Shown one piece after another: positions 1 through 50,458 of a stretch of DNA of 50,458 nucleotides; the stretch's first letter is position 1, and every line of letters begins with the position of its first letter. Source of the DNA: a virus; the IMG/VR virus record IMGVR_UViG_3300042473_000179, positions 1 to 50,458 of that record; one strand, 5' to 3'. The notes below the pieces were generated by a model that was given only the letters and a program-made list of their open reading frames with translations, had not been told where the DNA came from and did not search any database. The translations under genes and the position numbers were made by a program.

Positions 1-1000
1 CCCTATAGTCATCTAGTAAAGAAGTTATGCGTTTAGTTAGTGTATTTTTAAACTCTTGATCATCGATACTATCAATAATTTCTTTATATTCATTGCTGTT
101 AAAACAATAATGTCCTGATACATCAACTGCTTGATGTTTAGTGGCATGCTTTGGATCTGTTACCCATCTTTGCCATTTGTTTGCAGAATACACAACGTCT
201 GAAAATTTGTCCCATAAATGCACAGGAGAAAATTGTTTTAGAATTGCGGTTTGTATAGTACCCAATTGAGGTGCAATATTTAGACTATCTATTCCTGCGG
301 CTCGTCTATTAAGCAAATCATTTTTGTTAAAATAATCAGCATTATGCTCTTTGAATAAAAATCCAGCATCATGAATCTGTTTAGCAACATGGGTATTATC
401 AACTAGATTAAAGTTTCCCTCTTGGCCACATTTGGTTAAACTGCCGGTCTGCGTAACAAAAAATTTTATATTTTTCTTATACTGTTGTAAAAATGCTAAT
501 TGTTCTTCAATACGTCCTATACTACTGGACACGTCTATGCCAGTATTATCCTCACTGCCAAATTCTAACATTATATCGGGATTCAGAGAGATGGCATATT
601 CTATTAATTCTTTACCGTGAGTGAGATGATTGGATTTTATTCTAGACACATCTATGTGAATCAAGTCAAACCCGCAGTTGATATCGTTTTTGACTGTTTC
701 CTTACACATAGCAATGCATTCGTCTATGGATAACACAACATCTTTATCTCCAAAATAAGGACCACAGTGATCTCTACAAATTAATAAATTCGGATTATTA
801 TATTGATGTACCAAGTTGGTTAATTCTTTGCTAGTACATACATAGCCTGAATTATAATCTACTTGATTTCTACTAGCAATAATCATTAGAGGGTAATTAT
901 ACTCCATAGTATATTTTGCTAGTATTTCAGTTATGTCTCGGCTCATGGGGCCAAAACCTAATTTAAATTGATTGATAGAATTTTTCTGAGAATCGGTCAT
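1..1000 (-). CDS. GatZ/KbaZ-like class II aldolase-family protein (3' end cut by window edge)
   Basis: Reading the minus strand from ATG at 1000 gives an open frame to the window edge, starting MTDSQKNSINQFKLGFGPMS. The segments IIASRNQVDYNSGY, LLICRDHCGPYFGD and FDLIHIDVSRIK match in order the family segments of the tagatose-bisphosphate aldolase accessory subunit GatZ/KbaZ (TSNQVN..GGYTG, GGDHLGP, K.HLDAS). That family supports or resembles class II sugar-phosphate aldolases. The start overlaps the preceding AroE-like gene by 38 nt, so the two are translationally coupled. It lies in a run with a nucleotidyltransferase-kinase fusion and a cupin, pointing to synthesis of an activated sugar or polyol. 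The C-terminus is outside the window. The family call is from recalled motifs; substrate unknown. Confidence 0.7.
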   Translation of the reverse strand, partial: MTDSQKNSINQFKLGFGPMSRDITEILAKYTMEYNYPLMIIASRNQVDYNSGYVCTSKELTNLVHQYNNPNLLICRDHCGPYFGDKDVVLSIDECIAMCKETVKNDINCGFDLIHIDVSRIKSNHLTHGKELIEYAISLNPDIMLEFGSEDNTGIDVSSSIGRIEEQLAFLQQYKKNIKFFVTQTGSLTKCGQEGNFNLVDNTHVAKQIHDAGFLFKEHNADYFNKNDLLNRRAAGIDSLNIAPQLGTIQTAILKQFSPVHLWDKFSDVVYSANKWQRWVTDPKHATKHQAVDVSGHYCFNSNEYKEIIDSIDDQEFKNTLTKRITSLLDDYR

Positions 1001-1694
1001 AAATATCCGGTTGAGGAATGATTCCGGTGTAAATTTCGAATTGTTTTAAGAACTGTTGTTTATAAAATTCTCTACCAGAAACATATTGTATATTACTTAT
1101 TCTGCATTGCTCTGCTAGGTAATTTTTTGTTACCATAGACATATCTATTACTAAGCGAGTTCCCAGTGGTAAAAACTCAAATAAGTTATCTTGTGCAGTT
1201 GTTCCGCAAGGTGTGCAGTTTATCAACACATCAGTTTCGGCTACACGACCAAGCCAATTTGCACGTCGAGAAAAAACTTGACAATTATACAACTTTAAGT
1301 ATTCGGCAAATGTTGAGCCTATAGCACCGGCGCCTAATATACTAATTCGGTCATTTGAATAAATCTGTTCGGACACATGTTTTACACCTTCGATATCGCA
1401 ATTATATCCATATAACTTTCCATTAACTATTTTTATAGTATTGCAAGACTGATAAAGATCAACCGACTTGTCTATGCTATCGAGTAACGAAATAACAGAG
1501 TTTTTAAATGGCATTGTAATACTAATTCCATCTATTCCGTCATCTATGGCATCTGATACGCTTTGTTTTAAATTGGACGTTTTGTAGGGAGTGTATGTGG
1601 CATCTATATTGTAGTAATTAAAAAATGAGGTGTAAAAATATTGTCCTGTTTTTCCAGGATTACTAGCAAGACTTATAAATTTTTTATTGTGCAT
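963..1694 (-). CDS. AroE-like shikimate/quinate dehydrogenase-fold protein
   Basis: 243 aa, slightly shorter than typical AroE (about 270). The N-terminal part carries the substrate-binding pattern: ISITMPFK (family: VTxPxK), then SCNTI (family: ANT) and GYNCDIEG (family: GxNTDxxG). A nucleotide-binding stretch follows, SILGAGAIGSTFAEYL near residue 120, with the GAGG-like loop of the Rossmann domain. Known family members reduce 3-dehydroshikimate with NADPH; the catalytic Lys of the TMPFK segment is kept. Several AroE paralogues act in amino-sugar or aminoshikimate pathways. Given the aldolase and sugar-transfer neighbours, a specialised keto-sugar or cyclitol reductase is more likely than housekeeping shikimate synthesis. 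That role is inference. Confidence 0.7.
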   Translation of the reverse strand: MHNKKFISLASNPGKTGQYFYTSFFNYYNIDATYTPYKTSNLKQSVSDAIDDGIDGISITMPFKNSVISLLDSIDKSVDLYQSCNTIKIVNGKLYGYNCDIEGVKHVSEQIYSNDRISILGAGAIGSTFAEYLKLYNCQVFSRRANWLGRVAETDVLINCTPCGTTAQDNLFEFLPLGTRLVIDMSMVTKNYLAEQCRISNIQYVSGREFYKQQFLKQFEIYTGIIPQPDIYDRFSEKFYQSI

Positions 1695-3222
1695 TTTCTA
1701 ATTCTTGGAATAACTTTATCCCCAAGTACCAAAGGAATAAATCAAATGGAGCAGTATGTAGTGGACTCATGTTCCAAAAGATTATTGGTACTAATTGTTG
1801 TACTTTATTATAATCTAGGTTGTTATCTAAAATATATTTCTTTAAACGTTCCTGATATACTGTAATATGATCAACATTTGGAATACTCAACGTCACTGAA
1901 CCATTATCTATCTCTATGTTAAAGTTATGTTTCTTAATGTTGGCATAATTGATAATGAGACCACCGGCCATTTTAGCTAAATCATAATATATGTCACCGT
2001 ACTCAACTAGGCCAGCAAACTCATGACGCCAGTCTATAATCTTAAATTCGCCACTATCACTGATTACAATGTTGTCAAATTGTAGATCACCGTGTATGAA
2101 CCCAGGACGAGTTACTTGAGCAAAGTATTCCCAATCTATTTTGTCAAGATAATAAGTGTAATCTTTAACATTGACTCCATCAACATTTGTAATAGGTTTT
2201 AAATTCGGGTACTTTTCTAAAAACTTATTAATACGTACAAGACTTTTTGTTTTGTAAAATTCAATACTGGCATTGTAAATATCTGCGTCACATTCCTTCC
2301 ACACATTGGTTTCTAACCAATTAAGTAATTCACCAAATGCCACTGGGTTATTAAACTCGTAGAGCGTTTTTCCGGGAAAGAAATTATATGCCATATAATT
2401 TCCGCTGTGTTTACAGTTGGCAGGAAATACATGGGGATTTGCCAGAACTTTGTCGTATTTCTTTTTAGCAACTGTGGGATCTAGCCACCATTTAACCACA
2501 CGATTATTACAGATATATGTAACTTCGTCTTTCTTAGTAAAATCAAACTTTTGACTTTTGCTTAATTCAGTTTGATATATTGTCGGGCTACCAAAGTCCA
2601 ACCATGTGGTTAACGTAGCAGTGTCACTGCCTAATTTAATTATGCCAATAAATTCATTACTATTACTTTGTTTCAAGTCTGCAAAGAATGTAGTATAGTC
2701 AGCTATATACATCAGTCCGGTAAATGCCCGCCACGTTGCTGGCGTTGATTTTTTAAATTTAATGTCATGTATAACAAAACTGTTATTTTGGTCAAACATG
2801 GTATACAGATGAGTATCTTGTTCAGGTACTGTATTAACAAAATAGCAGTCTTTATTTCTAACTTTGTCTATTACTGTCTGATTAAAATAAGTATCGCAAG
2901 GTACGTACCAAAATTCACTGTTAATTAAATCTTTGCATTGTAGCAAAGTAACACCTGTACCAGACTTATCACTAGTCCAATCATCAATTTCTACAAATTC
3001 AATATGCTTATCACTATATGCCGAGTTACAAAAATCTATAATTTGTTCTTTTAAATAACCAACAGGTATAACAAATCTAGTGTTATGGGGAAAGTTGTCT
3101 ATAATATGTGCTAGAACTGGTTTATCCTTGTACGGGAGCAGTGCCTTGTTAAGATGTTTGGTATAATTTCCCATCCTACTACCTAATCCAGCAGTGGGAA
3201 TAATTACAGTGTGTTTATTCAT
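1684..3222 (-). CDS. Nucleotidyltransferase-kinase fusion (NTP_transferase + APH/choline-kinase-like)
   Basis: 512 aa. Residues 1 to about 230 form a sugar-phosphate nucleotidyltransferase: VIIPTAGLGSRMGNYTKHLNKALLPY contains the G-x-G-S/T-R-M...K signature, followed by WYVPCDTYF. Residues about 240 to 512 resemble aminoglycoside-phosphotransferase/choline kinases: FIHGDLQFDNIVI is the Brenner motif (HGDLxxxN) and FKIIDWRHEF the DxD/DW metal motif. Such fusions first phosphorylate and then CTP/NTP-activate a small alcohol (LicA/LicC-type chemistry). It overlaps both neighbours by 8-11 nt. Together with the cupin and the aldolase-like gene it suggests the phage makes an NDP-activated sugar or choline-like donor. 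The substrate is unknown. Confidence 0.75.
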   Translation of the reverse strand: MNKHTVIIPTAGLGSRMGNYTKHLNKALLPYKDKPVLAHIIDNFPHNTRFVIPVGYLKEQIIDFCNSAYSDKHIEFVEIDDWTSDKSGTGVTLLQCKDLINSEFWYVPCDTYFNQTVIDKVRNKDCYFVNTVPEQDTHLYTMFDQNNSFVIHDIKFKKSTPATWRAFTGLMYIADYTTFFADLKQSNSNEFIGIIKLGSDTATLTTWLDFGSPTIYQTELSKSQKFDFTKKDEVTYICNNRVVKWWLDPTVAKKKYDKVLANPHVFPANCKHSGNYMAYNFFPGKTLYEFNNPVAFGELLNWLETNVWKECDADIYNASIEFYKTKSLVRINKFLEKYPNLKPITNVDGVNVKDYTYYLDKIDWEYFAQVTRPGFIHGDLQFDNIVISDSGEFKIIDWRHEFAGLVEYGDIYYDLAKMAGGLIINYANIKKHNFNIEIDNGSVTLSIPNVDHITVYQERLKKYILDNNLDYNKVQQLVPIIFWNMSPLHTAPFDLFLWYLGIKLFQELENAQ

Positions 3223-3649
3223 GTTCGTGACTTATTCTTCCATGAGTCCTACCAGCATCATCTTGTAAACGTATAACATCGTCTAGCTCAGTAGTACTAG
3301 TTTCCATGAATTCTAAGTCAGTAGTGGCAATTACTCTATGTACATATCCTGGCTGTACATTGAACACTACGCCTGCTGTGAGTTCAATCCGTTCAAATGT
3401 GTATTCGTATTGCTCAACTTCTCTGCTGGTCATGCCAGACTCAAGGAATTGTTTAATATCTAGTGGTTCCAGACTGCGATGTAGAACACCTGTACCGCTC
3501 AATACATAATTTGTTTCAATTTTATACTCATGCACTTGCAAGCTGGTTCTGTTACCTGCTTTAAATAAAATACGCTTACTAGCATACGGAGTTGTAGTAC
3601 CATCTGCTATCCAAAGTTCTTGTCCCCAAGGTTTTTTAATTATTTTCAT
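3215..3649 (-). CDS. Cupin, mannose-6-phosphate isomerase type II C-terminal-like
   Basis: 144 aa single cupin. It opens with KPWGQELWIA, the typical KPWG.E start of the cupin found at the C-terminus of bifunctional GDP-mannose pyrophosphorylase/phosphomannose isomerases. It continues with the metal-binding part SLQVHEYKIETNYVLSGTG and a second motif PGYVHRVIAT. Its position directly upstream of the nucleotidyltransferase-kinase fusion, with an 8-nt overlap, supports sugar isomerisation or binding of a sugar phosphate. Stand-alone versions are common in phage and capsule gene clusters. Which sugar is used cannot be told. Confidence 0.7.
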   Translation of the reverse strand: MKIIKKPWGQELWIADGTTTPYASKRILFKAGNRTSLQVHEYKIETNYVLSGTGVLHRSLEPLDIKQFLESGMTSREVEQYEYTFERIELTAGVVFNVQPGYVHRVIATTDLEFMETSTTELDDVIRLQDDAGRTHGRISHEHE

Positions 3650-5052
3650 AGTTTTACCATTTCTCGACCTGAGCGTTTATAAATCCATTTGCCTAAACTA
3701 TTGCTTCCGAATGTAGTTGCTTTTGGATAACGTGTTTCTATAGAGTTTAAAAAGTTGTTAAATTCATTATCTAAATCCTCTAAGCTAAATTTCATGCTTG
3801 TAAAATCTGTTGCAAAGATATTACTATAATAAAAAAATGGTCTTGTTGCACCATTACCTAGTTCTAATAGATTTTTAAATTGTTCTTTATTAAATAAATC
3901 AACTACTACAAATTCAGCGTTAGACGACCTAAATTTATTCCAAAGTTTTTTAAATTTCTCCTCACCTCCGTATGCATCATGTAATATTTTAATATTGGTA
4001 TCCATATCTGCATTGATGAATTTATACATCCTTTTTAATTCAATAGGTTTTTTCATTAAAAACTGTTTTAAATCATTTCCATCCCATGAAGTTTTTAGCA
4101 TCTTTAACCATTCAATACTTTCTTTATTGAAATCGTAAAATATAAATTTAATATCAGGAGACTTTTCTAACATATCGAGATATTTAAAACCAGCTGCTGG
4201 CCCGAAGTATATGTCGCTGCCAATCGTTGGTACACCAAACTGATATGATTCACTATTAAAAATCCAAATTTGTGGGTTAGGATTAAACCATCTGTCTATT
4301 AATTTTTTTTGATTGGGATTAGTTAGCTCAGCTGTGTTGTTAGTCTGTAGTGCATTATAAAACAATTCACTTTCATGCACAGGATACACATAGAGTCGGC
4401 AATCTCTCATTTCCTGAGGAAAGTTATCTATTCTAATTCCTTTAGAGAATGCAGCTTTTAGCCATCCCCAACCAGGGTAACTTCTTGTTTTAACGTCTGA
4501 TCCATCAATACCTTGCACCCAGAATGGGGTGTAATTGTCGTGGAAGTTTTCTTCTGATCTTGTGTAGTTGGGTAATTCTTCTGTTACTTCTTCCCAATCA
4601 CCGAATATTGGACTTCCTAATTTTTTCCACGATGCTACATTCACAATCATCATTTGATTGTGAATCTCTACCCATCCTTTGCGTTTTTCTGATTCCCAGT
4701 CAAGTGTAAATGCCATTAAAAAGAAATCAGGATTTTTAGTTCCGTAGTTATCTAGCACTTCGTAAAATTTGTTAATTCTAATAAAATTTCCTATATTTTG
4801 AATTACAACAATATCATATTCATGGCTTTGCTCCATGCATTGATCTATGTTATTAAAATATCGTACAGTACCTTTTAATGTAGAAGAACTCATCCTAAAA
4901 GTAAAACTGTACGTCATGTCGTACATTCTTTTAAACAATTGAGGATGTTTATTTTTGATATTGTCTTGATCGACAATTGCATACATGATATTTTTATTTC
5001 TTAGATATGTTTTATCAATTGTCAGCTTAGTAAAAACGGTTTCAGTGGTCAT
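3646..5052 (-). CDS. Conserved phage protein of unknown function (468 aa), possible SAM-methyltransferase-like C-terminal half
   Basis: I do not recognise a named family with confidence. The N-terminal half is rich in aromatic residues and reads YDIVVIQNIGNF and DFFLMAFTLDW, a Rossmann-like alternation of beta strand and helix. Around residue 275-330 a segment FGPAAGFKYLDMLEKSPDIK is followed by FIFYDFNKESIEWLKML, resembling the glycine loop and acidic beta-2 end of class I methyltransferases. It overlaps the cupin and the 2OG oxygenase genes by 4 nt on each side. It may be a transferase of the same pathway; this is inference only. Confidence 0.55.
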   Translation of the reverse strand: MTTETVFTKLTIDKTYLRNKNIMYAIVDQDNIKNKHPQLFKRMYDMTYSFTFRMSSSTLKGTVRYFNNIDQCMEQSHEYDIVVIQNIGNFIRINKFYEVLDNYGTKNPDFFLMAFTLDWESEKRKGWVEIHNQMMIVNVASWKKLGSPIFGDWEEVTEELPNYTRSEENFHDNYTPFWVQGIDGSDVKTRSYPGWGWLKAAFSKGIRIDNFPQEMRDCRLYVYPVHESELFYNALQTNNTAELTNPNQKKLIDRWFNPNPQIWIFNSESYQFGVPTIGSDIYFGPAAGFKYLDMLEKSPDIKFIFYDFNKESIEWLKMLKTSWDGNDLKQFLMKKPIELKRMYKFINADMDTNIKILHDAYGGEEKFKKLWNKFRSSNAEFVVVDLFNKEQFKNLLELGNGATRPFFYYSNIFATDFTSMKFSLEDLDNEFNNFLNSIETRYPKATTFGSNSLGKWIYKRSGREMVKL

Positions 5053-5711
5053 AATTTAAAAAAATCTTCCGAGTAATGTCCATGCACTATTATATGATAT
5101 CTAGGCTCATCGCTGTTGTTTAATACAATGTGCTCGTTTGCCACGTCAATGACCATGCCATAGCCTGGTTTGAATGGGACCACGCCTTTGTTTTTAAACA
5201 CAAACTCGCATCCTTCTGGATTATTTATAGCTATGTTTAATGGACTAAAAATTCTACCAGGCCCATCTGTATGTGGCATAATATAACCGCCCGGAGCCAA
5301 TCGCATTATGCGCACACGATCAAATAGTTTATAAGGTAAGGACTGTAAAAATTTAGATAACTTAGGAACACGGTCACATGCATCAGTCCATTGATAGTTT
5401 GCTTCTTTTAAATTAGTAAATCCGTACTTGGTGTAATGTTCAGTTTTGTGTTTGTCAATGCCGTGTAAGGTTAGACTCTGCCACCCGGTGTGGCCATACC
5501 CTTTTTTCTTATCTTGGCCACGATGATTAAAGTAAAGATCATCAACTGATTGACATTCTTCTAATAATGCAGTTGTATCAAAATTAAAATTGATAGGGTA
5601 ATAAACACAATCTATATCATTGAACGATTCAGCGTATGAGTCATGTACAGTGTTGGTAAAAGATTTGTTGTTATTGTAAAATTCTAGTAATTCTTCTGGA
5701 AAGTTTTTCAT
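5049..5711 (-). CDS. Aspartyl/asparaginyl beta-hydroxylase-like 2OG-Fe(II) oxygenase
   Basis: 220 aa. The double-stranded beta-helix core carries the iron triad H147-x-D149 (in GGYIMPHTDGPGR) and H194 (DVANEHIVLNNS). R204 (EPRYHIIVHG) is placed to bind the 2-oxoglutarate carboxylate. The sequence between them (LNIAINNPEGCEFVF) fits the Asp_Arg_Hydrox pattern. Such enzymes hydroxylate free or protein-bound Asp/Asn, Arg or similar using O2 and 2OG. The gene overlaps its neighbours by 4 nt in the long minus-strand chain and sits next to a radical SAM gene, the pairing seen repeatedly in this window. Confidence 0.8.
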   Translation of the reverse strand: MKNFPEELLEFYNNNKSFTNTVHDSYAESFNDIDCVYYPINFNFDTTALLEECQSVDDLYFNHRGQDKKKGYGHTGWQSLTLHGIDKHKTEHYTKYGFTNLKEANYQWTDACDRVPKLSKFLQSLPYKLFDRVRIMRLAPGGYIMPHTDGPGRIFSPLNIAINNPEGCEFVFKNKGVVPFKPGYGMVIDVANEHIVLNNSDEPRYHIIVHGHYSEDFFKL

Positions 5712-6979
5712 TTTTTAATAACCTTGGCACTTTTAATACTGTTAAATTTACTCCACACATTGAGATTCCAAGACTCCTGATCCGTAATAGTGTTAGAATT
5801 AATTATTGGATCTTTGTTTAAAGCATATCCTTGAAGATGAGCAACCGGGATGAATCCCAGCGCCAAGTCACGTAATCTCAATTCAGGATCAATAAACTCT
5901 GAAAAATTATTTGTTGTCCACCACTTGTGTAACGCAATACACGGATAATAAGAAGTGCTTGGACGAAAATTCATATACATTTCAGCCGCAAATCTTTGTT
6001 GTGGACGTATTTGTTTTCTCTTAACAACTTCTACATCTTCGTCATGACATGCACTGGACCAATGTTTTCCTAGAGTGTTATATCCTAAGTAAACCCACCC
6101 CCATTTATGCTCAGGAGTGAATAAAATAAAATCTTCTGGATTTAATTGTTCGTGTAAGTAGTCCGATGGCACTATTTCTTCTAGAGGTTTGTTAGGCATA
6201 AAATCAACCAAACAGGTGCATATAGATTTGTCAGTGTTATCCCAGGTTCGAAAAATCGCTTCAAAATTGTGTATCTGTTCGTTTAATCTCAAAAATGCTT
6301 CATGCAAAAACATATCATGGTCTGGTTCAATTAGTTTTCCTAATTTAATAAACGCCCCGTGGATATCTTCGTTAAAATTTATGCCGGGCCACTTCATAGC
6401 CAATGGATCAGTATCTTCTATTTTTAGATAAGCTTCATCCCACCAATTGCTATCTATTTTTTCTTGAACTCGAGCAAGATAATTCAAGTATTCATTATGC
6501 AAATTATCAATTTCTGTGTTATCTACTTTATATAAAGGTTTCAATTTTATATCGTAAAAGTTATTGATTTTTCCAATACATAAATTAATTTCGGAAAGAT
6601 TGATATTTTTCTTAAAATATGCCTCTAGGTAGTCACCATAAACTTCAAATTGCTCATGTAGATCATTTAGTAATCCTGCATTTATTCTAAGATGATTGAC
6701 ACTGACTATGTCTGGCAATTTAACATCATACTCTGTTGAATTAATAAATTTAATGTTTTCTTGAAATTCTACAAACTGTTTTTGAACTTCTTTAAAACTA
6801 AGTATCTTTCTATAATTAGATTTTATTTTATTTTTAACTTTATTATTTTTATTAATTAATTCAATCCATCGATCAGCAACTGTGGTAGATGTTATTCCGT
6901 AGTATAGTCTTAGTTGTTCCTTGGTATCGCTGTTTTCACATATGATTTCTAAAATCTTCTTTTCATTCCAAATATCCAT
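5708..6979 (-). CDS. Hypothetical phage protein, 423 aa
   Basis: No named family recognised. Residues 1-180 are Lys/Asn-rich and mostly helical (LHNEYLNYLARVQEKI). The C-terminal half is rich in aromatic residues (WGWVYLGYNTLGKHW, CIALHKWWTTN) and ends with a short basic tail. It starts 3 nt after the radical SAM gene stop and overlaps the following oxygenase by 4 nt, so it belongs to the same transcript. No membrane segment or signal peptide is visible. It may be a substrate or partner of the flanking redox enzymes, which is unproven. Confidence 0.5.
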   Translation of the reverse strand: MDIWNEKKILEIICENSDTKEQLRLYYGITSTTVADRWIELINKNNKVKNKIKSNYRKILSFKEVQKQFVEFQENIKFINSTEYDVKLPDIVSVNHLRINAGLLNDLHEQFEVYGDYLEAYFKKNINLSEINLCIGKINNFYDIKLKPLYKVDNTEIDNLHNEYLNYLARVQEKIDSNWWDEAYLKIEDTDPLAMKWPGINFNEDIHGAFIKLGKLIEPDHDMFLHEAFLRLNEQIHNFEAIFRTWDNTDKSICTCLVDFMPNKPLEEIVPSDYLHEQLNPEDFILFTPEHKWGWVYLGYNTLGKHWSSACHDEDVEVVKRKQIRPQQRFAAEMYMNFRPSTSYYPCIALHKWWTTNNFSEFIDPELRLRDLALGFIPVAHLQGYALNKDPIINSNTITDQESWNLNVWSKFNSIKSAKVIKK

Positions 6980-6982
6980 ATA

Positions 6983-8275
6983 CTATACCTCTTGAGTAAT
7001 TTCTGTTTTAAATAATGAAGTTTTAACTTTATTCATTTCGGGAATTGTGACAAATGTATTTTCGTTCCTCACATGATCTAGCTTTCTAGTAATCTCTACA
7101 AAGTCTTTTGCGGCGTCTTTATCAAACGGTGCTTCGAGCTCGTGCAGTATGTATGAAAACCTATTTGTAATATTTGTGTTGTATTTGGCGTTAAATTCAA
7201 GAACAAAGTTTTCTAATTTTTCAATTATCCTTTTCTTAAAATCATCGGGCAATATACGCACATGATAGTGCTTGGGGTCAATAAGCATATTGATAAAAAA
7301 GTTATCGTAGTTGATTCCAAACTCTGGTCTGGCTTTGATTACACCAATATTAACTAGATGTGTAATGATTTCTGGTAATCTAAATACATTCCATGCACCA
7401 ATAGTCATGCCCGGCCTTACAATGATATTGTTCAAAGTTGACATTGCTTTGAGATTTTCTTCTACTTTACTCCACACTGTACCCGCACGAATAAGTTCAG
7501 CACGATCGCCTATTTCATCAATACTGGGCCAAACTTCAATTTTACCTTGCTCCCACTGTTGCCAGTAATCGAGTACTTGTTTTTTACCGTACGATAAAAT
7601 CGATGCATTTGTATTATATGAAATACGAACATCAAATCTTTTATTTTTAACCAGCATGTCTAAAATTTGCCAGTGCTCGGGCATCATTAGAGGCTCACCG
7701 CCTGCAAAGTAAATTTTCTCTACATGTTTAACTTGCTCGTTTAAGAAATCAAAATTTGTAAGATTATCTACTGATTCAATATTCCATACTTTATCCTGTT
7801 CATCAATCCAGCCTAACTTTTTAGCATCAGGCACCCAGGTTGAACTGTAACGTGGCCCACAGCTACGACATTTAAAATTACAAAGATTACTGAAACGGAA
7901 ATCCCAATATTTCAACTCCATTGTGGTACAAGTACCGTCGGGCTCTGTAATTTTTGGAATTTCTCTTAGAACGTTTGCAAAATCTCTAGCATGATGTACT
8001 CGTCCGCTTTCACCAGTAACACGTTCTTGATCAAAACATTTGTTACAAATTTTAGGCTCAACACCTTCAATCATGTCTTTGCGAATAGATTTCATGTTGT
8101 CACTGTTCCAAATCTCTTCGATGGATTGCGTATTTAGATCGCCAGCAAAATAGTCGTGTGTACTTGTTAAACAACAGGGAATTACTTTACCGCTAGGTTC
8201 AAATGCAAGATGCATCCACGGCACAGCACACACTGTTTTTCTAAATTCGCTTATGTCTTTAATTTTAATTGGCAT
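6983..8275 (-). CDS. N-terminal-twitch radical SAM protein
   Basis: 430 aa. The auxiliary-cluster domain comes first: C16-AVPWMHLAFEPSGKVI-C34-C35, then the SLEEIW-like stretch SIEEIWNSDNMKSIR and C77-x2-C80. The radical SAM core follows with C132-x3-C136-x2-C139 (LCNFKCRSCG) and YFAGGEPLMM, the SAM-binding GGEP motif. This order (twitch/SPASM-like cysteines N-terminal) is that of the twitch-domain radical SAM family known from phages and environmental bacteria; function is uncharacterised. It overlaps the glycosyltransferase-like gene by 11 nt. Paralogues at 33.2, 35.9 and 48.8 kb share the layout. Chemistry is radical-based; the substrate is unknown. Confidence 0.88.
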   Translation of the reverse strand: MPIKIKDISEFRKTVCAVPWMHLAFEPSGKVIPCCLTSTHDYFAGDLNTQSIEEIWNSDNMKSIRKDMIEGVEPKICNKCFDQERVTGESGRVHHARDFANVLREIPKITEPDGTCTTMELKYWDFRFSNLCNFKCRSCGPRYSSTWVPDAKKLGWIDEQDKVWNIESVDNLTNFDFLNEQVKHVEKIYFAGGEPLMMPEHWQILDMLVKNKRFDVRISYNTNASILSYGKKQVLDYWQQWEQGKIEVWPSIDEIGDRAELIRAGTVWSKVEENLKAMSTLNNIIVRPGMTIGAWNVFRLPEIITHLVNIGVIKARPEFGINYDNFFINMLIDPKHYHVRILPDDFKKRIIEKLENFVLEFNAKYNTNITNRFSYILHELEAPFDKDAAKDFVEITRKLDHVRNENTFVTIPEMNKVKTSLFKTEITQEV

Positions 8276-9398
8276 TGTCGTCCTGTGCGTATAGTATTTT
8301 ACTTATGTCGCTGTGTAAGGTGTCTTGAAAATTCCAGCACCTCTTGATAAAGATATTGTGGTTGTGTTCAAATATAGGATACATTTCTTTCATTACTTCA
8401 TGAAGATCTGTACGATTTATAAAATCTAAACTGGATTGAATTGCCAGTTCAATTCGACGTTCGTTATCGGGTTCGAGGTCATAACTTTCATCAATGTACC
8501 CGGCAAAAGTCTGATAACCCAATTCTCTAAAATGTTGCAAACTGTATTGTCCATTTATCATAACAAATGGTTGAAAACATTTTATAGGCTTATATGTTTT
8601 TTCTGTAAAAAATGTATGACTAACATGAGTTTCGCTTATGATATGTAAATAACTTTGATAAAATTTATCAACACTTTTGTCAATTATAGACAATGCACTA
8701 TCACCGGTGTGATCTAATTCAATAGGCAATTTCAACGGTATACTGTGTTCAAGTCCAAGTGCATTCCATTGTGTATTATATTTTGGATAGTATTTGATGA
8801 ATTTTAATTTATCATCTTCTTGCCAGTGGAGTCCTTGATAAAAAAAACTAAGTAATCCTTGATCTCTATACGGATATAATCCGGCAACTAATGCAAATCT
8901 ATGATAGCGGCTTCTTCGATTTAAACAAATAAATTTATACGGCCTAATTTCTTCTTTAAAAATATATTCAGTTGCAACTCGTCGTTCTTTGATAAAGTTG
9001 TTATTAAAACTAGCAGGTTCCCAAGAATTACAAAATACAGATTTATATTTTAGAGATCTTGCTACATTTCCAGTAAGAAAAATAATTTTGTCATCTGGTA
9101 AATCATGCGAGTATTGAATATGAGATATTTGATATTCGTAATGCTCCCAATTCTCAGCTTCATGATAATGGGATATTAATATTAAACAATTGCCTTGATT
9201 GATAGAATTTAAAATTATATTTGGTATTGTTACATCAGAGATAGATTTACTATCAAGCGGGAAAAAAATTGGATAGATAAACTTAGTGTTCGGAATTTTA
9301 TCCACTAGTTTAAAAAATGATACATCTTTTAAGATAGTTGACCAATCACCCTTTTGATTAGAGTCGTCTATATATAATAGTATTGGTGTTAAGTCCAT
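8265..9398 (-). CDS. Glycosyltransferase-like phage protein
   Basis: 377 aa. The diagnostic part is near residues 265-310: HTFFTEKTYKPIKCFQPFVM followed by LQHFRELGYQTFAGYIDESYD. This is the 'S/F-TEK-x-y-K-P-I ... P-F-x-x-x-G ... L+xLGF.TF' pattern of GT10-like (fucosyltransferase-type) donor-binding domains often seen in phages. The N-terminal half (FICLNRRSRYHRFALVAGLY) also fits that group. It overlaps both neighbours and probably acts with the sugar-activation genes downstream. Donor and acceptor are unknown; the family link rests on motif recall. Confidence 0.55.
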   Translation of the reverse strand: MDLTPILLYIDDSNQKGDWSTILKDVSFFKLVDKIPNTKFIYPIFFPLDSKSISDVTIPNIILNSINQGNCLILISHYHEAENWEHYEYQISHIQYSHDLPDDKIIFLTGNVARSLKYKSVFCNSWEPASFNNNFIKERRVATEYIFKEEIRPYKFICLNRRSRYHRFALVAGLYPYRDQGLLSFFYQGLHWQEDDKLKFIKYYPKYNTQWNALGLEHSIPLKLPIELDHTGDSALSIIDKSVDKFYQSYLHIISETHVSHTFFTEKTYKPIKCFQPFVMINGQYSLQHFRELGYQTFAGYIDESYDLEPDNERRIELAIQSSLDFINRTDLHEVMKEMYPIFEHNHNIFIKRCWNFQDTLHSDISKILYAQDDNAN

Positions 9399-10255
9399 AG
9401 GCTATCGCGAGCCTTGATTAAACGAATCATCATTGCTTCATCCTCTGCTTCGTAAGCCGCTTCTATTTCCTGTAGCAAGACATGAGACTTATCGCTCATG
9501 GCTTCAAGTTCGGGAGTTTTATCTTTACCCAACCAGCTCATCTTGCCACCATTGGCTACACGGGCCGCTTCGCAATATTCAGTCCACCCACTGGCTTCGT
9601 ATGGATCAGGGCGATTTGGATAGGTCACAGTCCACCATGTGTAAAGCTCTTTGATTTCTCGAGCACGTTCTGCTTGACCTGTGGGCTTGCCGTGGTTGGG
9701 ATCAGTTTCTTCTATGCCCCAGTCTGATCCCATGGTCAAGGTCATGGCCCAATCCAAATGGTCTATGCCTGCCTGTGGACAACGCCAGGTTCTCCATCGA
9801 AACCATCCACTGGCCCAGAAAGGAGGATCATACTTGGCACGGTCTTTTTCATCGCCCCAGGCAATGTGACTCCAAGCTGATTCTATCTCAACAAAATCAA
9901 CCAGCTCATTGAATAGGCAAGGCAAAAAGCGGTTCCCCACATCCCGCCATTGACCCGGCTTAATATCCCGGGGATGAGCGGTAAGACTATGAGTGCGAGT
10001 AACCCAACGGTTGTTAATGTAGTACTTGATATCATAAAGAGTCCTTATGGGCCATGTGACAAAATCCTGGATGTGTCCAAGTGCTTCTTCTGCTAACCAA
10101 TAACGAAAGTTGTGCTTTATTTGGGCCGCAGTAGTCCAGTCGTCCCATTCTTCTGCTGTGCCCGCACTCAATTTTTTAGTGCCGCGAAGCCAGTCTGCAA
10201 AAGGAGTACAACTCCAGTAGTTGATGTGTTGTGCCATTTTATTTTCTATCGCCAA
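9389..10255 (-). CDS. Hypothetical phage protein rich in tryptophan, 288 aa
   Basis: No named family recognised. It contains many Trp residues (FWASGWFRWRTWRCPQAGID; MTLTMGSDWGIEE) and ends in an acidic helix (EIEAAYEAEDEAMM). It starts inside the end of the BI-1-like gene (17-nt overlap) and overlaps the glycosyltransferase-like gene by 10 nt. Base composition here is visibly less AT-rich than in the genes downstream, closer to the core-phage part of the window. A soluble intracellular protein seems likely. Confidence 0.55.
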   Translation of the reverse strand: MAIENKMAQHINYWSCTPFADWLRGTKKLSAGTAEEWDDWTTAAQIKHNFRYWLAEEALGHIQDFVTWPIRTLYDIKYYINNRWVTRTHSLTAHPRDIKPGQWRDVGNRFLPCLFNELVDFVEIESAWSHIAWGDEKDRAKYDPPFWASGWFRWRTWRCPQAGIDHLDWAMTLTMGSDWGIEETDPNHGKPTGQAERAREIKELYTWWTVTYPNRPDPYEASGWTEYCEAARVANGGKMSWLGKDKTPELEAMSDKSHVLLQEIEAAYEAEDEAMMIRLIKARDSLWT

Positions 10256-10934
10256 ATAATTGTAACAAGTTAATAAACAGGTTAATAAAGTCCATGTAAA
10301 GAGTTAAGGCACCGCGAATTTCTACTACATCGCTGGTATCGTAACTAACTTCTTCTCGAATCTTCTGTGTATCGTATGCAGTCAATCCAAGGAAGATAAT
10401 GATCGCTAGGGCAGAGATTACCATTTGCATTATAGTTGAGCCAATAAAGATATTAACAATACTGGCAATAACAATAGCAATCAATCCTACAAACATAAAC
10501 TTACCAAGGCTATCTAGGCTCTGCTTGGTAAAATAGCCATAGCCACTCATTACTGCAAACAAGATGGCCGCGCCCATAAAAGCTGACACAATACTGCCCA
10601 TAGTAAACACAGCAAAGATTGTGGCAAAACTCAATCCCATTAATGCCGCAAATCCATGTAAGCATAACTGTGCTATACTCTTACTTGGGTTATTGGCCAG
10701 TACCATACTAACACCAAAGATTGCCGCTAGCGGAGAAAAGATCACAATCCACTTTAGCATACCGGTAAAAAAGAATTCCAGCAACTCCGGACTAGTGCCC
10801 ACAAAGTAACTGACAAACATTGACACAATAACAGCCAAACTCATATGTCCATACACACGGCCCATTGCTGAATTAATTTCACTAGCACTGCGGTAACTTA
10901 GTACGCCACCGCCTGTATAATTTGCACCAAACAT
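10239..10934 (-). CDS. Bax inhibitor-1/YccA-family membrane protein
   Basis: 231 aa with about seven hydrophobic segments. It has the family hallmarks: an N-terminal YxxMxxG-like part (VYGHMSLAVIVSMFVSYFVG), a long central hydrophobic run, and the C-terminal FLGLTAYDTQKIRE that matches the BI-1/YbhL motif GxxxYDTQ. The start at 10934 is preceded by AAGGAG at good spacing. Bacterial members sit in the inner membrane; YccA binds and restrains FtsH. A phage copy could protect viral proteins from FtsH or affect membrane ion flux; this is inference. Confidence 0.88.
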   Translation of the reverse strand: MFGANYTGGGVLSYRSASEINSAMGRVYGHMSLAVIVSMFVSYFVGTSPELLEFFFTGMLKWIVIFSPLAAIFGVSMVLANNPSKSIAQLCLHGFAALMGLSFATIFAVFTMGSIVSAFMGAAILFAVMSGYGYFTKQSLDSLGKFMFVGLIAIVIASIVNIFIGSTIMQMVISALAIIIFLGLTAYDTQKIREEVSYDTSDVVEIRGALTLYMDFINLFINLLQLFGDRK

Positions 10935-10945
10935 ACTATTCTCCT

Positions 10946-11305
10946 TTAAATAAATTTTGTAAGATTAGGTGGAACCCAACCTACTGGTTTTAATACTTTA
11001 CCATCTTCTCGCTTACGAACTTTACCATCTTCTCCAATTTTAGCAAAGTTTGTACTCATTACTTCTTTCCAAGCACCTTCGGCATCACTGCCCATGCTAT
11101 GAATAGCACCAATAGTAACAACCAAGATGTCAATAAGAGCATCCAGTGTTTCTACTTGGTCATGTGCGGCAATTGCTTCGGCAAGTTCGCCTGCTTCTTC
11201 TTCAATCAAACTAACATACAAATTAAATTGATTTTCATCAAACTCGCCACCAACTGTTTGGTCGCAAGCCCGCATAAATTTTTCTTGATCTCTAAACGGG
11301 TTCAT
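10946..11305 (-). CDS. MazG-like NTP pyrophosphohydrolase
   Basis: 119 aa, single-domain length. Residues 30-65 carry the all-alpha NTP-PPase signature: SLIEEEAGELAEAIAAHDQ (E-E-E-x-x-E Mg site) and ETLDALIDILVVTIG (E-x-x-D). These enzymes hydrolyse nucleoside triphosphates to monophosphates and PPi and are frequent in phages, where they alter nucleotide or (p)ppGpp pools. Its start shares a base with the stop region of the small upstream gene, consistent with coupling behind DNA ligase. Confidence 0.8.
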   Translation of the reverse strand: MNPFRDQEKFMRACDQTVGGEFDENQFNLYVSLIEEEAGELAEAIAAHDQVETLDALIDILVVTIGAIHSMGSDAEGAWKEVMSTNFAKIGEDGKVRKREDGKVLKPVGWVPPNLTKFI

Positions 11306-11505
11306 TATGCCATCCTATCTACGTTTTGTCCTGCACGATTCATTTGTCGATTCATTTCGATTCTCTTTGCTTCGTCAATTTCTCGATTGTATTTAATTCT
11401 GCGTTCATCTTGAATTTGTTCTTCATGCCGCTTGTCCGACTTTTTAACTTCTGTCTGCCTATAGATTTCAGCATTTTGCATTGTTACTCTACTAATATCT
11501 GTCAT
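11305..11505 (-). CDS. Small charged helical protein, 66 aa
   Basis: Unrecognised. The sequence is almost entirely charged and helix-forming (EVKKSDKRHEEQIQDERR ... EAKRIEMNRQMNRAGQN), with no hydrophobic core, so it may be a coiled coil or nucleic-acid binder. The frame fits exactly between ligase (4-nt overlap) and the MazG-like gene (1-nt overlap), which is the main reason to call it real. Confidence 0.6.
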   Translation of the reverse strand: MTDISRVTMQNAEIYRQTEVKKSDKRHEEQIQDERRIKYNREIDEAKRIEMNRQMNRAGQNVDRMA

Positions 11506-12818
11506 AATTTTTCTCCTACTTTGAAACCCCTGAATCTAAGGTACCGGGGGAACCGCAAGCTGTACGATCCGTCTTGATTTTGTGTAACTGCGTCTGCTCG
11601 CACTTCCACGATCTGTCCAACGACTTCACTACTTGCATTCCAAAAAGAATCACGATCATTATCACTAAAGCCGCTACCCACATTGACCTTAATCGATTTA
11701 CCATCATCAACGCCTTCGCACACCAATGCACCCAAACGTCCAATGTTTCTTCCAGTACCTTCTTCCACTTCGATGACCTCAAGACTAACTTCGATAAACG
11801 GCTTGAGCTTGAGCCACGCAACACTTCTTTTACATTCATACTGTGCCTCTGGATCCTTAATCATAATACCTTCATAACCCCCTGCCACTGCTTTTGCATT
11901 AATTTCTTTGTAACGCAACTGACCTTCATCGGTATCTAAATCAACTAATTCGTTTGACAGTACAGTTATGTTAGGAACCATATCTTTAACAGCTGAATGC
12001 CATGCCTGCAATGCTTCACTACGCCACTCTTGCGGCTGTTCAAAAATCTCTGCTTCAAATGCATGAAGCGGCAACCAATCAAACAAGTTAAGTACTGCAT
12101 CACCTGTTTCAGAATCACCTTTACGATGAATCTGCTTCATCAAATCCTGGAAACTGCTGGACATAATTTCACCGTCAAACACCCAAGGCTCTGTGAGTCC
12201 AGATGCTATCTTTGCAAACTGCTCTTTGACATGTGGAAAGTTCACAAGTTCTTTACCGTTACGGCTAAACTGATCCACCTTGCCATCAGGATAAACAATA
12301 GTGATGACCCGAACTCCGTCAAGTTTGACTTCGATAAATTTCTTGCCTGTAACTTTAGACTCGTGATTGGCACTGTCATGAGCCAGCTGACAACCAAAAA
12401 CAGGAATAGCATATTGCGGATACTTCTTTTCTACAACTTTGTTTACTGTGTTTTCACTAAATCCAGCTCGCATATCTTTGATAAGGATGCGTCTATACCA
12501 ACCATTCCACTCTGCTTTAGTGGATTGTGCTATCATTGCATCAATTACATCCCGAGCAAGATTGCCGGTGACTGTACGATTAATGAAACCATCAATAGTA
12601 CGAACAAAATCATCCCAAGATAAGCCAGAGCCATCCTCATCATTCTTTTCCTTTACTTGTTTGATACCAAAAGTTATCATGGAATCTAATGCAAGGCGAC
12701 AACCGTGGAAGAATTCATCATTGCCCAGTTCTGCCTGAGCAAGAATAATAGCTTCTTTGTTCAAACGACTAGGATGATCTTCCAAACTGGAAATAACTGT
12801 GTAGCAAGGATCGCTCAT
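11502..12818 (-). CDS. ATP-dependent DNA ligase
   Basis: 438 aa, close to the size of T4-type ligases. The adenylation motif I is FIEVKLDGVRV with the AMP-accepting Lys at about residue 165. Motif III/IIIa (EPWVFDGEIM), motif IV (GYEGIMIKDP) and motif V (SVAWLKLKP) follow in order, then an OB-fold. It seals nicks during replication and repair. It is the first gene after a TTGACA-N17-TACAAT promoter and heads the long minus-strand chain that runs to the window start. Confidence 0.92.
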   Translation of the reverse strand: MSDPCYTVISSLEDHPSRLNKEAIILAQAELGNDEFFHGCRLALDSMITFGIKQVKEKNDEDGSGLSWDDFVRTIDGFINRTVTGNLARDVIDAMIAQSTKAEWNGWYRRILIKDMRAGFSENTVNKVVEKKYPQYAIPVFGCQLAHDSANHESKVTGKKFIEVKLDGVRVITIVYPDGKVDQFSRNGKELVNFPHVKEQFAKIASGLTEPWVFDGEIMSSSFQDLMKQIHRKGDSETGDAVLNLFDWLPLHAFEAEIFEQPQEWRSEALQAWHSAVKDMVPNITVLSNELVDLDTDEGQLRYKEINAKAVAGGYEGIMIKDPEAQYECKRSVAWLKLKPFIEVSLEVIEVEEGTGRNIGRLGALVCEGVDDGKSIKVNVGSGFSDNDRDSFWNASSEVVGQIVEVRADAVTQNQDGSYSLRFPRYLRFRGFKVGEKL

Positions 12819-12849
12819 ATTAGACCTTTAAATAACTGTTTAAGTAGTT

Positions 12850-12878
12850 ATTGTACTATCTAATTATCAGTATGTCAA
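12850..12878 (-). promoter_or_regulatory. Sigma-70-type promoter for the ligase operon
   Basis: Minus strand: -35 TTGACA (12873-12878), spacer exactly 17, -10 TACAAT (12850-12855). It lies 32 nt before the ligase start and overlaps the 3' end of the HExxH gene. It may drive the whole chain down to position 1. Confidence 0.75.
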
Positions 12879-13592
12879 GAAGTTTGTGGTCTTAAATGGC
12901 TTACCTGCGTAAGCATAATCGATATTTCGAATGATTTTCTTCTTCATACTTCGAACAATTGGATGGGAATGGTTCCATTCAAATGCAGCCAAATACTTGT
13001 GATAAGTTGTATTCTTGTGACGTTTGGCCTGCATGCTGTCCAAATACTTTTTTATAGCATCTCTATCCAATTCAAACCTGTCAACCAATTCACAGGCAAT
13101 GTTAAAACTAAATGCACCCATTTCGTCTTTGTGGCCGTAGTATTCTTGATTGACTCTTTGCTTGTGATAGTAAGCTGTACTTTCATAGCCCGGAATGGTT
13201 TTGAAATTCCTACTACGATACTGACGCATATGGATGATTTCGTGTAGGATAGTATCTGCAAATAAACTGCAAATTCTTTCCCAACGATATTCTGTCATTC
13301 GAATAAACTCATCGTCTGGATGATAGCTTAGAACAATTTCAATATGTCGTCTATCTTCTGCATCATTATAACTATAATAAGTTCCGCCCATATAAATCTT
13401 GCCACGTTTTTGAGTAGGATCGCTTTGTCTACGAACTACTTTGACTGGAAGATTGCTTTTAATATGCGTACTTATTATTTTTTGTAAGTCTGCAACTGCT
13501 AGTTTTTTGCCAATAAAATACTTACCCGCACTATACAGCATAGTGCGTAGATTGTACCTATCTAAGAGACTCCAATTGAATGGTTTACTCAC
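12867..13592 (-). CDS. Zincin-like HExxH protein (phage), GTG start
   Basis: 241 aa. ADTILHEIIHMRQ gives H117-E118-x2-H121, and EMGAFSFNIA near residue 157 supplies a likely third ligand (E). This is a metallopeptidase-fold arrangement in the style of SprT or small phage zincins. The start is GTG at 13592, chosen because GGAG lies 6-7 nt upstream and no better ATG follows. A TAAATA motif is about 24 nt upstream. A paralogue-like protein is encoded at 22303-22971. No signal peptide, so it acts in the cytoplasm; target unknown. Confidence 0.6.
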   Translation of the reverse strand: MSKPFNWSLLDRYNLRTMLYSAGKYFIGKKLAVADLQKIISTHIKSNLPVKVVRRQSDPTQKRGKIYMGGTYYSYNDAEDRRHIEIVLSYHPDDEFIRMTEYRWERICSLFADTILHEIIHMRQYRSRNFKTIPGYESTAYYHKQRVNQEYYGHKDEMGAFSFNIACELVDRFELDRDAIKKYLDSMQAKRHKNTTYHKYLAAFEWNHSHPIVRSMKKKIIRNIDYAYAGKPFKTTNFLTY

Positions 13593-13643
13593 AGTTTTCT
13601 CCGGGTTATCCTAAGTATTTATCGACACCCGAAGAAAGTAATA

Positions 13644-14261
13644 CTAGCGTTTTGCAATAACCTTGTCTGCAAGCCCATACACAACAGCCTTATCCGCACT
13701 CAAAAATGTATCAAATTTCATAGCTTGATACAGCTCATCATACGTTTTTCCAGCGGTATTATGCTTGACATACAACTGTGTTAGTCGTTCATTAATGCGT
13801 TTAGACTCTTCAAAACCACGACGTGCATCTTCAAACTCAAGTTCCTGTACGTGTACACTGCCACTTGTGCCTGGAGTACCCGAACTAACACGGTGAATCA
13901 TAGTACGTGATTCGGGCAGGACAAACCGCTTGCCAGGATGCCCTGCTTGTGCAAGGAACGAGCCCATACTACAGGCCTGCCCCATTACATAGGTTGCAAC
14001 ATCTGGCTTAATAAACTGCATTGTATCGTAAATAGCAAGACCAGCAGTAACACTTCCACCCGGACTATTGATAAAGAATGTAATGTCTTCATTTCCTTGA
14101 CTTTCCAAAAACAGCAACTGTGCCACAATAAGGCTTGAAGTATGCTCGTTAACATCAGTGTCTAACATCACAATACGATCTTTAAGCAAGCGACTGTAAA
14201 TGTCATAGGCACGTTCGCCCTTTGCTTCTGTCTCAATAACCATTGGTACCAAATTAGGCAT
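13644..14261 (-). CDS. clpP: ClpP-family serine protease
   Basis: 205 aa, the size of bacterial ClpP. The catalytic triad is visible: Ser98 in [12 protein letters not shown], His123 in [11 protein letters not shown], and an Asp in the late helix region ([20 protein letters not shown]). [18 protein letters not shown] is the oxyanion-hole motif. Known ClpP forms a barrel that degrades proteins fed by a Clp ATPase; phage versions can join host ClpX/A or process virion proteins. No ATPase is encoded nearby. It begins 3 nt after the upstream gene and ends the operon that starts at 15543. Confidence 0.9.
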
Positions 14262-14263
14262 CT

Positions 14264-14716
14264 TTATCCTTTAAAGTTTGATGTGTCGTATGTCTGAGCA
14301 AAGATATCTTTTTTCACAACACCAAAGTCGCCGGCGCCGTGACGTACAATAAAGTCTTCGCCTGCCTTGTAATTCAAATCTCCCCATGATGCTTTTACAA
14401 CACCGTTGTGATCTGCTAGTTTAGCGTGTTTGAAAATCTTCTTAGGAGTGGCAGTGCCATCTTCGTTGTCGTCATAGTAGTCGGCAAACTTTTCTGCTCC
14501 CACTGGATACTTCTCACCCTTTGGACCTGTGATAATTTTATAGCCTGCTTGATAGTCAACTGGACCTTCTAATGTATCTACAGTACCGCTAGATGTAGCA
14601 GTTTTATAATGTATTGGAGTAGGATGTTTATAGGTTTCGAAACTACCGTGAGCAAACCACTCATCGGTAATTTCTTTATCTATAGATTCTACGATATTGA
14701 TGTATTCTCTAATCAT
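14264..14716 (-). CDS. PGDYG-like small phage protein, 150 aa
   Basis: Two repeated-looking stretches resemble the phage PGDYG family: [19 protein letters not shown] with KFADYYDD, and [20 protein letters not shown]. The family is of unknown function. Its ATG overlaps the stop of the lipoprotein gene (ATGA), and ClpP follows 3 nt later, so these three are co-translated. The N-terminal 20 residues are helical ([18 protein letters not shown]). Confidence 0.5.
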
Positions 14717-15288
14717 TGTGGTTTGTCTAGTTCTTTAAATGCTTGAGTTGAACGCTGTGCTTCAAGTATCTCACGGCTATTCTTTTCCTTAGCACGACGA
14801 AGAACGTTTGCGTCACCTGTGGGCAATGCAATTAGTACATAAGCAGTGTATCGATTGCCAGCACGTACAACAACTGGATTCTGATCAATGTTCTTAGCAC
14901 CGTAAGTTTCAACTCCAGTCACGTCAACTGTATTACAGTTAGACCGTGTAACCTTTTCAATGTTACTGGATTTTGTCGATCCTGTATCATACTGTTTAGT
15001 CTGCGAACTAACTGTTCCGCCAGCACTGTAGCAAATTTCTGCAAGTGCATTGGTACGTGCCAAATGCACAGCCATGTTGTAGTTTTCTGCGGAACCTTCT
15101 GCTGCCGCAAATACTGCACTGTCACTAACAGGCAATTTACCCATCCAATCCGGCCGGCCTTTTAATGCCTGCTCAATTGCTTTGCCCTCACGTTCGTATT
15201 GATTGTCGACACGCTTTTGATAAACGTCGGTTGTACCACAAGCTGCCAAAACAGCAATGATAGGCAAAAGTGTTATAATTTTTTTCAT
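14713..15288 (-). CDS. LPP20-like lipoprotein
   Basis: 191 aa. The signal peptide MKKIITLLPIIAVLAACGTT has a lipobox (LAAC) with lipidation expected at Cys17. The mature part (ARTNALAEICYSAGGTVSSQ ... VVVRAGNRYTAYVLIALP) resembles LPP20/LpoA-type periplasmic lipoproteins. It is separated from the entericidin-like gene by 1 nt and overlaps the PGDYG-like gene by 4 nt. A typical host-like outer-membrane lipoprotein is unusual in a phage; it may change the envelope during infection, for example in superinfection exclusion. That role is inference. Confidence 0.7.
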   Translation of the reverse strand: MKKIITLLPIIAVLAACGTTDVYQKRVDNQYEREGKAIEQALKGRPDWMGKLPVSDSAVFAAAEGSAENYNMAVHLARTNALAEICYSAGGTVSSQTKQYDTGSTKSSNIEKVTRSNCNTVDVTGVETYGAKNIDQNPVVVRAGNRYTAYVLIALPTGDANVLRRAKEKNSREILEAQRSTQAFKELDKPQ

Positions 15289-15289
15289 C

Positions 15290-15418
15290 TTAGTTTCCTA
15301 CTTTCTTAATATATTGACCGGCTTTGTTTAAATCTTGTCCTGCACCTTCTACTGCACCACCAATAGTGCCGCATGCGGTGAGCATTACTGCTACTAAAAT
15401 TAGAATAATCTTTTTCAT
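15290..15418 (-). CDS. Entericidin A/B-like small lipoprotein
   Basis: 42 aa. MKKIILILVAVMLTACGTIG has a lipobox (LTAC, Cys16), and the mature part GGAVEGAGQDLNKAGQYIKK is the entericidin pattern (VxGxGxDxxxxGxxI). Entericidins are envelope lipoproteins implicated in programmed lysis or stress. The ATG at 15418 overlaps the upstream gene's stop and the TAA is 1 nt before the LPP20-like start. A phage copy could act in lysis or envelope remodelling; unproven. Confidence 0.75.
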   Translation of the reverse strand: MKKIILILVAVMLTACGTIGGAVEGAGQDLNKAGQYIKKVGN

Positions 15419-15543
15419 TTTGCCATCTCCTGACTGTGAGTTTTAACTGTGTCTATGCCATTGTCCAACATTCGGGCAATGCCGGAAAATCCAACTGTTG
15501 CTAGAACTAGTCCAAAGACAGCGCCTAAAATAAACATTCGCAT
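15415..15543 (-). CDS. Small single-TM protein, 42 aa
   Basis: Start chosen at ATG 15543 (MRMFILGAVFGLVLATVGFS) because AGAAAGG lies about 7 nt upstream and a perfect promoter precedes it; a longer frame reaching 15606 would overlap the promoter. One hydrophobic segment at residues 3-22 is followed by a short polar tail (DTVKTHSQEM). It is the first gene of the operon leading to ClpP. Function not recognised. Confidence 0.65.
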   Translation of the reverse strand: MRMFILGAVFGLVLATVGFSGIARMLDNGIDTVKTHSQEMAK

Positions 15544-15574
15544 ATCAAGCCTTTCTGTGTGTGTTGATGTGTTT

Positions 15575-15603
15575 ATTATAATGTTCTTTTTGCAAAGAGT
15601 CAA
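15575..15603 (-). promoter_or_regulatory. Sigma-70-type promoter of the small-TM/entericidin/LPP20/ClpP operon
   Basis: Minus strand: -35 TTGACT (15598-15603), 17-nt spacer, -10 TATAAT (15575-15580). The leader then reads ACACACACAGAAAGG before the start codon, a leader shared with the genes starting at 17202 and 24267. Confidence 0.85.
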
Positions 15604-15620
15604 CATTTATTTTTACCGAA

Positions 15621-16067
15621 TTATCGACGATAATCTTCGTTCAAAATAGTCTTGTCCGAATTACAGTCCAAGCATAAATTTTGGATATTTTCTGCACTGT
15701 CATCGCCGCCGTCTGCTCGTCGAATTTTGTGATCCGCAATTACTCGATTTCTGCAAAGCCTGCTAAACAATTTGGGGTTGGATTCTTTTATACCCGAATG
15801 CTTGCGTTCAACCTCTGCACCTACATCTTTTCCGCACTCGGCACAGATCATTCCTCTGTGGAAAGTATGTGGTCGATCATAACGACCCATGCCGCCATAC
15901 TCTCGTTGTTTAAGCTGATGGATACGGCACAGTACATCCGAGCCAGGACCTGACATTTGGCTAATAGGAGTACCACAGCCATCAACACAACAAATTAGAT
16001 TATTCTTTAGTTGTCGTTTGATAACTGCGGGACTCTTACGCACGTCTTCTGATGCTAGTCTAAACAT
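15621..16067 (-). CDS. HNH endonuclease
   Basis: 148 aa from ATG 16067, one base after the stop of the upstream gene; a longer frame starting at 16142 would lie inside that gene. Zinc-type cysteine pairs are visible (CCVDGCGTP, CAECGKD). The HNH core follows: VIADHKIRRADGGDDSAENI then LCLDCNSDKT (H, N, and the CxxC that holds the fold). HNH proteins nick or cut DNA, and in phages serve as homing or packaging-associated nucleases. Free-standing here, so a homing role is plausible. Confidence 0.8.
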   Translation of the reverse strand: MFRLASEDVRKSPAVIKRQLKNNLICCVDGCGTPISQMSGPGSDVLCRIHQLKQREYGGMGRYDRPHTFHRGMICAECGKDVGAEVERKHSGIKESNPKLFSRLCRNRVIADHKIRRADGGDDSAENIQNLCLDCNSDKTILNEDYRR

Positions 16068-16068
16068 A

Positions 16069-17202
16069 TTAGAACAAGAAGCTTGATTGTACAGGCCAGT
16101 ACTGCGGACCTTTAGGCATAGCACCGTTAAAGTTTTTAGCAATCTGTTTGATAAGAAAAGTTAGGCCGAGCGGTACTTCTGGATAACGAATACCAAGTGC
16201 GTAACCGTTAACACGTTCATAATGATCCCTATAAGCAACCTTAGCTTGACTCATCATAGCAATAGGATCAAAATCGCCACCAAAAGCTAATTTCAAACTA
16301 TTAGCAACGCCTGCAATATACGCACTGTCTACAGAGATCTTTTCAATTTGACACTGACGGAAGAACTCATACATAAGCCAACATTCCTTGGGTTGTACAG
16401 GACGATTGCTTTTGCAAACAGATACGAAGTACTTGCAAAAATGGTCTGTAATTTCCAAATCATAACGTGGGTCCATAAGTTCGTCTAAACGAGTCAATGC
16501 ACCAGGTTCGTCAGTGTCACCAAATTTACTATGTGTAGCAAACATCTTAGCACCTTCGAGCAATTTTTGTTTTAGCTCTGCCAATTCCCATGCAGGAATT
16601 TTGGTACCGTCAGTTCGCACACCAAAAATCATTTGATGGAACTTGTCAATTTGATCTAAGGGATGTTTCGCATCGCCATTTAGTGCCATAAAGTTTTGGC
16701 GCATTTCGCTTTTTTGCGAGCTATTGTAAACAACAATGGGAATTTCACATTTGGTAATATCTGCTTTCAAAGCAGTTGCAATCAAATATAATACTATAGC
16801 AGTATGTTGCCCGTCCCAGCATACATATTTGCCGGGAGCCATCGGGTCTTCATAAACACAAATTGGCATAACACGGATTTGTGTAAAGTTATCCAAAATA
16901 CCAGTTGCATGAAACAACACCAGCATTCGTTGCAATGTGATATCAATGACGATTTTATCCAAAGTAGTTTTGATTGCACTACATAATGTAATGTCCGACC
17001 ATTTGGTAATTGTAGGATTTCTACGTCCAAATTCATGGATGGCATCTGTTACTACCGATTGGTAATAAGAACTACCATTAATAGTCTGTTTAAGACGTTG
17101 CGGAAGTCCTACATACTGTGATGTTGTTTTGTAAAACTGTTGATTAACAGTGTCAGCATAAAACGTAGGAGCCACTGCTGATTGTTGGGTCATCAATTGC
17201 AT
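16069..17202 (-). CDS. ParB/DGQHR-like domain protein
   Basis: 377 aa. Residues about 105-145 read IRVMPICVYEDPMAPGKY then VCWDGQHTAIVLYLIAT, matching the G-x-H core of ParB/Srx or DGQHR domains. The NFMALNGDAKHPLDQIDKF part is typical of the same family. Relatives bind DNA or act as small nucleases, and DGQHR proteins occur in modified-DNA islands. It is first gene behind a consensus promoter and is followed by the HNH gene, so these two form one operon. No membrane segment. Exact role unknown. Confidence 0.6.
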   Translation of the reverse strand: MQLMTQQSAVAPTFYADTVNQQFYKTTSQYVGLPQRLKQTINGSSYYQSVVTDAIHEFGRRNPTITKWSDITLCSAIKTTLDKIVIDITLQRMLVLFHATGILDNFTQIRVMPICVYEDPMAPGKYVCWDGQHTAIVLYLIATALKADITKCEIPIVVYNSSQKSEMRQNFMALNGDAKHPLDQIDKFHQMIFGVRTDGTKIPAWELAELKQKLLEGAKMFATHSKFGDTDEPGALTRLDELMDPRYDLEITDHFCKYFVSVCKSNRPVQPKECWLMYEFFRQCQIEKISVDSAYIAGVANSLKLAFGGDFDPIAMMSQAKVAYRDHYERVNGYALGIRYPEVPLGLTFLIKQIAKNFNGAMPKGPQYWPVQSSFLF

Positions 17203-17234
17203 AAAATCTTTCTGTGTGTTGTGTTGATATGGTT

Positions 17235-17263
17235 ATTATACTATAAAACGCCTTCAGCGTCAA
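17235..17263 (-). promoter_or_regulatory. Sigma-70-type promoter for the DGQH/HNH operon
   Basis: Minus strand: -35 TTGACG (17258-17263), 17-nt spacer, -10 TATAAT (17235-17240). The leader contains AACACACAGAAAG just before ATG 17202. Confidence 0.82.
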
Positions 17264-17264
17264 C

Positions 17265-17804
17265 CTACCATTTGTCCACTACCATCCAAATTGAGTCATT
17301 AGGATTGGCTTGACAAATAACTCCAAAATATCTTCTCAATAGGCTTAGTTCAAAATACTGTTCGGTAAAGTTTCTACAACGCATATTTTGATATTTGAAG
17401 TACAAATCAACCTTGCTACGGCCAACTTCAGTTTCTAAAATCAAATCGCCTGCCTTAATTTTACGTTCTATCTTTTGGCCTTCACGGCATACTGTAATCG
17501 ATTCTGAATTGAATTGGCCGCCGAGTGATACTAAAAGTTTTTCTCTACCTTGACGAATAGCATGACTACACAATGCACTACCTTTATAGTGTGAGTCAGA
17601 TATTGAATCTGTGACACTGTGCAATTTGCCATTCACGTTGACATCAAACTTAACAGCACACTTGCCATCGCTAACAACCTCAATCAAATTTTGAATAGGA
17701 CCAACTACTTGTGTATCAGTCATTAGGCTAGCAGTTTTGACATCGCAATTTGCCCAAACAAATTGACTAGCCAGCATTAAAGTTACCAATAGTGTATGTT
17801 TCAT
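17265..17804 (-). CDS. Exported hypothetical protein, 179 aa
   Basis: From ATG 17804 (ATGA overlap with the upstream lipoprotein stop) the product begins MKHTLLVTLMLASQFVWANC, a Sec signal peptide with likely cleavage after VWA. The mature part has about six Cys residues, as expected for a periplasmic protein with disulfides. No family recognised. It is co-translated with the lipoprotein at 17801-18079 and so may act with it at the envelope. Confidence 0.65.
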   Translation of the reverse strand: MKHTLLVTLMLASQFVWANCDVKTASLMTDTQVVGPIQNLIEVVSDGKCAVKFDVNVNGKLHSVTDSISDSHYKGSALCSHAIRQGREKLLVSLGGQFNSESITVCREGQKIERKIKAGDLILETEVGRSKVDLYFKYQNMRCRNFTEQYFELSLLRRYFGVICQANPNDSIWMVVDKW

Positions 17805-18079
17805 GATTGATCGCACCTATAAACATACCACCAAATAGTGGCTTTTAGTCTACTGTTAAAATCGTGATCTTCTTCAGTTAACACATCAGGATCGGGTTCA
17901 AAGTTCTTAATAGCTTGTAATTTTTTTAATTCAGCTACTTGTGTTTCTTTAAATTTACAATCTACTGGATAGTCTACCAATTCCTGATAGGTCATAATTT
18001 TAGGTGCATCTGCAATAACACTAGCAGTGGGTTGACACCCTGCCAATGCTAACATTGCAATCAAATAACATGCCTTCAT
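17801..18079 (-). CDS. Small lipoprotein, 92 aa
   Basis: MKACYLIAMLALAGCQPTAS has a canonical lipobox (LAGC), so Cys15 should be lipidated. The rest is polar with a C-terminal YVYRCDQS. No named family. It is first gene behind the promoter at 18111-18139, with AGAAAG as ribosome-binding site, and overlaps the exported protein gene by 4 nt. Confidence 0.65.
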   Translation of the reverse strand: MKACYLIAMLALAGCQPTASVIADAPKIMTYQELVDYPVDCKFKETQVAELKKLQAIKNFEPDPDVLTEEDHDFNSRLKATIWWYVYRCDQS

Positions 18080-18110
18080 TTTTAACTTTCTATCGAGTTA
18101 CGATAGTGTT

Positions 18111-18139
18111 AGTATAACTGAATTATTGGTACTTGTCAT
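18111..18139 (-). promoter_or_regulatory. Sigma-70-type promoter for the lipoprotein pair
   Basis: Minus strand: -35 ATGACA (18134-18139), 17-nt spacer, -10 TATACT (18111-18116). It overlaps the 3' end of the upstream gene. Weaker than the others because both boxes deviate from consensus. Confidence 0.55.
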
Positions 18140-18548
18140 CCAGTTTGACACTCGAAAGTGCCGCAACGGTTTGAAACTTTTCCCAAGCCATTTTGGCACT
18201 GGGATTATTTTCCAATTCACTATTTGGCAACACTGCTTCTAACCAAATTTCAGGACGACGGCGAGGATGAGCACCAAACTGTCTGGGCTGATGCATCTTA
18301 CCATCCTCGTACAGCATAATACTCACGCTACGGAATTTGTCCTCATCGTCCTTGCTGTGGAAATCATAATTGCTCCATTCTTGATTGCTCAGGCCGCCCA
18401 ATGTGTATCCGTCCCAAATGCCCGCCCACTGTTCGTCATCACGTGGATCAAAATCTGTACGGGTAATCAATACCAATACATCTTCCATGGCCACACGGCC
18501 TTCCACAATGTCCAATACGCAACGGCTGTAACTTAGTCCAATTTTCAT
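18123..18548 (-). CDS. Hypothetical phage protein, 141 aa
   Basis: No named family recognised. It contains LLVLITRT-like strand content (EDVLVLITRTDFDPRDD) and a compact acidic centre (NYDFHSKDDEDKF), with HPRRRPEIWLEAVLP near the C-terminus. Last gene of the ten-gene operon that starts at 22267; it overlaps the preceding gene by 4 nt. Confidence 0.5.
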   Translation of the reverse strand: MKIGLSYSRCVLDIVEGRVAMEDVLVLITRTDFDPRDDEQWAGIWDGYTLGGLSNQEWSNYDFHSKDDEDKFRSVSIMLYEDGKMHQPRQFGAHPRRRPEIWLEAVLPNSELENNPSAKMAWEKFQTVAALSSVKLDDKYQ

Positions 18549-18859
18549 ACAATAGCACTTTCAGGTTTATGAGTTTTAAAAACATTCTGTCCACAACGCC
18601 TTATGGCATCTGCCAACACTTGCGGAGATTCTTCTGCAATTTCTTCTAACTCTGTTTGAGTCATCTCACTTTCAAATGCCCAAATTTCCGGAAACCTCTG
18701 TGGGTTAGCTGTTGCTCTTAGTATAGCATGTCTGGGTACAGGGAAGTTAACCTTCTCGTCACCTTTTAGCACAGCCCAAAACTTCTTCTTTTCATATTCA
18801 GATACATTGAAGATCCATTCGAATCCAATACTATCAAAGTAACACACGTATGCATTCAT
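18545..18859 (-). CDS. Hypothetical phage protein, 104 aa
   Basis: Start set at ATG 18859 (MNAYVCYFDSIGFEWIFNVS), one base after the upstream stop; the longer frame to 18952 lies inside that gene. A helical acidic C-terminal part (TQTELEEIAEESPQVLADAI) is visible. Function unknown. Confidence 0.5.
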   Translation of the reverse strand: MNAYVCYFDSIGFEWIFNVSEYEKKKFWAVLKGDEKVNFPVPRHAILRATANPQRFPEIWAFESEMTQTELEEIAEESPQVLADAIRRCGQNVFKTHKPESAIV

Positions 18860-18860
18860 A

Positions 18861-19100
18861 TCAACCCCTTGATGCTGTTTGGGTACGAGTGATAGCAGGC
18901 CCGTTACTTTCAAAGTCCATACCAGCGGCCTTACCTTCATATACTCGTCCATTCCAATTCATTAGAATTTTAACCGACTTGTTTATCACAACAGTGAGAT
19001 TACGACCTTCGTTAAATGCCATGACTTCACCGGTCACTTCCCTACCACTATTTGCCTGTCTAACTGTACAAGTATTACTGTGTCTCGATACTATGCTCAA
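18861..19100 (-). CDS. Hypothetical small phage protein, probable TTG start
   Basis: 79 aa. The frame has no good ATG upstream; TTG at 19100 has GGAG 6 nt before it and yields MSIVSRHSNTCTVRQANSGR. ATG 19022 is the conservative alternative but would cut into a beta-rich block (NSGREVTGEVMAFNEGRNLT ... KSVKILMNWNGRVYEG) that looks like one SH3/OB-type barrel. It overlaps the WYL_2-like gene by 26 nt. Function unknown. Confidence 0.45.
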   Translation of the reverse strand: MSIVSRHSNTCTVRQANSGREVTGEVMAFNEGRNLTVVINKSVKILMNWNGRVYEGKAAGMDFESNGPAITRTQTASRG

Positions 19101-19392
19101 GTTCTTCTCCGAAAGTAAAGGAAACGGTCTTAATGCTATCCCAACGGAAACTACGCCATGCATTTACATCCAGTGCATACACACTGCAAATGTCATCATT
19201 CTTTTTCTTTTCGCGTTTTGGTTCTGCACCTTCAACAACTGGAACAGGAGGAACAAACTCTGGACTGGTTGTACATTCCATTACTCGTTCTTCGCCATCC
19301 TTCTTAGTAAAAGTTACAGTAACCTTGCCGGCAGCTAGATGACTCTTAAGCCATTTTTTAAATAGCTTAACTTCTTTTTCATTTAGATTCAT
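19075..19392 (-). CDS. DUF2693/WYL_2-like protein, 105 aa
   Basis: From ATG 19392 (MNLNEKEVKLFKKWL). The order of GKVTVTFTKKDGEERVMECT, a variable Lys-rich linker, then VYALDVNAWRSFRWDSI agrees with the small phage WYL_2 (DUF2693) family, whose domain may sense ligands or bind nucleic acid. The start lies inside the previous small gene (14-nt overlap). Confidence 0.55.
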   Translation of the reverse strand: MNLNEKEVKLFKKWLKSHLAAGKVTVTFTKKDGEERVMECTTSPEFVPPVPVVEGAEPKREKKKNDDICSVYALDVNAWRSFRWDSIKTVSFTFGEELEHSIETQ

Positions 19393-19552
19393 TTGTAGCA
19401 CTTTCAAATTCGGTTACACGTTCCTGCAACAATATAATTTGATGTTCCAAATCGTCAATATGATCCGCAACACGTTTCATAAAATCAGCAGTATTGCTAC
19501 CAGTCAATTTAAGCATATCACTGACACTCAGTTCTTTAGTTTCTTCACTCAT
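19379..19552 (-). CDS. Small coiled-coil protein, 57 aa
   Basis: Minus-strand frame from ATG 19552: MSEETKELSVSDMLKLTGSN followed by a heptad-like helix (FMKRVADHIDDLEHQIILLQ). It begins 1 nt after the metallophosphoesterase stop and overlaps the WYL_2-like gene. Acidic N-terminus and coiled coil suggest an oligomeric adaptor; no family recognised. Confidence 0.6.
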   Translation of the reverse strand: MSEETKELSVSDMLKLTGSNTADFMKRVADHIDDLEHQIILLQERVTEFESATNESK

Positions 19553-20407
19553 TTAAATCTCCAATAAAATGTTAGGGTTCCAGCCACTGTTCTCACTGTA
19601 GCCATCGCTTTCGTAACCACGGGGATTACATACAACTCTAGTTTCACCAATTACATAATCAAATGGTTGATGCATATGACCATGTGTCCACAATTTAATT
19701 TGCGGATGATCCATAATGAACTCACTTAGGTCACTAGCATATCCACCGTTCATAAGCGTCTGACTTGCATATTGCTCATGCACACTTTTGAAACTAGGAG
19801 CATGATGTCCAACCACAACACACTTCTTATCCTTGTGTTCTTGCACAATGTGCTTGATATAGCCAAGAGTCTTGTCATGTCTAATAGCAACATCCAACGC
19901 ACTCATAGCCGCATACTCACGTTTTTCATTACGAACGATTCTAAAATCGTTCATCATGTCTTTCATGGCATGCATAGTCAATGGATCACGACGATTCATA
20001 TCAGTCCACAGAGTGCCACCCACAAACACAACATCGTCAATGATCTTCATGTCTTGCTCAAGCATATACACGTTGGGATACTTGGCACATTCTTCACGCA
20101 TGTAATCGATAGCCGCATAGAACTTGCCGTGGTAGAATTCGTGATTGCCCATGATGTAGATCACATGAGGGAACTGAAAACTACAACGCTTGAAGAAATC
20201 ACGGAATGTTTTGACTCGTTGTTGCTTACGACTGAGATCCGCAAATGCTCCTGCACTATACGGATTAAAATCCGCGGCAATGTGGTCGTGCAGATCCTGC
20301 GCAATACAGATATCGCCTCCGAGAATCAGTACATCATAGTTCTGATCGTTTTCAATATTGATGTCAGAGAACTCTAAGTGGAGGTCGCTGACTAGTTTGA
20401 TCTTCAT
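19553..20407 (-). CDS. Calcineurin-like metallophosphoesterase
   Basis: 284 aa. All family motifs are present: SDLHLE (D-x-H), ILGGDICIA (GD), IMGNHEFYHG (GNHE), VVGHHAPS (H) and WTHGHMHQPFDY (GHxH). Such proteins use two metal ions to hydrolyse phosphomono- or diesters, including cAMP, nucleic acid ends and UDP-sugars. A second phosphoesterase is encoded at 41854-42459. Mid-operon, directly abutting both neighbours. Confidence 0.85.
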   Translation of the reverse strand: MKIKLVSDLHLEFSDINIENDQNYDVLILGGDICIAQDLHDHIAADFNPYSAGAFADLSRKQQRVKTFRDFFKRCSFQFPHVIYIMGNHEFYHGKFYAAIDYMREECAKYPNVYMLEQDMKIIDDVVFVGGTLWTDMNRRDPLTMHAMKDMMNDFRIVRNEKREYAAMSALDVAIRHDKTLGYIKHIVQEHKDKKCVVVGHHAPSFKSVHEQYASQTLMNGGYASDLSEFIMDHPQIKLWTHGHMHQPFDYVIGETRVVCNPRGYESDGYSENSGWNPNILLEI

Positions 20408-20974
20408 TTATATCTCGCTGTATTTTTCTTCAATAAATTTCTTAGCATCTTTTTTGGTAAGACGACCCGCTTCGTATTCACCCAGTGCATGACGCAAGGC
20501 TTCTTCAACAAATTCGTTAAAAGTAACATCACGTTCGTGTGCTAGTTTCATGTATTGTAACAGTTCTTCATCCGAAAAGTCAACCGGAACTTGCACTCGT
20601 GTGTCATAATCTTCCCCAGCTGAGATTGCCAAACACTTCTGGATAAAATCGTCGGCCACTTCAAGATCAACATAGTCAACATCGTCCCATGCTTCATCTT
20701 TGCTCACATCTCGACGTTTGGCTTCTTTACGATTCTTCTTTTGGAAGTCTGGGTTGATCATACGATAAGCACGTTGATGTACATAGTCGTGCGCCTGTAC
20801 TTCGTAAACAGTTTGATCTTTTGTATCAAAGATGACCGTAAAACTGTGACCGTCATGTTCGCCGTTCCATGAAACTAGTGCATAAGCATCGGAACCGTAG
20901 CACTGCCACATATAGCCGCTACCTTCGGTAATTCGATAGCCAACCAATTCCATCCATTCTTTCATTGTAATCAT
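20408..20974 (-). CDS. Hypothetical phage protein with RHH-like C-terminus, 188 aa
   Basis: The N-terminal half (DAYALVSWNGEHDGHSFTVI) looks like a beta-sandwich. The C-terminal part, VPVDFSDEELLQYMKLAHER plus TFNEFVEEALRHAL, has the strand-helix-helix pattern of Arc-type ribbon-helix-helix proteins. ATG 20974 overlaps the upstream stop (ATGA); ATG 20965 is an alternative. A role as regulator is possible but not shown. Confidence 0.5.
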   Translation of the reverse strand: MITMKEWMELVGYRITEGSGYMWQCYGSDAYALVSWNGEHDGHSFTVIFDTKDQTVYEVQAHDYVHQRAYRMINPDFQKKNRKEAKRRDVSKDEAWDDVDYVDLEVADDFIQKCLAISAGEDYDTRVQVPVDFSDEELLQYMKLAHERDVTFNEFVEEALRHALGEYEAGRLTKKDAKKFIEEKYSEI

Positions 20975-21135
20975 TGTGTAACTCCTTCTTTACGTTGTTG
21001 AAAAGTAACTTCAATCCAGCCAATCAAGGCTATCAACCATCCTGTATTGTCAGGACTTCCCCATGTGTATAATACTTGGAAAACGCACATTACTAAAATT
21101 GCTATTGACAATATATGTTTAAATTTAATCATCAT
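20971..21135 (-). CDS. Small membrane protein, 54 aa
   Basis: Minus-strand frame from tandem ATGATG at 21135/21132. Two hydrophobic segments: KHILSIAILVMCVFQVLY and TGWLIALIGWIEV, joined by a WGSPDN turn and ending in a basic tail (QQRKEG). Overlaps of 4 nt at both ends show coupling. Possibly an inner-membrane effector; unrecognised. Confidence 0.6.
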   Translation of the reverse strand: MMIKFKHILSIAILVMCVFQVLYTWGSPDNTGWLIALIGWIEVTFQQRKEGVTQ

Positions 21136-21557
21136 TCAGTTCCTTCTTCGTTATAAACAATAGACCTTGCGGTGGTATGTTCTTCGCATAGGGTAGTAAC
21201 CCATCCACCGCCTACCTGTTTACCAGGACTACCACACTCCTCGCAAGTGACACCACTCATGCTTTCTGCCATTGCCACCATGCCGCTAATTTCATCATCT
21301 CCACCGCTGTAATAGAAACGCAGTGTACCAAATTTTTCTTTAACTTGATCTAGGGTAACCTGTGCTACAACTACACCGTTTTTATTCTTCCAATCGAGGT
21401 GATGTTGTATATTTCCCATAAGTTGATCCAAAATGTTGAACCAACCATCTCCGCAAGCAAAGCCCCAACACATGCAAGTTTCTGTCATCGGTAGATTACG
21501 ATTGATCATCATTTGCGGATACCGTTTACAAAGAAGCTCGTCTAATTCTTGTTTCAT
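21132..21557 (-). CDS. Hypothetical phage protein with zinc-type Cys cluster, 141 aa
   Basis: The C-terminal VTCEECGSPGKQ ... LCEEH provides C-x2-C ... C-x2-H, likely a zinc knuckle. The central VTLDQVKEKFGTLRFYYSGG is a segment I recall from many anonymous phage proteins. WGFACGDGWFNIL is near the N-terminus. Function unknown; mid-operon with 4-nt overlaps. Confidence 0.55.
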   Translation of the reverse strand: MKQELDELLCKRYPQMMINRNLPMTETCMCWGFACGDGWFNILDQLMGNIQHHLDWKNKNGVVVAQVTLDQVKEKFGTLRFYYSGGDDEISGMVAMAESMSGVTCEECGSPGKQVGGGWVTTLCEEHTTARSIVYNEEGTE

Positions 21558-22267
21558 TGTGCCGCCTTTACATAGTTTAAACGGGTCACTGGATTCTTAT
21601 GCAACCAATGCTCGCTGTGATCCTTTACTTTGGCTTTGACTATTACGCATGCTCCTAGTTTCAAAGGAGCCTTGCTAAACCAAGATGCCATCTTGTTATC
21701 TATTATAGCACAAACATTGTATGCGTCAAAGTTCTTTGAGCGAACTGACTCAAGTATTTCGCAATCGAGATCCTTTAGATTGGCACCGATGTCTGCAACA
21801 AATCCTTCGTCCAATTTTCGTGCAATTTTTTTAATTTGATTCTTTGCATGATCACGTACATATACACTGGGCAAACAAGCCACATAACCAAATTGATTTG
21901 ATTTAACAGTCTCGCCGCTTAGGATACTATTGATATTAGTTTGAAATTCGTTCTCGCCTTCGATGGCCGCAAACAATAGACGCTTAAAGTAGTTTCGAAT
22001 TTCTTCTGCTTGTGCAATATCTTCGGGCAATACTCTCAGCGGCATTGGTGCTTCTTTTGGATCAGCAGACCAGTTGGTGTGATCCAGTGTACACAGCATT
22101 AGAATTTTATTACCATGCTTGTGATACATTAGTTGGATTTTGCCATCTGGTGTTTGGTCAGAGAACACAGGAATGATAACATCCTTGATATACTCACCGT
22201 TAATGCGTTGGGCCGCACAGGCCAATTCCAAAACTTGCTGAACAGGAAAGGTTACGTTTTTATTCAC
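21554..22267 (-). CDS. Hypothetical phage protein, 237 aa
   Basis: First gene of a ten-gene operon. No named domain recognised. It has a helical N-terminus (VLELACAAQRINGEYI), a central beta part (IQLMYHKHGNKILMLCTLDH) and a C-terminal strand-rich block ending in KAKVKDHSEHWLHKNPVTRL. Likely soluble. Confidence 0.5.
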   Translation of the reverse strand: MNKNVTFPVQQVLELACAAQRINGEYIKDVIIPVFSDQTPDGKIQLMYHKHGNKILMLCTLDHTNWSADPKEAPMPLRVLPEDIAQAEEIRNYFKRLLFAAIEGENEFQTNINSILSGETVKSNQFGYVACLPSVYVRDHAKNQIKKIARKLDEGFVADIGANLKDLDCEILESVRSKNFDAYNVCAIIDNKMASWFSKAPLKLGACVIVKAKVKDHSEHWLHKNPVTRLNYVKAAQ

Positions 22268-22299
22268 GGTACGCCCTAATGCTGGTTAATATACGTTGT

Positions 22300-22328
22300 A
22301 TTTTACAGGAAAAGTACGTCCGTGTCAA
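22300..22328 (-). promoter_or_regulatory. Sigma-70-type promoter for the ten-gene operon 22267-18123
   Basis: Minus strand: -35 TTGACA (22323-22328), 17-nt spacer, -10 TAAAAT (22300-22305). It overlaps the last codons of the HExxH gene and lies 33 nt before ATG 22267. Confidence 0.8.
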
Positions 22329-22971
22329 CCTTTTGTAACCGTACATAGATCTTTTTGGCTAAACGCTTTAGCACTGGATTGGGCAAATTTCCAAATGCAC
22401 CAAAATATGATGCCAAACACGGGCTAACATATCTGCCGTTGAACTTGAGTCTGGACAAGCTACTAAACTTTCCCATGTATCGTAATGCCCTGTACTTGCC
22501 CAAATTTCTACAAAGTTCGATTGCAATTGAAACTGCATATGCATCTACTTCATCTGGATCTGCAAGATATTGATTATACGGGGATCGAGTATGTGCTACG
22601 TATGTTTGATATTTTCTCTTGACACTTTGACGCTGATGCTTGTATTCGTGTACAACTGCATCAAATATTTGAATTAGAAATTCAGTGGCATGTTTTTGAT
22701 CCCATACAACATCTTTATCAAAGTTATGATGCACAACAACTTCTATAGGAATCTCACCATTGCAATCGTCTTCAGCATCATAATATGCATTGACATAAAA
22801 TTCTTCAGAATCTAAAAACTTATCACGTTTGCTTTTGATGCTGAGACCAAAGCCTTGATGACGAAATTGTCTGCGTAATAAAGTTAGCAAATTTTGGAAA
22901 CTGATGCCAGGTTTACTTTTAAGTTTAACTTGCATACAAACCCAGCAAACTGTTTCCATTATGCTATTCAT
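22303..22971 (-). CDS. Zincin-like HExxH protein, 222 aa
   Basis: IFDAVVHEYKHQRQS gives H108-E109-x2-H112, and DPDEVDAYAVSIAIEL supplies a downstream acidic ligand (E about 139), the same order as in the 241-aa protein at 12867-13592. Both are basic, lack a signal peptide and have similar length, so I treat them as distant paralogues. Targets are unknown. It follows IF-1 by 2 nt. Confidence 0.6.
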   Translation of the reverse strand: MNSIMETVCWVCMQVKLKSKPGISFQNLLTLLRRQFRHQGFGLSIKSKRDKFLDSEEFYVNAYYDAEDDCNGEIPIEVVVHHNFDKDVVWDQKHATEFLIQIFDAVVHEYKHQRQSVKRKYQTYVAHTRSPYNQYLADPDEVDAYAVSIAIELCRNLGKYRALRYMGKFSSLSRLKFNGRYVSPCLASYFGAFGNLPNPVLKRLAKKIYVRLQKVDTDVLFL

Positions 22972-22973
22972 GA

Positions 22974-23192
22974 TTACAACCTAAATACGATTCTGCCTTT
23001 GGATAAATCATATGGGCTAACTTCTATTTTAACATTGTCACCCAATATGATTCTAATTTTATGTTGTTTGAGTCTTCCGCCCATGTAGCAAAGCAGTGTG
23101 TTGGGAATGTTTGCTACCTTCACCCTGAACATACTTCCTGGCAATACCTCTTCGACCGAACCCGTCAATTCAATAATATCGTCTTTTGCCAT
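22974..23192 (-). CDS. infA: Translation initiation factor IF-1
   Basis: 72 aa, exactly the bacterial IF-1 length. MAKDDIIELTGSVEEVLPG, MFRVKVAN, HKIRIILGDNVKIEVSPYDL and SKGRIVF align end to end with InfA (S1-type OB fold; SPYDLSKGRIVFR is its hallmark). IF-1 binds the 30S A-site and assists IF-2/IF-3 in start selection. Its ATG overlaps the stop of the AbrB-like gene. A phage IF-1 is unusual and pairs logically with the initiator tRNA at 49842-49917. Confidence 0.9.
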   Translation of the reverse strand: MAKDDIIELTGSVEEVLPGSMFRVKVANIPNTLLCYMGGRLKQHKIRIILGDNVKIEVSPYDLSKGRIVFRL

Positions 23193-23362
23193 TATACTTT
23201 GCTTATGACGATTGCACCGTCTTCAATTTCAATGTTTAGTGTATCGCCTGTGTTCCATCCATTACGTTCGAGAATCTCTGGAGGAATTTTCATAATAACA
23301 TTGTCCGGATCTCCAGGGATGTCTTCAAATATATCTTCCACATTAAATATTAGTTTTTCCAT
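23192..23362 (-). CDS. AbrB/MazE-like small protein, 56 aa
   Basis: Frame from ATG 23362: MEKLIFNVEDIFEDIPGDPD, then VIMKIPPEILERNGWNTGD and a beta hairpin IEIEDGAIVISK. The 'I-P-x-E-[IL]-x-x-x-G-W-x-x-G-D-x-L' pattern is that of swapped-hairpin AbrB proteins, known as transition regulators or antitoxins. No partner toxin is adjacent. TAATG overlap with infA. Confidence 0.72.
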   Translation of the reverse strand: MEKLIFNVEDIFEDIPGDPDNVIMKIPPEILERNGWNTGDTLNIEIEDGAIVISKV

Positions 23363-23377
23363 TGTGTATTTACTCTG

Positions 23378-23914
23378 TTATTCATTAACACTATAAGGAA
23401 CTGATCTCCAACCTAAACGGTTCAAGTCCAATTCAATTTCTTCAGTAACAGTACCTTCTGGTACATATCCAGCACCATTGGCACCGGTTAGGCCGTTGCC
23501 TAATTCTGCATTACCTATACCACTACAGTACCAATCAATATAGTCACCTTTTTCCTGCATGTCAGAAATGATGCCGCCACTATGCCGCCAACTGCATGAC
23601 CAAGTTTCGCATTTTAGCTCTTGCCAAAACTCACGACTTTGCCAAGTCATGTTACACATAGCGGCATACAAGTTTTGAGCATAAGCATTGCTGGCTTTAA
23701 CTTTGTCACACATTTCTTTGCTACTACGCAAATCGTATTCCATGTTGTTCTTTTGCCACTTGGGATCTACAATAGCCGCTGCTTCTTGTTCCCGCCAAGT
23801 TTCGTACATTTGAACATAGTCGGGATTAGGTACTTCTCCCTTTTCCTCGCAACGCTTGATATACCCTTCTTTTTGAAAGGTATGCCGTTCTGGGCTACTT
23901 GCTACTTTTTTCAT
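23378..23914 (-). CDS. Hypothetical phage protein, 178 aa
   Basis: Cys/Trp-rich middle (MCNMTWQSREFWQELKCETW, SCSWRHSGGIISDM) and a C-terminal EEIELDLNRLGWRSVPY. I recall similar anonymous proteins in phages but no function. It overlaps the exported HExxH protein gene by 4 nt and precedes the AbrB-like gene. Confidence 0.5.
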   Translation of the reverse strand: MKKVASSPERHTFQKEGYIKRCEEKGEVPNPDYVQMYETWREQEAAAIVDPKWQKNNMEYDLRSSKEMCDKVKASNAYAQNLYAAMCNMTWQSREFWQELKCETWSCSWRHSGGIISDMQEKGDYIDWYCSGIGNAELGNGLTGANGAGYVPEGTVTEEIELDLNRLGWRSVPYSVNE

Positions 23915-24267
23915 TTATGAAATCCTCCGTGGAAGCAATGTCGGACTTCGTGTCCAAGAGTCCAGTAATCAGTTTTAATATTGGTAATAACCATGCACAC
24001 ATCGTTACCTTTTTCGTCCTTGTTCCAGAATGCACATCCATCCATGATCTTTTTTCCGACGTTGAACGGTTTTGTGCCACGTCGCTTTGCCTCCCACTCA
24101 CATAGCCCGTTAACGTCCTTTGTAAACACCCACTCAATTGTCGATTTGAGAGTAAAATGTTTTGCATTCATGGTTGTTTCGTCAACTACATTGAATTTAT
24201 CGTAAGGTGTTTCTGCCAATGCAGATAGCGACAACAATGTTGCTAGTGTAACAATTGCCTTTTTCAT
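23911..24267 (-). CDS. Exported HExxH protein, 118 aa
   Basis: MKKAIVTLATLLSLSALAET is a Sec signal peptide (cleavage after ALA). Near the C-terminus TLGHEVRHCFHGGFHK gives H106-E107-x2-H110 plus extra His. A small periplasmic metal-binding or peptidase-like protein; the very short tail after HExxH leaves little room for a normal third ligand, though His113/His117 could serve. It is the first gene after the tRNA at 24297-24414, with AGAAAG as ribosome-binding site. Confidence 0.6.
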   Translation of the reverse strand: MKKAIVTLATLLSLSALAETPYDKFNVVDETTMNAKHFTLKSTIEWVFTKDVNGLCEWEAKRRGTKPFNVGKKIMDGCAFWNKDEKGNDVCMVITNIKTDYWTLGHEVRHCFHGGFHK

Positions 24268-24296
24268 ATATAACTTTCTGTGCCTGTGTGTTAAAA

Positions 24297-24414
24297 TGGT
24301 GTAGACGGTAGGATTCGAACCTACAAAGGCAGCTAATAGCCTAGCCCAGTTCCCTCCGTTCAGCTGGGGGTCAGCTTACTAGGAGGAGGTATACCAAGTT
24401 CCACTCACGTCTAC
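24297..24414 (-). tRNA. Atypical long tRNA (118 nt with CCA), class II-like with inserted hairpin
   Basis: The acceptor stem is perfect (GTAGACG with CGTCTAC), discriminator A, CCA encoded. The T arm is GTAGG-TTCGAAT-CCTAC and an extra arm AGGC-TATTAGCT-GCCT precedes it. The anticodon stem appears to be CCTAG/CTAGG, but the loop between is 34 nt and holds CCCAG/CTGGG (alternatives: AGCTG/CAGCT, CCTCC/GGAGG). The anticodon therefore cannot be read; a Leu/Ser-type tRNA with an insertion, or a tRNA-like RNA, fits. The promoter's predicted start falls on its first base. Confidence 0.65.
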
Positions 24415-24420
24415 CATTGT

Positions 24421-24449
24421 ATTATATACTTATTTGTAAATACTGTCAA
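24421..24449 (-). promoter_or_regulatory. Sigma-70-type promoter of the long tRNA and downstream genes
   Basis: Minus strand: -35 TTGACA (24444-24449), 17-nt spacer, -10 TATAAT (24421-24426). The -10 ends 6 nt before the tRNA 5' end, so transcription should begin at about tRNA base 1. Genes 24267 to 22303 probably follow on the same transcript. Confidence 0.82.
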
Positions 24450-25420
24450 TGAGCCATTCTACCATTCCATTTGATAACATTATCCGTTTTGGACAACGCA
24501 CCATGTTGGTCAACCGTTTGTTTTCCACAAGTTGGATTTTGGGAAGATTCTGTAACTATAAATGCAGTTATTGTTGGCCTTATGCCAGAAGTGACACACC
24601 AGATCACCAACCAATTGACGTGTATAAAAATGTGGTTAACGAAATCAAACGCCAAGCCCGCAATAACGGATTCAATCAATTTCATTGGAGTTTCAGTGGC
24701 GGAGAACCAACAGCATATAAAAATCTACTAGAGTTAACTAATCACTTAGACGATGGTGTGTCATATCAAACTGTACATATGACTACTAATTTGAGTCCTA
24801 GTTTGGCTTGGTGGAAACGTTGGGCCAATGCAACCTCCATGTTACAACGTAGAAGCATAACAGCTAGTTTTCACGACGAGTTTGCCAAGGAACAGGAGTT
24901 TGGCGATAAGATTTTACAACTGATGTATGATGGCGTTCACGTTACTATAAATCAAGTTATGGTTCCAGAAAAGTTTTATGAGTTGTATACCAGACTAGAA
25001 AGATTTGCCGCACGTGGTATCAATGTAACTCTTAAGCCGCAAAGCGATCCAACAGCCAGTAGATTAGTAGATGGATACACTGATGAAATGATTCACACGA
25101 TGCAAACTGGATTCCCACAGCACTCCGATGGTGAAGAGACTTATCAGATAGCCTTATACGATGTAAATAATACGGAATACTTGTTTGACCAAGCTGAAAG
25201 ATTCAACGCATTCGGATTTAATAAGTTTAAAGGATGGCAGTGTAACTCGGGATTTCAAAGTGTTATAATAAGAGGCGATCAAATAAAAAGAAGTTACAGT
25301 TGTCATGATGCTCCTTTAGGCAATGTGTTAACAGGATTTAATTTGTTCGAAGATCCTAAACTTTGTTCCACGCCAACATGTGTTAGCAGTGCCGATAGTA
25401 AAATACCTAAATACAAATGA
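24449..25420 (+). CDS. Radical SAM protein (CNYKCSYC type)
   Basis: 323 aa. C35-x3-C39-x2-C42 (FCNYKCSYCWP) binds the 4Fe-4S cluster and SFSGGEPTAY is the SAM motif. The C-terminal KGWQCNSGFQS, RSYSCHDAPLGN and CSTPTCVSS provide five Cys for an auxiliary cluster (SPASM/twitch-like). Closest relatives in the window are 25417-26430 and 31382-32299. Start ATG has no Shine-Dalgarno but TAAATA 6 nt upstream. It overlaps the next radical SAM gene by 4 nt. Substrate unknown. Confidence 0.85.
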   Translation: MSHSTIPFDNIIRFGQRTMLVNRLFSTSWILGRFCNYKCSYCWPYARSDTPDHQPIDVYKNVVNEIKRQARNNGFNQFHWSFSGGEPTAYKNLLELTNHLDDGVSYQTVHMTTNLSPSLAWWKRWANATSMLQRRSITASFHDEFAKEQEFGDKILQLMYDGVHVTINQVMVPEKFYELYTRLERFAARGINVTLKPQSDPTASRLVDGYTDEMIHTMQTGFPQHSDGEETYQIALYDVNNTEYLFDQAERFNAFGFNKFKGWQCNSGFQSVIIRGDQIKRSYSCHDAPLGNVLTGFNLFEDPKLCSTPTCVSSADSKIPKYK

Positions 25421-26430
25421 ATACAATACTAAAAGTAGAACAAAAGTGGCCAGAAGACTATCTAAGAATAGATTTCTCTGTTGGCGATATATGTAACTAT
25501 CAGTGTTGGTATTGCTGGCCAGAATCGCATGCTGCTGAATACAAATGGCCTGACTATGATCTGCTGATTAAAAATTTATCTCACGTATTAGATTATTATA
25601 TTGCAAACACTAATAAAAGACGATTTGAATTTTGTCTGTTAGGCGGAGAGGTTACACACTGGTCTCGTTTCCTTGATTTTATAAAACACTTCAAAGAAAA
25701 TTACAATTGTATTTTTAATTTAATTTCCAACGGTTCGAAAAAATTATCGTGGTGGAGAGAAGCAGCACCTTACTTAGACTATGTGCTGATTAGTCATCAT
25801 CAACAATTCTCTAAAGTAGAACACAATAGAGAGTTGCTTGATTTACTCTATGAACAGGGTGTGATTGGAGTTACTACTGTACTAATGGATCCGGGAAACT
25901 GGGACAAATGTTTAGAAACTATAGAATATTATAAGAAAAGTAAGCGGCGATGGTCTATCAGGTATGGCGAAATTATTCATAAAGACGTCAACTACACAGA
26001 TGAACAAAAGGAAGTTATAGGAAAAGTTAGAGCAAGGGGTGCAAATCCACTGTGGTTCTGGTGGAACAACAAGACGCCTCGAACTATTCCTTACGTTACC
26101 GGACTTGATGGTAAGAAGAAAAAAGTGCCAGATAATTACATCCTTTTAAATCGGTTAAACAATTTCCAAGGATGGGAGTGCAATGTAGGAGTAGATTGGT
26201 TTGCAATCAAAATTGACGGCTCGGTTGTTGGAGTATGTAGCAATTTGTTATATAAAAATAACACCGTTCATAATATATACGACATAGACTTTACTGCTAA
26301 ATTTTCTCCAGAAATTGTTCCAGCAATTTGTATGCAAAATGGATGCTGGTGTGGGTTTGAAACAAACATGCCCAAACGTAAAATAGATTTTACAACAAAG
26401 AATAAGATAATACCGATACATGTTAATTGA
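25417..26430 (+). CDS. Radical SAM protein (CNYQCWYC type)
   Basis: 337 aa. C26-x3-C30-x2-C33 (ICNYQCWYCWPES) is followed by a variant SAM motif LLGGEVTHW (GGEV instead of GGEP). The C-terminal block GWECNVGVDWFAIKIDGSVV, then GVCSN, ICMQNGCWCGF, holds four to five Cys as in the previous gene. ATGA overlap upstream, 11-nt overlap with the methyltransferase-like gene downstream. The two radical SAM paralogues in tandem may act in sequence or as a pair on the same substrate. Confidence 0.85.
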   Translation: MNTILKVEQKWPEDYLRIDFSVGDICNYQCWYCWPESHAAEYKWPDYDLLIKNLSHVLDYYIANTNKRRFEFCLLGGEVTHWSRFLDFIKHFKENYNCIFNLISNGSKKLSWWREAAPYLDYVLISHHQQFSKVEHNRELLDLLYEQGVIGVTTVLMDPGNWDKCLETIEYYKKSKRRWSIRYGEIIHKDVNYTDEQKEVIGKVRARGANPLWFWWNNKTPRTIPYVTGLDGKKKKVPDNYILLNRLNNFQGWECNVGVDWFAIKIDGSVVGVCSNLLYKNNTVHNIYDIDFTAKFSPEIVPAICMQNGCWCGFETNMPKRKIDFTTKNKIIPIHVN

Positions 26431-27031
26431 TACTGAGCACCTACACTACTGGATGCAAGCCATTAGACAAAGTAAAGACCCTATGCGAACCATGGATGCA
26501 TTTTGGAGTGGCCAACTTAAAAGTAAAGAGTGGTTGATTGATGCATTGGAAATGACAGTACATCCGCAAGTTGATTGTGTAATGCCTAAGCCCTTTGCTA
26601 TTGACATACACGGCGGATGGGTCGGAGTGCTGGCCAGTATGTTATTTCAAAGTAGAATTCCCGTAGCAACTATTCGCAGCATTGATATAGATTCAACATG
26701 CGAATCTGTTGCTACTATGATGAATAAGAAAGAGGAAATGCAAGGAAAGTTTAAAGCAGTTACTTCTGATATGTGTACTATTCGTAGTGACAGCGATATT
26801 ATAATCAATACTAGTTGCGAACACATTACACAAGATCAATTTGATTTGTGGAAAACTGGCATACCTTATAACAGTTTATTAGTGTTGCAAGGTAACAACT
26901 ATAACATACCCGAACACATTCGTACAGCAGACAGTTTGGAGCATTTTAAACAACAATGCGGCATCAATATCGTTTGGGCAGGTGAACTAGAACTGCCGTT
27001 ATACACACGTTTTATGGTAATAGGTCGTTAA
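26420..27031 (+). CDS. Class I SAM-methyltransferase-like protein
   Basis: 203 aa. IDIHGGWVGVLASMLFQS corresponds to the glycine-rich motif I region, SIDIDSTCESVA to the acidic end of strand beta-2, and IIINTSCEHIT to the motif IV region with the common phage 'NTSCEH' phrase. A short helical N-terminus precedes. It probably transfers methyl from SAM, but acceptor is unknown. Third gene of a plus-strand trio with two radical SAM genes; stop lies 2 nt from the convergent sulfotransferase stop. Confidence 0.6.
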   Translation: MLIDTEHLHYWMQAIRQSKDPMRTMDAFWSGQLKSKEWLIDALEMTVHPQVDCVMPKPFAIDIHGGWVGVLASMLFQSRIPVATIRSIDIDSTCESVATMMNKKEEMQGKFKAVTSDMCTIRSDSDIIINTSCEHITQDQFDLWKTGIPYNSLLVLQGNNYNIPEHIRTADSLEHFKQQCGINIVWAGELELPLYTRFMVIGR

Positions 27032-27033
27032 TA

Positions 27034-27597
27034 TTAAAATGTGTAAGTATATAGCTCGATGTCTTCTTTAAATATGTTTGCTATTTTATTTTTCTGATCA
27101 GTTGTATAGTATGTTTTATAATCGTTGTGTGTTGAGGTGTTGATATAAGGCAACGGTTTTTCACAATTTAGTAAATTTTGTATCACTTTAAAATCTGTTG
27201 AGAGAGTTTCAGCTTTGAACAACCAGTCAACACCCGGCTCAATCCATTTACACTGGTTAGTAGATAACGAGTTCCAACTCTGTGTATCATAGTCAAGTTT
27301 ACCAACAAACTGATTCCACGTGGGAAAATCATCTATTGACTTAATGTTATTATTTTCCCAATAAAACTTATATTGTTGTAGATAAAAATATGAACTTACC
27401 ATTCTTGCCCACGGGTTACGAACAATTGCAAAGGACCGGCCAACATTCCACGACTCTTTAATTGTTGACAAGTTAGGATGTCCGCCAATTCGTTCATACT
27501 CAAAATTTCTACTTAACCATTCAACTACACTTGACCCTGCACTTTTGGGAATATGTACAAACGTTAAATTGTTATTGGGTAGATTGATTGCTGCCAT
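27034..27597 (-). CDS. Sulfotransferase family protein
   Basis: 187 aa. FVHIPKSAGSSVVEWL is the 5'-phosphosulfate-binding loop of Sulfotransfer_2-type enzymes, and FAIVRNPWARMVSSYFYLQ is the 3'-phosphate-binding motif (RNPxxRxxS). These transfer sulfate from PAPS to hydroxyls of sugars or other acceptors. It is shorter than usual (250 or more aa), so it may be a minimal version. It overlaps the radical SAM gene upstream by 26 nt. Suggests decoration of a glycan or lipid. Confidence 0.82.
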   Translation of the reverse strand: MAAINLPNNNLTFVHIPKSAGSSVVEWLSRNFEYERIGGHPNLSTIKESWNVGRSFAIVRNPWARMVSSYFYLQQYKFYWENNNIKSIDDFPTWNQFVGKLDYDTQSWNSLSTNQCKWIEPGVDWLFKAETLSTDFKVIQNLLNCEKPLPYINTSTHNDYKTYYTTDQKNKIANIFKEDIELYTYTF

Positions 27598-28597
27598 GTT
27601 TGTCGTTAAATTTTATTTCACTATCAGAGCAAACTCCTGCACATGCAGCCAGTCTGCCGTTGGCATAGTCTTTGTTCCAACTGTCTTGAACACCTCGAAA
27701 AAAAGTACCTTGCATAATACTGTCCCAATCGTGTAATTTGAGATTTATTTTGCTGTCTCCATGTTCAGCCCATAGTATTTCCCAGCCGTCTTTAAAGTCA
27801 ACAGTTCTGCTGTACATGTTTCTGGATGATAAGGGACAACAAGGAAATAGCTTGCCAGTGTACTCTATATACACTGTGCTGTTGTGTTTGGCATAACAAC
27901 TGATCTTGCTATGGTTACTTTGGTCATGCCACTGAGACAACGTTATCCTAGGCATTAATTTTATAACTTGAGATGGCGGCTCCACAATTTTAGTTTGTGC
28001 AGTCATTTCAAACAGTGTAAATCTGTGCGATGGCTTGACAAAGAAATTCTTAAAACCCATGCTGAGTGACAGTTTCCTTGCTTGCTCAACTTGATGCTCA
28101 TTGTGCTTGAATGTAATAAATTGCCATTCAGCATGGCCACCTGCATCTATAAACGCTTTGGCATTTTTCATTACTTTGTTCCATGCCACATTCACACGGT
28201 ATACATGATTGGTATCTGACAAGCCGTCAATGGCAAATATCACACGGCCTTTAGTGCTTAACGATTCAGCAAGTTTGATCCAGAATGTTTCATTGCGTAG
28301 GCCGCCATTGGTTGAAACTGTGATGTAACACTGTGGTGCTCGTGCCAGTACAGTATCACACACATCTATAAAATTTGGTGCGGCTGCTGAGTCACCGAGT
28401 ACTCCATTGAACAACACTCGCTCAACTTGTTGCATAACATAGTCTGGTATGCGATCTTTGAAAAATTTCGTAGGTAGATATGTTTCTTCAAACCAAGATT
28501 TATCATCCGGTGTATTTTCTCTCAAACACATAGGGCATGCCGCATTACAGATAGACGTATTTTCTATCTGTAGTTCTTTAATATTTTTGTAAAACAT
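27572..28597 (-). CDS. Radical SAM/SPASM protein (CNAACPMC type)
   Basis: 341 aa. C17-x3-C21-x2-C24 (SICNAACPMCLR), then FNGVLGDSAAAP in place of a GGEP motif, and VIFAIDGLSD. A C-terminal SPASM-like set includes CYAKHNSTVYIEYTGKLFPC followed by CC-like Cys and AACAGVCSDSE. Similar to 32262-33242; both share the phrase FKHNEHQ/FEHNEHQ. It overlaps both neighbours (sulfotransferase and kinase-like). Substrate unknown. Confidence 0.84.
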   Translation of the reverse strand: MFYKNIKELQIENTSICNAACPMCLRENTPDDKSWFEETYLPTKFFKDRIPDYVMQQVERVLFNGVLGDSAAAPNFIDVCDTVLARAPQCYITVSTNGGLRNETFWIKLAESLSTKGRVIFAIDGLSDTNHVYRVNVAWNKVMKNAKAFIDAGGHAEWQFITFKHNEHQVEQARKLSLSMGFKNFFVKPSHRFTLFEMTAQTKIVEPPSQVIKLMPRITLSQWHDQSNHSKISCYAKHNSTVYIEYTGKLFPCCPLSSRNMYSRTVDFKDGWEILWAEHGDSKINLKLHDWDSIMQGTFFRGVQDSWNKDYANGRLAACAGVCSDSEIKFNDKHGSNQSTQ

Positions 28598-29270
28598 TCA
28601 ATGCTCTATCTATCAGCTCAGCTGAATAATTTGCTCTAAAACTATTAAGCGCCACAGTTTGTATTTCTTTAATTGTATAAGATGTATCTAAATCAAATCC
28701 GAGAGTGGCCAACGCACCGGCTAGTTTGTCTTTACGTTGTGCGCTTATTTGCATCAGGATACTGCTTATTTTAATTTTCTCACCATCCAGTGGATAGCAA
28801 AAGAACCAGTTGAGTGGAACAAGCTGACCTTCGTTAACTGTCCAACTATTTGGATGAATACTGATCTTGGCAATGTTATTGTCCCACATGGTGGTTAGTA
28901 GAGTCAGCCACTGATCCTGCCAGTTGGGTAACACATTTTCATTTGCCATTCGTTGCATTAAGAAATCGTTACCAGTCCATTCTAGAAAGATACGACGGTT
29001 ATCAGTATCCACATCTTGAATTTTCAGCGTTGGTAAACACTTACCTGCCAGTGCATGAAATTTTAATTCACTTTCAAATCTCTGAGTTAACAATTCTTTA
29101 GTCCACACTTCATTTTCTTCAGGGAAACAATGATAGCCAATCTGTCTATTAAAATCCATGCAGAATGTCTTGTTATCAGGACTTACCAATGCTGTGTAAA
29201 CAAGGTTAGCTCTCACATTCTGGTGAACTTCCCAGTTGTAATAATAATTCCAATTTGATATATCTGTCAT
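28578..29270 (-). CDS. Kinase-fold-like protein (small, degenerate APH/LPS-kinase type)
   Basis: 230 aa from ATG 29270 (MTDISNWNYYYNW); an earlier TTG at 29318 would overlap the divergent gene start. FESELKFHALAGKCLPTLKI and RRIFLEWTGNDFLMQRM resemble the N-lobe strands and hinge of small-molecule kinases. ISIHPNSWTVNEGQLVPLNW sits where HxDxxxxN...D would be but lacks the usual Asp, so catalysis is doubtful. It overlaps the radical SAM gene by 20 nt. Confidence 0.5.
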   Translation of the reverse strand: MTDISNWNYYYNWEVHQNVRANLVYTALVSPDNKTFCMDFNRQIGYHCFPEENEVWTKELLTQRFESELKFHALAGKCLPTLKIQDVDTDNRRIFLEWTGNDFLMQRMANENVLPNWQDQWLTLLTTMWDNNIAKISIHPNSWTVNEGQLVPLNWFFCYPLDGEKIKISSILMQISAQRKDKLAGALATLGFDLDTSYTIKEIQTVALNSFRANYSAELIDRALNVLQKY

Positions 29271-29310
29271 GTTTAAAGTGATAATTAAACATATACTTAG
29301 CAAGGTTTTT

Positions 29311-30090
29311 ATGATCAAAGGAATAAATTCTCAACCGTACATTGATCTTGATCCATTTTTGGATATTGAAGGTTTGAAAAAACTTCATTACCGAATATGT
29401 AAGGGCATAGTCTTGTCTGAAAATAAAAAAGAAGGAAACATTGTTCGCCCAGGTGGATTTAATGATGCATACGAATTAACAATCAAACCAACATTTCAAG
29501 CGGTAGATGAATACTTTGCACTGCCAGAAGATCATGAGATTAGAATAATAGGCAGAGAGATTGGGGAATGGAAAAACAGAGATCAGTTTGTGTTGTATTT
29601 AAAACTAGTGTTAGGTGCGTACGATCCTTATCAATTCATATTCCTTAAAACCGAATCTGGTGGATGGGAAACTAGATTTGAAGAAAAGGCATGGACCACG
29701 GACACAAAATATTTTCCTGAATTAAAGCAATGGCTTGAAAAATTAGTACCCAGCGTGTTCACACACATGGGTCGCATCATAATTTTCAAAGCAGAGCACG
29801 ATGGTTTGACAGCTCTGCATAGAGATTTAATCTATCCCAACGAAACTACATACTTTGATCACCGTCACGAATTTATACACCTACGTACTAAAATAAGCAA
29901 GCCATTTTATATATGGGATCCCGAGACCGATACTAAAGTTGAAACCACATCACACGCATTGTTCTTCAATGACCAAGATTGGCACAATGGCGGTCGAGCA
30001 AATGTGCAATCATTTAGCATCAGAGTAGACGGCACATTTACAGAAGAATTTCGCAATCGCATTGGCATAGGTCACTTACAACATTACTAA
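29311..30090 (+). CDS. 2OG-Fe(II) oxygenase-like protein (family A)
   Basis: 259 aa from ATG 29311, with AAGG 6 nt upstream; the 42-nt longer frame lacks a ribosome site. Iron ligands H170-x-D172 (TALHRDLIYP) and H225 (DQDWHNGGRA), with an Arg in FSIRVDGTF as 2OG anchor. It is alone on plus between two minus blocks. A homologue with the same C-terminal architecture is 38625-39344. Likely a hydroxylase of a small or peptide substrate. Confidence 0.7.
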   Translation: MIKGINSQPYIDLDPFLDIEGLKKLHYRICKGIVLSENKKEGNIVRPGGFNDAYELTIKPTFQAVDEYFALPEDHEIRIIGREIGEWKNRDQFVLYLKLVLGAYDPYQFIFLKTESGGWETRFEEKAWTTDTKYFPELKQWLEKLVPSVFTHMGRIIIFKAEHDGLTALHRDLIYPNETTYFDHRHEFIHLRTKISKPFYIWDPETDTKVETTSHALFFNDQDWHNGGRANVQSFSIRVDGTFTEEFRNRIGIGHLQHY

Positions 30091-30918
30091 TTATAGTCTA
30101 GTCACAACTGGGCGAGTCATTGCGTGATTTGAATGAACCCAATTATTAGCATAGTTTCTAGCGTTACTACTTAATAAATTGTTAGGCCACACCCAATCTA
30201 AGAACATCAGTGCTTCACTTGGCATAGGATGTAAATCATTTCCTGGAGAAACACGTCGTTCTTCGTCTAGACGCTCGGTACGAAACCATTTATATACACC
30301 ACTAAAATCATCAAATACTGATTGATACAATGTTATTATATCATTGTTGTCAACATATTTTGGAATTTCTCCTCCACCATATATTTTTTTACACTGATCT
30401 CTCCATTCTTTCATCATTGTTGTTTTTTGAGATTTATCAGCAAGATCATATTTAGATTTTAGATCGTCACTGTGTAAAAACTCTCCCCATGATAAATTTG
30501 CCCAGTCACACTCTTTAGTTTTTAAAATATGCTGGGTTGCTTTAATTAAAGTAAGGTCACGCATTAAATAGTGTCTGTCATCAAAATAATACTTTTCAGT
30601 CCATTCTTTACCATAATTTGCTTCAATGTTGTAAGGGGAAAAATGTACCCATTCGTTAACAGAATATCTGTCTTCTCGGTCTTTGATAGTCCAGAAAATA
30701 ATTACTAAATCGTCTTTGGTAAAATTATAACGTGCATCGGCTTCCATAACACTATTAAATATAAAATAGTTGCCGCCTGCTTGTTTCCCCCAATTCACAT
30801 ATACTTCAATATCTTTACCTATAATGTCTGCCCATGTAGGCCAGTTGTAGTTAGTAAAACTACAACCGAACGCAAAAAATCTTTTATATTTTTTTGGATC
30901 AAGATTTTGTATTTTCAT
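30091..30918 (-). CDS. SGNH/GDSL-like hydrolase
   Basis: 275 aa. Block I is FFAFGCSFTNYNWP (G-x-S), then a Gly/Asn position KQAGGNYFIF, and the catalytic D-x-x-H as NDLHPMPSEALMFLDW. This fold removes or transfers acyl groups (for example O-acetyl esterases or acyltransferases). It overlaps the oxygenase gene upstream by 4 nt. Similar to the protein at 37263-37895 (GCSYTYG, DSHPGPKSN). Probably acts on a glycan or other acylated product. Confidence 0.68.
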   Translation of the reverse strand: MKIQNLDPKKYKRFFAFGCSFTNYNWPTWADIIGKDIEVYVNWGKQAGGNYFIFNSVMEADARYNFTKDDLVIIFWTIKDREDRYSVNEWVHFSPYNIEANYGKEWTEKYYFDDRHYLMRDLTLIKATQHILKTKECDWANLSWGEFLHSDDLKSKYDLADKSQKTTMMKEWRDQCKKIYGGGEIPKYVDNNDIITLYQSVFDDFSGVYKWFRTERLDEERRVSPGNDLHPMPSEALMFLDWVWPNNLLSSNARNYANNWVHSNHAMTRPVVTRL

Positions 30919-31385
30919 GTAATGACTACCTGCAAACTAATTTTAGGTACGAGACTACAATTTGCGGCACCGTGTGAGATTGAGATACTATCAAATTCAA
31001 AAACATCACCTTTTTTGTAATCAGTCAACACTTTATCACCGTATGAAAATAAGTGTCCTGGTTGGTAATCCTGGCATGCGATCCACAATCTGCTTTTAGG
31101 TTCAAGACTGGGATATATATCTTGATGATATGGAAATACATTGCCAGGTAATAGCTTGCTGAACCACCAATTTCCAACAAAGGGCAAATCAACTGTGAAG
31201 GGAAAGTTGTCACTACTAAATGATTCCCAGTATAAGCGATTAATATCGCATCCAGCTGCAATCCATTTTTCACATGTTTCTTTTTGATAATTTGCAGGCG
31301 GCAATACAGGACGTTTTGACCCGGTGTTTTGCATCATGAAATCTAATGCACGTTGGTCTATTTGAATATTTTTTAAGAATTTCAT
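30915..31385 (-). CDS. Small 2OG-Fe(II) oxygenase-like protein, 156 aa
   Basis: Compact beta-helix core: WWFSKLLPGNVFPYHQDIYP gives H87-x-D89, and SISISHGAANC gives H138. In place of the usual Arg 2OG anchor is Lys148 (PKISLQVVI). Between them, SRLWIACQDYQPGHLF is the typical major-strand segment. It overlaps the SGNH gene (4 nt) and the radical SAM gene (4 nt), showing physical coupling of the three enzyme types. Confidence 0.65.
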   Translation of the reverse strand: MKFLKNIQIDQRALDFMMQNTGSKRPVLPPANYQKETCEKWIAAGCDINRLYWESFSSDNFPFTVDLPFVGNWWFSKLLPGNVFPYHQDIYPSLEPKSRLWIACQDYQPGHLFSYGDKVLTDYKKGDVFEFDSISISHGAANCSLVPKISLQVVIT

Positions 31386-32299
31386 ATTTTATATTTTGTT
31401 AAGGGTATATCGGCAGCACATGTGCAAAAGTTCCTATCACAAATAATAGCTTCGATAGGTTGCAAAAATGTGCCTTTATATATATTACCTAAACTTCCTC
31501 CTACCCGACAAGTTGCTCTGTGAACATCTCCATCCCAATTAATCATTAGGCTTTCAATGCCTGCATTACAAGACCAGTCTTTGAATTTATTTAAATGCAA
31601 CTTAATCACATCGTTTGCATGAATTATTTGTGTATCGTCTATTACACAGTTTCCTTGCACAGTTGATTCTAGTTTTTTAATCCAATTTAAATCATCAGGG
31701 TGATAACGCATATCGTCAAACAAATCGTGATCACCTTCAGTCCAGCGTATGCGTCGTAAAGTAGCAGGAATGTGTGCAGTTAAACATCTAGCAAATAGTG
31801 TATAGGCTGCAGGCATGTGATCATGATGGCACATGATCTGTGATATAATTTTAATTTTTGTAAAGTCTGCAACTTTACTCATAGTATTGTAAACACGTTG
31901 CCAATCATATTCTAAATGCAAACTAAACACTATCTGATCAACATTTAAACTAGCGTAAAATTCATATGGCATTGTACCATTAGTTGTTACACTAATCCAA
32001 CTGATACCAACATGATTACAATATTGAATCAATTCTTTAAATTTAGGATGTACAGTGGGCTCACCGCCTGTAAAACTAAGACGTACAGGCTTGCCTAAAG
32101 TCATCAATTTATCAATGGTTGATTTTAGTATTTCTATATCAGTATGTGTGCTTGTGTTATCGTGTATGGACGCTGGACAGTAACTACAGTCATAATTACA
32201 TCGTTTGCCTAGGTTCCATTCAACCTTGATGCTATTTTGATGTGGCCACCGACCAGTTACCTTAGACAAATTGTGCTCCTGATTTATCAAACTTGCCAC
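31382..32299 (-). CDS. Radical SAM protein (CNYDCSYC type)
   Basis: 305 aa. C34-x3-C38-x2-C41 (RCNYDCSYCPAS) and LSFTGGEPTVHP. The C-terminal KDWSCNAGIESLMINWDGDV, CRVGGSLGNIYKG and ICDRNFCTCAAD hold an auxiliary cluster set near-identical in layout to 24449-25420. It overlaps the upstream radical SAM gene by 38 nt and the oxygenase by 4 nt. Part of a three-radical-SAM run. Confidence 0.87.
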   Translation of the reverse strand: MASLINQEHNLSKVTGRWPHQNSIKVEWNLGKRCNYDCSYCPASIHDNTSTHTDIEILKSTIDKLMTLGKPVRLSFTGGEPTVHPKFKELIQYCNHVGISWISVTTNGTMPYEFYASLNVDQIVFSLHLEYDWQRVYNTMSKVADFTKIKIISQIMCHHDHMPAAYTLFARCLTAHIPATLRRIRWTEGDHDLFDDMRYHPDDLNWIKKLESTVQGNCVIDDTQIIHANDVIKLHLNKFKDWSCNAGIESLMINWDGDVHRATCRVGGSLGNIYKGTFLQPIEAIICDRNFCTCAADIPLTKYKI

Positions 32300-33242
32300 A
32301 CTGCTTGCTGCATTCGATTAAAGGCTTGATATTCCATGTATCTTCTATTTGTTTGAAGTGGCCGGATTCAAATATTTCTTCTATTGTATTTTTATTTAGA
32401 TTAGGAAAGTTTCCAATGGAATCCATATAATCAATGCGGGAGCCATGCGTTGGCAGCATCCAACTAACGTCTAACCAACAACAAGGACTAATAGATCCAT
32501 CGGCTGCAATATATAGTTGTTTATACTTCACAGCCTTGCATTGTATTGTTGAAGCCACAGTTGTTGACTCTTTAACTTTGGATATCATATCCTGGCTGAT
32601 TTCTGTAGGTCGTAAAATATGTGTTGTTTTGCCTTCGTCATCCAACACATGCCACTTATTACTAGTAAATCGACTGGTATGTTTGACTGTGAATCTTTTA
32701 AATTTAAGATATTCACTAATGGTTTGACACTCTGCAATTTGGTGCTCGTTGTGCTCAAATGCCAACATATGCCATTCTGCATTGCCGCCGGCATGTATGA
32801 AAGCAGATGCATTTTCTATAATTTTATTATAATCTGTACCTACCCTATAGAGAGAGTGAGTGTCTGCAAGACCATCGATACCGAATACAACCCTAGTTTT
32901 GGTGTAGGCTAATTGTTCCCACCATTGTGTATTTTTAGCACTGCCGTTGGTATGCATACTCAATTGTATTGCAGGATTTGTTTCCTTAATGTATTGGAGT
33001 ATTTTTAAACAATCTTGTGCTACAATAGGATCGCCTAAATTGCCGCATATAAACAAGCTATCTAACTGCTGTATAAATTCAACAGAAAACCATTTTTTAA
33101 ATTGACTTAAAGTTATTTCGTTTAATGTTATCAATGGATTAAGTATGCCGCCACTAATACGTCGCGGGCACATTGGACACCTGGCTTGGCACTTACTTGT
33201 TAATTCCAAATGAATATCTCGAATGTTAACTAATTCATACAT
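32262..33242 (-). CDS. Radical SAM/SPASM protein (CQARCPMC type)
   Basis: 326 aa. C18-x3-C22-x2-C25 (KCQARCPMCPRR), LFICGNLGDPIVAQ, VVFGIDGLADTHS. The C-terminal SPASM part reads LYIAADGSISPCCWLDVSWM and SKQCGKFDKSG, with C-x-C pairs. Paralogous to 27572-28597. Overlaps of 8 and 38 nt with neighbours. Known SPASM enzymes modify ribosomal peptides or sugars; no precursor peptide is evident here. Confidence 0.86.
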   Translation of the reverse strand: MYELVNIRDIHLELTSKCQARCPMCPRRISGGILNPLITLNEITLSQFKKWFSVEFIQQLDSLFICGNLGDPIVAQDCLKILQYIKETNPAIQLSMHTNGSAKNTQWWEQLAYTKTRVVFGIDGLADTHSLYRVGTDYNKIIENASAFIHAGGNAEWHMLAFEHNEHQIAECQTISEYLKFKRFTVKHTSRFTSNKWHVLDDEGKTTHILRPTEISQDMISKVKESTTVASTIQCKAVKYKQLYIAADGSISPCCWLDVSWMLPTHGSRIDYMDSIGNFPNLNKNTIEEIFESGHFKQIEDTWNIKPLIECSKQCGKFDKSGAQFV

Positions 33243-34500
33243 ACAGTTTAAACTCTGGGACAGTATCTAATAAACTTTGTTTACGTGTGGCATCTAATTT
33301 TTGGTTAAACTCAACAAAGTCGTTCCATAGATTATTTTGGTCCTTTGCCTGCAAATAATTTATATTGTCTTGTATTTGTTGATGCGTCACTTTACCTAAT
33401 AATGCATTTTTCTTAACAGCTTCAAATGAGTCTACTCGTGATTTAACTTCTTGTAATCTTTGTATTGCTAGATCTTTTAACGCTTGTGGCAATACTTGTG
33501 CTGATAAACAGTTGGGATAGCTAACACGATGACTGTAAAACACAATTCCCATTTTGTTGATAAAGTAATCAACGCACTCTGCGGCTTGTAGTATGTTTCC
33601 GCCTTGTGCAGTGAATGCACCTACCACACGGCTCACATTTGGTATGGATTGAATTTCTTTAATATTTTCTTCGAGTTGGCTAAAGTTGCCGTTACCACGA
33701 ATGTAATTGTAAACATCATGAATGCCGTCAATGCTGACGTTAACGGCAACTGATCTAAAATGAGGCCAATAGTCATGTATAGTTCTTCCTTTGCTAATAC
33801 CCAGTGTTGTGCCGTTTGTGGCATACTTGATTTCTATGTTCTTACCATAAGGCTTGAGCATATCTAAAATTTTATAGTGTTGCGGATCCATTAATGGTTC
33901 GCCGCCAGCAAACTCAACTCGTCTAAAGTGTGGTAGTAGTTTTTCAAAGCTGCCCCACCAGTTGTCAGTGTCATCGAATGATCCAATATACTGTCCTGGT
34001 TTGCTTACTAGTTTTTCCACAGTGGACACTAGATAGTTGTTTTCTTTTTTGTAAAACGGAACAACTTCATTCCAGTCACTCCAATTAGTACTGTCTAATG
34101 GATTACACATACGACAACGTAAGTTACACAAATTATTAAGTTTAATTTCCATTGTGGGAAATTCAAACGGCATTGTATAGTTGTCAGTTAGTGTATCAAG
34201 TGCATTGGGATAAAGATTGATACGACTCTCTGGAATGGAATCTTTAATGTGTCGCTGACGTAAACTCTCAACGCCTTGATCTTCTAAATCAAAACATGGC
34301 ATACACACAAGTGGACGTTCGTTATTAAGTATTTGTTTTCGTACTTCTTGCATGTTTTGGCTATTCCACACGCTTTCTAGACTTTCATCTTGAATCCAAC
34401 CAACAGGCAGGCTACGACAGCAGACTTTAACGGCTCCGTCTTCACGTGTAGCTAATCCTGTAAAAGGATGCATGCAAAATGTTTTACTTTGATTGTTCAA
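33235..34500 (-). CDS. N-terminal-twitch radical SAM protein
   Basis: 421 aa using TTG 34500, which has AGAGAG upstream and makes the frame start LNNQSKTFCMHPFTGLATRE; an ATG at 34551 gives 438 aa but lies deeper in the QueC-like gene. The N-terminal cysteine set (TFCMHPF, VKVCCRS, CMPC) precedes the radical SAM core (LCNLRCRMCN) and FAGGEPLMDP. Domain order as in 6983-8275 and 35868-37280. Overlaps the QueC-like gene end. Confidence 0.85.
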   Translation of the reverse strand: MNNQSKTFCMHPFTGLATREDGAVKVCCRSLPVGWIQDESLESVWNSQNMQEVRKQILNNERPLVCMPCFDLEDQGVESLRQRHIKDSIPESRINLYPNALDTLTDNYTMPFEFPTMEIKLNNLCNLRCRMCNPLDSTNWSDWNEVVPFYKKENNYLVSTVEKLVSKPGQYIGSFDDTDNWWGSFEKLLPHFRRVEFAGGEPLMDPQHYKILDMLKPYGKNIEIKYATNGTTLGISKGRTIHDYWPHFRSVAVNVSIDGIHDVYNYIRGNGNFSQLEENIKEIQSIPNVSRVVGAFTAQGGNILQAAECVDYFINKMGIVFYSHRVSYPNCLSAQVLPQALKDLAIQRLQEVKSRVDSFEAVKKNALLGKVTHQQIQDNINYLQAKDQNNLWNDFVEFNQKLDATRKQSLLDTVPEFKLYV

Positions 34501-35164
34501 TTGCCCACTCTCTTTCTTTACACCAGAAACATTTTCCACACACAGGAACATGTTGTCCGGCGGTATATGTAGTATAATCTACATCTTCAAATTCGCCCTC
34601 GCAACTACGAGTTAAATTTAACAATTCTTCTATACCATTTTCAAAATACTGTTTAATAATCCAATCTTTCTTAGTATACACGAATGGATGGCAAATATCA
34701 ACACCGTTGTGTATAAAATGAGGAGGTATGTGTCCAGTATCTCGATCAGCTAATGATCCTTCTATCTCAATATCTGGATTCTTGTTAATACCTCCGTACA
34801 ATGCATCTAGTTTGTACTTGTGAGCAATATACTCGTTGTGTGATCTTAATATAATTTGATTGCCGCTTTTTAATTTTCCATATTCATCTACGATAGTTGG
34901 GCCTTTGTCAGCCCATTCTAATTCTGACGGAATCAGATTTCTATGTAGATAAAAGTTATTTTTAAAGTGATCCTTAAACCAAGCAATAACCGTGTCAGCT
35001 ACATGTTCTTGCCATGGTCGTGTTTTCCAAAGCCTAATTTGATTTGTAAAATGTATATCTGCGTTTGTATTTGAACATATTAAGTATGCTAGTAATGCAC
35101 TATCGGCACCACCACTTATGCTTATGCCAATTCTCTTCCAATTATGTTTTAAATACAGTTCCAT
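34484..35164 (-). CDS. QueC-like PP-loop ATPase
   Basis: 226 aa from ATG 35164 (MELYLKHNWKRIGI); a longer frame to 35368 overlaps the divergent gene. ISISGGADSALLAYLI is the PP-loop (SGGxDS). The C-terminal RSCEGEFEDVDY and VPVCGKCFWCKEREWA give C-x(n)-CG-x-C-x2-C-x2-R, the zinc site of 7-cyano-7-deazaguanine synthase. QueC adenylates and amidates CDG to preQ0. No other queuosine or DNA-deazapurine gene is in view, so it may act on another carboxylate. TAAATA lies 4 nt upstream of the start. Confidence 0.72.
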   Translation of the reverse strand: MELYLKHNWKRIGISISGGADSALLAYLICSNTNADIHFTNQIRLWKTRPWQEHVADTVIAWFKDHFKNNFYLHRNLIPSELEWADKGPTIVDEYGKLKSGNQIILRSHNEYIAHKYKLDALYGGINKNPDIEIEGSLADRDTGHIPPHFIHNGVDICHPFVYTKKDWIIKQYFENGIEELLNLTRSCEGEFEDVDYTTYTAGQHVPVCGKCFWCKEREWAIEQSK

Positions 35165-35203
35165 GATATATTTAAGCAAGTGATAACAACATATAAATAT
35201 TTT

Positions 35204-35875
35204 ATGATTACCAAACAAATATGGGTGTGTCCAGAAGGACTGATTGAACAAGCACTTAGAGAACATCCAGTTACGGGCGAAGGTACTGTACTTAATGAAC
35301 CAACAGGCGACTTCTTTTACGATACATGGAAGATTAAAGACTTGTATAAAGACACAATTTGGCAACAAGTATTAGACACAATGCCTGTGTCTATTGGACA
35401 AGCACGTATTATTAAACTGGCGCCAGGTGAAAGTTATATGGCTCATGCTGACATAGACAACCGTTGGCATTTGAACTTGACTGGCGAGCAAGCATACTTG
35501 ATTGATTTGGATAACAAAGTTATGCACGAATGTGTCAGGGATAATCGCTGGGCTTATATGGATGCTAGTCGTATACATGCGGCTACCAACTACGGTTCTG
35601 TTCCACGACTACAATTAGTTGTGCGTGAACCGTTACGTAACAGTCGTCAGCCAGTAGATTTAGTCAGCGTTGCTATTGAAGCGGCATACGAACAAAACGA
35701 TTTTAGATATAAATTTGATAAAATCTTTAGTCCATTTTTAAATAGAGCAAATCAGAAATACAAGTTAGCAAATTTTGCTCACACTACATTTAGTTTGTCA
35801 TTTAAAGTAGAACGCGAATTGCTTGAAGAATTTAAACAACTCGTCACATCTGAATTTAAGGTAACACATGTCTAA
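35204..35875 (+). CDS. Asp/Asn hydroxylase-like 2OG-Fe(II) oxygenase
   Basis: 223 aa from ATG 35204 (MITKQIWVCPEGL); a GTG 24 nt earlier is possible but has no ribosome site. IIKLAPGESYMAHADIDNRW gives H81-x-D83; MDASRIHAATNYG gives H125, R135 follows in SVPRLQLVV. The pattern equals that at 5049-5711. TATAAATA ends 4 nt before the ATG. It overlaps the next radical SAM gene by 8 nt, repeating the oxygenase/radical SAM pairing. Confidence 0.75.
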   Translation: MITKQIWVCPEGLIEQALREHPVTGEGTVLNEPTGDFFYDTWKIKDLYKDTIWQQVLDTMPVSIGQARIIKLAPGESYMAHADIDNRWHLNLTGEQAYLIDLDNKVMHECVRDNRWAYMDASRIHAATNYGSVPRLQLVVREPLRNSRQPVDLVSVAIEAAYEQNDFRYKFDKIFSPFLNRANQKYKLANFAHTTFSLSFKVERELLEEFKQLVTSEFKVTHV

Positions 35876-37280
35876 AACATTTTGGATTCAACCTGAAGAT
35901 ACCAAAATTGGATTTTGGCAGAAAAAAATAGAAATTTTAACTAAGAGCAGTACATTTTGTGTGTTGCCTTGGATACATTTTGCTACTAGGCCTAACGGCG
36001 ATATGAGATTATGCTGTAGTGCGAATGCCAGTGGCGCTGGTGAAAATCACACTGTGGGATTAGTTAAAAATGAAAAGGGCACACCTGCTAACTTTGGCCG
36101 AGAAACTCCCATGAGTGCATGGAATAATACATACATGCGTGATGTTAGAACAACTATGCTGGAGGGAAAAATTCCCGCAAGTTGTAAAAAATGTTATGAT
36201 GAAGAGAGTAAAGGTGTTGCTAGTAAGCGTATATGGGAAACTGCTACTTGGCACGAAGAAGGAATTGATTTAGAAGAATTAATCCGTCAAACACAAGAAG
36301 ACGGAACTGTTCCTGAACAGTTAGTCTATTTGGATCTTCGACTTGGACACACTTGTAACTTAAAGTGCGTTATGTGCAGTCCCCACGACAGCAGTAAGTG
36401 GGTAGCAGATCATAAAAAGATTTATCCGCTATTCAAAGCGCCAGAACTAAAATCTCAGATGCATTGGGATCAAAAAGAATTTAATAATAAGTGGCATGAA
36501 AATCCGGACTTTTGGAAAGAAATGTATGCACAAATTCCTAACTTAAAACAAGTATATTTTGCCGGTGGCGAGCCACTTATGATTAAAGAACATACGATGT
36601 TCCTTGAAGAAATTATTCGTCAAGGGTACGCAGACAAAATTCTTGTACGTTACAATACTAACGGACTCTTAATAGACGATTCGATTATTGAATTATGGAG
36701 CAAGTTCAAAAAAGTTAAAGTGGGATTTAGCATTGATGCTATTGGAGATAAGAATTACTACATACGGTATCCTAGTGATTGGAACACTATAGTAAGAAAT
36801 TTACACAGACTAGATAATACTCCTGATAATATACAAACTAGTATTGCCACTGCCATACAAATCTTAAATATCAAACACTTGGCAGATTTTGCTAAATGGA
36901 AGATTCAACAAAATTTTAAGAAAATTAACTTTGGTAATGTTACTGGTGATATACAAGCAGGCGGCGGTATTTTTAATATGCACCTGTTATATATACCTAC
37001 ATTTTTAAGCATTAGATGCTTGCCTGCGTTAGACAAGGCAGCAGTGAGAAAAACGTTTGACGAACTAAAAGTATGGCTATATGCCAACTACAGACAAGAT
37101 GACGACTTTTGGAAAAATAATCCCTATGGATGGAAACGCTGGCAAGCAGTGTTAGACTTTATGGATGCAGAAGACCACAGCAATCAGTTACCAGCATTCA
37201 AAGAATATATTGAAACATTACAACCATTACGAAAAATAGAGTTCACTAGTGTTTTTCCCGAACTAACACACTTGCTGTAG
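35868..37280 (+). CDS. N-terminal-twitch radical SAM protein
   Basis: 470 aa. N-terminal cluster domain: STFCVLPWIHFATRPNGDM with C31, C49-C50, then AWNNTYMRDVRTTMLEG and C106-x2-C109. Radical SAM core: C163-x3-C167-x2-C170 (TCNLKCVMCSP) and YFAGGEPLMI. Longest member of the set; ends with FTSVFPELTHLL. Start has AAGGTAAC before ATG. Stop region overlaps the convergent SGNH gene by 18 nt. Confidence 0.88.
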   Translation: MSKTFWIQPEDTKIGFWQKKIEILTKSSTFCVLPWIHFATRPNGDMRLCCSANASGAGENHTVGLVKNEKGTPANFGRETPMSAWNNTYMRDVRTTMLEGKIPASCKKCYDEESKGVASKRIWETATWHEEGIDLEELIRQTQEDGTVPEQLVYLDLRLGHTCNLKCVMCSPHDSSKWVADHKKIYPLFKAPELKSQMHWDQKEFNNKWHENPDFWKEMYAQIPNLKQVYFAGGEPLMIKEHTMFLEEIIRQGYADKILVRYNTNGLLIDDSIIELWSKFKKVKVGFSIDAIGDKNYYIRYPSDWNTIVRNLHRLDNTPDNIQTSIATAIQILNIKHLADFAKWKIQQNFKKINFGNVTGDIQAGGGIFNMHLLYIPTFLSIRCLPALDKAAVRKTFDELKVWLYANYRQDDDFWKNNPYGWKRWQAVLDFMDAEDHSNQLPAFKEYIETLQPLRKIEFTSVFPELTHLL

Positions 37281-37895
37281 TATTCCAGCGATGATATTTG
37301 CAGTAGCTTCATTTGATTTTGGCCCAGGATGGCTGTCTCCTACACAGTGGTCTAAATGTGTAATGCCAGATGTGTATAGATTATTGATTGCTAAATTGGG
37401 CATTTTAAATTTATTCAACTCTTGCATAGTGGCCGGATAGTGTATAAACTTTATTTTTTTCTGCTCAAGATATAAGCCGGCATGATGCATGTATATCCAA
37501 GTACGCATGGCATAATCGTGTTCGCTTAATTGTGCAGTCCATTTCAAAGCAAGACTTGATGTTTTCCAAGCTCCTAATTGTTTGCGAGAAGGAAACATGT
37601 TGAATAGTGTGTTAACAAACATATCTCTTAGAGAATGAGACCACATGATAACAACTGTGTCAGTTTCTTCAAATCTAAATTCTAGTACGGAATATAAAAT
37701 TTCTAAATTACTTGCTCCAGGCTTTGACTTGTTAACTAGCTCTAATCCCAATGCGTCTGCTACCTGTTGGGGCCAGCCCAGCTTGCTTGATCTAGAATTA
37801 TCAAATGTGAATATCAATATATTAGTTGATTGACAATCTGGAAGCCCTTGCCCATATGTATAAGAGCATCCGAACGTAACAAGTCTATTTTTCAT
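37263..37895 (-). CDS. SGNH-like hydrolase
   Basis: 210 aa. Begins LVTFGCSYTYGQGLPD (block I Ser), then LVNKSKPGASNLEI (block II/III Gly, Asn), VVIMWSHSLRDM, and the catalytic D-x-H as VGDSHPGPKSN. Similar to 30091-30918. Overlaps the following SGNH-like gene by 11 nt; tandem SGNH proteins might work on different acyl positions. Converges with the radical SAM gene. Confidence 0.7.
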   Translation of the reverse strand: MKNRLVTFGCSYTYGQGLPDCQSTNILIFTFDNSRSSKLGWPQQVADALGLELVNKSKPGASNLEILYSVLEFRFEETDTVVIMWSHSLRDMFVNTLFNMFPSRKQLGAWKTSSLALKWTAQLSEHDYAMRTWIYMHHAGLYLEQKKIKFIHYPATMQELNKFKMPNLAINNLYTSGITHLDHCVGDSHPGPKSNEATANIIAGILQQVC

Positions 37896-38592
37896 TTATT
37901 AGATACTTGTTAAGATATTCAGCCACTTTGGTATGAGTCGATGTACCAATATGTTCAAGATCCACAGCTGGGTCTTGCCTTATTAAACTCCATCTATCAG
38001 CAAATTCAAAAATGTGTACTTTTACGCCTGCTGCTTTGCATGCGGCGGTAATAACAGCAATGTTCTTTTCGTAAATATATTCACTGTTAGTATCGTCTAT
38101 GTATTTCCACACTTCGTTGTGTGGCAACATGCTCGCAGGCATCGATGGTAATACAGTTGATTGAAACTTATCTGAGATGTACTCTCTACGTTCCTTAGTG
38201 GTTGCTTGTATAAAAATGTGTTTAGGTTTATATACACTAAGTCCAGAAAACACAATACGTGCAATTGTGTCCCATGCGCCTCCTACTACACCTAAGTTAA
38301 CAGTTTTAAAACCACTTAGTTGTTCTAGTACCGCTGGCCAAGTAGCTGACAATTCTACACCAACGCCGAAAACATCGCTATGACCCAAGCACCAAATTGA
38401 ATCATTAAGATCATGGTTGGTCCACTCAATGTCTCTATAACCTTTTGAATTAGTCTGATAATGTATAGTTCCAGTCATGTCTGGATACTGTATCTTAGAT
38501 ATGGCATTGGACTGTTGCCACTTTGCAATTTGTGTAGCTGATGGAATACCTTTAACAAACCAATTTGAGCTAGTACTTGCTGTCTTAATCAT
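37885..38592 (-). CDS. SGNH-like protein (LGYRD subgroup)
   Basis: 235 aa from ATG 38592 (MIKTASTSSNWFVKG); longer frame runs into the divergent gene. YQTNSKGYRDIEW then SIWCLGHSDVFGVGVELSA resembles SGNH block I with Ser replaced by H-S-D, and NLGVVGGAWDTIARI resembles block III. Same order as 44674-45393 (FNSLGYRDAEY, SFGMSSTMG, GIPGASADTIARM), so they are paralogues. Probably carbohydrate esterase or acyltransferase fold. Confidence 0.6.
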   Translation of the reverse strand: MIKTASTSSNWFVKGIPSATQIAKWQQSNAISKIQYPDMTGTIHYQTNSKGYRDIEWTNHDLNDSIWCLGHSDVFGVGVELSATWPAVLEQLSGFKTVNLGVVGGAWDTIARIVFSGLSVYKPKHIFIQATTKERREYISDKFQSTVLPSMPASMLPHNEVWKYIDDTNSEYIYEKNIAVITAACKAAGVKVHIFEFADRWSLIRQDPAVDLEHIGTSTHTKVAEYLNKYLINEK

Positions 38593-38624
38593 TAGGATAC
38601 AAAAACCTTTAAAATAAATACTGC

Positions 38625-39344
38625 ATGATTCTATTACACAATAAACCATTTCATACTTTAGATCAGTATTTAAACATTGCAGAATTTCTAAGTTTGAAAG
38701 ATGAGTTTTATTATCTATTTGCCAAAAACAAAGAGCATGCTGTGTCAGTTTGGAATGCCGGCGGTATACCTACAGATGCTAATTGGAGTTATATAACAGA
38801 TAATCCGTCTTTATACTATACTTTAAAAAGTTCAGCAGATTCAAAAACAACCAAATTTGATAACAAAGAACAATTGGCAATATATTTGCAATTAAAGCAT
38901 GGATCGTTTAATCCTTATAGAATATTGCACTTATTGGATTACTCCCCTAATAAAAATGTAGAACCCTGGGTGACTGATCCTATAAAAATTTGGATGGAAA
39001 CATTGCCATTTTCCAAGATAGATTCTGTTAGTTTATTTTATAACGATCATTACTGTCCACTAAAGTTTCATAGAGATTATAATTTTTTACCCTATGAGAA
39101 GGGAGAGCTTGCTCAACCGCCTGACAGTTTGCAAGATTTAATTTGGTTTAGATTTGATCTAGACAGACACTTTTGTTTATACGATGTTGATACAGACGGC
39201 AAGATATCAAAAACAATTCCAGTCGAAGGACATGCTGCAACGTTCAATCACTACAATTGGCATGGTAATACCGAAGCATATGATAAGTCGTCACTAACTA
39301 TTAAAGTCGAAGGCACATTTAAACAAGGGTTTGAATATGTTTGA
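38625..39344 (+). CDS. 2OG-Fe(II) oxygenase-like protein (family A), Lys in place of Arg
   Basis: 239 aa. CPLKFHRDYNFLP gives H149-x-D151 and NHYNWHGNTEAY gives H213. The anchor position is TIKVEGTF (Lys227) where the paralogue 29311-30090 has SIRVDGTF. The Lys may bind 2OG or mark altered activity. TAAATA ends 4 nt before ATG 38625, with no ribosome site. Overlaps the PLP-enzyme-like gene by 14 nt. Confidence 0.62.
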   Translation: MILLHNKPFHTLDQYLNIAEFLSLKDEFYYLFAKNKEHAVSVWNAGGIPTDANWSYITDNPSLYYTLKSSADSKTTKFDNKEQLAIYLQLKHGSFNPYRILHLLDYSPNKNVEPWVTDPIKIWMETLPFSKIDSVSLFYNDHYCPLKFHRDYNFLPYEKGELAQPPDSLQDLIWFRFDLDRHFCLYDVDTDGKISKTIPVEGHAATFNHYNWHGNTEAYDKSSLTIKVEGTFKQGFEYV

Positions 39345-40233
39345 TATTGCTGGTCCACTTGCTTACAGTGTTGAACATCTAGAATTGTACAAGTGTAGAC
39401 CATTCATGGACAGACTACATATACAATTAATTCGCGACATAATTTTTAAAAAAGATTACGATTGGAATTGTATTGACGATACCTTTGGTGCAGCTCAAGT
39501 TATTGGCACAACATCTGTGTACACCAAATTTAAAAATTTATTTCAATCTCACATAACTGGATCTCAGTTGAATTCTATAACAGGGTTGGAGACGGCTGCG
39601 AGAGTTGATATTATCCAAGGATGTACACAATACATTGAAAATTTACATTTAAAAGGTGATGTCCAAATACTTGAACATGAATACAGCTATCATTACAAAA
39701 TTAATCCCAGAGCAATGATTTGTAAAATAGAAAACTTACAACCTGGAATTCCGCTGATGGTATCTATACCATTCAGCAGTATTGGAATCACGAGACCTGA
39801 CATGCTGGAGTTATTGGACTTGTGCGTAACATTAAATATCCCTGTACATTTAGACGGTGCATGGATTACTGCGGCACGAAATGTTGTTATAGACTTTTGT
39901 CATCCTGCTGTTGCTAGCCTAGGAATCAGTATGAGCAAAGGCTACGGAACCAGCGGGTGGAACAGAGTTGGGCTTCGTTGGACAAAAAGCATTGTTGAAG
40001 ACAGTATCACATTGATCAATGATCATCTTCAAACAACTGCATATCCTGTGGTAATAGGAAATTATATTTTAGAAAATATGCAACCTGATCACTTGTGGAA
40101 CACACACGGTGCTAATCATTTTAAAATTTGTAATGATTTTGGATTAGTGTCGTCGGATACAATACACATGGCAACAAAGAACAATCAAATAGTTGGCATT
40201 GCTCCTTTGTTAAGGCATCTTGAAAATGTATAA
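39331..40233 (+). CDS. PLP-dependent aminotransferase-fold protein (short, fold type I)
   Basis: 300 aa. VHLDGAWITAARNVVIDFCH gives Asp173 for the pyridine N, and SLGISMSKGYGTSGWNRVGL gives Lys201 (Schiff-base position) followed by Arg210 (phosphate or carboxylate contact). The early region reads DDTFGAAQVIGTTSVY, where a Gly-Thr would bind phosphate. The fold type I large domain thus seems present while the usual 400-aa length is cut by a quarter. Overlaps the oxygenase and GNAT-like genes by 14 nt each. Could make an amino-sugar or amino acid precursor. Confidence 0.62.
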   Translation: MNMFDIAGPLAYSVEHLELYKCRPFMDRLHIQLIRDIIFKKDYDWNCIDDTFGAAQVIGTTSVYTKFKNLFQSHITGSQLNSITGLETAARVDIIQGCTQYIENLHLKGDVQILEHEYSYHYKINPRAMICKIENLQPGIPLMVSIPFSSIGITRPDMLELLDLCVTLNIPVHLDGAWITAARNVVIDFCHPAVASLGISMSKGYGTSGWNRVGLRWTKSIVEDSITLINDHLQTTAYPVVIGNYILENMQPDHLWNTHGANHFKICNDFGLVSSDTIHMATKNNQIVGIAPLLRHLENV

Positions 40234-40783
40234 GCTGGTTCCTTGGACAGCTGATCTAGATCTGTCTAGCTTCTATGCAGACGCAAACAATCGAGGTTTT
40301 GTCAACAATGCTAGTCAAAAAGCCATGGTAGATTGTTTCAAAAAAGAAAAAGAATGGAATGTTTGGATATTATACTACAATGGAATTGCGTCGGGAAGTG
40401 TGGCGGCGCACAGCCTCTCTGAACTTGGGCCAAATGCATATCGTATCTGTGCTAGAACATGTGTGTTTACTAATCAACTGCCCTTGCATCAGTTACGTAG
40501 TGTCAATTATACTATTAAACAACATCAAAATGCTACGGCACAATTTTTTATTCCACAGTGCATAGAATGGGCAGGCCCGGATAAAGAGTTGTATATTACT
40601 AGCCATCCAAGTACTGTTGGTACACAACGACTAGTCCATAAGATTTATTGCCCTGCACTCGTGACCACAGGTGCATTGGAGCGCACCTGTGAATTGGGCT
40701 ATCGAGGACATGTACAAACTTTTTGGAAGTTGAATGCTACTGTATTTTTAGATCAACTTAATCAATCGCCTCGTTGGTGTTAG
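40220..40783 (+). CDS. GNAT-like acetyltransferase
   Basis: 187 aa. Central VWILYYNGIASGSVAAHSLS followed by AYRICARTCVFTNQLP is the strand-turn-strand segment of GNAT proteins, matching a subtype I recall from phages. The C-terminal LERTCELGYRGHVQTFWKL fits the last strand. Acetyl-CoA contacts (QxxGxG/A) are weak. Ends 4 nt into the convergent tail-fibre gene. Fits acylation of an amine made by the PLP enzyme; inference. Confidence 0.52.
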   Translation: MKMYKLVPWTADLDLSSFYADANNRGFVNNASQKAMVDCFKKEKEWNVWILYYNGIASGSVAAHSLSELGPNAYRICARTCVFTNQLPLHQLRSVNYTIKQHQNATAQFFIPQCIEWAGPDKELYITSHPSTVGTQRLVHKIYCPALVTTGALERTCELGYRGHVQTFWKLNATVFLDQLNQSPRWC

Positions 40784-41724
40784 TTAAGATCGACCCAAGC
40801 AGTTCCGTTATAACCTTTGAATATAGAACCATCCAGCACAATCATTCCTGCTGTTGGAGTTAAAGGCAATGTCCCAGCAAAATCTTTTACTTTGACATAT
40901 CCAGTGACACTTATGCCGCCATCAACAAATTGTGCTGTTTCTACGCCATTGGTTGAAACTCCAATAACGCCTTCGCTGGGACGATAAAATCCGGTATTGA
41001 CACCAGTGTCTGCGCTGAATGCAATACTTGGAGAACCTACTGTGCCGTTTCCCACAGTTACAACAGTTGTTGCTAATGTTCCGTTTTTGTCAAAAGTTAA
41101 TAGATTAATTCCTGTTCCCGTTGCATTGACTGTTTGTACCACAAATTTGCCAGGCACCACATTGTTGACTGGCACACCGTCGGCCACGCTGCCGATAACA
41201 GTCGAAGGCGCAAATACCGAACCTGTGTAACCACGTAAAATTATGCCGCCTATCAAATCTTGCGAAACTACAGCCGTAGGTGCTGCAAAAGTTCCTCGAG
41301 AAACTTGTATTTCTATAAATGATGTATTTCCTGTTCCAGTAAGTGAATTAAAAAGACAATGAGAACTAGTACGATTAAAAGTTCTTAGAGTACCGTCAAC
41401 TGTTGTGCTGCCTGAAGTGATGTCGCCGGCAATATTGATAGATCCAGTTCCGTTAATGGTATAACTGTTTAAACTTAAATTACCGCCTAAACTTGGAGTA
41501 GCATCTGCAGAAACTTGTAAAGCTGCACCTGTGGCAATGATAGTGGTGCATGCCGGGTCAGCCCATGCAAGACCTGTACCCAGTCGAATAACAGGACTGC
41601 CGCCGGCATCTATACCGTTACCAACGTATAGTTGTTTAGTATCTGTAGTGTATACAAGTTCACCCATATCAAGGGATGTTGTTGCTCTTTGAGCATCTGT
41701 GCCTCGTCTAATTCGTAATGACAT
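40780..41724 (-). CDS. Tail-fibre-like virion protein with Mtd_N domain
   Basis: 314 aa. The N-terminus LRIRRGTDAQRATTSLDMGE LVYTTDTKQLYVGNG is the Mtd_N/hyaluronate-lyase-type module that anchors phage receptor-binding proteins (shown split here). Then Ser/Thr/Gly-rich beta repeats, including SIAFSADTGVNTGFYRPSEG, as in T4-like long fibres, and a short C-terminal GYNGTAWVDLN cap. Not helical, no enzyme motif. Upstream sequence has AATAAATACACTATAATG, a possible late promoter. Terminal tip or neck fibre; role inferred. Confidence 0.78.
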   Translation of the reverse strand: MSLRIRRGTDAQRATTSLDMGELVYTTDTKQLYVGNGIDAGGSPVIRLGTGLAWADPACTTIIATGAALQVSADATPSLGGNLSLNSYTINGTGSINIAGDITSGSTTVDGTLRTFNRTSSHCLFNSLTGTGNTSFIEIQVSRGTFAAPTAVVSQDLIGGIILRGYTGSVFAPSTVIGSVADGVPVNNVVPGKFVVQTVNATGTGINLLTFDKNGTLATTVVTVGNGTVGSPSIAFSADTGVNTGFYRPSEGVIGVSTNGVETAQFVDGGISVTGYVKVKDFAGTLPLTPTAGMIVLDGSIFKGYNGTAWVDLN

Positions 41725-41770
41725 GTACTATCTCCGGTATTCGTGTGTCAACTTGGTTGAACATTATAGT

Positions 41771-41778
41771 GTATTTAT
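41771..41778 (-). promoter_or_regulatory. Candidate late promoter of the tail-fibre gene (ATAAATAC)
   Basis: Minus strand ATAAATAC, followed within 2 nt by TATAAT and a GGAG ribosome site (rc of 41730-41740). This resembles the T4 late box TATAAATA. No -35 of sigma-70 type is found at 17 nt. Confidence 0.4.
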
Positions 41779-41812
41779 TCAATTTGAGAAATAGGAGATA
41801 GCTTGTTCTAGT

Positions 41813-41839
41813 CAAAAAAATAGGACCGAAGGTCCTATT
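41813..41839 (-). terminator. Rho-independent terminator after metallophosphoesterase gene
   Basis: Minus strand: stem AATAGGACC / GGTCCTATT with TTC loop, followed by seven T. It lies 15 nt downstream of the stop at 41854. Confidence 0.85.
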
Positions 41840-41853
41840 AAAGTGCTACTATA

Positions 41854-42459
41854 TTACATAGTAGGGCCGTTGCCGTTCTTAAATCCCACTGATCCACCTT
41901 CTGCTTCGATGTTCTTTATGACATCTTCAAACAAGATAGGTGCAAAATCAGGCGTTTGTTCCACACAAACGCAATGATAACGAACATCGTTTACATCGCT
42001 GTATAAAACTTCACCAGTTCTAGCATCGACACCACGAGCTTTCTTCACACGATTTGCGTGAGTATGGCCGTGAATGTTTGTACCAAAACGACCCATTGAA
42101 TCACTGTGTAACGGAATATGGCTAAGGATCATTCCGTTCATAACGTGATAAGCTCTAATGGATCTAAAGTACTTGCTGTAGTCCTCATCTTTGTAGATGT
42201 CGTGGTTGCCACGAATTAAAACTTTGTCGCCGTTAAGACGTTCCATGATTTTTAACGCTTTACGAGCAATCACAACGTCACCTAAATGGTAAACTTTATC
42301 AGTTGGCTTTACCCGCTCGTTCCACGCTTTGACCATAGCTTCGTCCATTTCATCTGGATCTGTCCACGGTCGTAATTTGGTTACTCCGTCATTTCGGGTA
42401 AACTTACATACGCCAGTGTGGCCAAAGTGCGTATCACTAACTAAAAATACACTAGGCAT
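41854..42459 (-). CDS. Calcineurin-like metallophosphoesterase
   Basis: 201 aa. VSDTHFGHTG (D-x-H), HLGDVVIARK (GD), LIRGNHDIYK (GNHD), ILSHIPLHSD (H) and NIHGHTHANR (GHxH). Differs from the 284-aa enzyme at 19553-20407 in length and insertions; closer to small YfcE/phage-type phosphodiesterases. It stands alone between its own promoter and a terminator, with AAAGGAGG as a strong ribosome-binding site. Confidence 0.87.
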   Translation of the reverse strand: MPSVFLVSDTHFGHTGVCKFTRNDGVTKLRPWTDPDEMDEAMVKAWNERVKPTDKVYHLGDVVIARKALKIMERLNGDKVLIRGNHDIYKDEDYSKYFRSIRAYHVMNGMILSHIPLHSDSMGRFGTNIHGHTHANRVKKARGVDARTGEVLYSDVNDVRYHCVCVEQTPDFAPILFEDVIKNIEAEGGSVGFKNGNGPTM

Positions 42460-42487
42460 AATGTCCTCCTTTCTTATTTAAGTATAT

Positions 42488-42516
42488 ATTATACTGCCAA
42501 AAGGAGGAAGTGTCAA
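42488..42516 (-). promoter_or_regulatory. Sigma-70-type promoter for the metallophosphoesterase
   Basis: Minus strand: -35 TTGACA (42511-42516), 17-nt spacer, -10 TATAAT (42488-42493), with no deviation from consensus. Confidence 0.88.
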
Positions 42517-42977
42517 CCTGCGTTCCAAATCTCCTTGAACCCTTCTTGTTCTGTGGGGTCTTCCCAGCTGGCAATCATGCTGGCAACCACATGGTCTGGA
42601 ATTTCTTTCCCAGGCCGACTCATCAAACGCCGCACGAGTTCTTTATGCTCAGGTGTACGAAACACCACAGCAATATGTTCGTAGTCAGGAAGCATATGGA
42701 ACTTACGAGCACGACTTTTAACTGTGGTACTGGTTTGATCCCAAATTATAGTATGACCGTGCTCACGTGCAAACACAACCTGTTCGATCATTAGGTCAAT
42801 TGCTGTGGGCATGTATTCTACAAACACTTCACTATAGGTCTTACCCTGTGCTCTAGCATAGTCTTCCACAAACGCATCTGTACTAACTATGGTCAAACCC
42901 AATGCCCAAATTTGGTCTTTGATCCAAGTACTTTTGCCCGAGGCAGGCACTCCAATCAGTTGATAGCATTTTGGCAT
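42513..42977 (-). CDS. P-loop kinase (AAA_33/polynucleotide-kinase-like)
   Basis: 154 aa. YQLIGVPASGKSTWIKDQIW is the Walker A (GxxxxGKST), STDAFVEDYA follows as in the T4 PseT kinase domain (D for 5'-OH activation), and VFRTPEHKELVRRLMSR is the lid with Arg residues. A 3'-phosphatase domain is absent. It could phosphorylate RNA/DNA 5' ends or a small nucleoside. TGATG overlap with the upstream small gene. Confidence 0.72.
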   Translation of the reverse strand: MPKCYQLIGVPASGKSTWIKDQIWALGLTIVSTDAFVEDYARAQGKTYSEVFVEYMPTAIDLMIEQVVFAREHGHTIIWDQTSTTVKSRARKFHMLPDYEHIAVVFRTPEHKELVRRLMSRPGKEIPDHVVASMIASWEDPTEQEGFKEIWNAG

Positions 42978-43144
42978 CAGTGTACCGCTTCCTTAGCATC
43001 ACATTCGCACTCGACCACCCAGTTGTTAAACTGAGTAAACTTGTTTACTTCTACGCCAAGGCCAACTGCTTCATTTACAAAGTGTTGCAACAGTGCATTA
43101 TACAGTGCATCGGGCATTGTGTTTTTATCAAATTTAATTTTCAT
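42977..43144 (-). CDS. Small hypothetical protein, 55 aa
   Basis: Frame from ATG 43144: MKIKFDKNTMPDALYNALLQ, then HFVNEAVGLGVEVNKFTQFN and an acidic Cys pair (VVECECDAKE). Stop TGA shares bases with the ATG of the kinase gene, and its start overlaps the preceding gene's stop, so it is translated as part of the six-gene operon. No family recognised. Confidence 0.6.
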   Translation of the reverse strand: MKIKFDKNTMPDALYNALLQHFVNEAVGLGVEVNKFTQFNNWVVECECDAKEAVH

Positions 43145-43335
43145 TACCAATTCTCAATTCCAGAAATTTCAATTGTAAATTTACCTTCATAGCCGTTTAT
43201 CTCTGTGAAGACCATTAGTGTAGTTATGGATCCAATTCCAGAATCACTGTCTTGCTTTAATTCAAAACATCCTGCTTCCGGAAACTTTTCCATAACTTCC
43301 AAAATTTTCAATACTTCTTCTTTGCTCAAATGCAT
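43144..43335 (-). CDS. Small hypothetical protein, 63 aa
   Basis: MHLSKEEVLKILEVMEKFPE forms a helix, followed by beta-rich SITTLMVFTEINGYEGKFTI. Exact 1-nt joins on both sides. Function unknown. Confidence 0.55.
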   Translation of the reverse strand: MHLSKEEVLKILEVMEKFPEAGCFELKQDSDSGIGSITTLMVFTEINGYEGKFTIEISGIENW

Positions 43336-43811
43336 TAGATATCTCCATCTTGTCGCATAAACTCGTCACCTGCTAGTGGCACTGGCTTTTCATCTGCATC
43401 GTATGTCCAACCCAATGCTTTCATCATACGATGCTTGACCAGCAAGTTAGGAGCACGAAATCTTTCTGTGTCATCAAATCCCATTGCCACACCAACTTCA
43501 CAAACTGCACCACTACGGCATATGCCTGCAAAACAGTGTACTACAACATTCATATGATTGTCAAGAGCATGTTGCAACAAACGGACAAGTTCAGCGGCTT
43601 GCTCGTGACTACAACGCATAGCTTCATCAAGTGCAAAGTCCTTTTCTTCAATATCCAAGAACTCAAAGTCATGACGTTCTTTGAATTCGTGTTTTGCAGT
43701 TGGCCTCCAACTTGCTGGATCAGTAATGCTGATCAACATGCTATTCTCTCCAGCCGCATGGTGAAATCCAATAGGAATATCAGCGGCTGCTACATTTTCA
43801 ATCCACGGCAT
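43335..43811 (-). CDS. PTP/DSP-like phosphatase
   Basis: 158 aa. VVVHCFAGICRSGAV contains the H-C-x5-R-S/T loop (C93, R99). FEFLDIEEKDFA may carry the general-acid Asp. Phosphocysteine-type dual-specificity phosphatases act on tyrosine, serine or nucleotide/RNA phosphates. A phage example could reverse host phosphorylation or work with the P-loop kinase two genes on. Tight 1-nt overlaps with both neighbours. Confidence 0.75.
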   Translation of the reverse strand: MPWIENVAAADIPIGFHHAAGENSMLISITDPASWRPTAKHEFKERHDFEFLDIEEKDFALDEAMRCSHEQAAELVRLLQHALDNHMNVVVHCFAGICRSGAVCEVGVAMGFDDTERFRAPNLLVKHRMMKALGWTYDADEKPVPLAGDEFMRQDGDI

Positions 43812-44038
43812 TATGTTCTCTCCTTTTTAACACGACCAATTCGGCTTGCCTTGTTCCAAGTGTATGCAACACCATCCGGACATAGTCCATCCTTAACAGC
43901 GTCAACACCAAAGATACCGCATACTTCAAAATCTTTTCCAACGATCCTAACAAATTCGTTCATGCTCTTAGCAACATTCATTGCTTCGGCAAGTGTAAGA
44001 ACTCGGAATGTTTCTTCTTTTCCTATTACTTTATACAT
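43811..44038 (-). CDS. Small hypothetical protein, 75 aa
   Basis: MYKVIGKEETFRVLTLAEAM leads into VRIVGKDFEVCGIFGVDAVK and a basic tail. Looks like a small alpha/beta protein; unrecognised. It overlaps the GIY-YIG-like gene by 13 nt. Confidence 0.5.
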   Translation of the reverse strand: MYKVIGKEETFRVLTLAEAMNVAKSMNEFVRIVGKDFEVCGIFGVDAVKDGLCPDGVAYTWNKASRIGRVKKERT

Positions 44039-44583
44039 TCTTTCTTTCTTTTTCTATACGTCTCATTATTACAATAAGGCCAAATCACCGGAATTATGGC
44101 CTCTTCAATCGAACTAATTTGTTCTGCGGACATGTGATCCAAATTCCAAACCAGCACAGTTAATGTATCTACATCAACTTTGTGTTTAACTGGGAAGTCC
44201 AGCACACCAGGTGCTACACGTTTCTTTCCAATTTTAACATAATGACTTGGAATTTCTTCCACGTCTTCGATGATGTATTTGCATACACCTTCTTTCCATC
44301 CTTCTGGGAACTGCCATTTGGGTTCCACTTTTTCAACTGGTGTACTGTACAAGCAAGCCAAGTTCACATCTAATTTTGGACGATGTGTTTGGTGACGATT
44401 AATAACAGTATTTGTTGCAGCCTTACCAAAGTAAAAATTTACCTCTGGATAAATGTAATACAAGCCACGATGATTACCTACCTCTTGGCGATTAATTGCA
44501 CCTTCTGTAGTTTGATAAGGCTCAACCCAATCAAAACCCAGTTGCTCAAAAACTTCTCGAATAGCTTGTACGTGTTGTTTCAT
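44026..44583 (-). CDS. GIY-YIG-like protein, 185 aa
   Basis: RGLYYIYPEVNFYFGKAATN aligns with GIY-x(9-11)-YIG, followed by a conserved R63 and H64/H67 (INRHQTHRPK). The catalytic Glu and Asn are not certain (AEQISSIEEAIIP near the C-terminus). GIY-YIG nucleases cut DNA in homing, repair or restriction. First gene of its operon behind a consensus promoter. Confidence 0.5.
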   Translation of the reverse strand: MKQHVQAIREVFEQLGFDWVEPYQTTEGAINRQEVGNHRGLYYIYPEVNFYFGKAATNTVINRHQTHRPKLDVNLACLYSTPVEKVEPKWQFPEGWKEGVCKYIIEDVEEIPSHYVKIGKKRVAPGVLDFPVKHKVDVDTLTVLVWNLDHMSAEQISSIEEAIIPVIWPYCNNETYRKRKKECIK

Positions 44584-44589
44584 ATGTTA

Positions 44590-44618
44590 ATTATACTGCC
44601 TTTTGACTATGATGTCAA
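44590..44618 (-). promoter_or_regulatory. Sigma-70-type promoter for the six-gene operon 44583-42513
   Basis: Minus strand: -35 TTGACA (44613-44618), 17-nt spacer, -10 TATAAT (44590-44595), only 6 nt before the start codon at 44583, so the transcript is leaderless or nearly so. Confidence 0.85.
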
Positions 44619-44673
44619 TAGACAAATGTGTTGTATTTTAACAACAATAATTTTGATTAATAAATAATCAACC

Positions 44674-45393
44674 ATGACATACTTTCACCCACACGTTCCT
44701 CCAAGTTGGCGTACTCTTCCTATATTCGAACATCATACTAATTCTATATTGTTGTTTCTCGGCGATCTCTGGCCTCGCTCTAAGGATACTGCTAAAGATG
44801 AAAAGTATCATGATCCTAAAATAAGTTATCAGTTTAATTCTCTCGGTTATAGAGACGCAGAATACAAAGATCGATATGACACTGTGATATTATCATTTGG
44901 TATGAGTTCCACCATGGGTCTTGCAATCCAGCTGGAACAAACTTATTCAAAATTAATAGAACAACATACTGGAATCTCAGTATTAAATTTTGGAATTCCT
45001 GGTGCCTCAGCTGACACTATAGCAAGAATGGTAAGCTGTACTGTTCCTTATTTCAAGGAAAGAGCAAACACTGTAATGGTGTTGGTTGGTTGGCCTTATG
45101 TTTCAAGACGTGAAGTGTTTCTAGACAATTATAAACAGTCAGTAAACACAAACGGCACGCCGCCGTTTCCAGAATTTTGGATGTTATTAGACAACACTTC
45201 TAATTCTCATAACGCAGAACTGAATGCTCATTTTGTAGATCAAATATGTAAAGCAAATGCCGTTAGACTTATTAGTATTCCAATAAGCATTTATCCGGAT
45301 GGGATAGAAAGTGGTGATAAAGGCAGAGACGGAGTAAACCCTGGCCCGGAATGGAATAAGAGAGTTGCCGAGTGGGTGCTTGCTACCTTATGA
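44674..45393 (+). CDS. SGNH-like protein (LGYRD subgroup)
   Basis: 239 aa. FNSLGYRDAEY, then VILSFGMSSTMGLAIQLE (block I-like), VLNFGIPGASADTIARM (block III-like) and VLVGWPYVSRREVF. Paralogue of 37885-38592. Catalytic D-x-H would be DGVNPGPEWN near residue 225, where His is missing, so activity is in doubt. TAAATA ends 7 nt before ATG 44674; no ribosome site. Confidence 0.58.
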   Translation: MTYFHPHVPPSWRTLPIFEHHTNSILLFLGDLWPRSKDTAKDEKYHDPKISYQFNSLGYRDAEYKDRYDTVILSFGMSSTMGLAIQLEQTYSKLIEQHTGISVLNFGIPGASADTIARMVSCTVPYFKERANTVMVLVGWPYVSRREVFLDNYKQSVNTNGTPPFPEFWMLLDNTSNSHNAELNAHFVDQICKANAVRLISIPISIYPDGIESGDKGRDGVNPGPEWNKRVAEWVLATL

Positions 45394-45404
45394 TAACGAT
45401 AGCT

Positions 45405-45432
45405 TCAAAAAAATAGCACCCGAAGGTGCTAT
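45405..45432 (-). terminator. Rho-independent terminator after the DUF2828 gene
   Basis: Minus strand: stem ATAGCACC / GGTGCTAT with a TTCG loop, followed by seven T. It starts 17 nt downstream of the stop at 45449. Confidence 0.88.
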
Positions 45433-45448
45433 CCAAAAACATTGTTTT

Positions 45449-46861
45449 TTACAAAGCGTAACGATCACTCATTACAGTCTTAAGCATGATGCCTTCTGGA
45501 GTGAACTGATCCAAATCAGCGGCTAGCAAGCTAGTCATTATACTTGGGCTAAATCCACTTACCAATGCGGCACCACTCTTGTCAGCCTTAACAGGCACGT
45601 TGTCTGAACTGTTTAGGTTCCAGAAAACAATCTGTGGCACAGTGTAACCTGCATCTGTGAACTTGCGTTCGATCATTTGCATTGATGTGTCGTCGTAACG
45701 AGCACATTGGTTAAACTGCATGTCTGACAAGATTAGCAACATGGCTGGCATGTCGCCTGCTGGTACTGAACCCTTAACTGCAACGCTCAAGATCTTGTCC
45801 ATAGCGGCATGCAAATTAGTGCTCATTTCCCAATCACTCTTGCTCATTTGAGCAACCTTGTCAACAATGTTACCCTTTAGAGTAACAAGTTGTGGCTTGT
45901 CTGAGAAAGTCAAGAAAGTGTCCTTGAACACGCCCTTGTTCTTATCTGCTAGGTACAAGCCCAAGCTAATTGAAACATCCATGCAAGTCACATTAGTGTT
46001 CTTGCCTGCTGGGCAGGACATAGAACCGCTAACGTCTACAATTGGCATGATGCTTGCATCTCCAACGTAGTTTGGCAAAGCATTCCACTGTGCCACAATG
46101 TGGTCAGTTTCTGTCTTATCCAACTTAGCACGGTAGCTACCGATGACTCCCTTTAACACGTCATGTGGGAAGATTGCGCTGGCGTTAACCTTAACAGTCT
46201 TATCACCACTTACCAACTTGGCAACATACTCTGCAAATGCAGGAGTGTGACGGCCGAATGCCTTCTTGTAGTTGCGAGCAGCCACAGAAGGAACGTGACT
46301 GAAATTGATGTTATCCCAATCTCCTGCACACATTTGGGTTTCAACAACTGTGGTCATTGTTACCAATGACTTGCGGTACTGCTTCGGAGTCATTCCGAAG
46401 AATGCTCGTACTTCAGCCGCAATCTTACCCTTACGAGGAGTCCACTTTGCAGCCAATCCGTTTTGCGCACGAAGGGCATCGCCCAACATGGTATAAGCGG
46501 CTGACTTCAGAACTGGGTTTGAGAAGACAAAGATGTCATCCCAACGACCTACTTCTGGAATCTTCTTTAGAAGAGCCAAAGCGGCGTCTGGGTCACGCTT
46601 TTCTAGATGTACTAGAATATCTCGGAACAATTGACGTTCACCAGCACCGCCACGGACATCACGTGCCCATTGTGCAATGCGTAGTGCTACGTCAGAGTTT
46701 TCTACATAAGCGGCTGTGAAGTCGCCTGTGATGTTCTTACCACGGCTTGCGCCGATCTTGTAGAACAAGTCAACACAAGCCGAAGCTGTTGACTTACGTG
46801 CCTTCATACCATTTTCGGTACGGGCTTCTTGATTTGCTACTGCTGTTACAAATGCGTTCAT
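45449..46861 (-). CDS. Ro60-like protein: DUF2828 (TROVE-type helical domain + vWA with MIDAS)
   Basis: 470 aa. Residues about 30-250 are helical (VALRIAQWARDVRGGAGERQ; LLKKIPEVGRWDDIFVF) in the style of TROVE HEAT repeats. Residues 270-470 form a von Willebrand A domain with MIDAS DVSGSMS (276-282), a Thr near 350 (MSTNLHAAMD) and LILSDMQF. DUF2828 proteins share this two-domain plan with Ro60/Rsr, the RNA-binding ring that carries Y RNAs and hands misfolded RNA to nucleases. Directly upstream lies a four-unit RNA array with a YrlA-like module, which strongly supports a Ro-like function. Terminator follows. Confidence 0.82.
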   Translation of the reverse strand: MNAFVTAVANQEARTENGMKARKSTASACVDLFYKIGASRGKNITGDFTAAYVENSDVALRIAQWARDVRGGAGERQLFRDILVHLEKRDPDAALALLKKIPEVGRWDDIFVFSNPVLKSAAYTMLGDALRAQNGLAAKWTPRKGKIAAEVRAFFGMTPKQYRKSLVTMTTVVETQMCAGDWDNINFSHVPSVAARNYKKAFGRHTPAFAEYVAKLVSGDKTVKVNASAIFPHDVLKGVIGSYRAKLDKTETDHIVAQWNALPNYVGDASIMPIVDVSGSMSCPAGKNTNVTCMDVSISLGLYLADKNKGVFKDTFLTFSDKPQLVTLKGNIVDKVAQMSKSDWEMSTNLHAAMDKILSVAVKGSVPAGDMPAMLLILSDMQFNQCARYDDTSMQMIERKFTDAGYTVPQIVFWNLNSSDNVPVKADKSGAALVSGFSPSIMTSLLAADLDQFTPEGIMLKTVMSDRYAL

Positions 46862-46875
46862 TTTCTTTTTACCTT

Positions 46876-46932
46876 TACAGAATGTATTTTATTTTCGATT
46901 ATAGTGAAATTTAAAGTTGCTGTTAACATTCT
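46876..46932 (-). ncRNA. Y-RNA-like array unit 4 (in DUF2828 leader)
   Basis: Stem AGAATGT/ACATTCT closes a 57-nt element: 5' strand, TA, then ACAGCAACTT; 3' strand followed by TGT and immediately by AAAGG, the probable ribosome site of the Ro60-like gene. AT-rich interior with TTTAAATTTC/GAAAATAAA pairing. Binding of the Ro-like protein here would cover the ribosome site. Confidence 0.55.
46898..46926 (-). promoter_or_regulatory. Possible promoter inside unit 4
   Basis: Minus strand TTAACA (46921-46926), 17-nt spacer, TATAAT (46898-46903). The TTAACA belongs to the conserved TAACAGCAA of the repeat, so the -35 match may be coincidental. Confidence 0.35.
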
Positions 46933-46940
46933 AAAACTTT

Positions 46941-47171
46941 AACAGGATGATCGTGCCAATTTGTTTAGTATTCTGGTCTGACCAATTACGGCACTCAGAC
47001 CCTATCAACATTCATGTTGCCTATTACATGTTTTTCTGTATGTAAATCATATCCGGGCTTTGCCGGCCTATCTATTCCTTGAGCGTCTATTTCTAGAAAG
47101 CATTTCTGCCTGTTCTTCAACCACTTTCAATAGCAGTTACGTTAGTAGTTTTTAAATTGCTGTAGTCATCC
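46941..47171 (-). ncRNA. Y-RNA-like array unit 3
   Basis: Opens GGATGA-CT-ACAGCAATTT and closes TCATCC-TGTT; the two 6-nt strands pair. Inside are perfect hairpins: GGTCTGA/TCAGACC (7 bp), TTACAT/ATGTAA, CAACAT/ATGTTG and AGAAA/TTTCT. No open frame of note. About 230 nt, the largest of the four. Confidence 0.6.
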
Positions 47172-47177
47172 AAATAT

Positions 47178-47334
47178 AACAGGATCGTTTTCTACTTTTT
47201 GTTTTTATCGAGGAGACTTATCGAAACTCCTCTATCTAATCCTACTATTGCTAATAACCTTCAAAGCCAATTAAGGCTCCAGCTATTAGCATAAGATTAG
47301 CAGTCCATGTAATATGAAGTTGCTGTACCGATCC
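47178..47334 (-). ncRNA. Y-RNA-like array unit 2
   Basis: Opens GGATCG-GT-ACAGCAACTT and closes CGATCC-TGTT with a perfect 6-bp terminal stem. Inner helices: CTAATC/GATTAG enclosing GCTAATA/TATTAGC, which encloses AGCC/GGCT; then GAGGAG/CTCCTC. About 155 nt. It starts roughly 30 nt after the predicted start of the promoter at 47371-47399. Confidence 0.65.
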
Positions 47335-47370
47335 TAAAACTTTCTTAACAATGTTACTTGCTATACGACT

Positions 47371-47399
47371 ATTATAGTACAAACAACATGTGTTGTCTA
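47371..47399 (-). promoter_or_regulatory. Promoter with palindromic operator-like spacer, between array units 1 and 2
   Basis: Minus strand: -35 TAGACA (47394-47399), 17-nt spacer, -10 TATAAT (47371-47376). The spacer region contains the inverted repeat ACAACA-TG-TGTTGT (47383-47396), a good repressor site. It would drive units 2-4 and the Ro60-like gene. Confidence 0.65.
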
Positions 47400-47412
47400 T
47401 ACATTTTGGTGA

Positions 47413-47544
47413 AACAGGATACATTTTTAACGACTTTTGCTCTACCACTGAGCTACAACCGACTGCTTTTTAGGCTTGATCGGAAAGTGAGATTCGAACT
47501 CACGACCAAAAGTTTTTCCATGTTAAAAGTTGCTGTTAGTATCC
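47413..47544 (-). ncRNA. YrlA-like Y RNA (array unit 1) with circularly permuted tRNA module
   Basis: Outer stem GGATAC (47539-47544) / GTATCC (47417-47422), then TA + ACAGCAACTT, then stem TTTTAAC/GTTAAAA (47522-47528 / 47425-47431). Inside is a tRNA in permuted order: anticodon-stem-like ACTTT (47509-47513), variable TGGTC, T arm GTGAG-TTCGAAT-CTCAC (47487-47503), acceptor-like CCGA, 17-nt cap, TCGG, TA, D arm GCTC-AGTGGTA-GAGC, A, and AAAGT, which pairs with ACTTT. Bacterial YrlA RNAs mimic tRNA in just this way, with the Ro-binding stem in place of the anticodon. Confidence 0.75.
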
Positions 47545-47605
47545 TAATAAGGGCCACTGGTTAGTGACGATTCCACCATCTAGTTAGAATGAACTAGCAC
47601 ATAGC

Positions 47606-47683
47606 TGGAGCAACGGGTGAGATTTGAACTCACGGTCTTCGGGATTTGCAATCCCGTGCATTGGGCCGCTCTGCCACCGTTGC
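47606..47683 (-). tRNA. tRNA-Cys (GCA)
   Basis: Acceptor GCAACGG/CCGTTGC, anticodon stem CGGGA/TCCCG with loop TTGCAAA (anticodon GCA), T arm GTGAG-TTCAAAT-CTCAC, discriminator T, CCA encoded. It sits 8 nt after the 2OG-like gene stop and upstream of the Y-like array. Confidence 0.93.
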
Positions 47684-47691
47684 ATGTTATT

Positions 47692-48294
47692 TTAATAATT
47701 AAACAACATTTTTCTTGCATCCTCAAAATATGTATGAGGTTTTAATTCTGGAATAATACGTAGTGTTAGTACTACTCGTTCGTTATTTGAGCCAGTGTTA
47801 TCCCAATCATGGAATATCTCTGTATTAAATAATATACACTCGCCTTGTTTTGCTATCATACTTTTTAATGGTGTATGATTTTCTTTTACGAAACCATCGC
47901 ATTCTCTGGATGTATTGGTGCGTAGGTTATCTATTGCATACTCTTTTAGATCTTCATCACTATACCAATTAGTAATACACTTATCATCTAATACTCTACT
48001 AACGTAGTTGATACTGAATTTGTTGTTCATTCCGTCTTTATGTGCTCTGTAATATAATCCAGGTTTGCTAATAAACAATGATATTCTATTTTTTATCAAT
48101 TTTATTCTATCTGCCATAGGAATCAAAGACAACATGTGTTGTGCTTGATGCTTTAGTAGAATGTAATTTGTAAATTTATTTAAATTTGCAATCTCAGGAG
48201 TACATTTGTTGCAATAGTCAATTATATCATCGATACCATCGTGGGTAAATCTAATATAATACGGACTACAATCTTCAATAATAGTGTATTTCAT
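47692..48294 (-). CDS. 2OG-Fe(II) oxygenase-like protein, 200 aa
   Basis: KPGLYYRAHKDGMNNKFSIN gives H85-x-D87 and ILFNTEIFHDWDN gives H162; R173 (NNERVVLTLRI) fits the 2OG anchor. SINYVSRVL follows with the Asn typical of phage P4H-like cores. It starts 9 nt after the encoded CCA of tRNA-Val and has no ribosome site, so translation after tRNA cleavage would begin on a nearly leaderless mRNA. Role unknown. Confidence 0.68.
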   Translation of the reverse strand: MKYTIIEDCSPYYIRFTHDGIDDIIDYCNKCTPEIANLNKFTNYILLKHQAQHMLSLIPMADRIKLIKNRISLFISKPGLYYRAHKDGMNNKFSINYVSRVLDDKCITNWYSDEDLKEYAIDNLRTNTSRECDGFVKENHTPLKSMIAKQGECILFNTEIFHDWDNTGSNNERVVLTLRIIPELKPHTYFEDARKMLFNY

Positions 48295-48303
48295 ACTATA
48301 AAA

Positions 48304-48378
48304 TGGTAGGACGTGACGGGATCGAACCGCCGACAGCCACCGTGTAAGGATGGAGTTCTACCTCTGAACTAACGTCCC
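48304..48378 (-). tRNA. tRNA-Val (TAC)
   Basis: Acceptor GGGACGT/ACGTCCT (terminal G.T), D arm GTTC-AGAGGTA-GAAC, anticodon stem CCATC/GGTGG with loop CTTACAC (TAC), T arm GGCGG-TTCGATC-CCGTC, A73, CCA encoded. Nine nt after rpoZ. Confidence 0.92.
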
Positions 48379-48387
48379 ATATTCTCA

Positions 48388-48618
48388 TCAAACTCGTTTC
48401 AAATATTCTGCACCAACTTTGCCACTTTGGATTTCCAGCAGTGCAGTTAGATTAGAATACACATGTTCACGCTTGTCGCTTTCACGATGTTGGCGTTTGA
48501 TCTCACGTGCTCTTGCTGCCGCAATCAGCACGAGATTAAATCTGTTGCCGCCTGATAGGTCAACACATTGATTGGTGTCAATTTCAGTGCCGCGACTAAG
48601 TCCGATTAGTTTACTCAT
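48388..48618 (-). CDS. rpoZ: RNA polymerase omega subunit-like protein
   Basis: 76 aa. GNRFNLVLIAAARAREIKRQ matches the omega core (GNRFxLVxxAxxRAR) and NLTALLEIQSGKVGAEYLK the second helix (xTxxAxxEIxxGK). Known omega helps beta' folding and assembly and is the target of ppGpp in some hosts. A phage copy could bias host RNAP. It has its own consensus promoter, and the transcript may continue through tRNA-Val, the 2OG-like gene and tRNA-Cys to the Y-like array. Confidence 0.85.
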   Translation of the reverse strand: MSKLIGLSRGTEIDTNQCVDLSGGNRFNLVLIAAARAREIKRQHRESDKREHVYSNLTALLEIQSGKVGAEYLKRV

Positions 48619-48638
48619 ATATGCCTCATTAAAATGTT

Positions 48639-48667
48639 ATTATACTGTGTTTGGGTTGTGATGTCAA
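48639..48667 (-). promoter_or_regulatory. Sigma-70-type promoter of the rpoZ operon
   Basis: Minus strand: -35 TTGACA (48662-48667), 17-nt spacer, -10 TATAAT (48639-48644); full consensus. Confidence 0.87.
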
Positions 48668-48674
48668 TGCTTTT

Positions 48675-48749
48675 TGGCCTCGCCACCCGGAATCGAACCA
48701 GGATCAAAGGTTTAGGAAACCCTTATTCTATCCATTGAACTACAGCGAG
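48675..48749 (-). tRNA. tRNA-Arg (CCT)
   Basis: Acceptor CTCGCTG/TGGCGAG (two G.T pairs), anticodon stem AGGGT/ACCTT with loop TTCCTAA (CCT), T arm CCTGG-TTCGATT-CCGGG, discriminator G, CCA encoded. Its 5' base is the base next to the radical SAM stop codon. Confidence 0.92.
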
Positions 48750-49826
48750 TTAGCCAATAATTTTTAAAACCTCTGCAAAAGTATCCTTGTAGGATATGTT
48801 TCGTTTTTGATCCAGCATTTCCATATTTTCAACCAGTTTTTGAAACTTGCCCGGAACTTCAGGATGAGATTTTAACAAACGAGTTATGATATGGTCGGTT
48901 CCAAACTTGTCTTCTATATGCTGTCTTAGCTTTAATGGAGTAGCATCTATGCCCCAAACACCAAAGCATGGACTAACTTGCAATCCAGAAAACTCATTGC
49001 TTCTACTGGGCCATGATCTTTTTGAATGCCAGGTTTCTAATTCTTTAAAATAAAAGATATTCATAGGATTAGCTGTAAACTGTATGTAAAAGCCCAGCTT
49101 GTCTTTTAATATATTATCATAGTGTAGCATGTTATGCTCTACTTTTTTCCAACTCAGCGGCCAACGTATGTAATCAAACTGCTGATTCATTCCATCTATG
49201 CTGAATGCAAGATCAACCTGTTTAAATGTTGACCATAATTCTATCAATTCAGAATCTGGCAAAATACTACCGTTTGTGTTATAGAATACTTCTACATTTG
49301 ACGGAGTAGTTACACGTTTCAAAAAATCTACATTGTGTTCACTTAGTAATGGTTCTCCACCCACAAAGTCCAAACGGGTGAGTTTATCAAAGTTGGTAAA
49401 AGATATTAATTTTTGATATTGTAGTGAATAATTTTTTAATTTAGCATTGGGGTTATTTTGTTTCTGCCAAAGACTGCTAGAATGCGGCCCACAGATTGTA
49501 CATGCCGCATTACATGTTAAATCGATCTGTACCGCAATGTGATACATATCACCGTCCACTGCATCTTCTGGTATAGAAGTTTTGGCAACTTGTCTATGAC
49601 TGACTCCATATTGGTTTTGCTCGCGTCCAAGGCATTCATGGCAGTTTTTTTCAGTATCGGCAAGTACATTTTTTGTAAACTGTCGTCTAACTGAAGTTAG
49701 TTGTATTTTATGTTCTATAGGCGTGCTACTTGGAAGAATCCAACAGCATGGTTGATACACAATGTTGCCATCTTTTTCAAGAAACCGAAAAGAGTTACTT
49801 AGTTTTCTACAAAATTCGTTGGCCAT
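48750..49826 (-). CDS. N-terminal-twitch radical SAM protein
   Basis: 358 aa from ATG 49826 with AGGAA upstream; a longer frame to 49868 would run into tRNA-fMet. N-terminal Cys set C6, C27-C28 (VYQPCCWILP) and C62-x2-C65 (NCHECLG); core C105-x3-C109-x2-C112 (TCNAACTICGP) and FVGGEPLLSE. Shorter than its paralogues. It is placed between tRNAs, so it is likely part of the tRNA transcript. Substrate unknown. Confidence 0.86.
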   Translation of the reverse strand: MANEFCRKLSNSFRFLEKDGNIVYQPCCWILPSSTPIEHKIQLTSVRRQFTKNVLADTEKNCHECLGREQNQYGVSHRQVAKTSIPEDAVDGDMYHIAVQIDLTCNAACTICGPHSSSLWQKQNNPNAKLKNYSLQYQKLISFTNFDKLTRLDFVGGEPLLSEHNVDFLKRVTTPSNVEVFYNTNGSILPDSELIELWSTFKQVDLAFSIDGMNQQFDYIRWPLSWKKVEHNMLHYDNILKDKLGFYIQFTANPMNIFYFKELETWHSKRSWPSRSNEFSGLQVSPCFGVWGIDATPLKLRQHIEDKFGTDHIITRLLKSHPEVPGKFQKLVENMEMLDQKRNISYKDTFAEVLKIIG

Positions 49827-49841
49827 TTTTGTTTTCCTATT

Positions 49842-49917
49842 TGGTTGCAGAGGATGGATTCGAACCACCGACCTCTAGGTTATGAGCCTAGCCAGATACC
49901 ACTTCTAACACTCTGCG
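49842..49917 (-). tRNA. Initiator-type tRNA-fMet (CAT)
   Basis: The acceptor is CGCAGAG/CTCTGCA, so base 1 (C) and base 72 (A) cannot pair, the hallmark of bacterial initiator tRNA. Anticodon stem CTAGG/CCTAG with loop CTCATAA, then AGGTC and T arm GGTGG-TTCGAAT-CCATC, A73, CCA encoded. The stem has two of the three G:C pairs of classical fMet. Confidence 0.85.
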
Positions 49918-49923
49918 TCAACT

Positions 49924-49997
49924 TGGTGGAGGTTAAGAGAATCGAACTCTTACGAAGACCTTGCAAAGGTCCCAGGCTACCATTACATCAAACCCCC
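49924..49997 (-). tRNA. tRNA-Ala (TGC)
   Basis: Acceptor GGGGGTT/AACCTCC has the G3.T70 wobble that defines alanine identity. Anticodon loop TTTGCAA (TGC), T arm AAGAG-TTCGATT-CTCTT, A73, CCA encoded. Confidence 0.93.
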
Positions 49998-50002
49998 GAA
50001 TA

Positions 50003-50079
50003 TGGTCGGAGTACAAGGATTCGAACCTTGGACCCCCTGGTCCCAAACCAGGTGCGCTACCAGACTGCGCTACACTCCG
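50003..50079 (-). tRNA. tRNA-Pro (TGG)
   Basis: Acceptor CGGAGTG/TACTCCG, D arm GCGC-AGTCTGGTA-GCGC, anticodon stem CTGGT/ACCAG with anticodon TGG, T arm CAAGG-TTCGAAT-CCTTG, A73, CCA encoded. Confidence 0.93.
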
Positions 50080-50089
50080 AAAAATTGTG

Positions 50090-50163
50090 TGGAGCGGGAT
50101 GGGAGAATCGAACTCCCGACATTAGATTGGAAATCTAAGGTAATGCCATTTTACGAATCCCGC
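50090..50163 (-). tRNA. tRNA-Gly (TCC)
   Basis: Acceptor GCGGGAT/ATCCCGC, anticodon stem TTAGA/TCTAA with loop TTTCCAA (TCC), T arm GGGAG-TTCGATT-CTCCC, discriminator T, CCA encoded. Confidence 0.92.
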
Positions 50164-50165
50164 AC

Positions 50166-50458
50166 ACTTTATTAGAATACACTCATGCCTTTTTCGTCAG
50201 AGGATGGTGGCCAGTCCTTACTACCCAAACTATGTTCGAGCTGAATGTACTTTAATAAAGTGTCCGGCTACTCACACCACATGAGCCCCGGACTGAGCTG
50301 TTACTCTGTCCATAACATTTGTTCTTCTGGAAAGGTGCTAAACCTCACCCAATGCGTTCTAGTATCCCTTAACTCAGAGAACTAATGGTCATAGCATTGA
50401 ATACCCGGCGCTCTCTATGGTGACTGCCCCACCCACTTTCTTAACGGAAAAAGTGTAA
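50166..50458. other. Gene-free structured stretch next to the tRNA cluster (cut by window edge)
   Basis: No open frame over about 30 codons. Less AT-rich than its surroundings. A strong hairpin at 50262-50293 (GTCCGG/CCGGAC enclosing GCTCA/TGAG), and repeated CTTTATTA / TTTAATAAAG strings. It may be the 3' end of a large phage ncRNA that lies beyond the window. Nothing else identified. Confidence 0.4.

Follow-up and report, generated by a model that had tools for sequence, protein, structure and literature searches.

A viral nucleotidyltransferase-kinase cassette with GatZ-like and AroE-like genes and its relatives in cellular polysaccharide clusters

Genes at the start of the record

Because the window analysed here is an entire IMG/VR record of 50,458 bases, the cassette described below is cut at base 1. 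Four frames lie head to tail on the minus strand with short overlaps: a GatZ/KbaZ-related TIM-barrel protein of 333 aa (2..1000), which reaches the record end with no stop seen, an AroE/SdhL-like NAD(P) dehydrogenase of 243 aa (963..1694), a 512-aa protein in which an N-terminal nucleotidyltransferase is fused to a C-terminal APH-type kinase (termed NTK; 1684..3222), and a 144-aa cupin that resembles the C-terminal domain of phosphomannose isomerase (3215..3649). Further along the same strand, an overlapping 468-aa protein without a family (3646..5052) lies outside the conserved cassette, followed by an aspartyl/asparaginyl (Asp_Arg) hydroxylase-like protein (5049..5711; PF05118 at 51.7 bits, over 22.6, E 1.1e-13) and a 423-aa protein (5708..6979) without a significant family in Pfam, PHROGs or NCBIfam. 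A sequence-only reading of this DNA had described the genes as overlapping one another, and from gatZ up to 5708 adjacent genes do overlap, by 38, 11, 8, 4, 4 and 4 bases. Its identification of AroE-like, nucleotidyltransferase-kinase and cupin genes was confirmed by Pfam profiles over cut-off, but the label GT-like for the 3646-5052 protein was not: the protein matches nothing in Pfam, its hits in PHROGs (E 0.032) and in NCBIfam (E 0.026) are weak and to families other than glycosyltransferases, and AlphaFold modelled it poorly (mean pLDDT 44.6). This protein has five distant viral relatives, in one of which (L117) the frame runs on into sequence resembling the window's hydroxylase.

For the GatZ-like protein, PF08013 scored 23.3 bits, just under the cut-off of 26.7 that the relative L008 passes with 27.0 bits, and PHROGs gave a match at E 0.049 only. 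The fold search with its AF2 model (pLDDT 90.3) returned 2fiq as the best match (Z 30.3, 323 residues), with 3txv at 28.1 and the tagatose 4-epimerase 9kcs at 27.4. According to passages of PMC11907403, E. coli GatZ and KbaZ epimerise C4 between fructose-6-P and tagatose-6-P; the catalytic and metal-site residues proposed there, D87, H88, E171 and H257, have their equivalents by alignment in D77, H78, E150 and H219, which are kept in the window protein. D77, H78 and H219 are identical in 57/57 aligned GatZ-like proteins, and position 150 is Glu or Asp in 56 of them. Because the family-specific E44 and K279 of GatZ, named in the same passages (PMC11907403), are replaced by I41 and N241, the pocket differs and fructose-6-P may not be the substrate. 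On this replacement, we file the protein as a putative sister subfamily working like GatZ, not as GatZ itself.

The sequence-only reading had instead regarded this gene as aldolase-like and had placed C-C bond formation at the head of a pathway. A true class II aldolase would join a DHAP-like donor to an aldehyde, and the new carbon skeleton would be reduced by the AroE-like enzyme and activated by NTK. The protein shares the superfamily and metal-site architecture of class II aldolases and weakly matches cbbA (NCBIfam E 0.0068), and aldolases reach Z 21.7 in the fold search; however, KbaZ and the 4-epimerases (Z 24-30) outrank every one of them, and the third metal ligand is Glu150 or Asp, not the His that completes the three-His site of class II fructose-bisphosphate aldolases. 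Moreover, the enzyme pair that replaces the GatZ-like protein in some cellular loci, Rpe with a hexuloisomerase (see below), forms no C-C bond. We therefore consider a bond-forming aldolase improbable; fold and family suggest that the GatZ-like protein is probably a ketose-phosphate C4-epimerase.

The AroE-like protein matches PF08501 (the substrate-binding domain; 45.8 bits, over 27), and its closest solved chain is HI0607 (1npy, E 8e-31). K64, N85, D100 and Q218, which we take to be the catalytic Lys and Asp of shikimate dehydrogenase with the accompanying Asn and Gln, are identical in 9/9 viral and 21/21 bacterial or archaeal sequences. Profile and active site point to membership in the shikimate dehydrogenase superfamily, and scores below the NCBIfam equivalog cut-offs (TIGR00507, 105.4 vs 200.2; NF009202, 92 vs 306) argue against a true AroE. 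The AroE-like protein found nothing in PHROGs, and the AroE matches in phage records were weak, one of them, in a Salmonella record, being a shikimate dehydrogenase of the usual bacterial kind. An IMG/VR pattern scan with the AroE-like protein alone returned no relative and was too strict, since 29 relatives carry the gene.

In NTK, both domain profiles exceed their cut-offs within one chain (PF12804, 27.5/27; PF01636 APH, 25.1/23.2), and G12, G14, R16, K26 and D110 as well as HGD377-379, N384 and D397 are invariant in 9/9 sequences. The closest solved chain to the nucleotidyltransferase is LicC (1jyk); the structure matches also list CTP-inositol-1-phosphate cytidylyltransferase, and HddC-type domains are among the weak matches. 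Among 50,697 phage records, NTK matched only Marine virus AG-345-E15, at 27% identity. The cupin passes PF07883 (27.7 bits, over 27.2) and falls under the cut-off of PF01050, the type II phosphomannose isomerase domain (22.2, under 23.6), which a cellular relative (L036) exceeds with 28.1; in L033 and L086, relatives of the cupin are naturally fused to NTK.

The cassette in viral relatives

NTK, AroE-like and GatZ-like genes occur together and in the same order in 29/29 viral relatives. The cupin gene is found in 26 of these loci, the other three records stopping at or inside NTK, and a carbamoyltransferase follows gatZ in 28/29. A KdsC-like HAD phosphatase belongs to the cassette in 3/29 relatives and is absent beside it in 26/29. 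The median dN/dS of five genes is 0.05-0.12, indicating purifying selection. The viral cassette is thus a true unit.

These observations bear on the idea that these are auxiliary genes without linkage to one another, or 'stuffer' DNA for packaging, with AroE boosting host aromatic synthesis. Passages of PMC3037559 leave function versus stuffer open for cyanophage LPS genes, but the order conserved in 29/29 viruses, the low dN/dS and the retained catalytic residues, together with the finding of no other shikimate gene among the scanned cassette proteins, make this explanation extremely unlikely here.

The viral loci also contain repeated families that by eye resemble glycosyltransferases, and a DUF6071/SGNH-like family. 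Gp23, the major capsid protein of T4-type phages, was found in 4/13 records; the window, which may be a fragment, is not among them. No record of the 13 matched phrog_2, presumably the terminase.

Cellular loci and the exchange of supply genes

The NTK-GatZ-AroE module is not a phage invention but is spread across polysaccharide clusters of bacteria and archaea. In bacteria and archaea of many unrelated lineages, NTK lies in surface-polysaccharide clusters, where its neighbours include GT1, GT2, a flippase, UDP-Glc dehydrogenase and DegT. One cultured carrier of the cassette is the environmental bacterium Solidesulfovibrio aerotolerans (L111). Linkage held in viral and cellular loci alike, so the neighbourhood check proposed with the sequence-only reading, namely whether the genes occur independently in unrelated contexts, did not refute it.

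The cellular setting also weighs on the possibility that the activated sugar modifies viral DNA as part of a hypermodified base, with the carbamoyltransferase acting on the base or the base's sugar. T-even phages, which glucosylate their DNA according to passages of PMC9614988, provide a precedent, and T4-type Gp23 occurs in some of the viral records. Since the cellular module sits among flippases and GT1/GT2 genes and the viral loci hold the glycosyltransferase-like and DUF6071/SGNH-like families, we regard DNA as a very unlikely destination and favour a surface glycan.

Among 80 cellular NTK loci, GatZ-like genes occur in 48, AroE-like in 21, Rpe in 10 and transketolase in 3, and in 54 a KdsC-like HAD phosphatase is encoded no more than 6 kb from NTK; none of the counted supply or redox genes was found in 15, several of whose contigs are short. 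GatZ-like, Rpe and transketolase genes show no overlap. For GatZ-like and Rpe, 0 co-occurrences were observed against 6 expected (P 4e-5, a value that overstates independence because the sequences are related); for GatZ-like and transketolase, the overlap is also 0 (P 0.06, with only three transketolase loci among the 80 related loci). AroE-like and short-chain dehydrogenase genes co-occur 0 times against 1.6 expected (P 0.15), for which we claim no exclusion. On the NTK tree, the Rpe label needs 6 changes.

The ribulose-monophosphate pathway uses 3-hexulose-6-phosphate synthase (HPS). Because HPS (TIGR03128) is over cut-off in 0/10 Rpe genomes, we do not assign the Rpe and hexuloisomerase pair to that pathway, although a 6-phospho-3-hexuloisomerase lies beside an Rpe in all ten. 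On chemical grounds, the pair could convert fructose-6-P to 3-hexulose-6-P, its C4 epimer and then tagatose-6-P, the same net reaction as that of the GatZ-like protein. Because the cupin accompanies the GatZ-like gene in 38/48 loci but Rpe in only 1/10, the two supply routes may end at different compounds.

Across 299 Pseudomonadota genomes, seven carry a GatZ-like gene and seven an NTK gene, with complete agreement between the two sets (six genomes once the seed is set aside). In two of them (G033 and G064), the two genes lie on separate contigs, and the GatZ-like frame of G033 has 742 aa. Locus L003 has a GatZ-like gene with neither NTK nor AroE in 18 kb.

The same counts bear on a different product. 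CDP-ribitol and CDP-glycerol are made in teichoic acid pathways, and on this model the AroE-like enzyme would form a hexitol by reducing a ketose, free or phosphorylated, NTK would make a CDP-hexitol, and hexitol phosphate would pass to a polymer. The closest solved nucleotidyltransferase, the CTP:phosphocholine cytidylyltransferase LicC, and the listed inositol-phosphate enzyme are consistent with an NDP-alditol, as is the 5-ketofructose reductase (7cok) that the structure match list and passages of PMC7954740 place in the AroE superfamily. However, direct activation of a hexitol phosphate would leave the HAD phosphatase and the kinase without a purpose, 59/80 cellular NTK loci lack AroE, and no CDP-alcohol phosphotransferase was found among the sampled neighbours, so that we consider this product rather unlikely.

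A proposed activation route and its known counterparts

From the identity and linkage of the genes, their conserved catalytic residues and the purifying selection on them, we propose, with somewhat more confidence than doubt, that the four genes at 2-3649 are a virus copy of a widespread nucleotide-sugar module acting in the steps outlined here. Most likely, the set remodels a common sugar phosphate into an activated form from which a surface sugar chain is built. The sequence-only reading had envisaged an ordered pathway on one compound; a linked activation module of kinase, nucleotidyltransferase and AroE-type oxidoreductase stands by conserved linkage, whereas the C-C bond formation is lost to the fold and family evidence.

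The substrates, step order, product and acceptor that we infer are as follows. The GatZ-like enzyme would epimerise C4 of a ketose phosphate by metal-assisted retro-aldol/aldol chemistry, most simply fructose-6-P to tagatose-6-P. By the logic of phosphomannose isomerase, the cupin may convert the ketose phosphate to the aldose phosphate and back. The KdsC-like HAD phosphatase, which the host or another locus would supply where it is absent from the cassette, would strip the terminal phosphate, after which the APH domain of NTK would place a phosphate elsewhere on the sugar, most probably at the anomeric carbon, and the nucleotidyltransferase domain would add NMP. The AroE-like enzyme would reduce or oxidise a carbonyl or hydroxyl en route, and downstream genes of the relatives (carbamoyltransferase and GT-like proteins) would decorate the sugar and transfer it to a glycan of the virion or the infected cell.

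More tentatively, these loci may represent a new route to NDP-activated 4-epi hexoses (NDP-tagatose or, in aldose form, NDP-talose) in bacteria, archaea and viruses. Two unrelated devices, the GatZ-like retro-aldol epimerase or a 6-phospho-3-hexuloisomerase with a dedicated Rpe acting on 3-hexulose-6-phosphate, might supply the C4-epimerised ketose phosphate to one nucleotidyltransferase-kinase fusion family, and the NTK-GatZ core might have entered viruses on two or more occasions (the window group and Marine virus AG-345-E15). In the searched open-access literature, we found no description of the NTK-GatZ-AroE set and no paper on CDP-fructose. If true, the proposal would add an activated sugar to the microbial glycan alphabet, explain NTK, a large uncharacterised family across bacteria and archaea, and predict a role for hexuloisomerase-Rpe pairs beyond formaldehyde metabolism. 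The cassette would also offer a direct test of whether glycan clusters of T4-like phages work or fill, a question that passages of PMC3037559 leave open for cyanophages.

The large T4-like cyanophages P-SSM2 and S-SSM7 carry big LPS/polysaccharide islands in which, as in the viral loci here, glycan genes occur with carbamoyltransferases; the passages of PMC3037559 on these islands do not mention the NTK-AroE-GatZ set. E. coli GatZ/KbaZ and the tagatose and tagaturonate 4-epimerases (UxaE, TsT4Ease) share with the GatZ-like protein the TIM-barrel fold, the catalytic Asp-His pair, the acidic ligand and the second His, but identity in the structural matches is 10-18%, Ile and Asn stand in place of E44 and K279 of GatZ, and the GatZ-like gene is linked to sugar activation, unlike GatZ/KbaZ, which serve catabolism. 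HI0607/SdhL and 5-ketofructose reductase share the fold family and the Lys/Asp/Asn/Gln active-site set of the AroE-like protein, which differs from them in its context, glycan synthesis, and in having Ala for the second N-terminal Ser, as do 14/21 cellular relatives.

Activation of D-glycero-D-manno-heptose by GmhA, HddA/GmhB and HddC uses an isomerase, a kinase, a HAD phosphatase and a nucleotidyltransferase, the same step logic as that of the NTK module, and HddC-type domains recur among the weak matches. The NTK module differs in that its kinase, of the APH type, forms one chain with the nucleotidyltransferase, and in that supply comes in most loci from a GatZ-like protein or from hexuloisomerase with Rpe. 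In choline activation, the APH-like kinase LicA is the partner of LicC; the NTK module shares such a kinase and has LicC as its nearest solved nucleotidyltransferase, but NTK is one fused chain, and the genes linked to it encode sugar-phosphate epimerases and a HAD phosphatase.

Genes at the start of the window

Because the window is an entire IMG/VR record of 50,458 bases, its end inside the cassette is that of the record itself. The sequence-only reading had described overlapping genes in the first 7 kb, and this was confirmed, with genes on the minus strand overlapping by 4 to 38 bases. They comprise a GatZ-like gene (2-1000, slightly below the Pfam family cut-off) and, with Pfam support, an AroE-type dehydrogenase (963-1694), a nucleotidyltransferase-APH kinase fusion (NTK, 1684-3222), a cupin (3215-3649) and an Asp/Arg hydroxylase (5049-5711). 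The same reading labelled 3646-5052 GT-like, a label that was not confirmed, since three libraries gave no glycosyltransferase support. A 669-aa frame in another compared record (L117:5524-7530) combines a relative of the 468-aa window protein with a part that resembles, by eye, the window hydroxylase, suggesting that 3646-5052 and 5049-5711 may act jointly. The G+C content of 1-6979 is 33%, compared to 38% over the whole record.

Elsewhere, the record carries at least seven radical SAM genes (6983-8275, 24449-25420, 25417-26430, 31382-32299, 33235-34551, 35868-37280 and 48750-49868), the first of which matches the twitch-domain radical SAM family NF033640 (371 bits); 27572-28597 is a weaker eighth candidate (28.3 vs 29.5 bits). 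The gene at 40780-41724 encodes a major tropism determinant N-terminal domain (PF18454, 41.2 bits) and is a possible variable receptor-binding protein. A hydrophobic 231-aa protein (10239-10934) looks Bax-inhibitor/TMBIM family-like by eye and had no PHROGs match. Seven tRNA genes lie at the far end (47606-50163).

The cassette in viruses and cells

The NTK, AroE-like and GatZ-like genes are one unit in viruses: an NTK scan of IMG/VR yielded 29 relatives, and the order NTK - AroE-like - GatZ-like is retained in 29/29. The cupin precedes NTK in 26 (the remaining three records stop at or inside NTK), and a carbamoyltransferase follows the GatZ-like gene in 28. A SnoaL-like gene, absent from the window, lies between NTK and AroE in 25 relatives; in three, AroE and GatZ are separated by a KdsC-like HAD phosphatase, and a methyltransferase akin to the cellular C-methyltransferase family occurs in one. 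The T4-type capsid protein Gp23 was found in 4 of 13 records searched. A distant pair of NTK and GatZ-like genes (27-28% identity) is present in Marine virus AG-345-E15. The NTK of this virus branches apart from those of the other viruses, so the core entered viruses on at least two occasions.

Median dN/dS among viral gene pairs with dS of 0.05 to 1.5 (others were dropped; pairs share sequences and are non-independent) was 0.067 for NTK, 0.118 for AroE, 0.093 for GatZ, 0.066 for the cupin and 0.050 for the carbamoyltransferase, which argues for function over filler; the window enters only one retained pair (cupin).

Compared with full-length viral relatives (L004-L032; 966-3649), the window is 63-87% identical in NTK and 64-91% in the cupin but only 41-52% in AroE-like and 42-64% in GatZ-like, apparently a sign of faster change or module exchange within the cassette. 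Separately, an unannotated wastewater record named Listeria phage LM 4-11-1 (L003), which may be an environmental contig, holds a GatZ-like gene (8929-10197) but neither NTK nor AroE within 18 kb.

The set is a unit in cells too. A scan of genome contigs retained 80 of 107 loci, which were picked by kinase motifs and may favour some NTK types; they span Patescibacteria-like groups, archaea, Planctomycetota, Pelagibacteraceae, Prochlorococcus, Bacillota and others. At most 6 kb from NTK were a HAD phosphatase (54/80), cupin (51), GatZ-like gene (48), C-methyltransferase (34), AroE-like gene (21), Rpe (10) and transketolase (3), counts that are lower bounds because many contigs are short; for L034 and L107, where the NTK frame was not called, the entire locus was counted. 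Neighbours also include GT1, GT2, flippase, UDP-glucose dehydrogenase, sugar epimerase and DegT families. In the reverse test, starting from GatZ-like, both GatZ-like and NTK occurred in 7 of 299 Pseudomonadota genomes, the same seven including one seed, together on a single contig in four non-seed genomes and on separate contigs in two (G064 and G033). In the phylum of locus L043, GatZ-like occurred in 2 and NTK in 6 of 286 genomes (seed included in both), and both GatZ-like genomes hold NTK, with the genes together.

Enzyme identities and proposed epimerase supply

The AlphaFold model of the GatZ-like protein (pLDDT 90.3) is nearest to KbaZ (2fiq, Z 30.3) and 3txv (28.1), followed by tagatose/tagaturonate 4-epimerases (Z 24-27) and, below them, class II aldolases (at most 21.7). 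According to PMC11907403, E. coli lacking gatZ no longer formed tagatose, and supplying GatZ or KbaZ together with a phosphatase brought its formation back, which the authors read as C4 epimerisation of fructose-6-P. Because the catalytic set proposed there is retained but two pocket residues are changed, we regard the GatZ-like proteins as a sister subfamily. The AroE-like protein is nearest to HI0607 (active-site set retained in 30/30), the nucleotide-binding and kinase residues of NTK are invariant (9/9), and its nearest solved nucleotidyltransferase is LicC. The cupin is PMI-like and is joined to NTK in two loci (L033 and L086).

At ten NTK loci Rpe stands in place of GatZ-like, and the two never occur together (0 vs 6 expected, P 4e-5, a value that overstates the independence of related loci). 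The Rpe label requires six changes on the NTK tree and is thus not a single clade's habit. A 6-phospho-3-hexuloisomerase adjoins an Rpe in 10/10 of these genomes (6/10 over the hexuloisomerase cut-off; the L074 and L076 pairs were detected solely by genome search), seven have a second full-length Rpe elsewhere, and hexulose-6-phosphate synthase was over cut-off in 0/10. The cupin accompanies GatZ-like in 38/48 loci vs Rpe in 1/10, which speaks against a fully shared intermediate.

The hexuloisomerase would convert fructose-6-P to a 3-hexulose-6-P in which C4 has the position, relative to the ketone and phosphate, that C3 has in ribulose-5-P. Rpe could then epimerise this compound, and the hexuloisomerase could give tagatose-6-P. 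In the boldest part of our reading, the net reaction of hexuloisomerase and Rpe would be that reported for GatZ.
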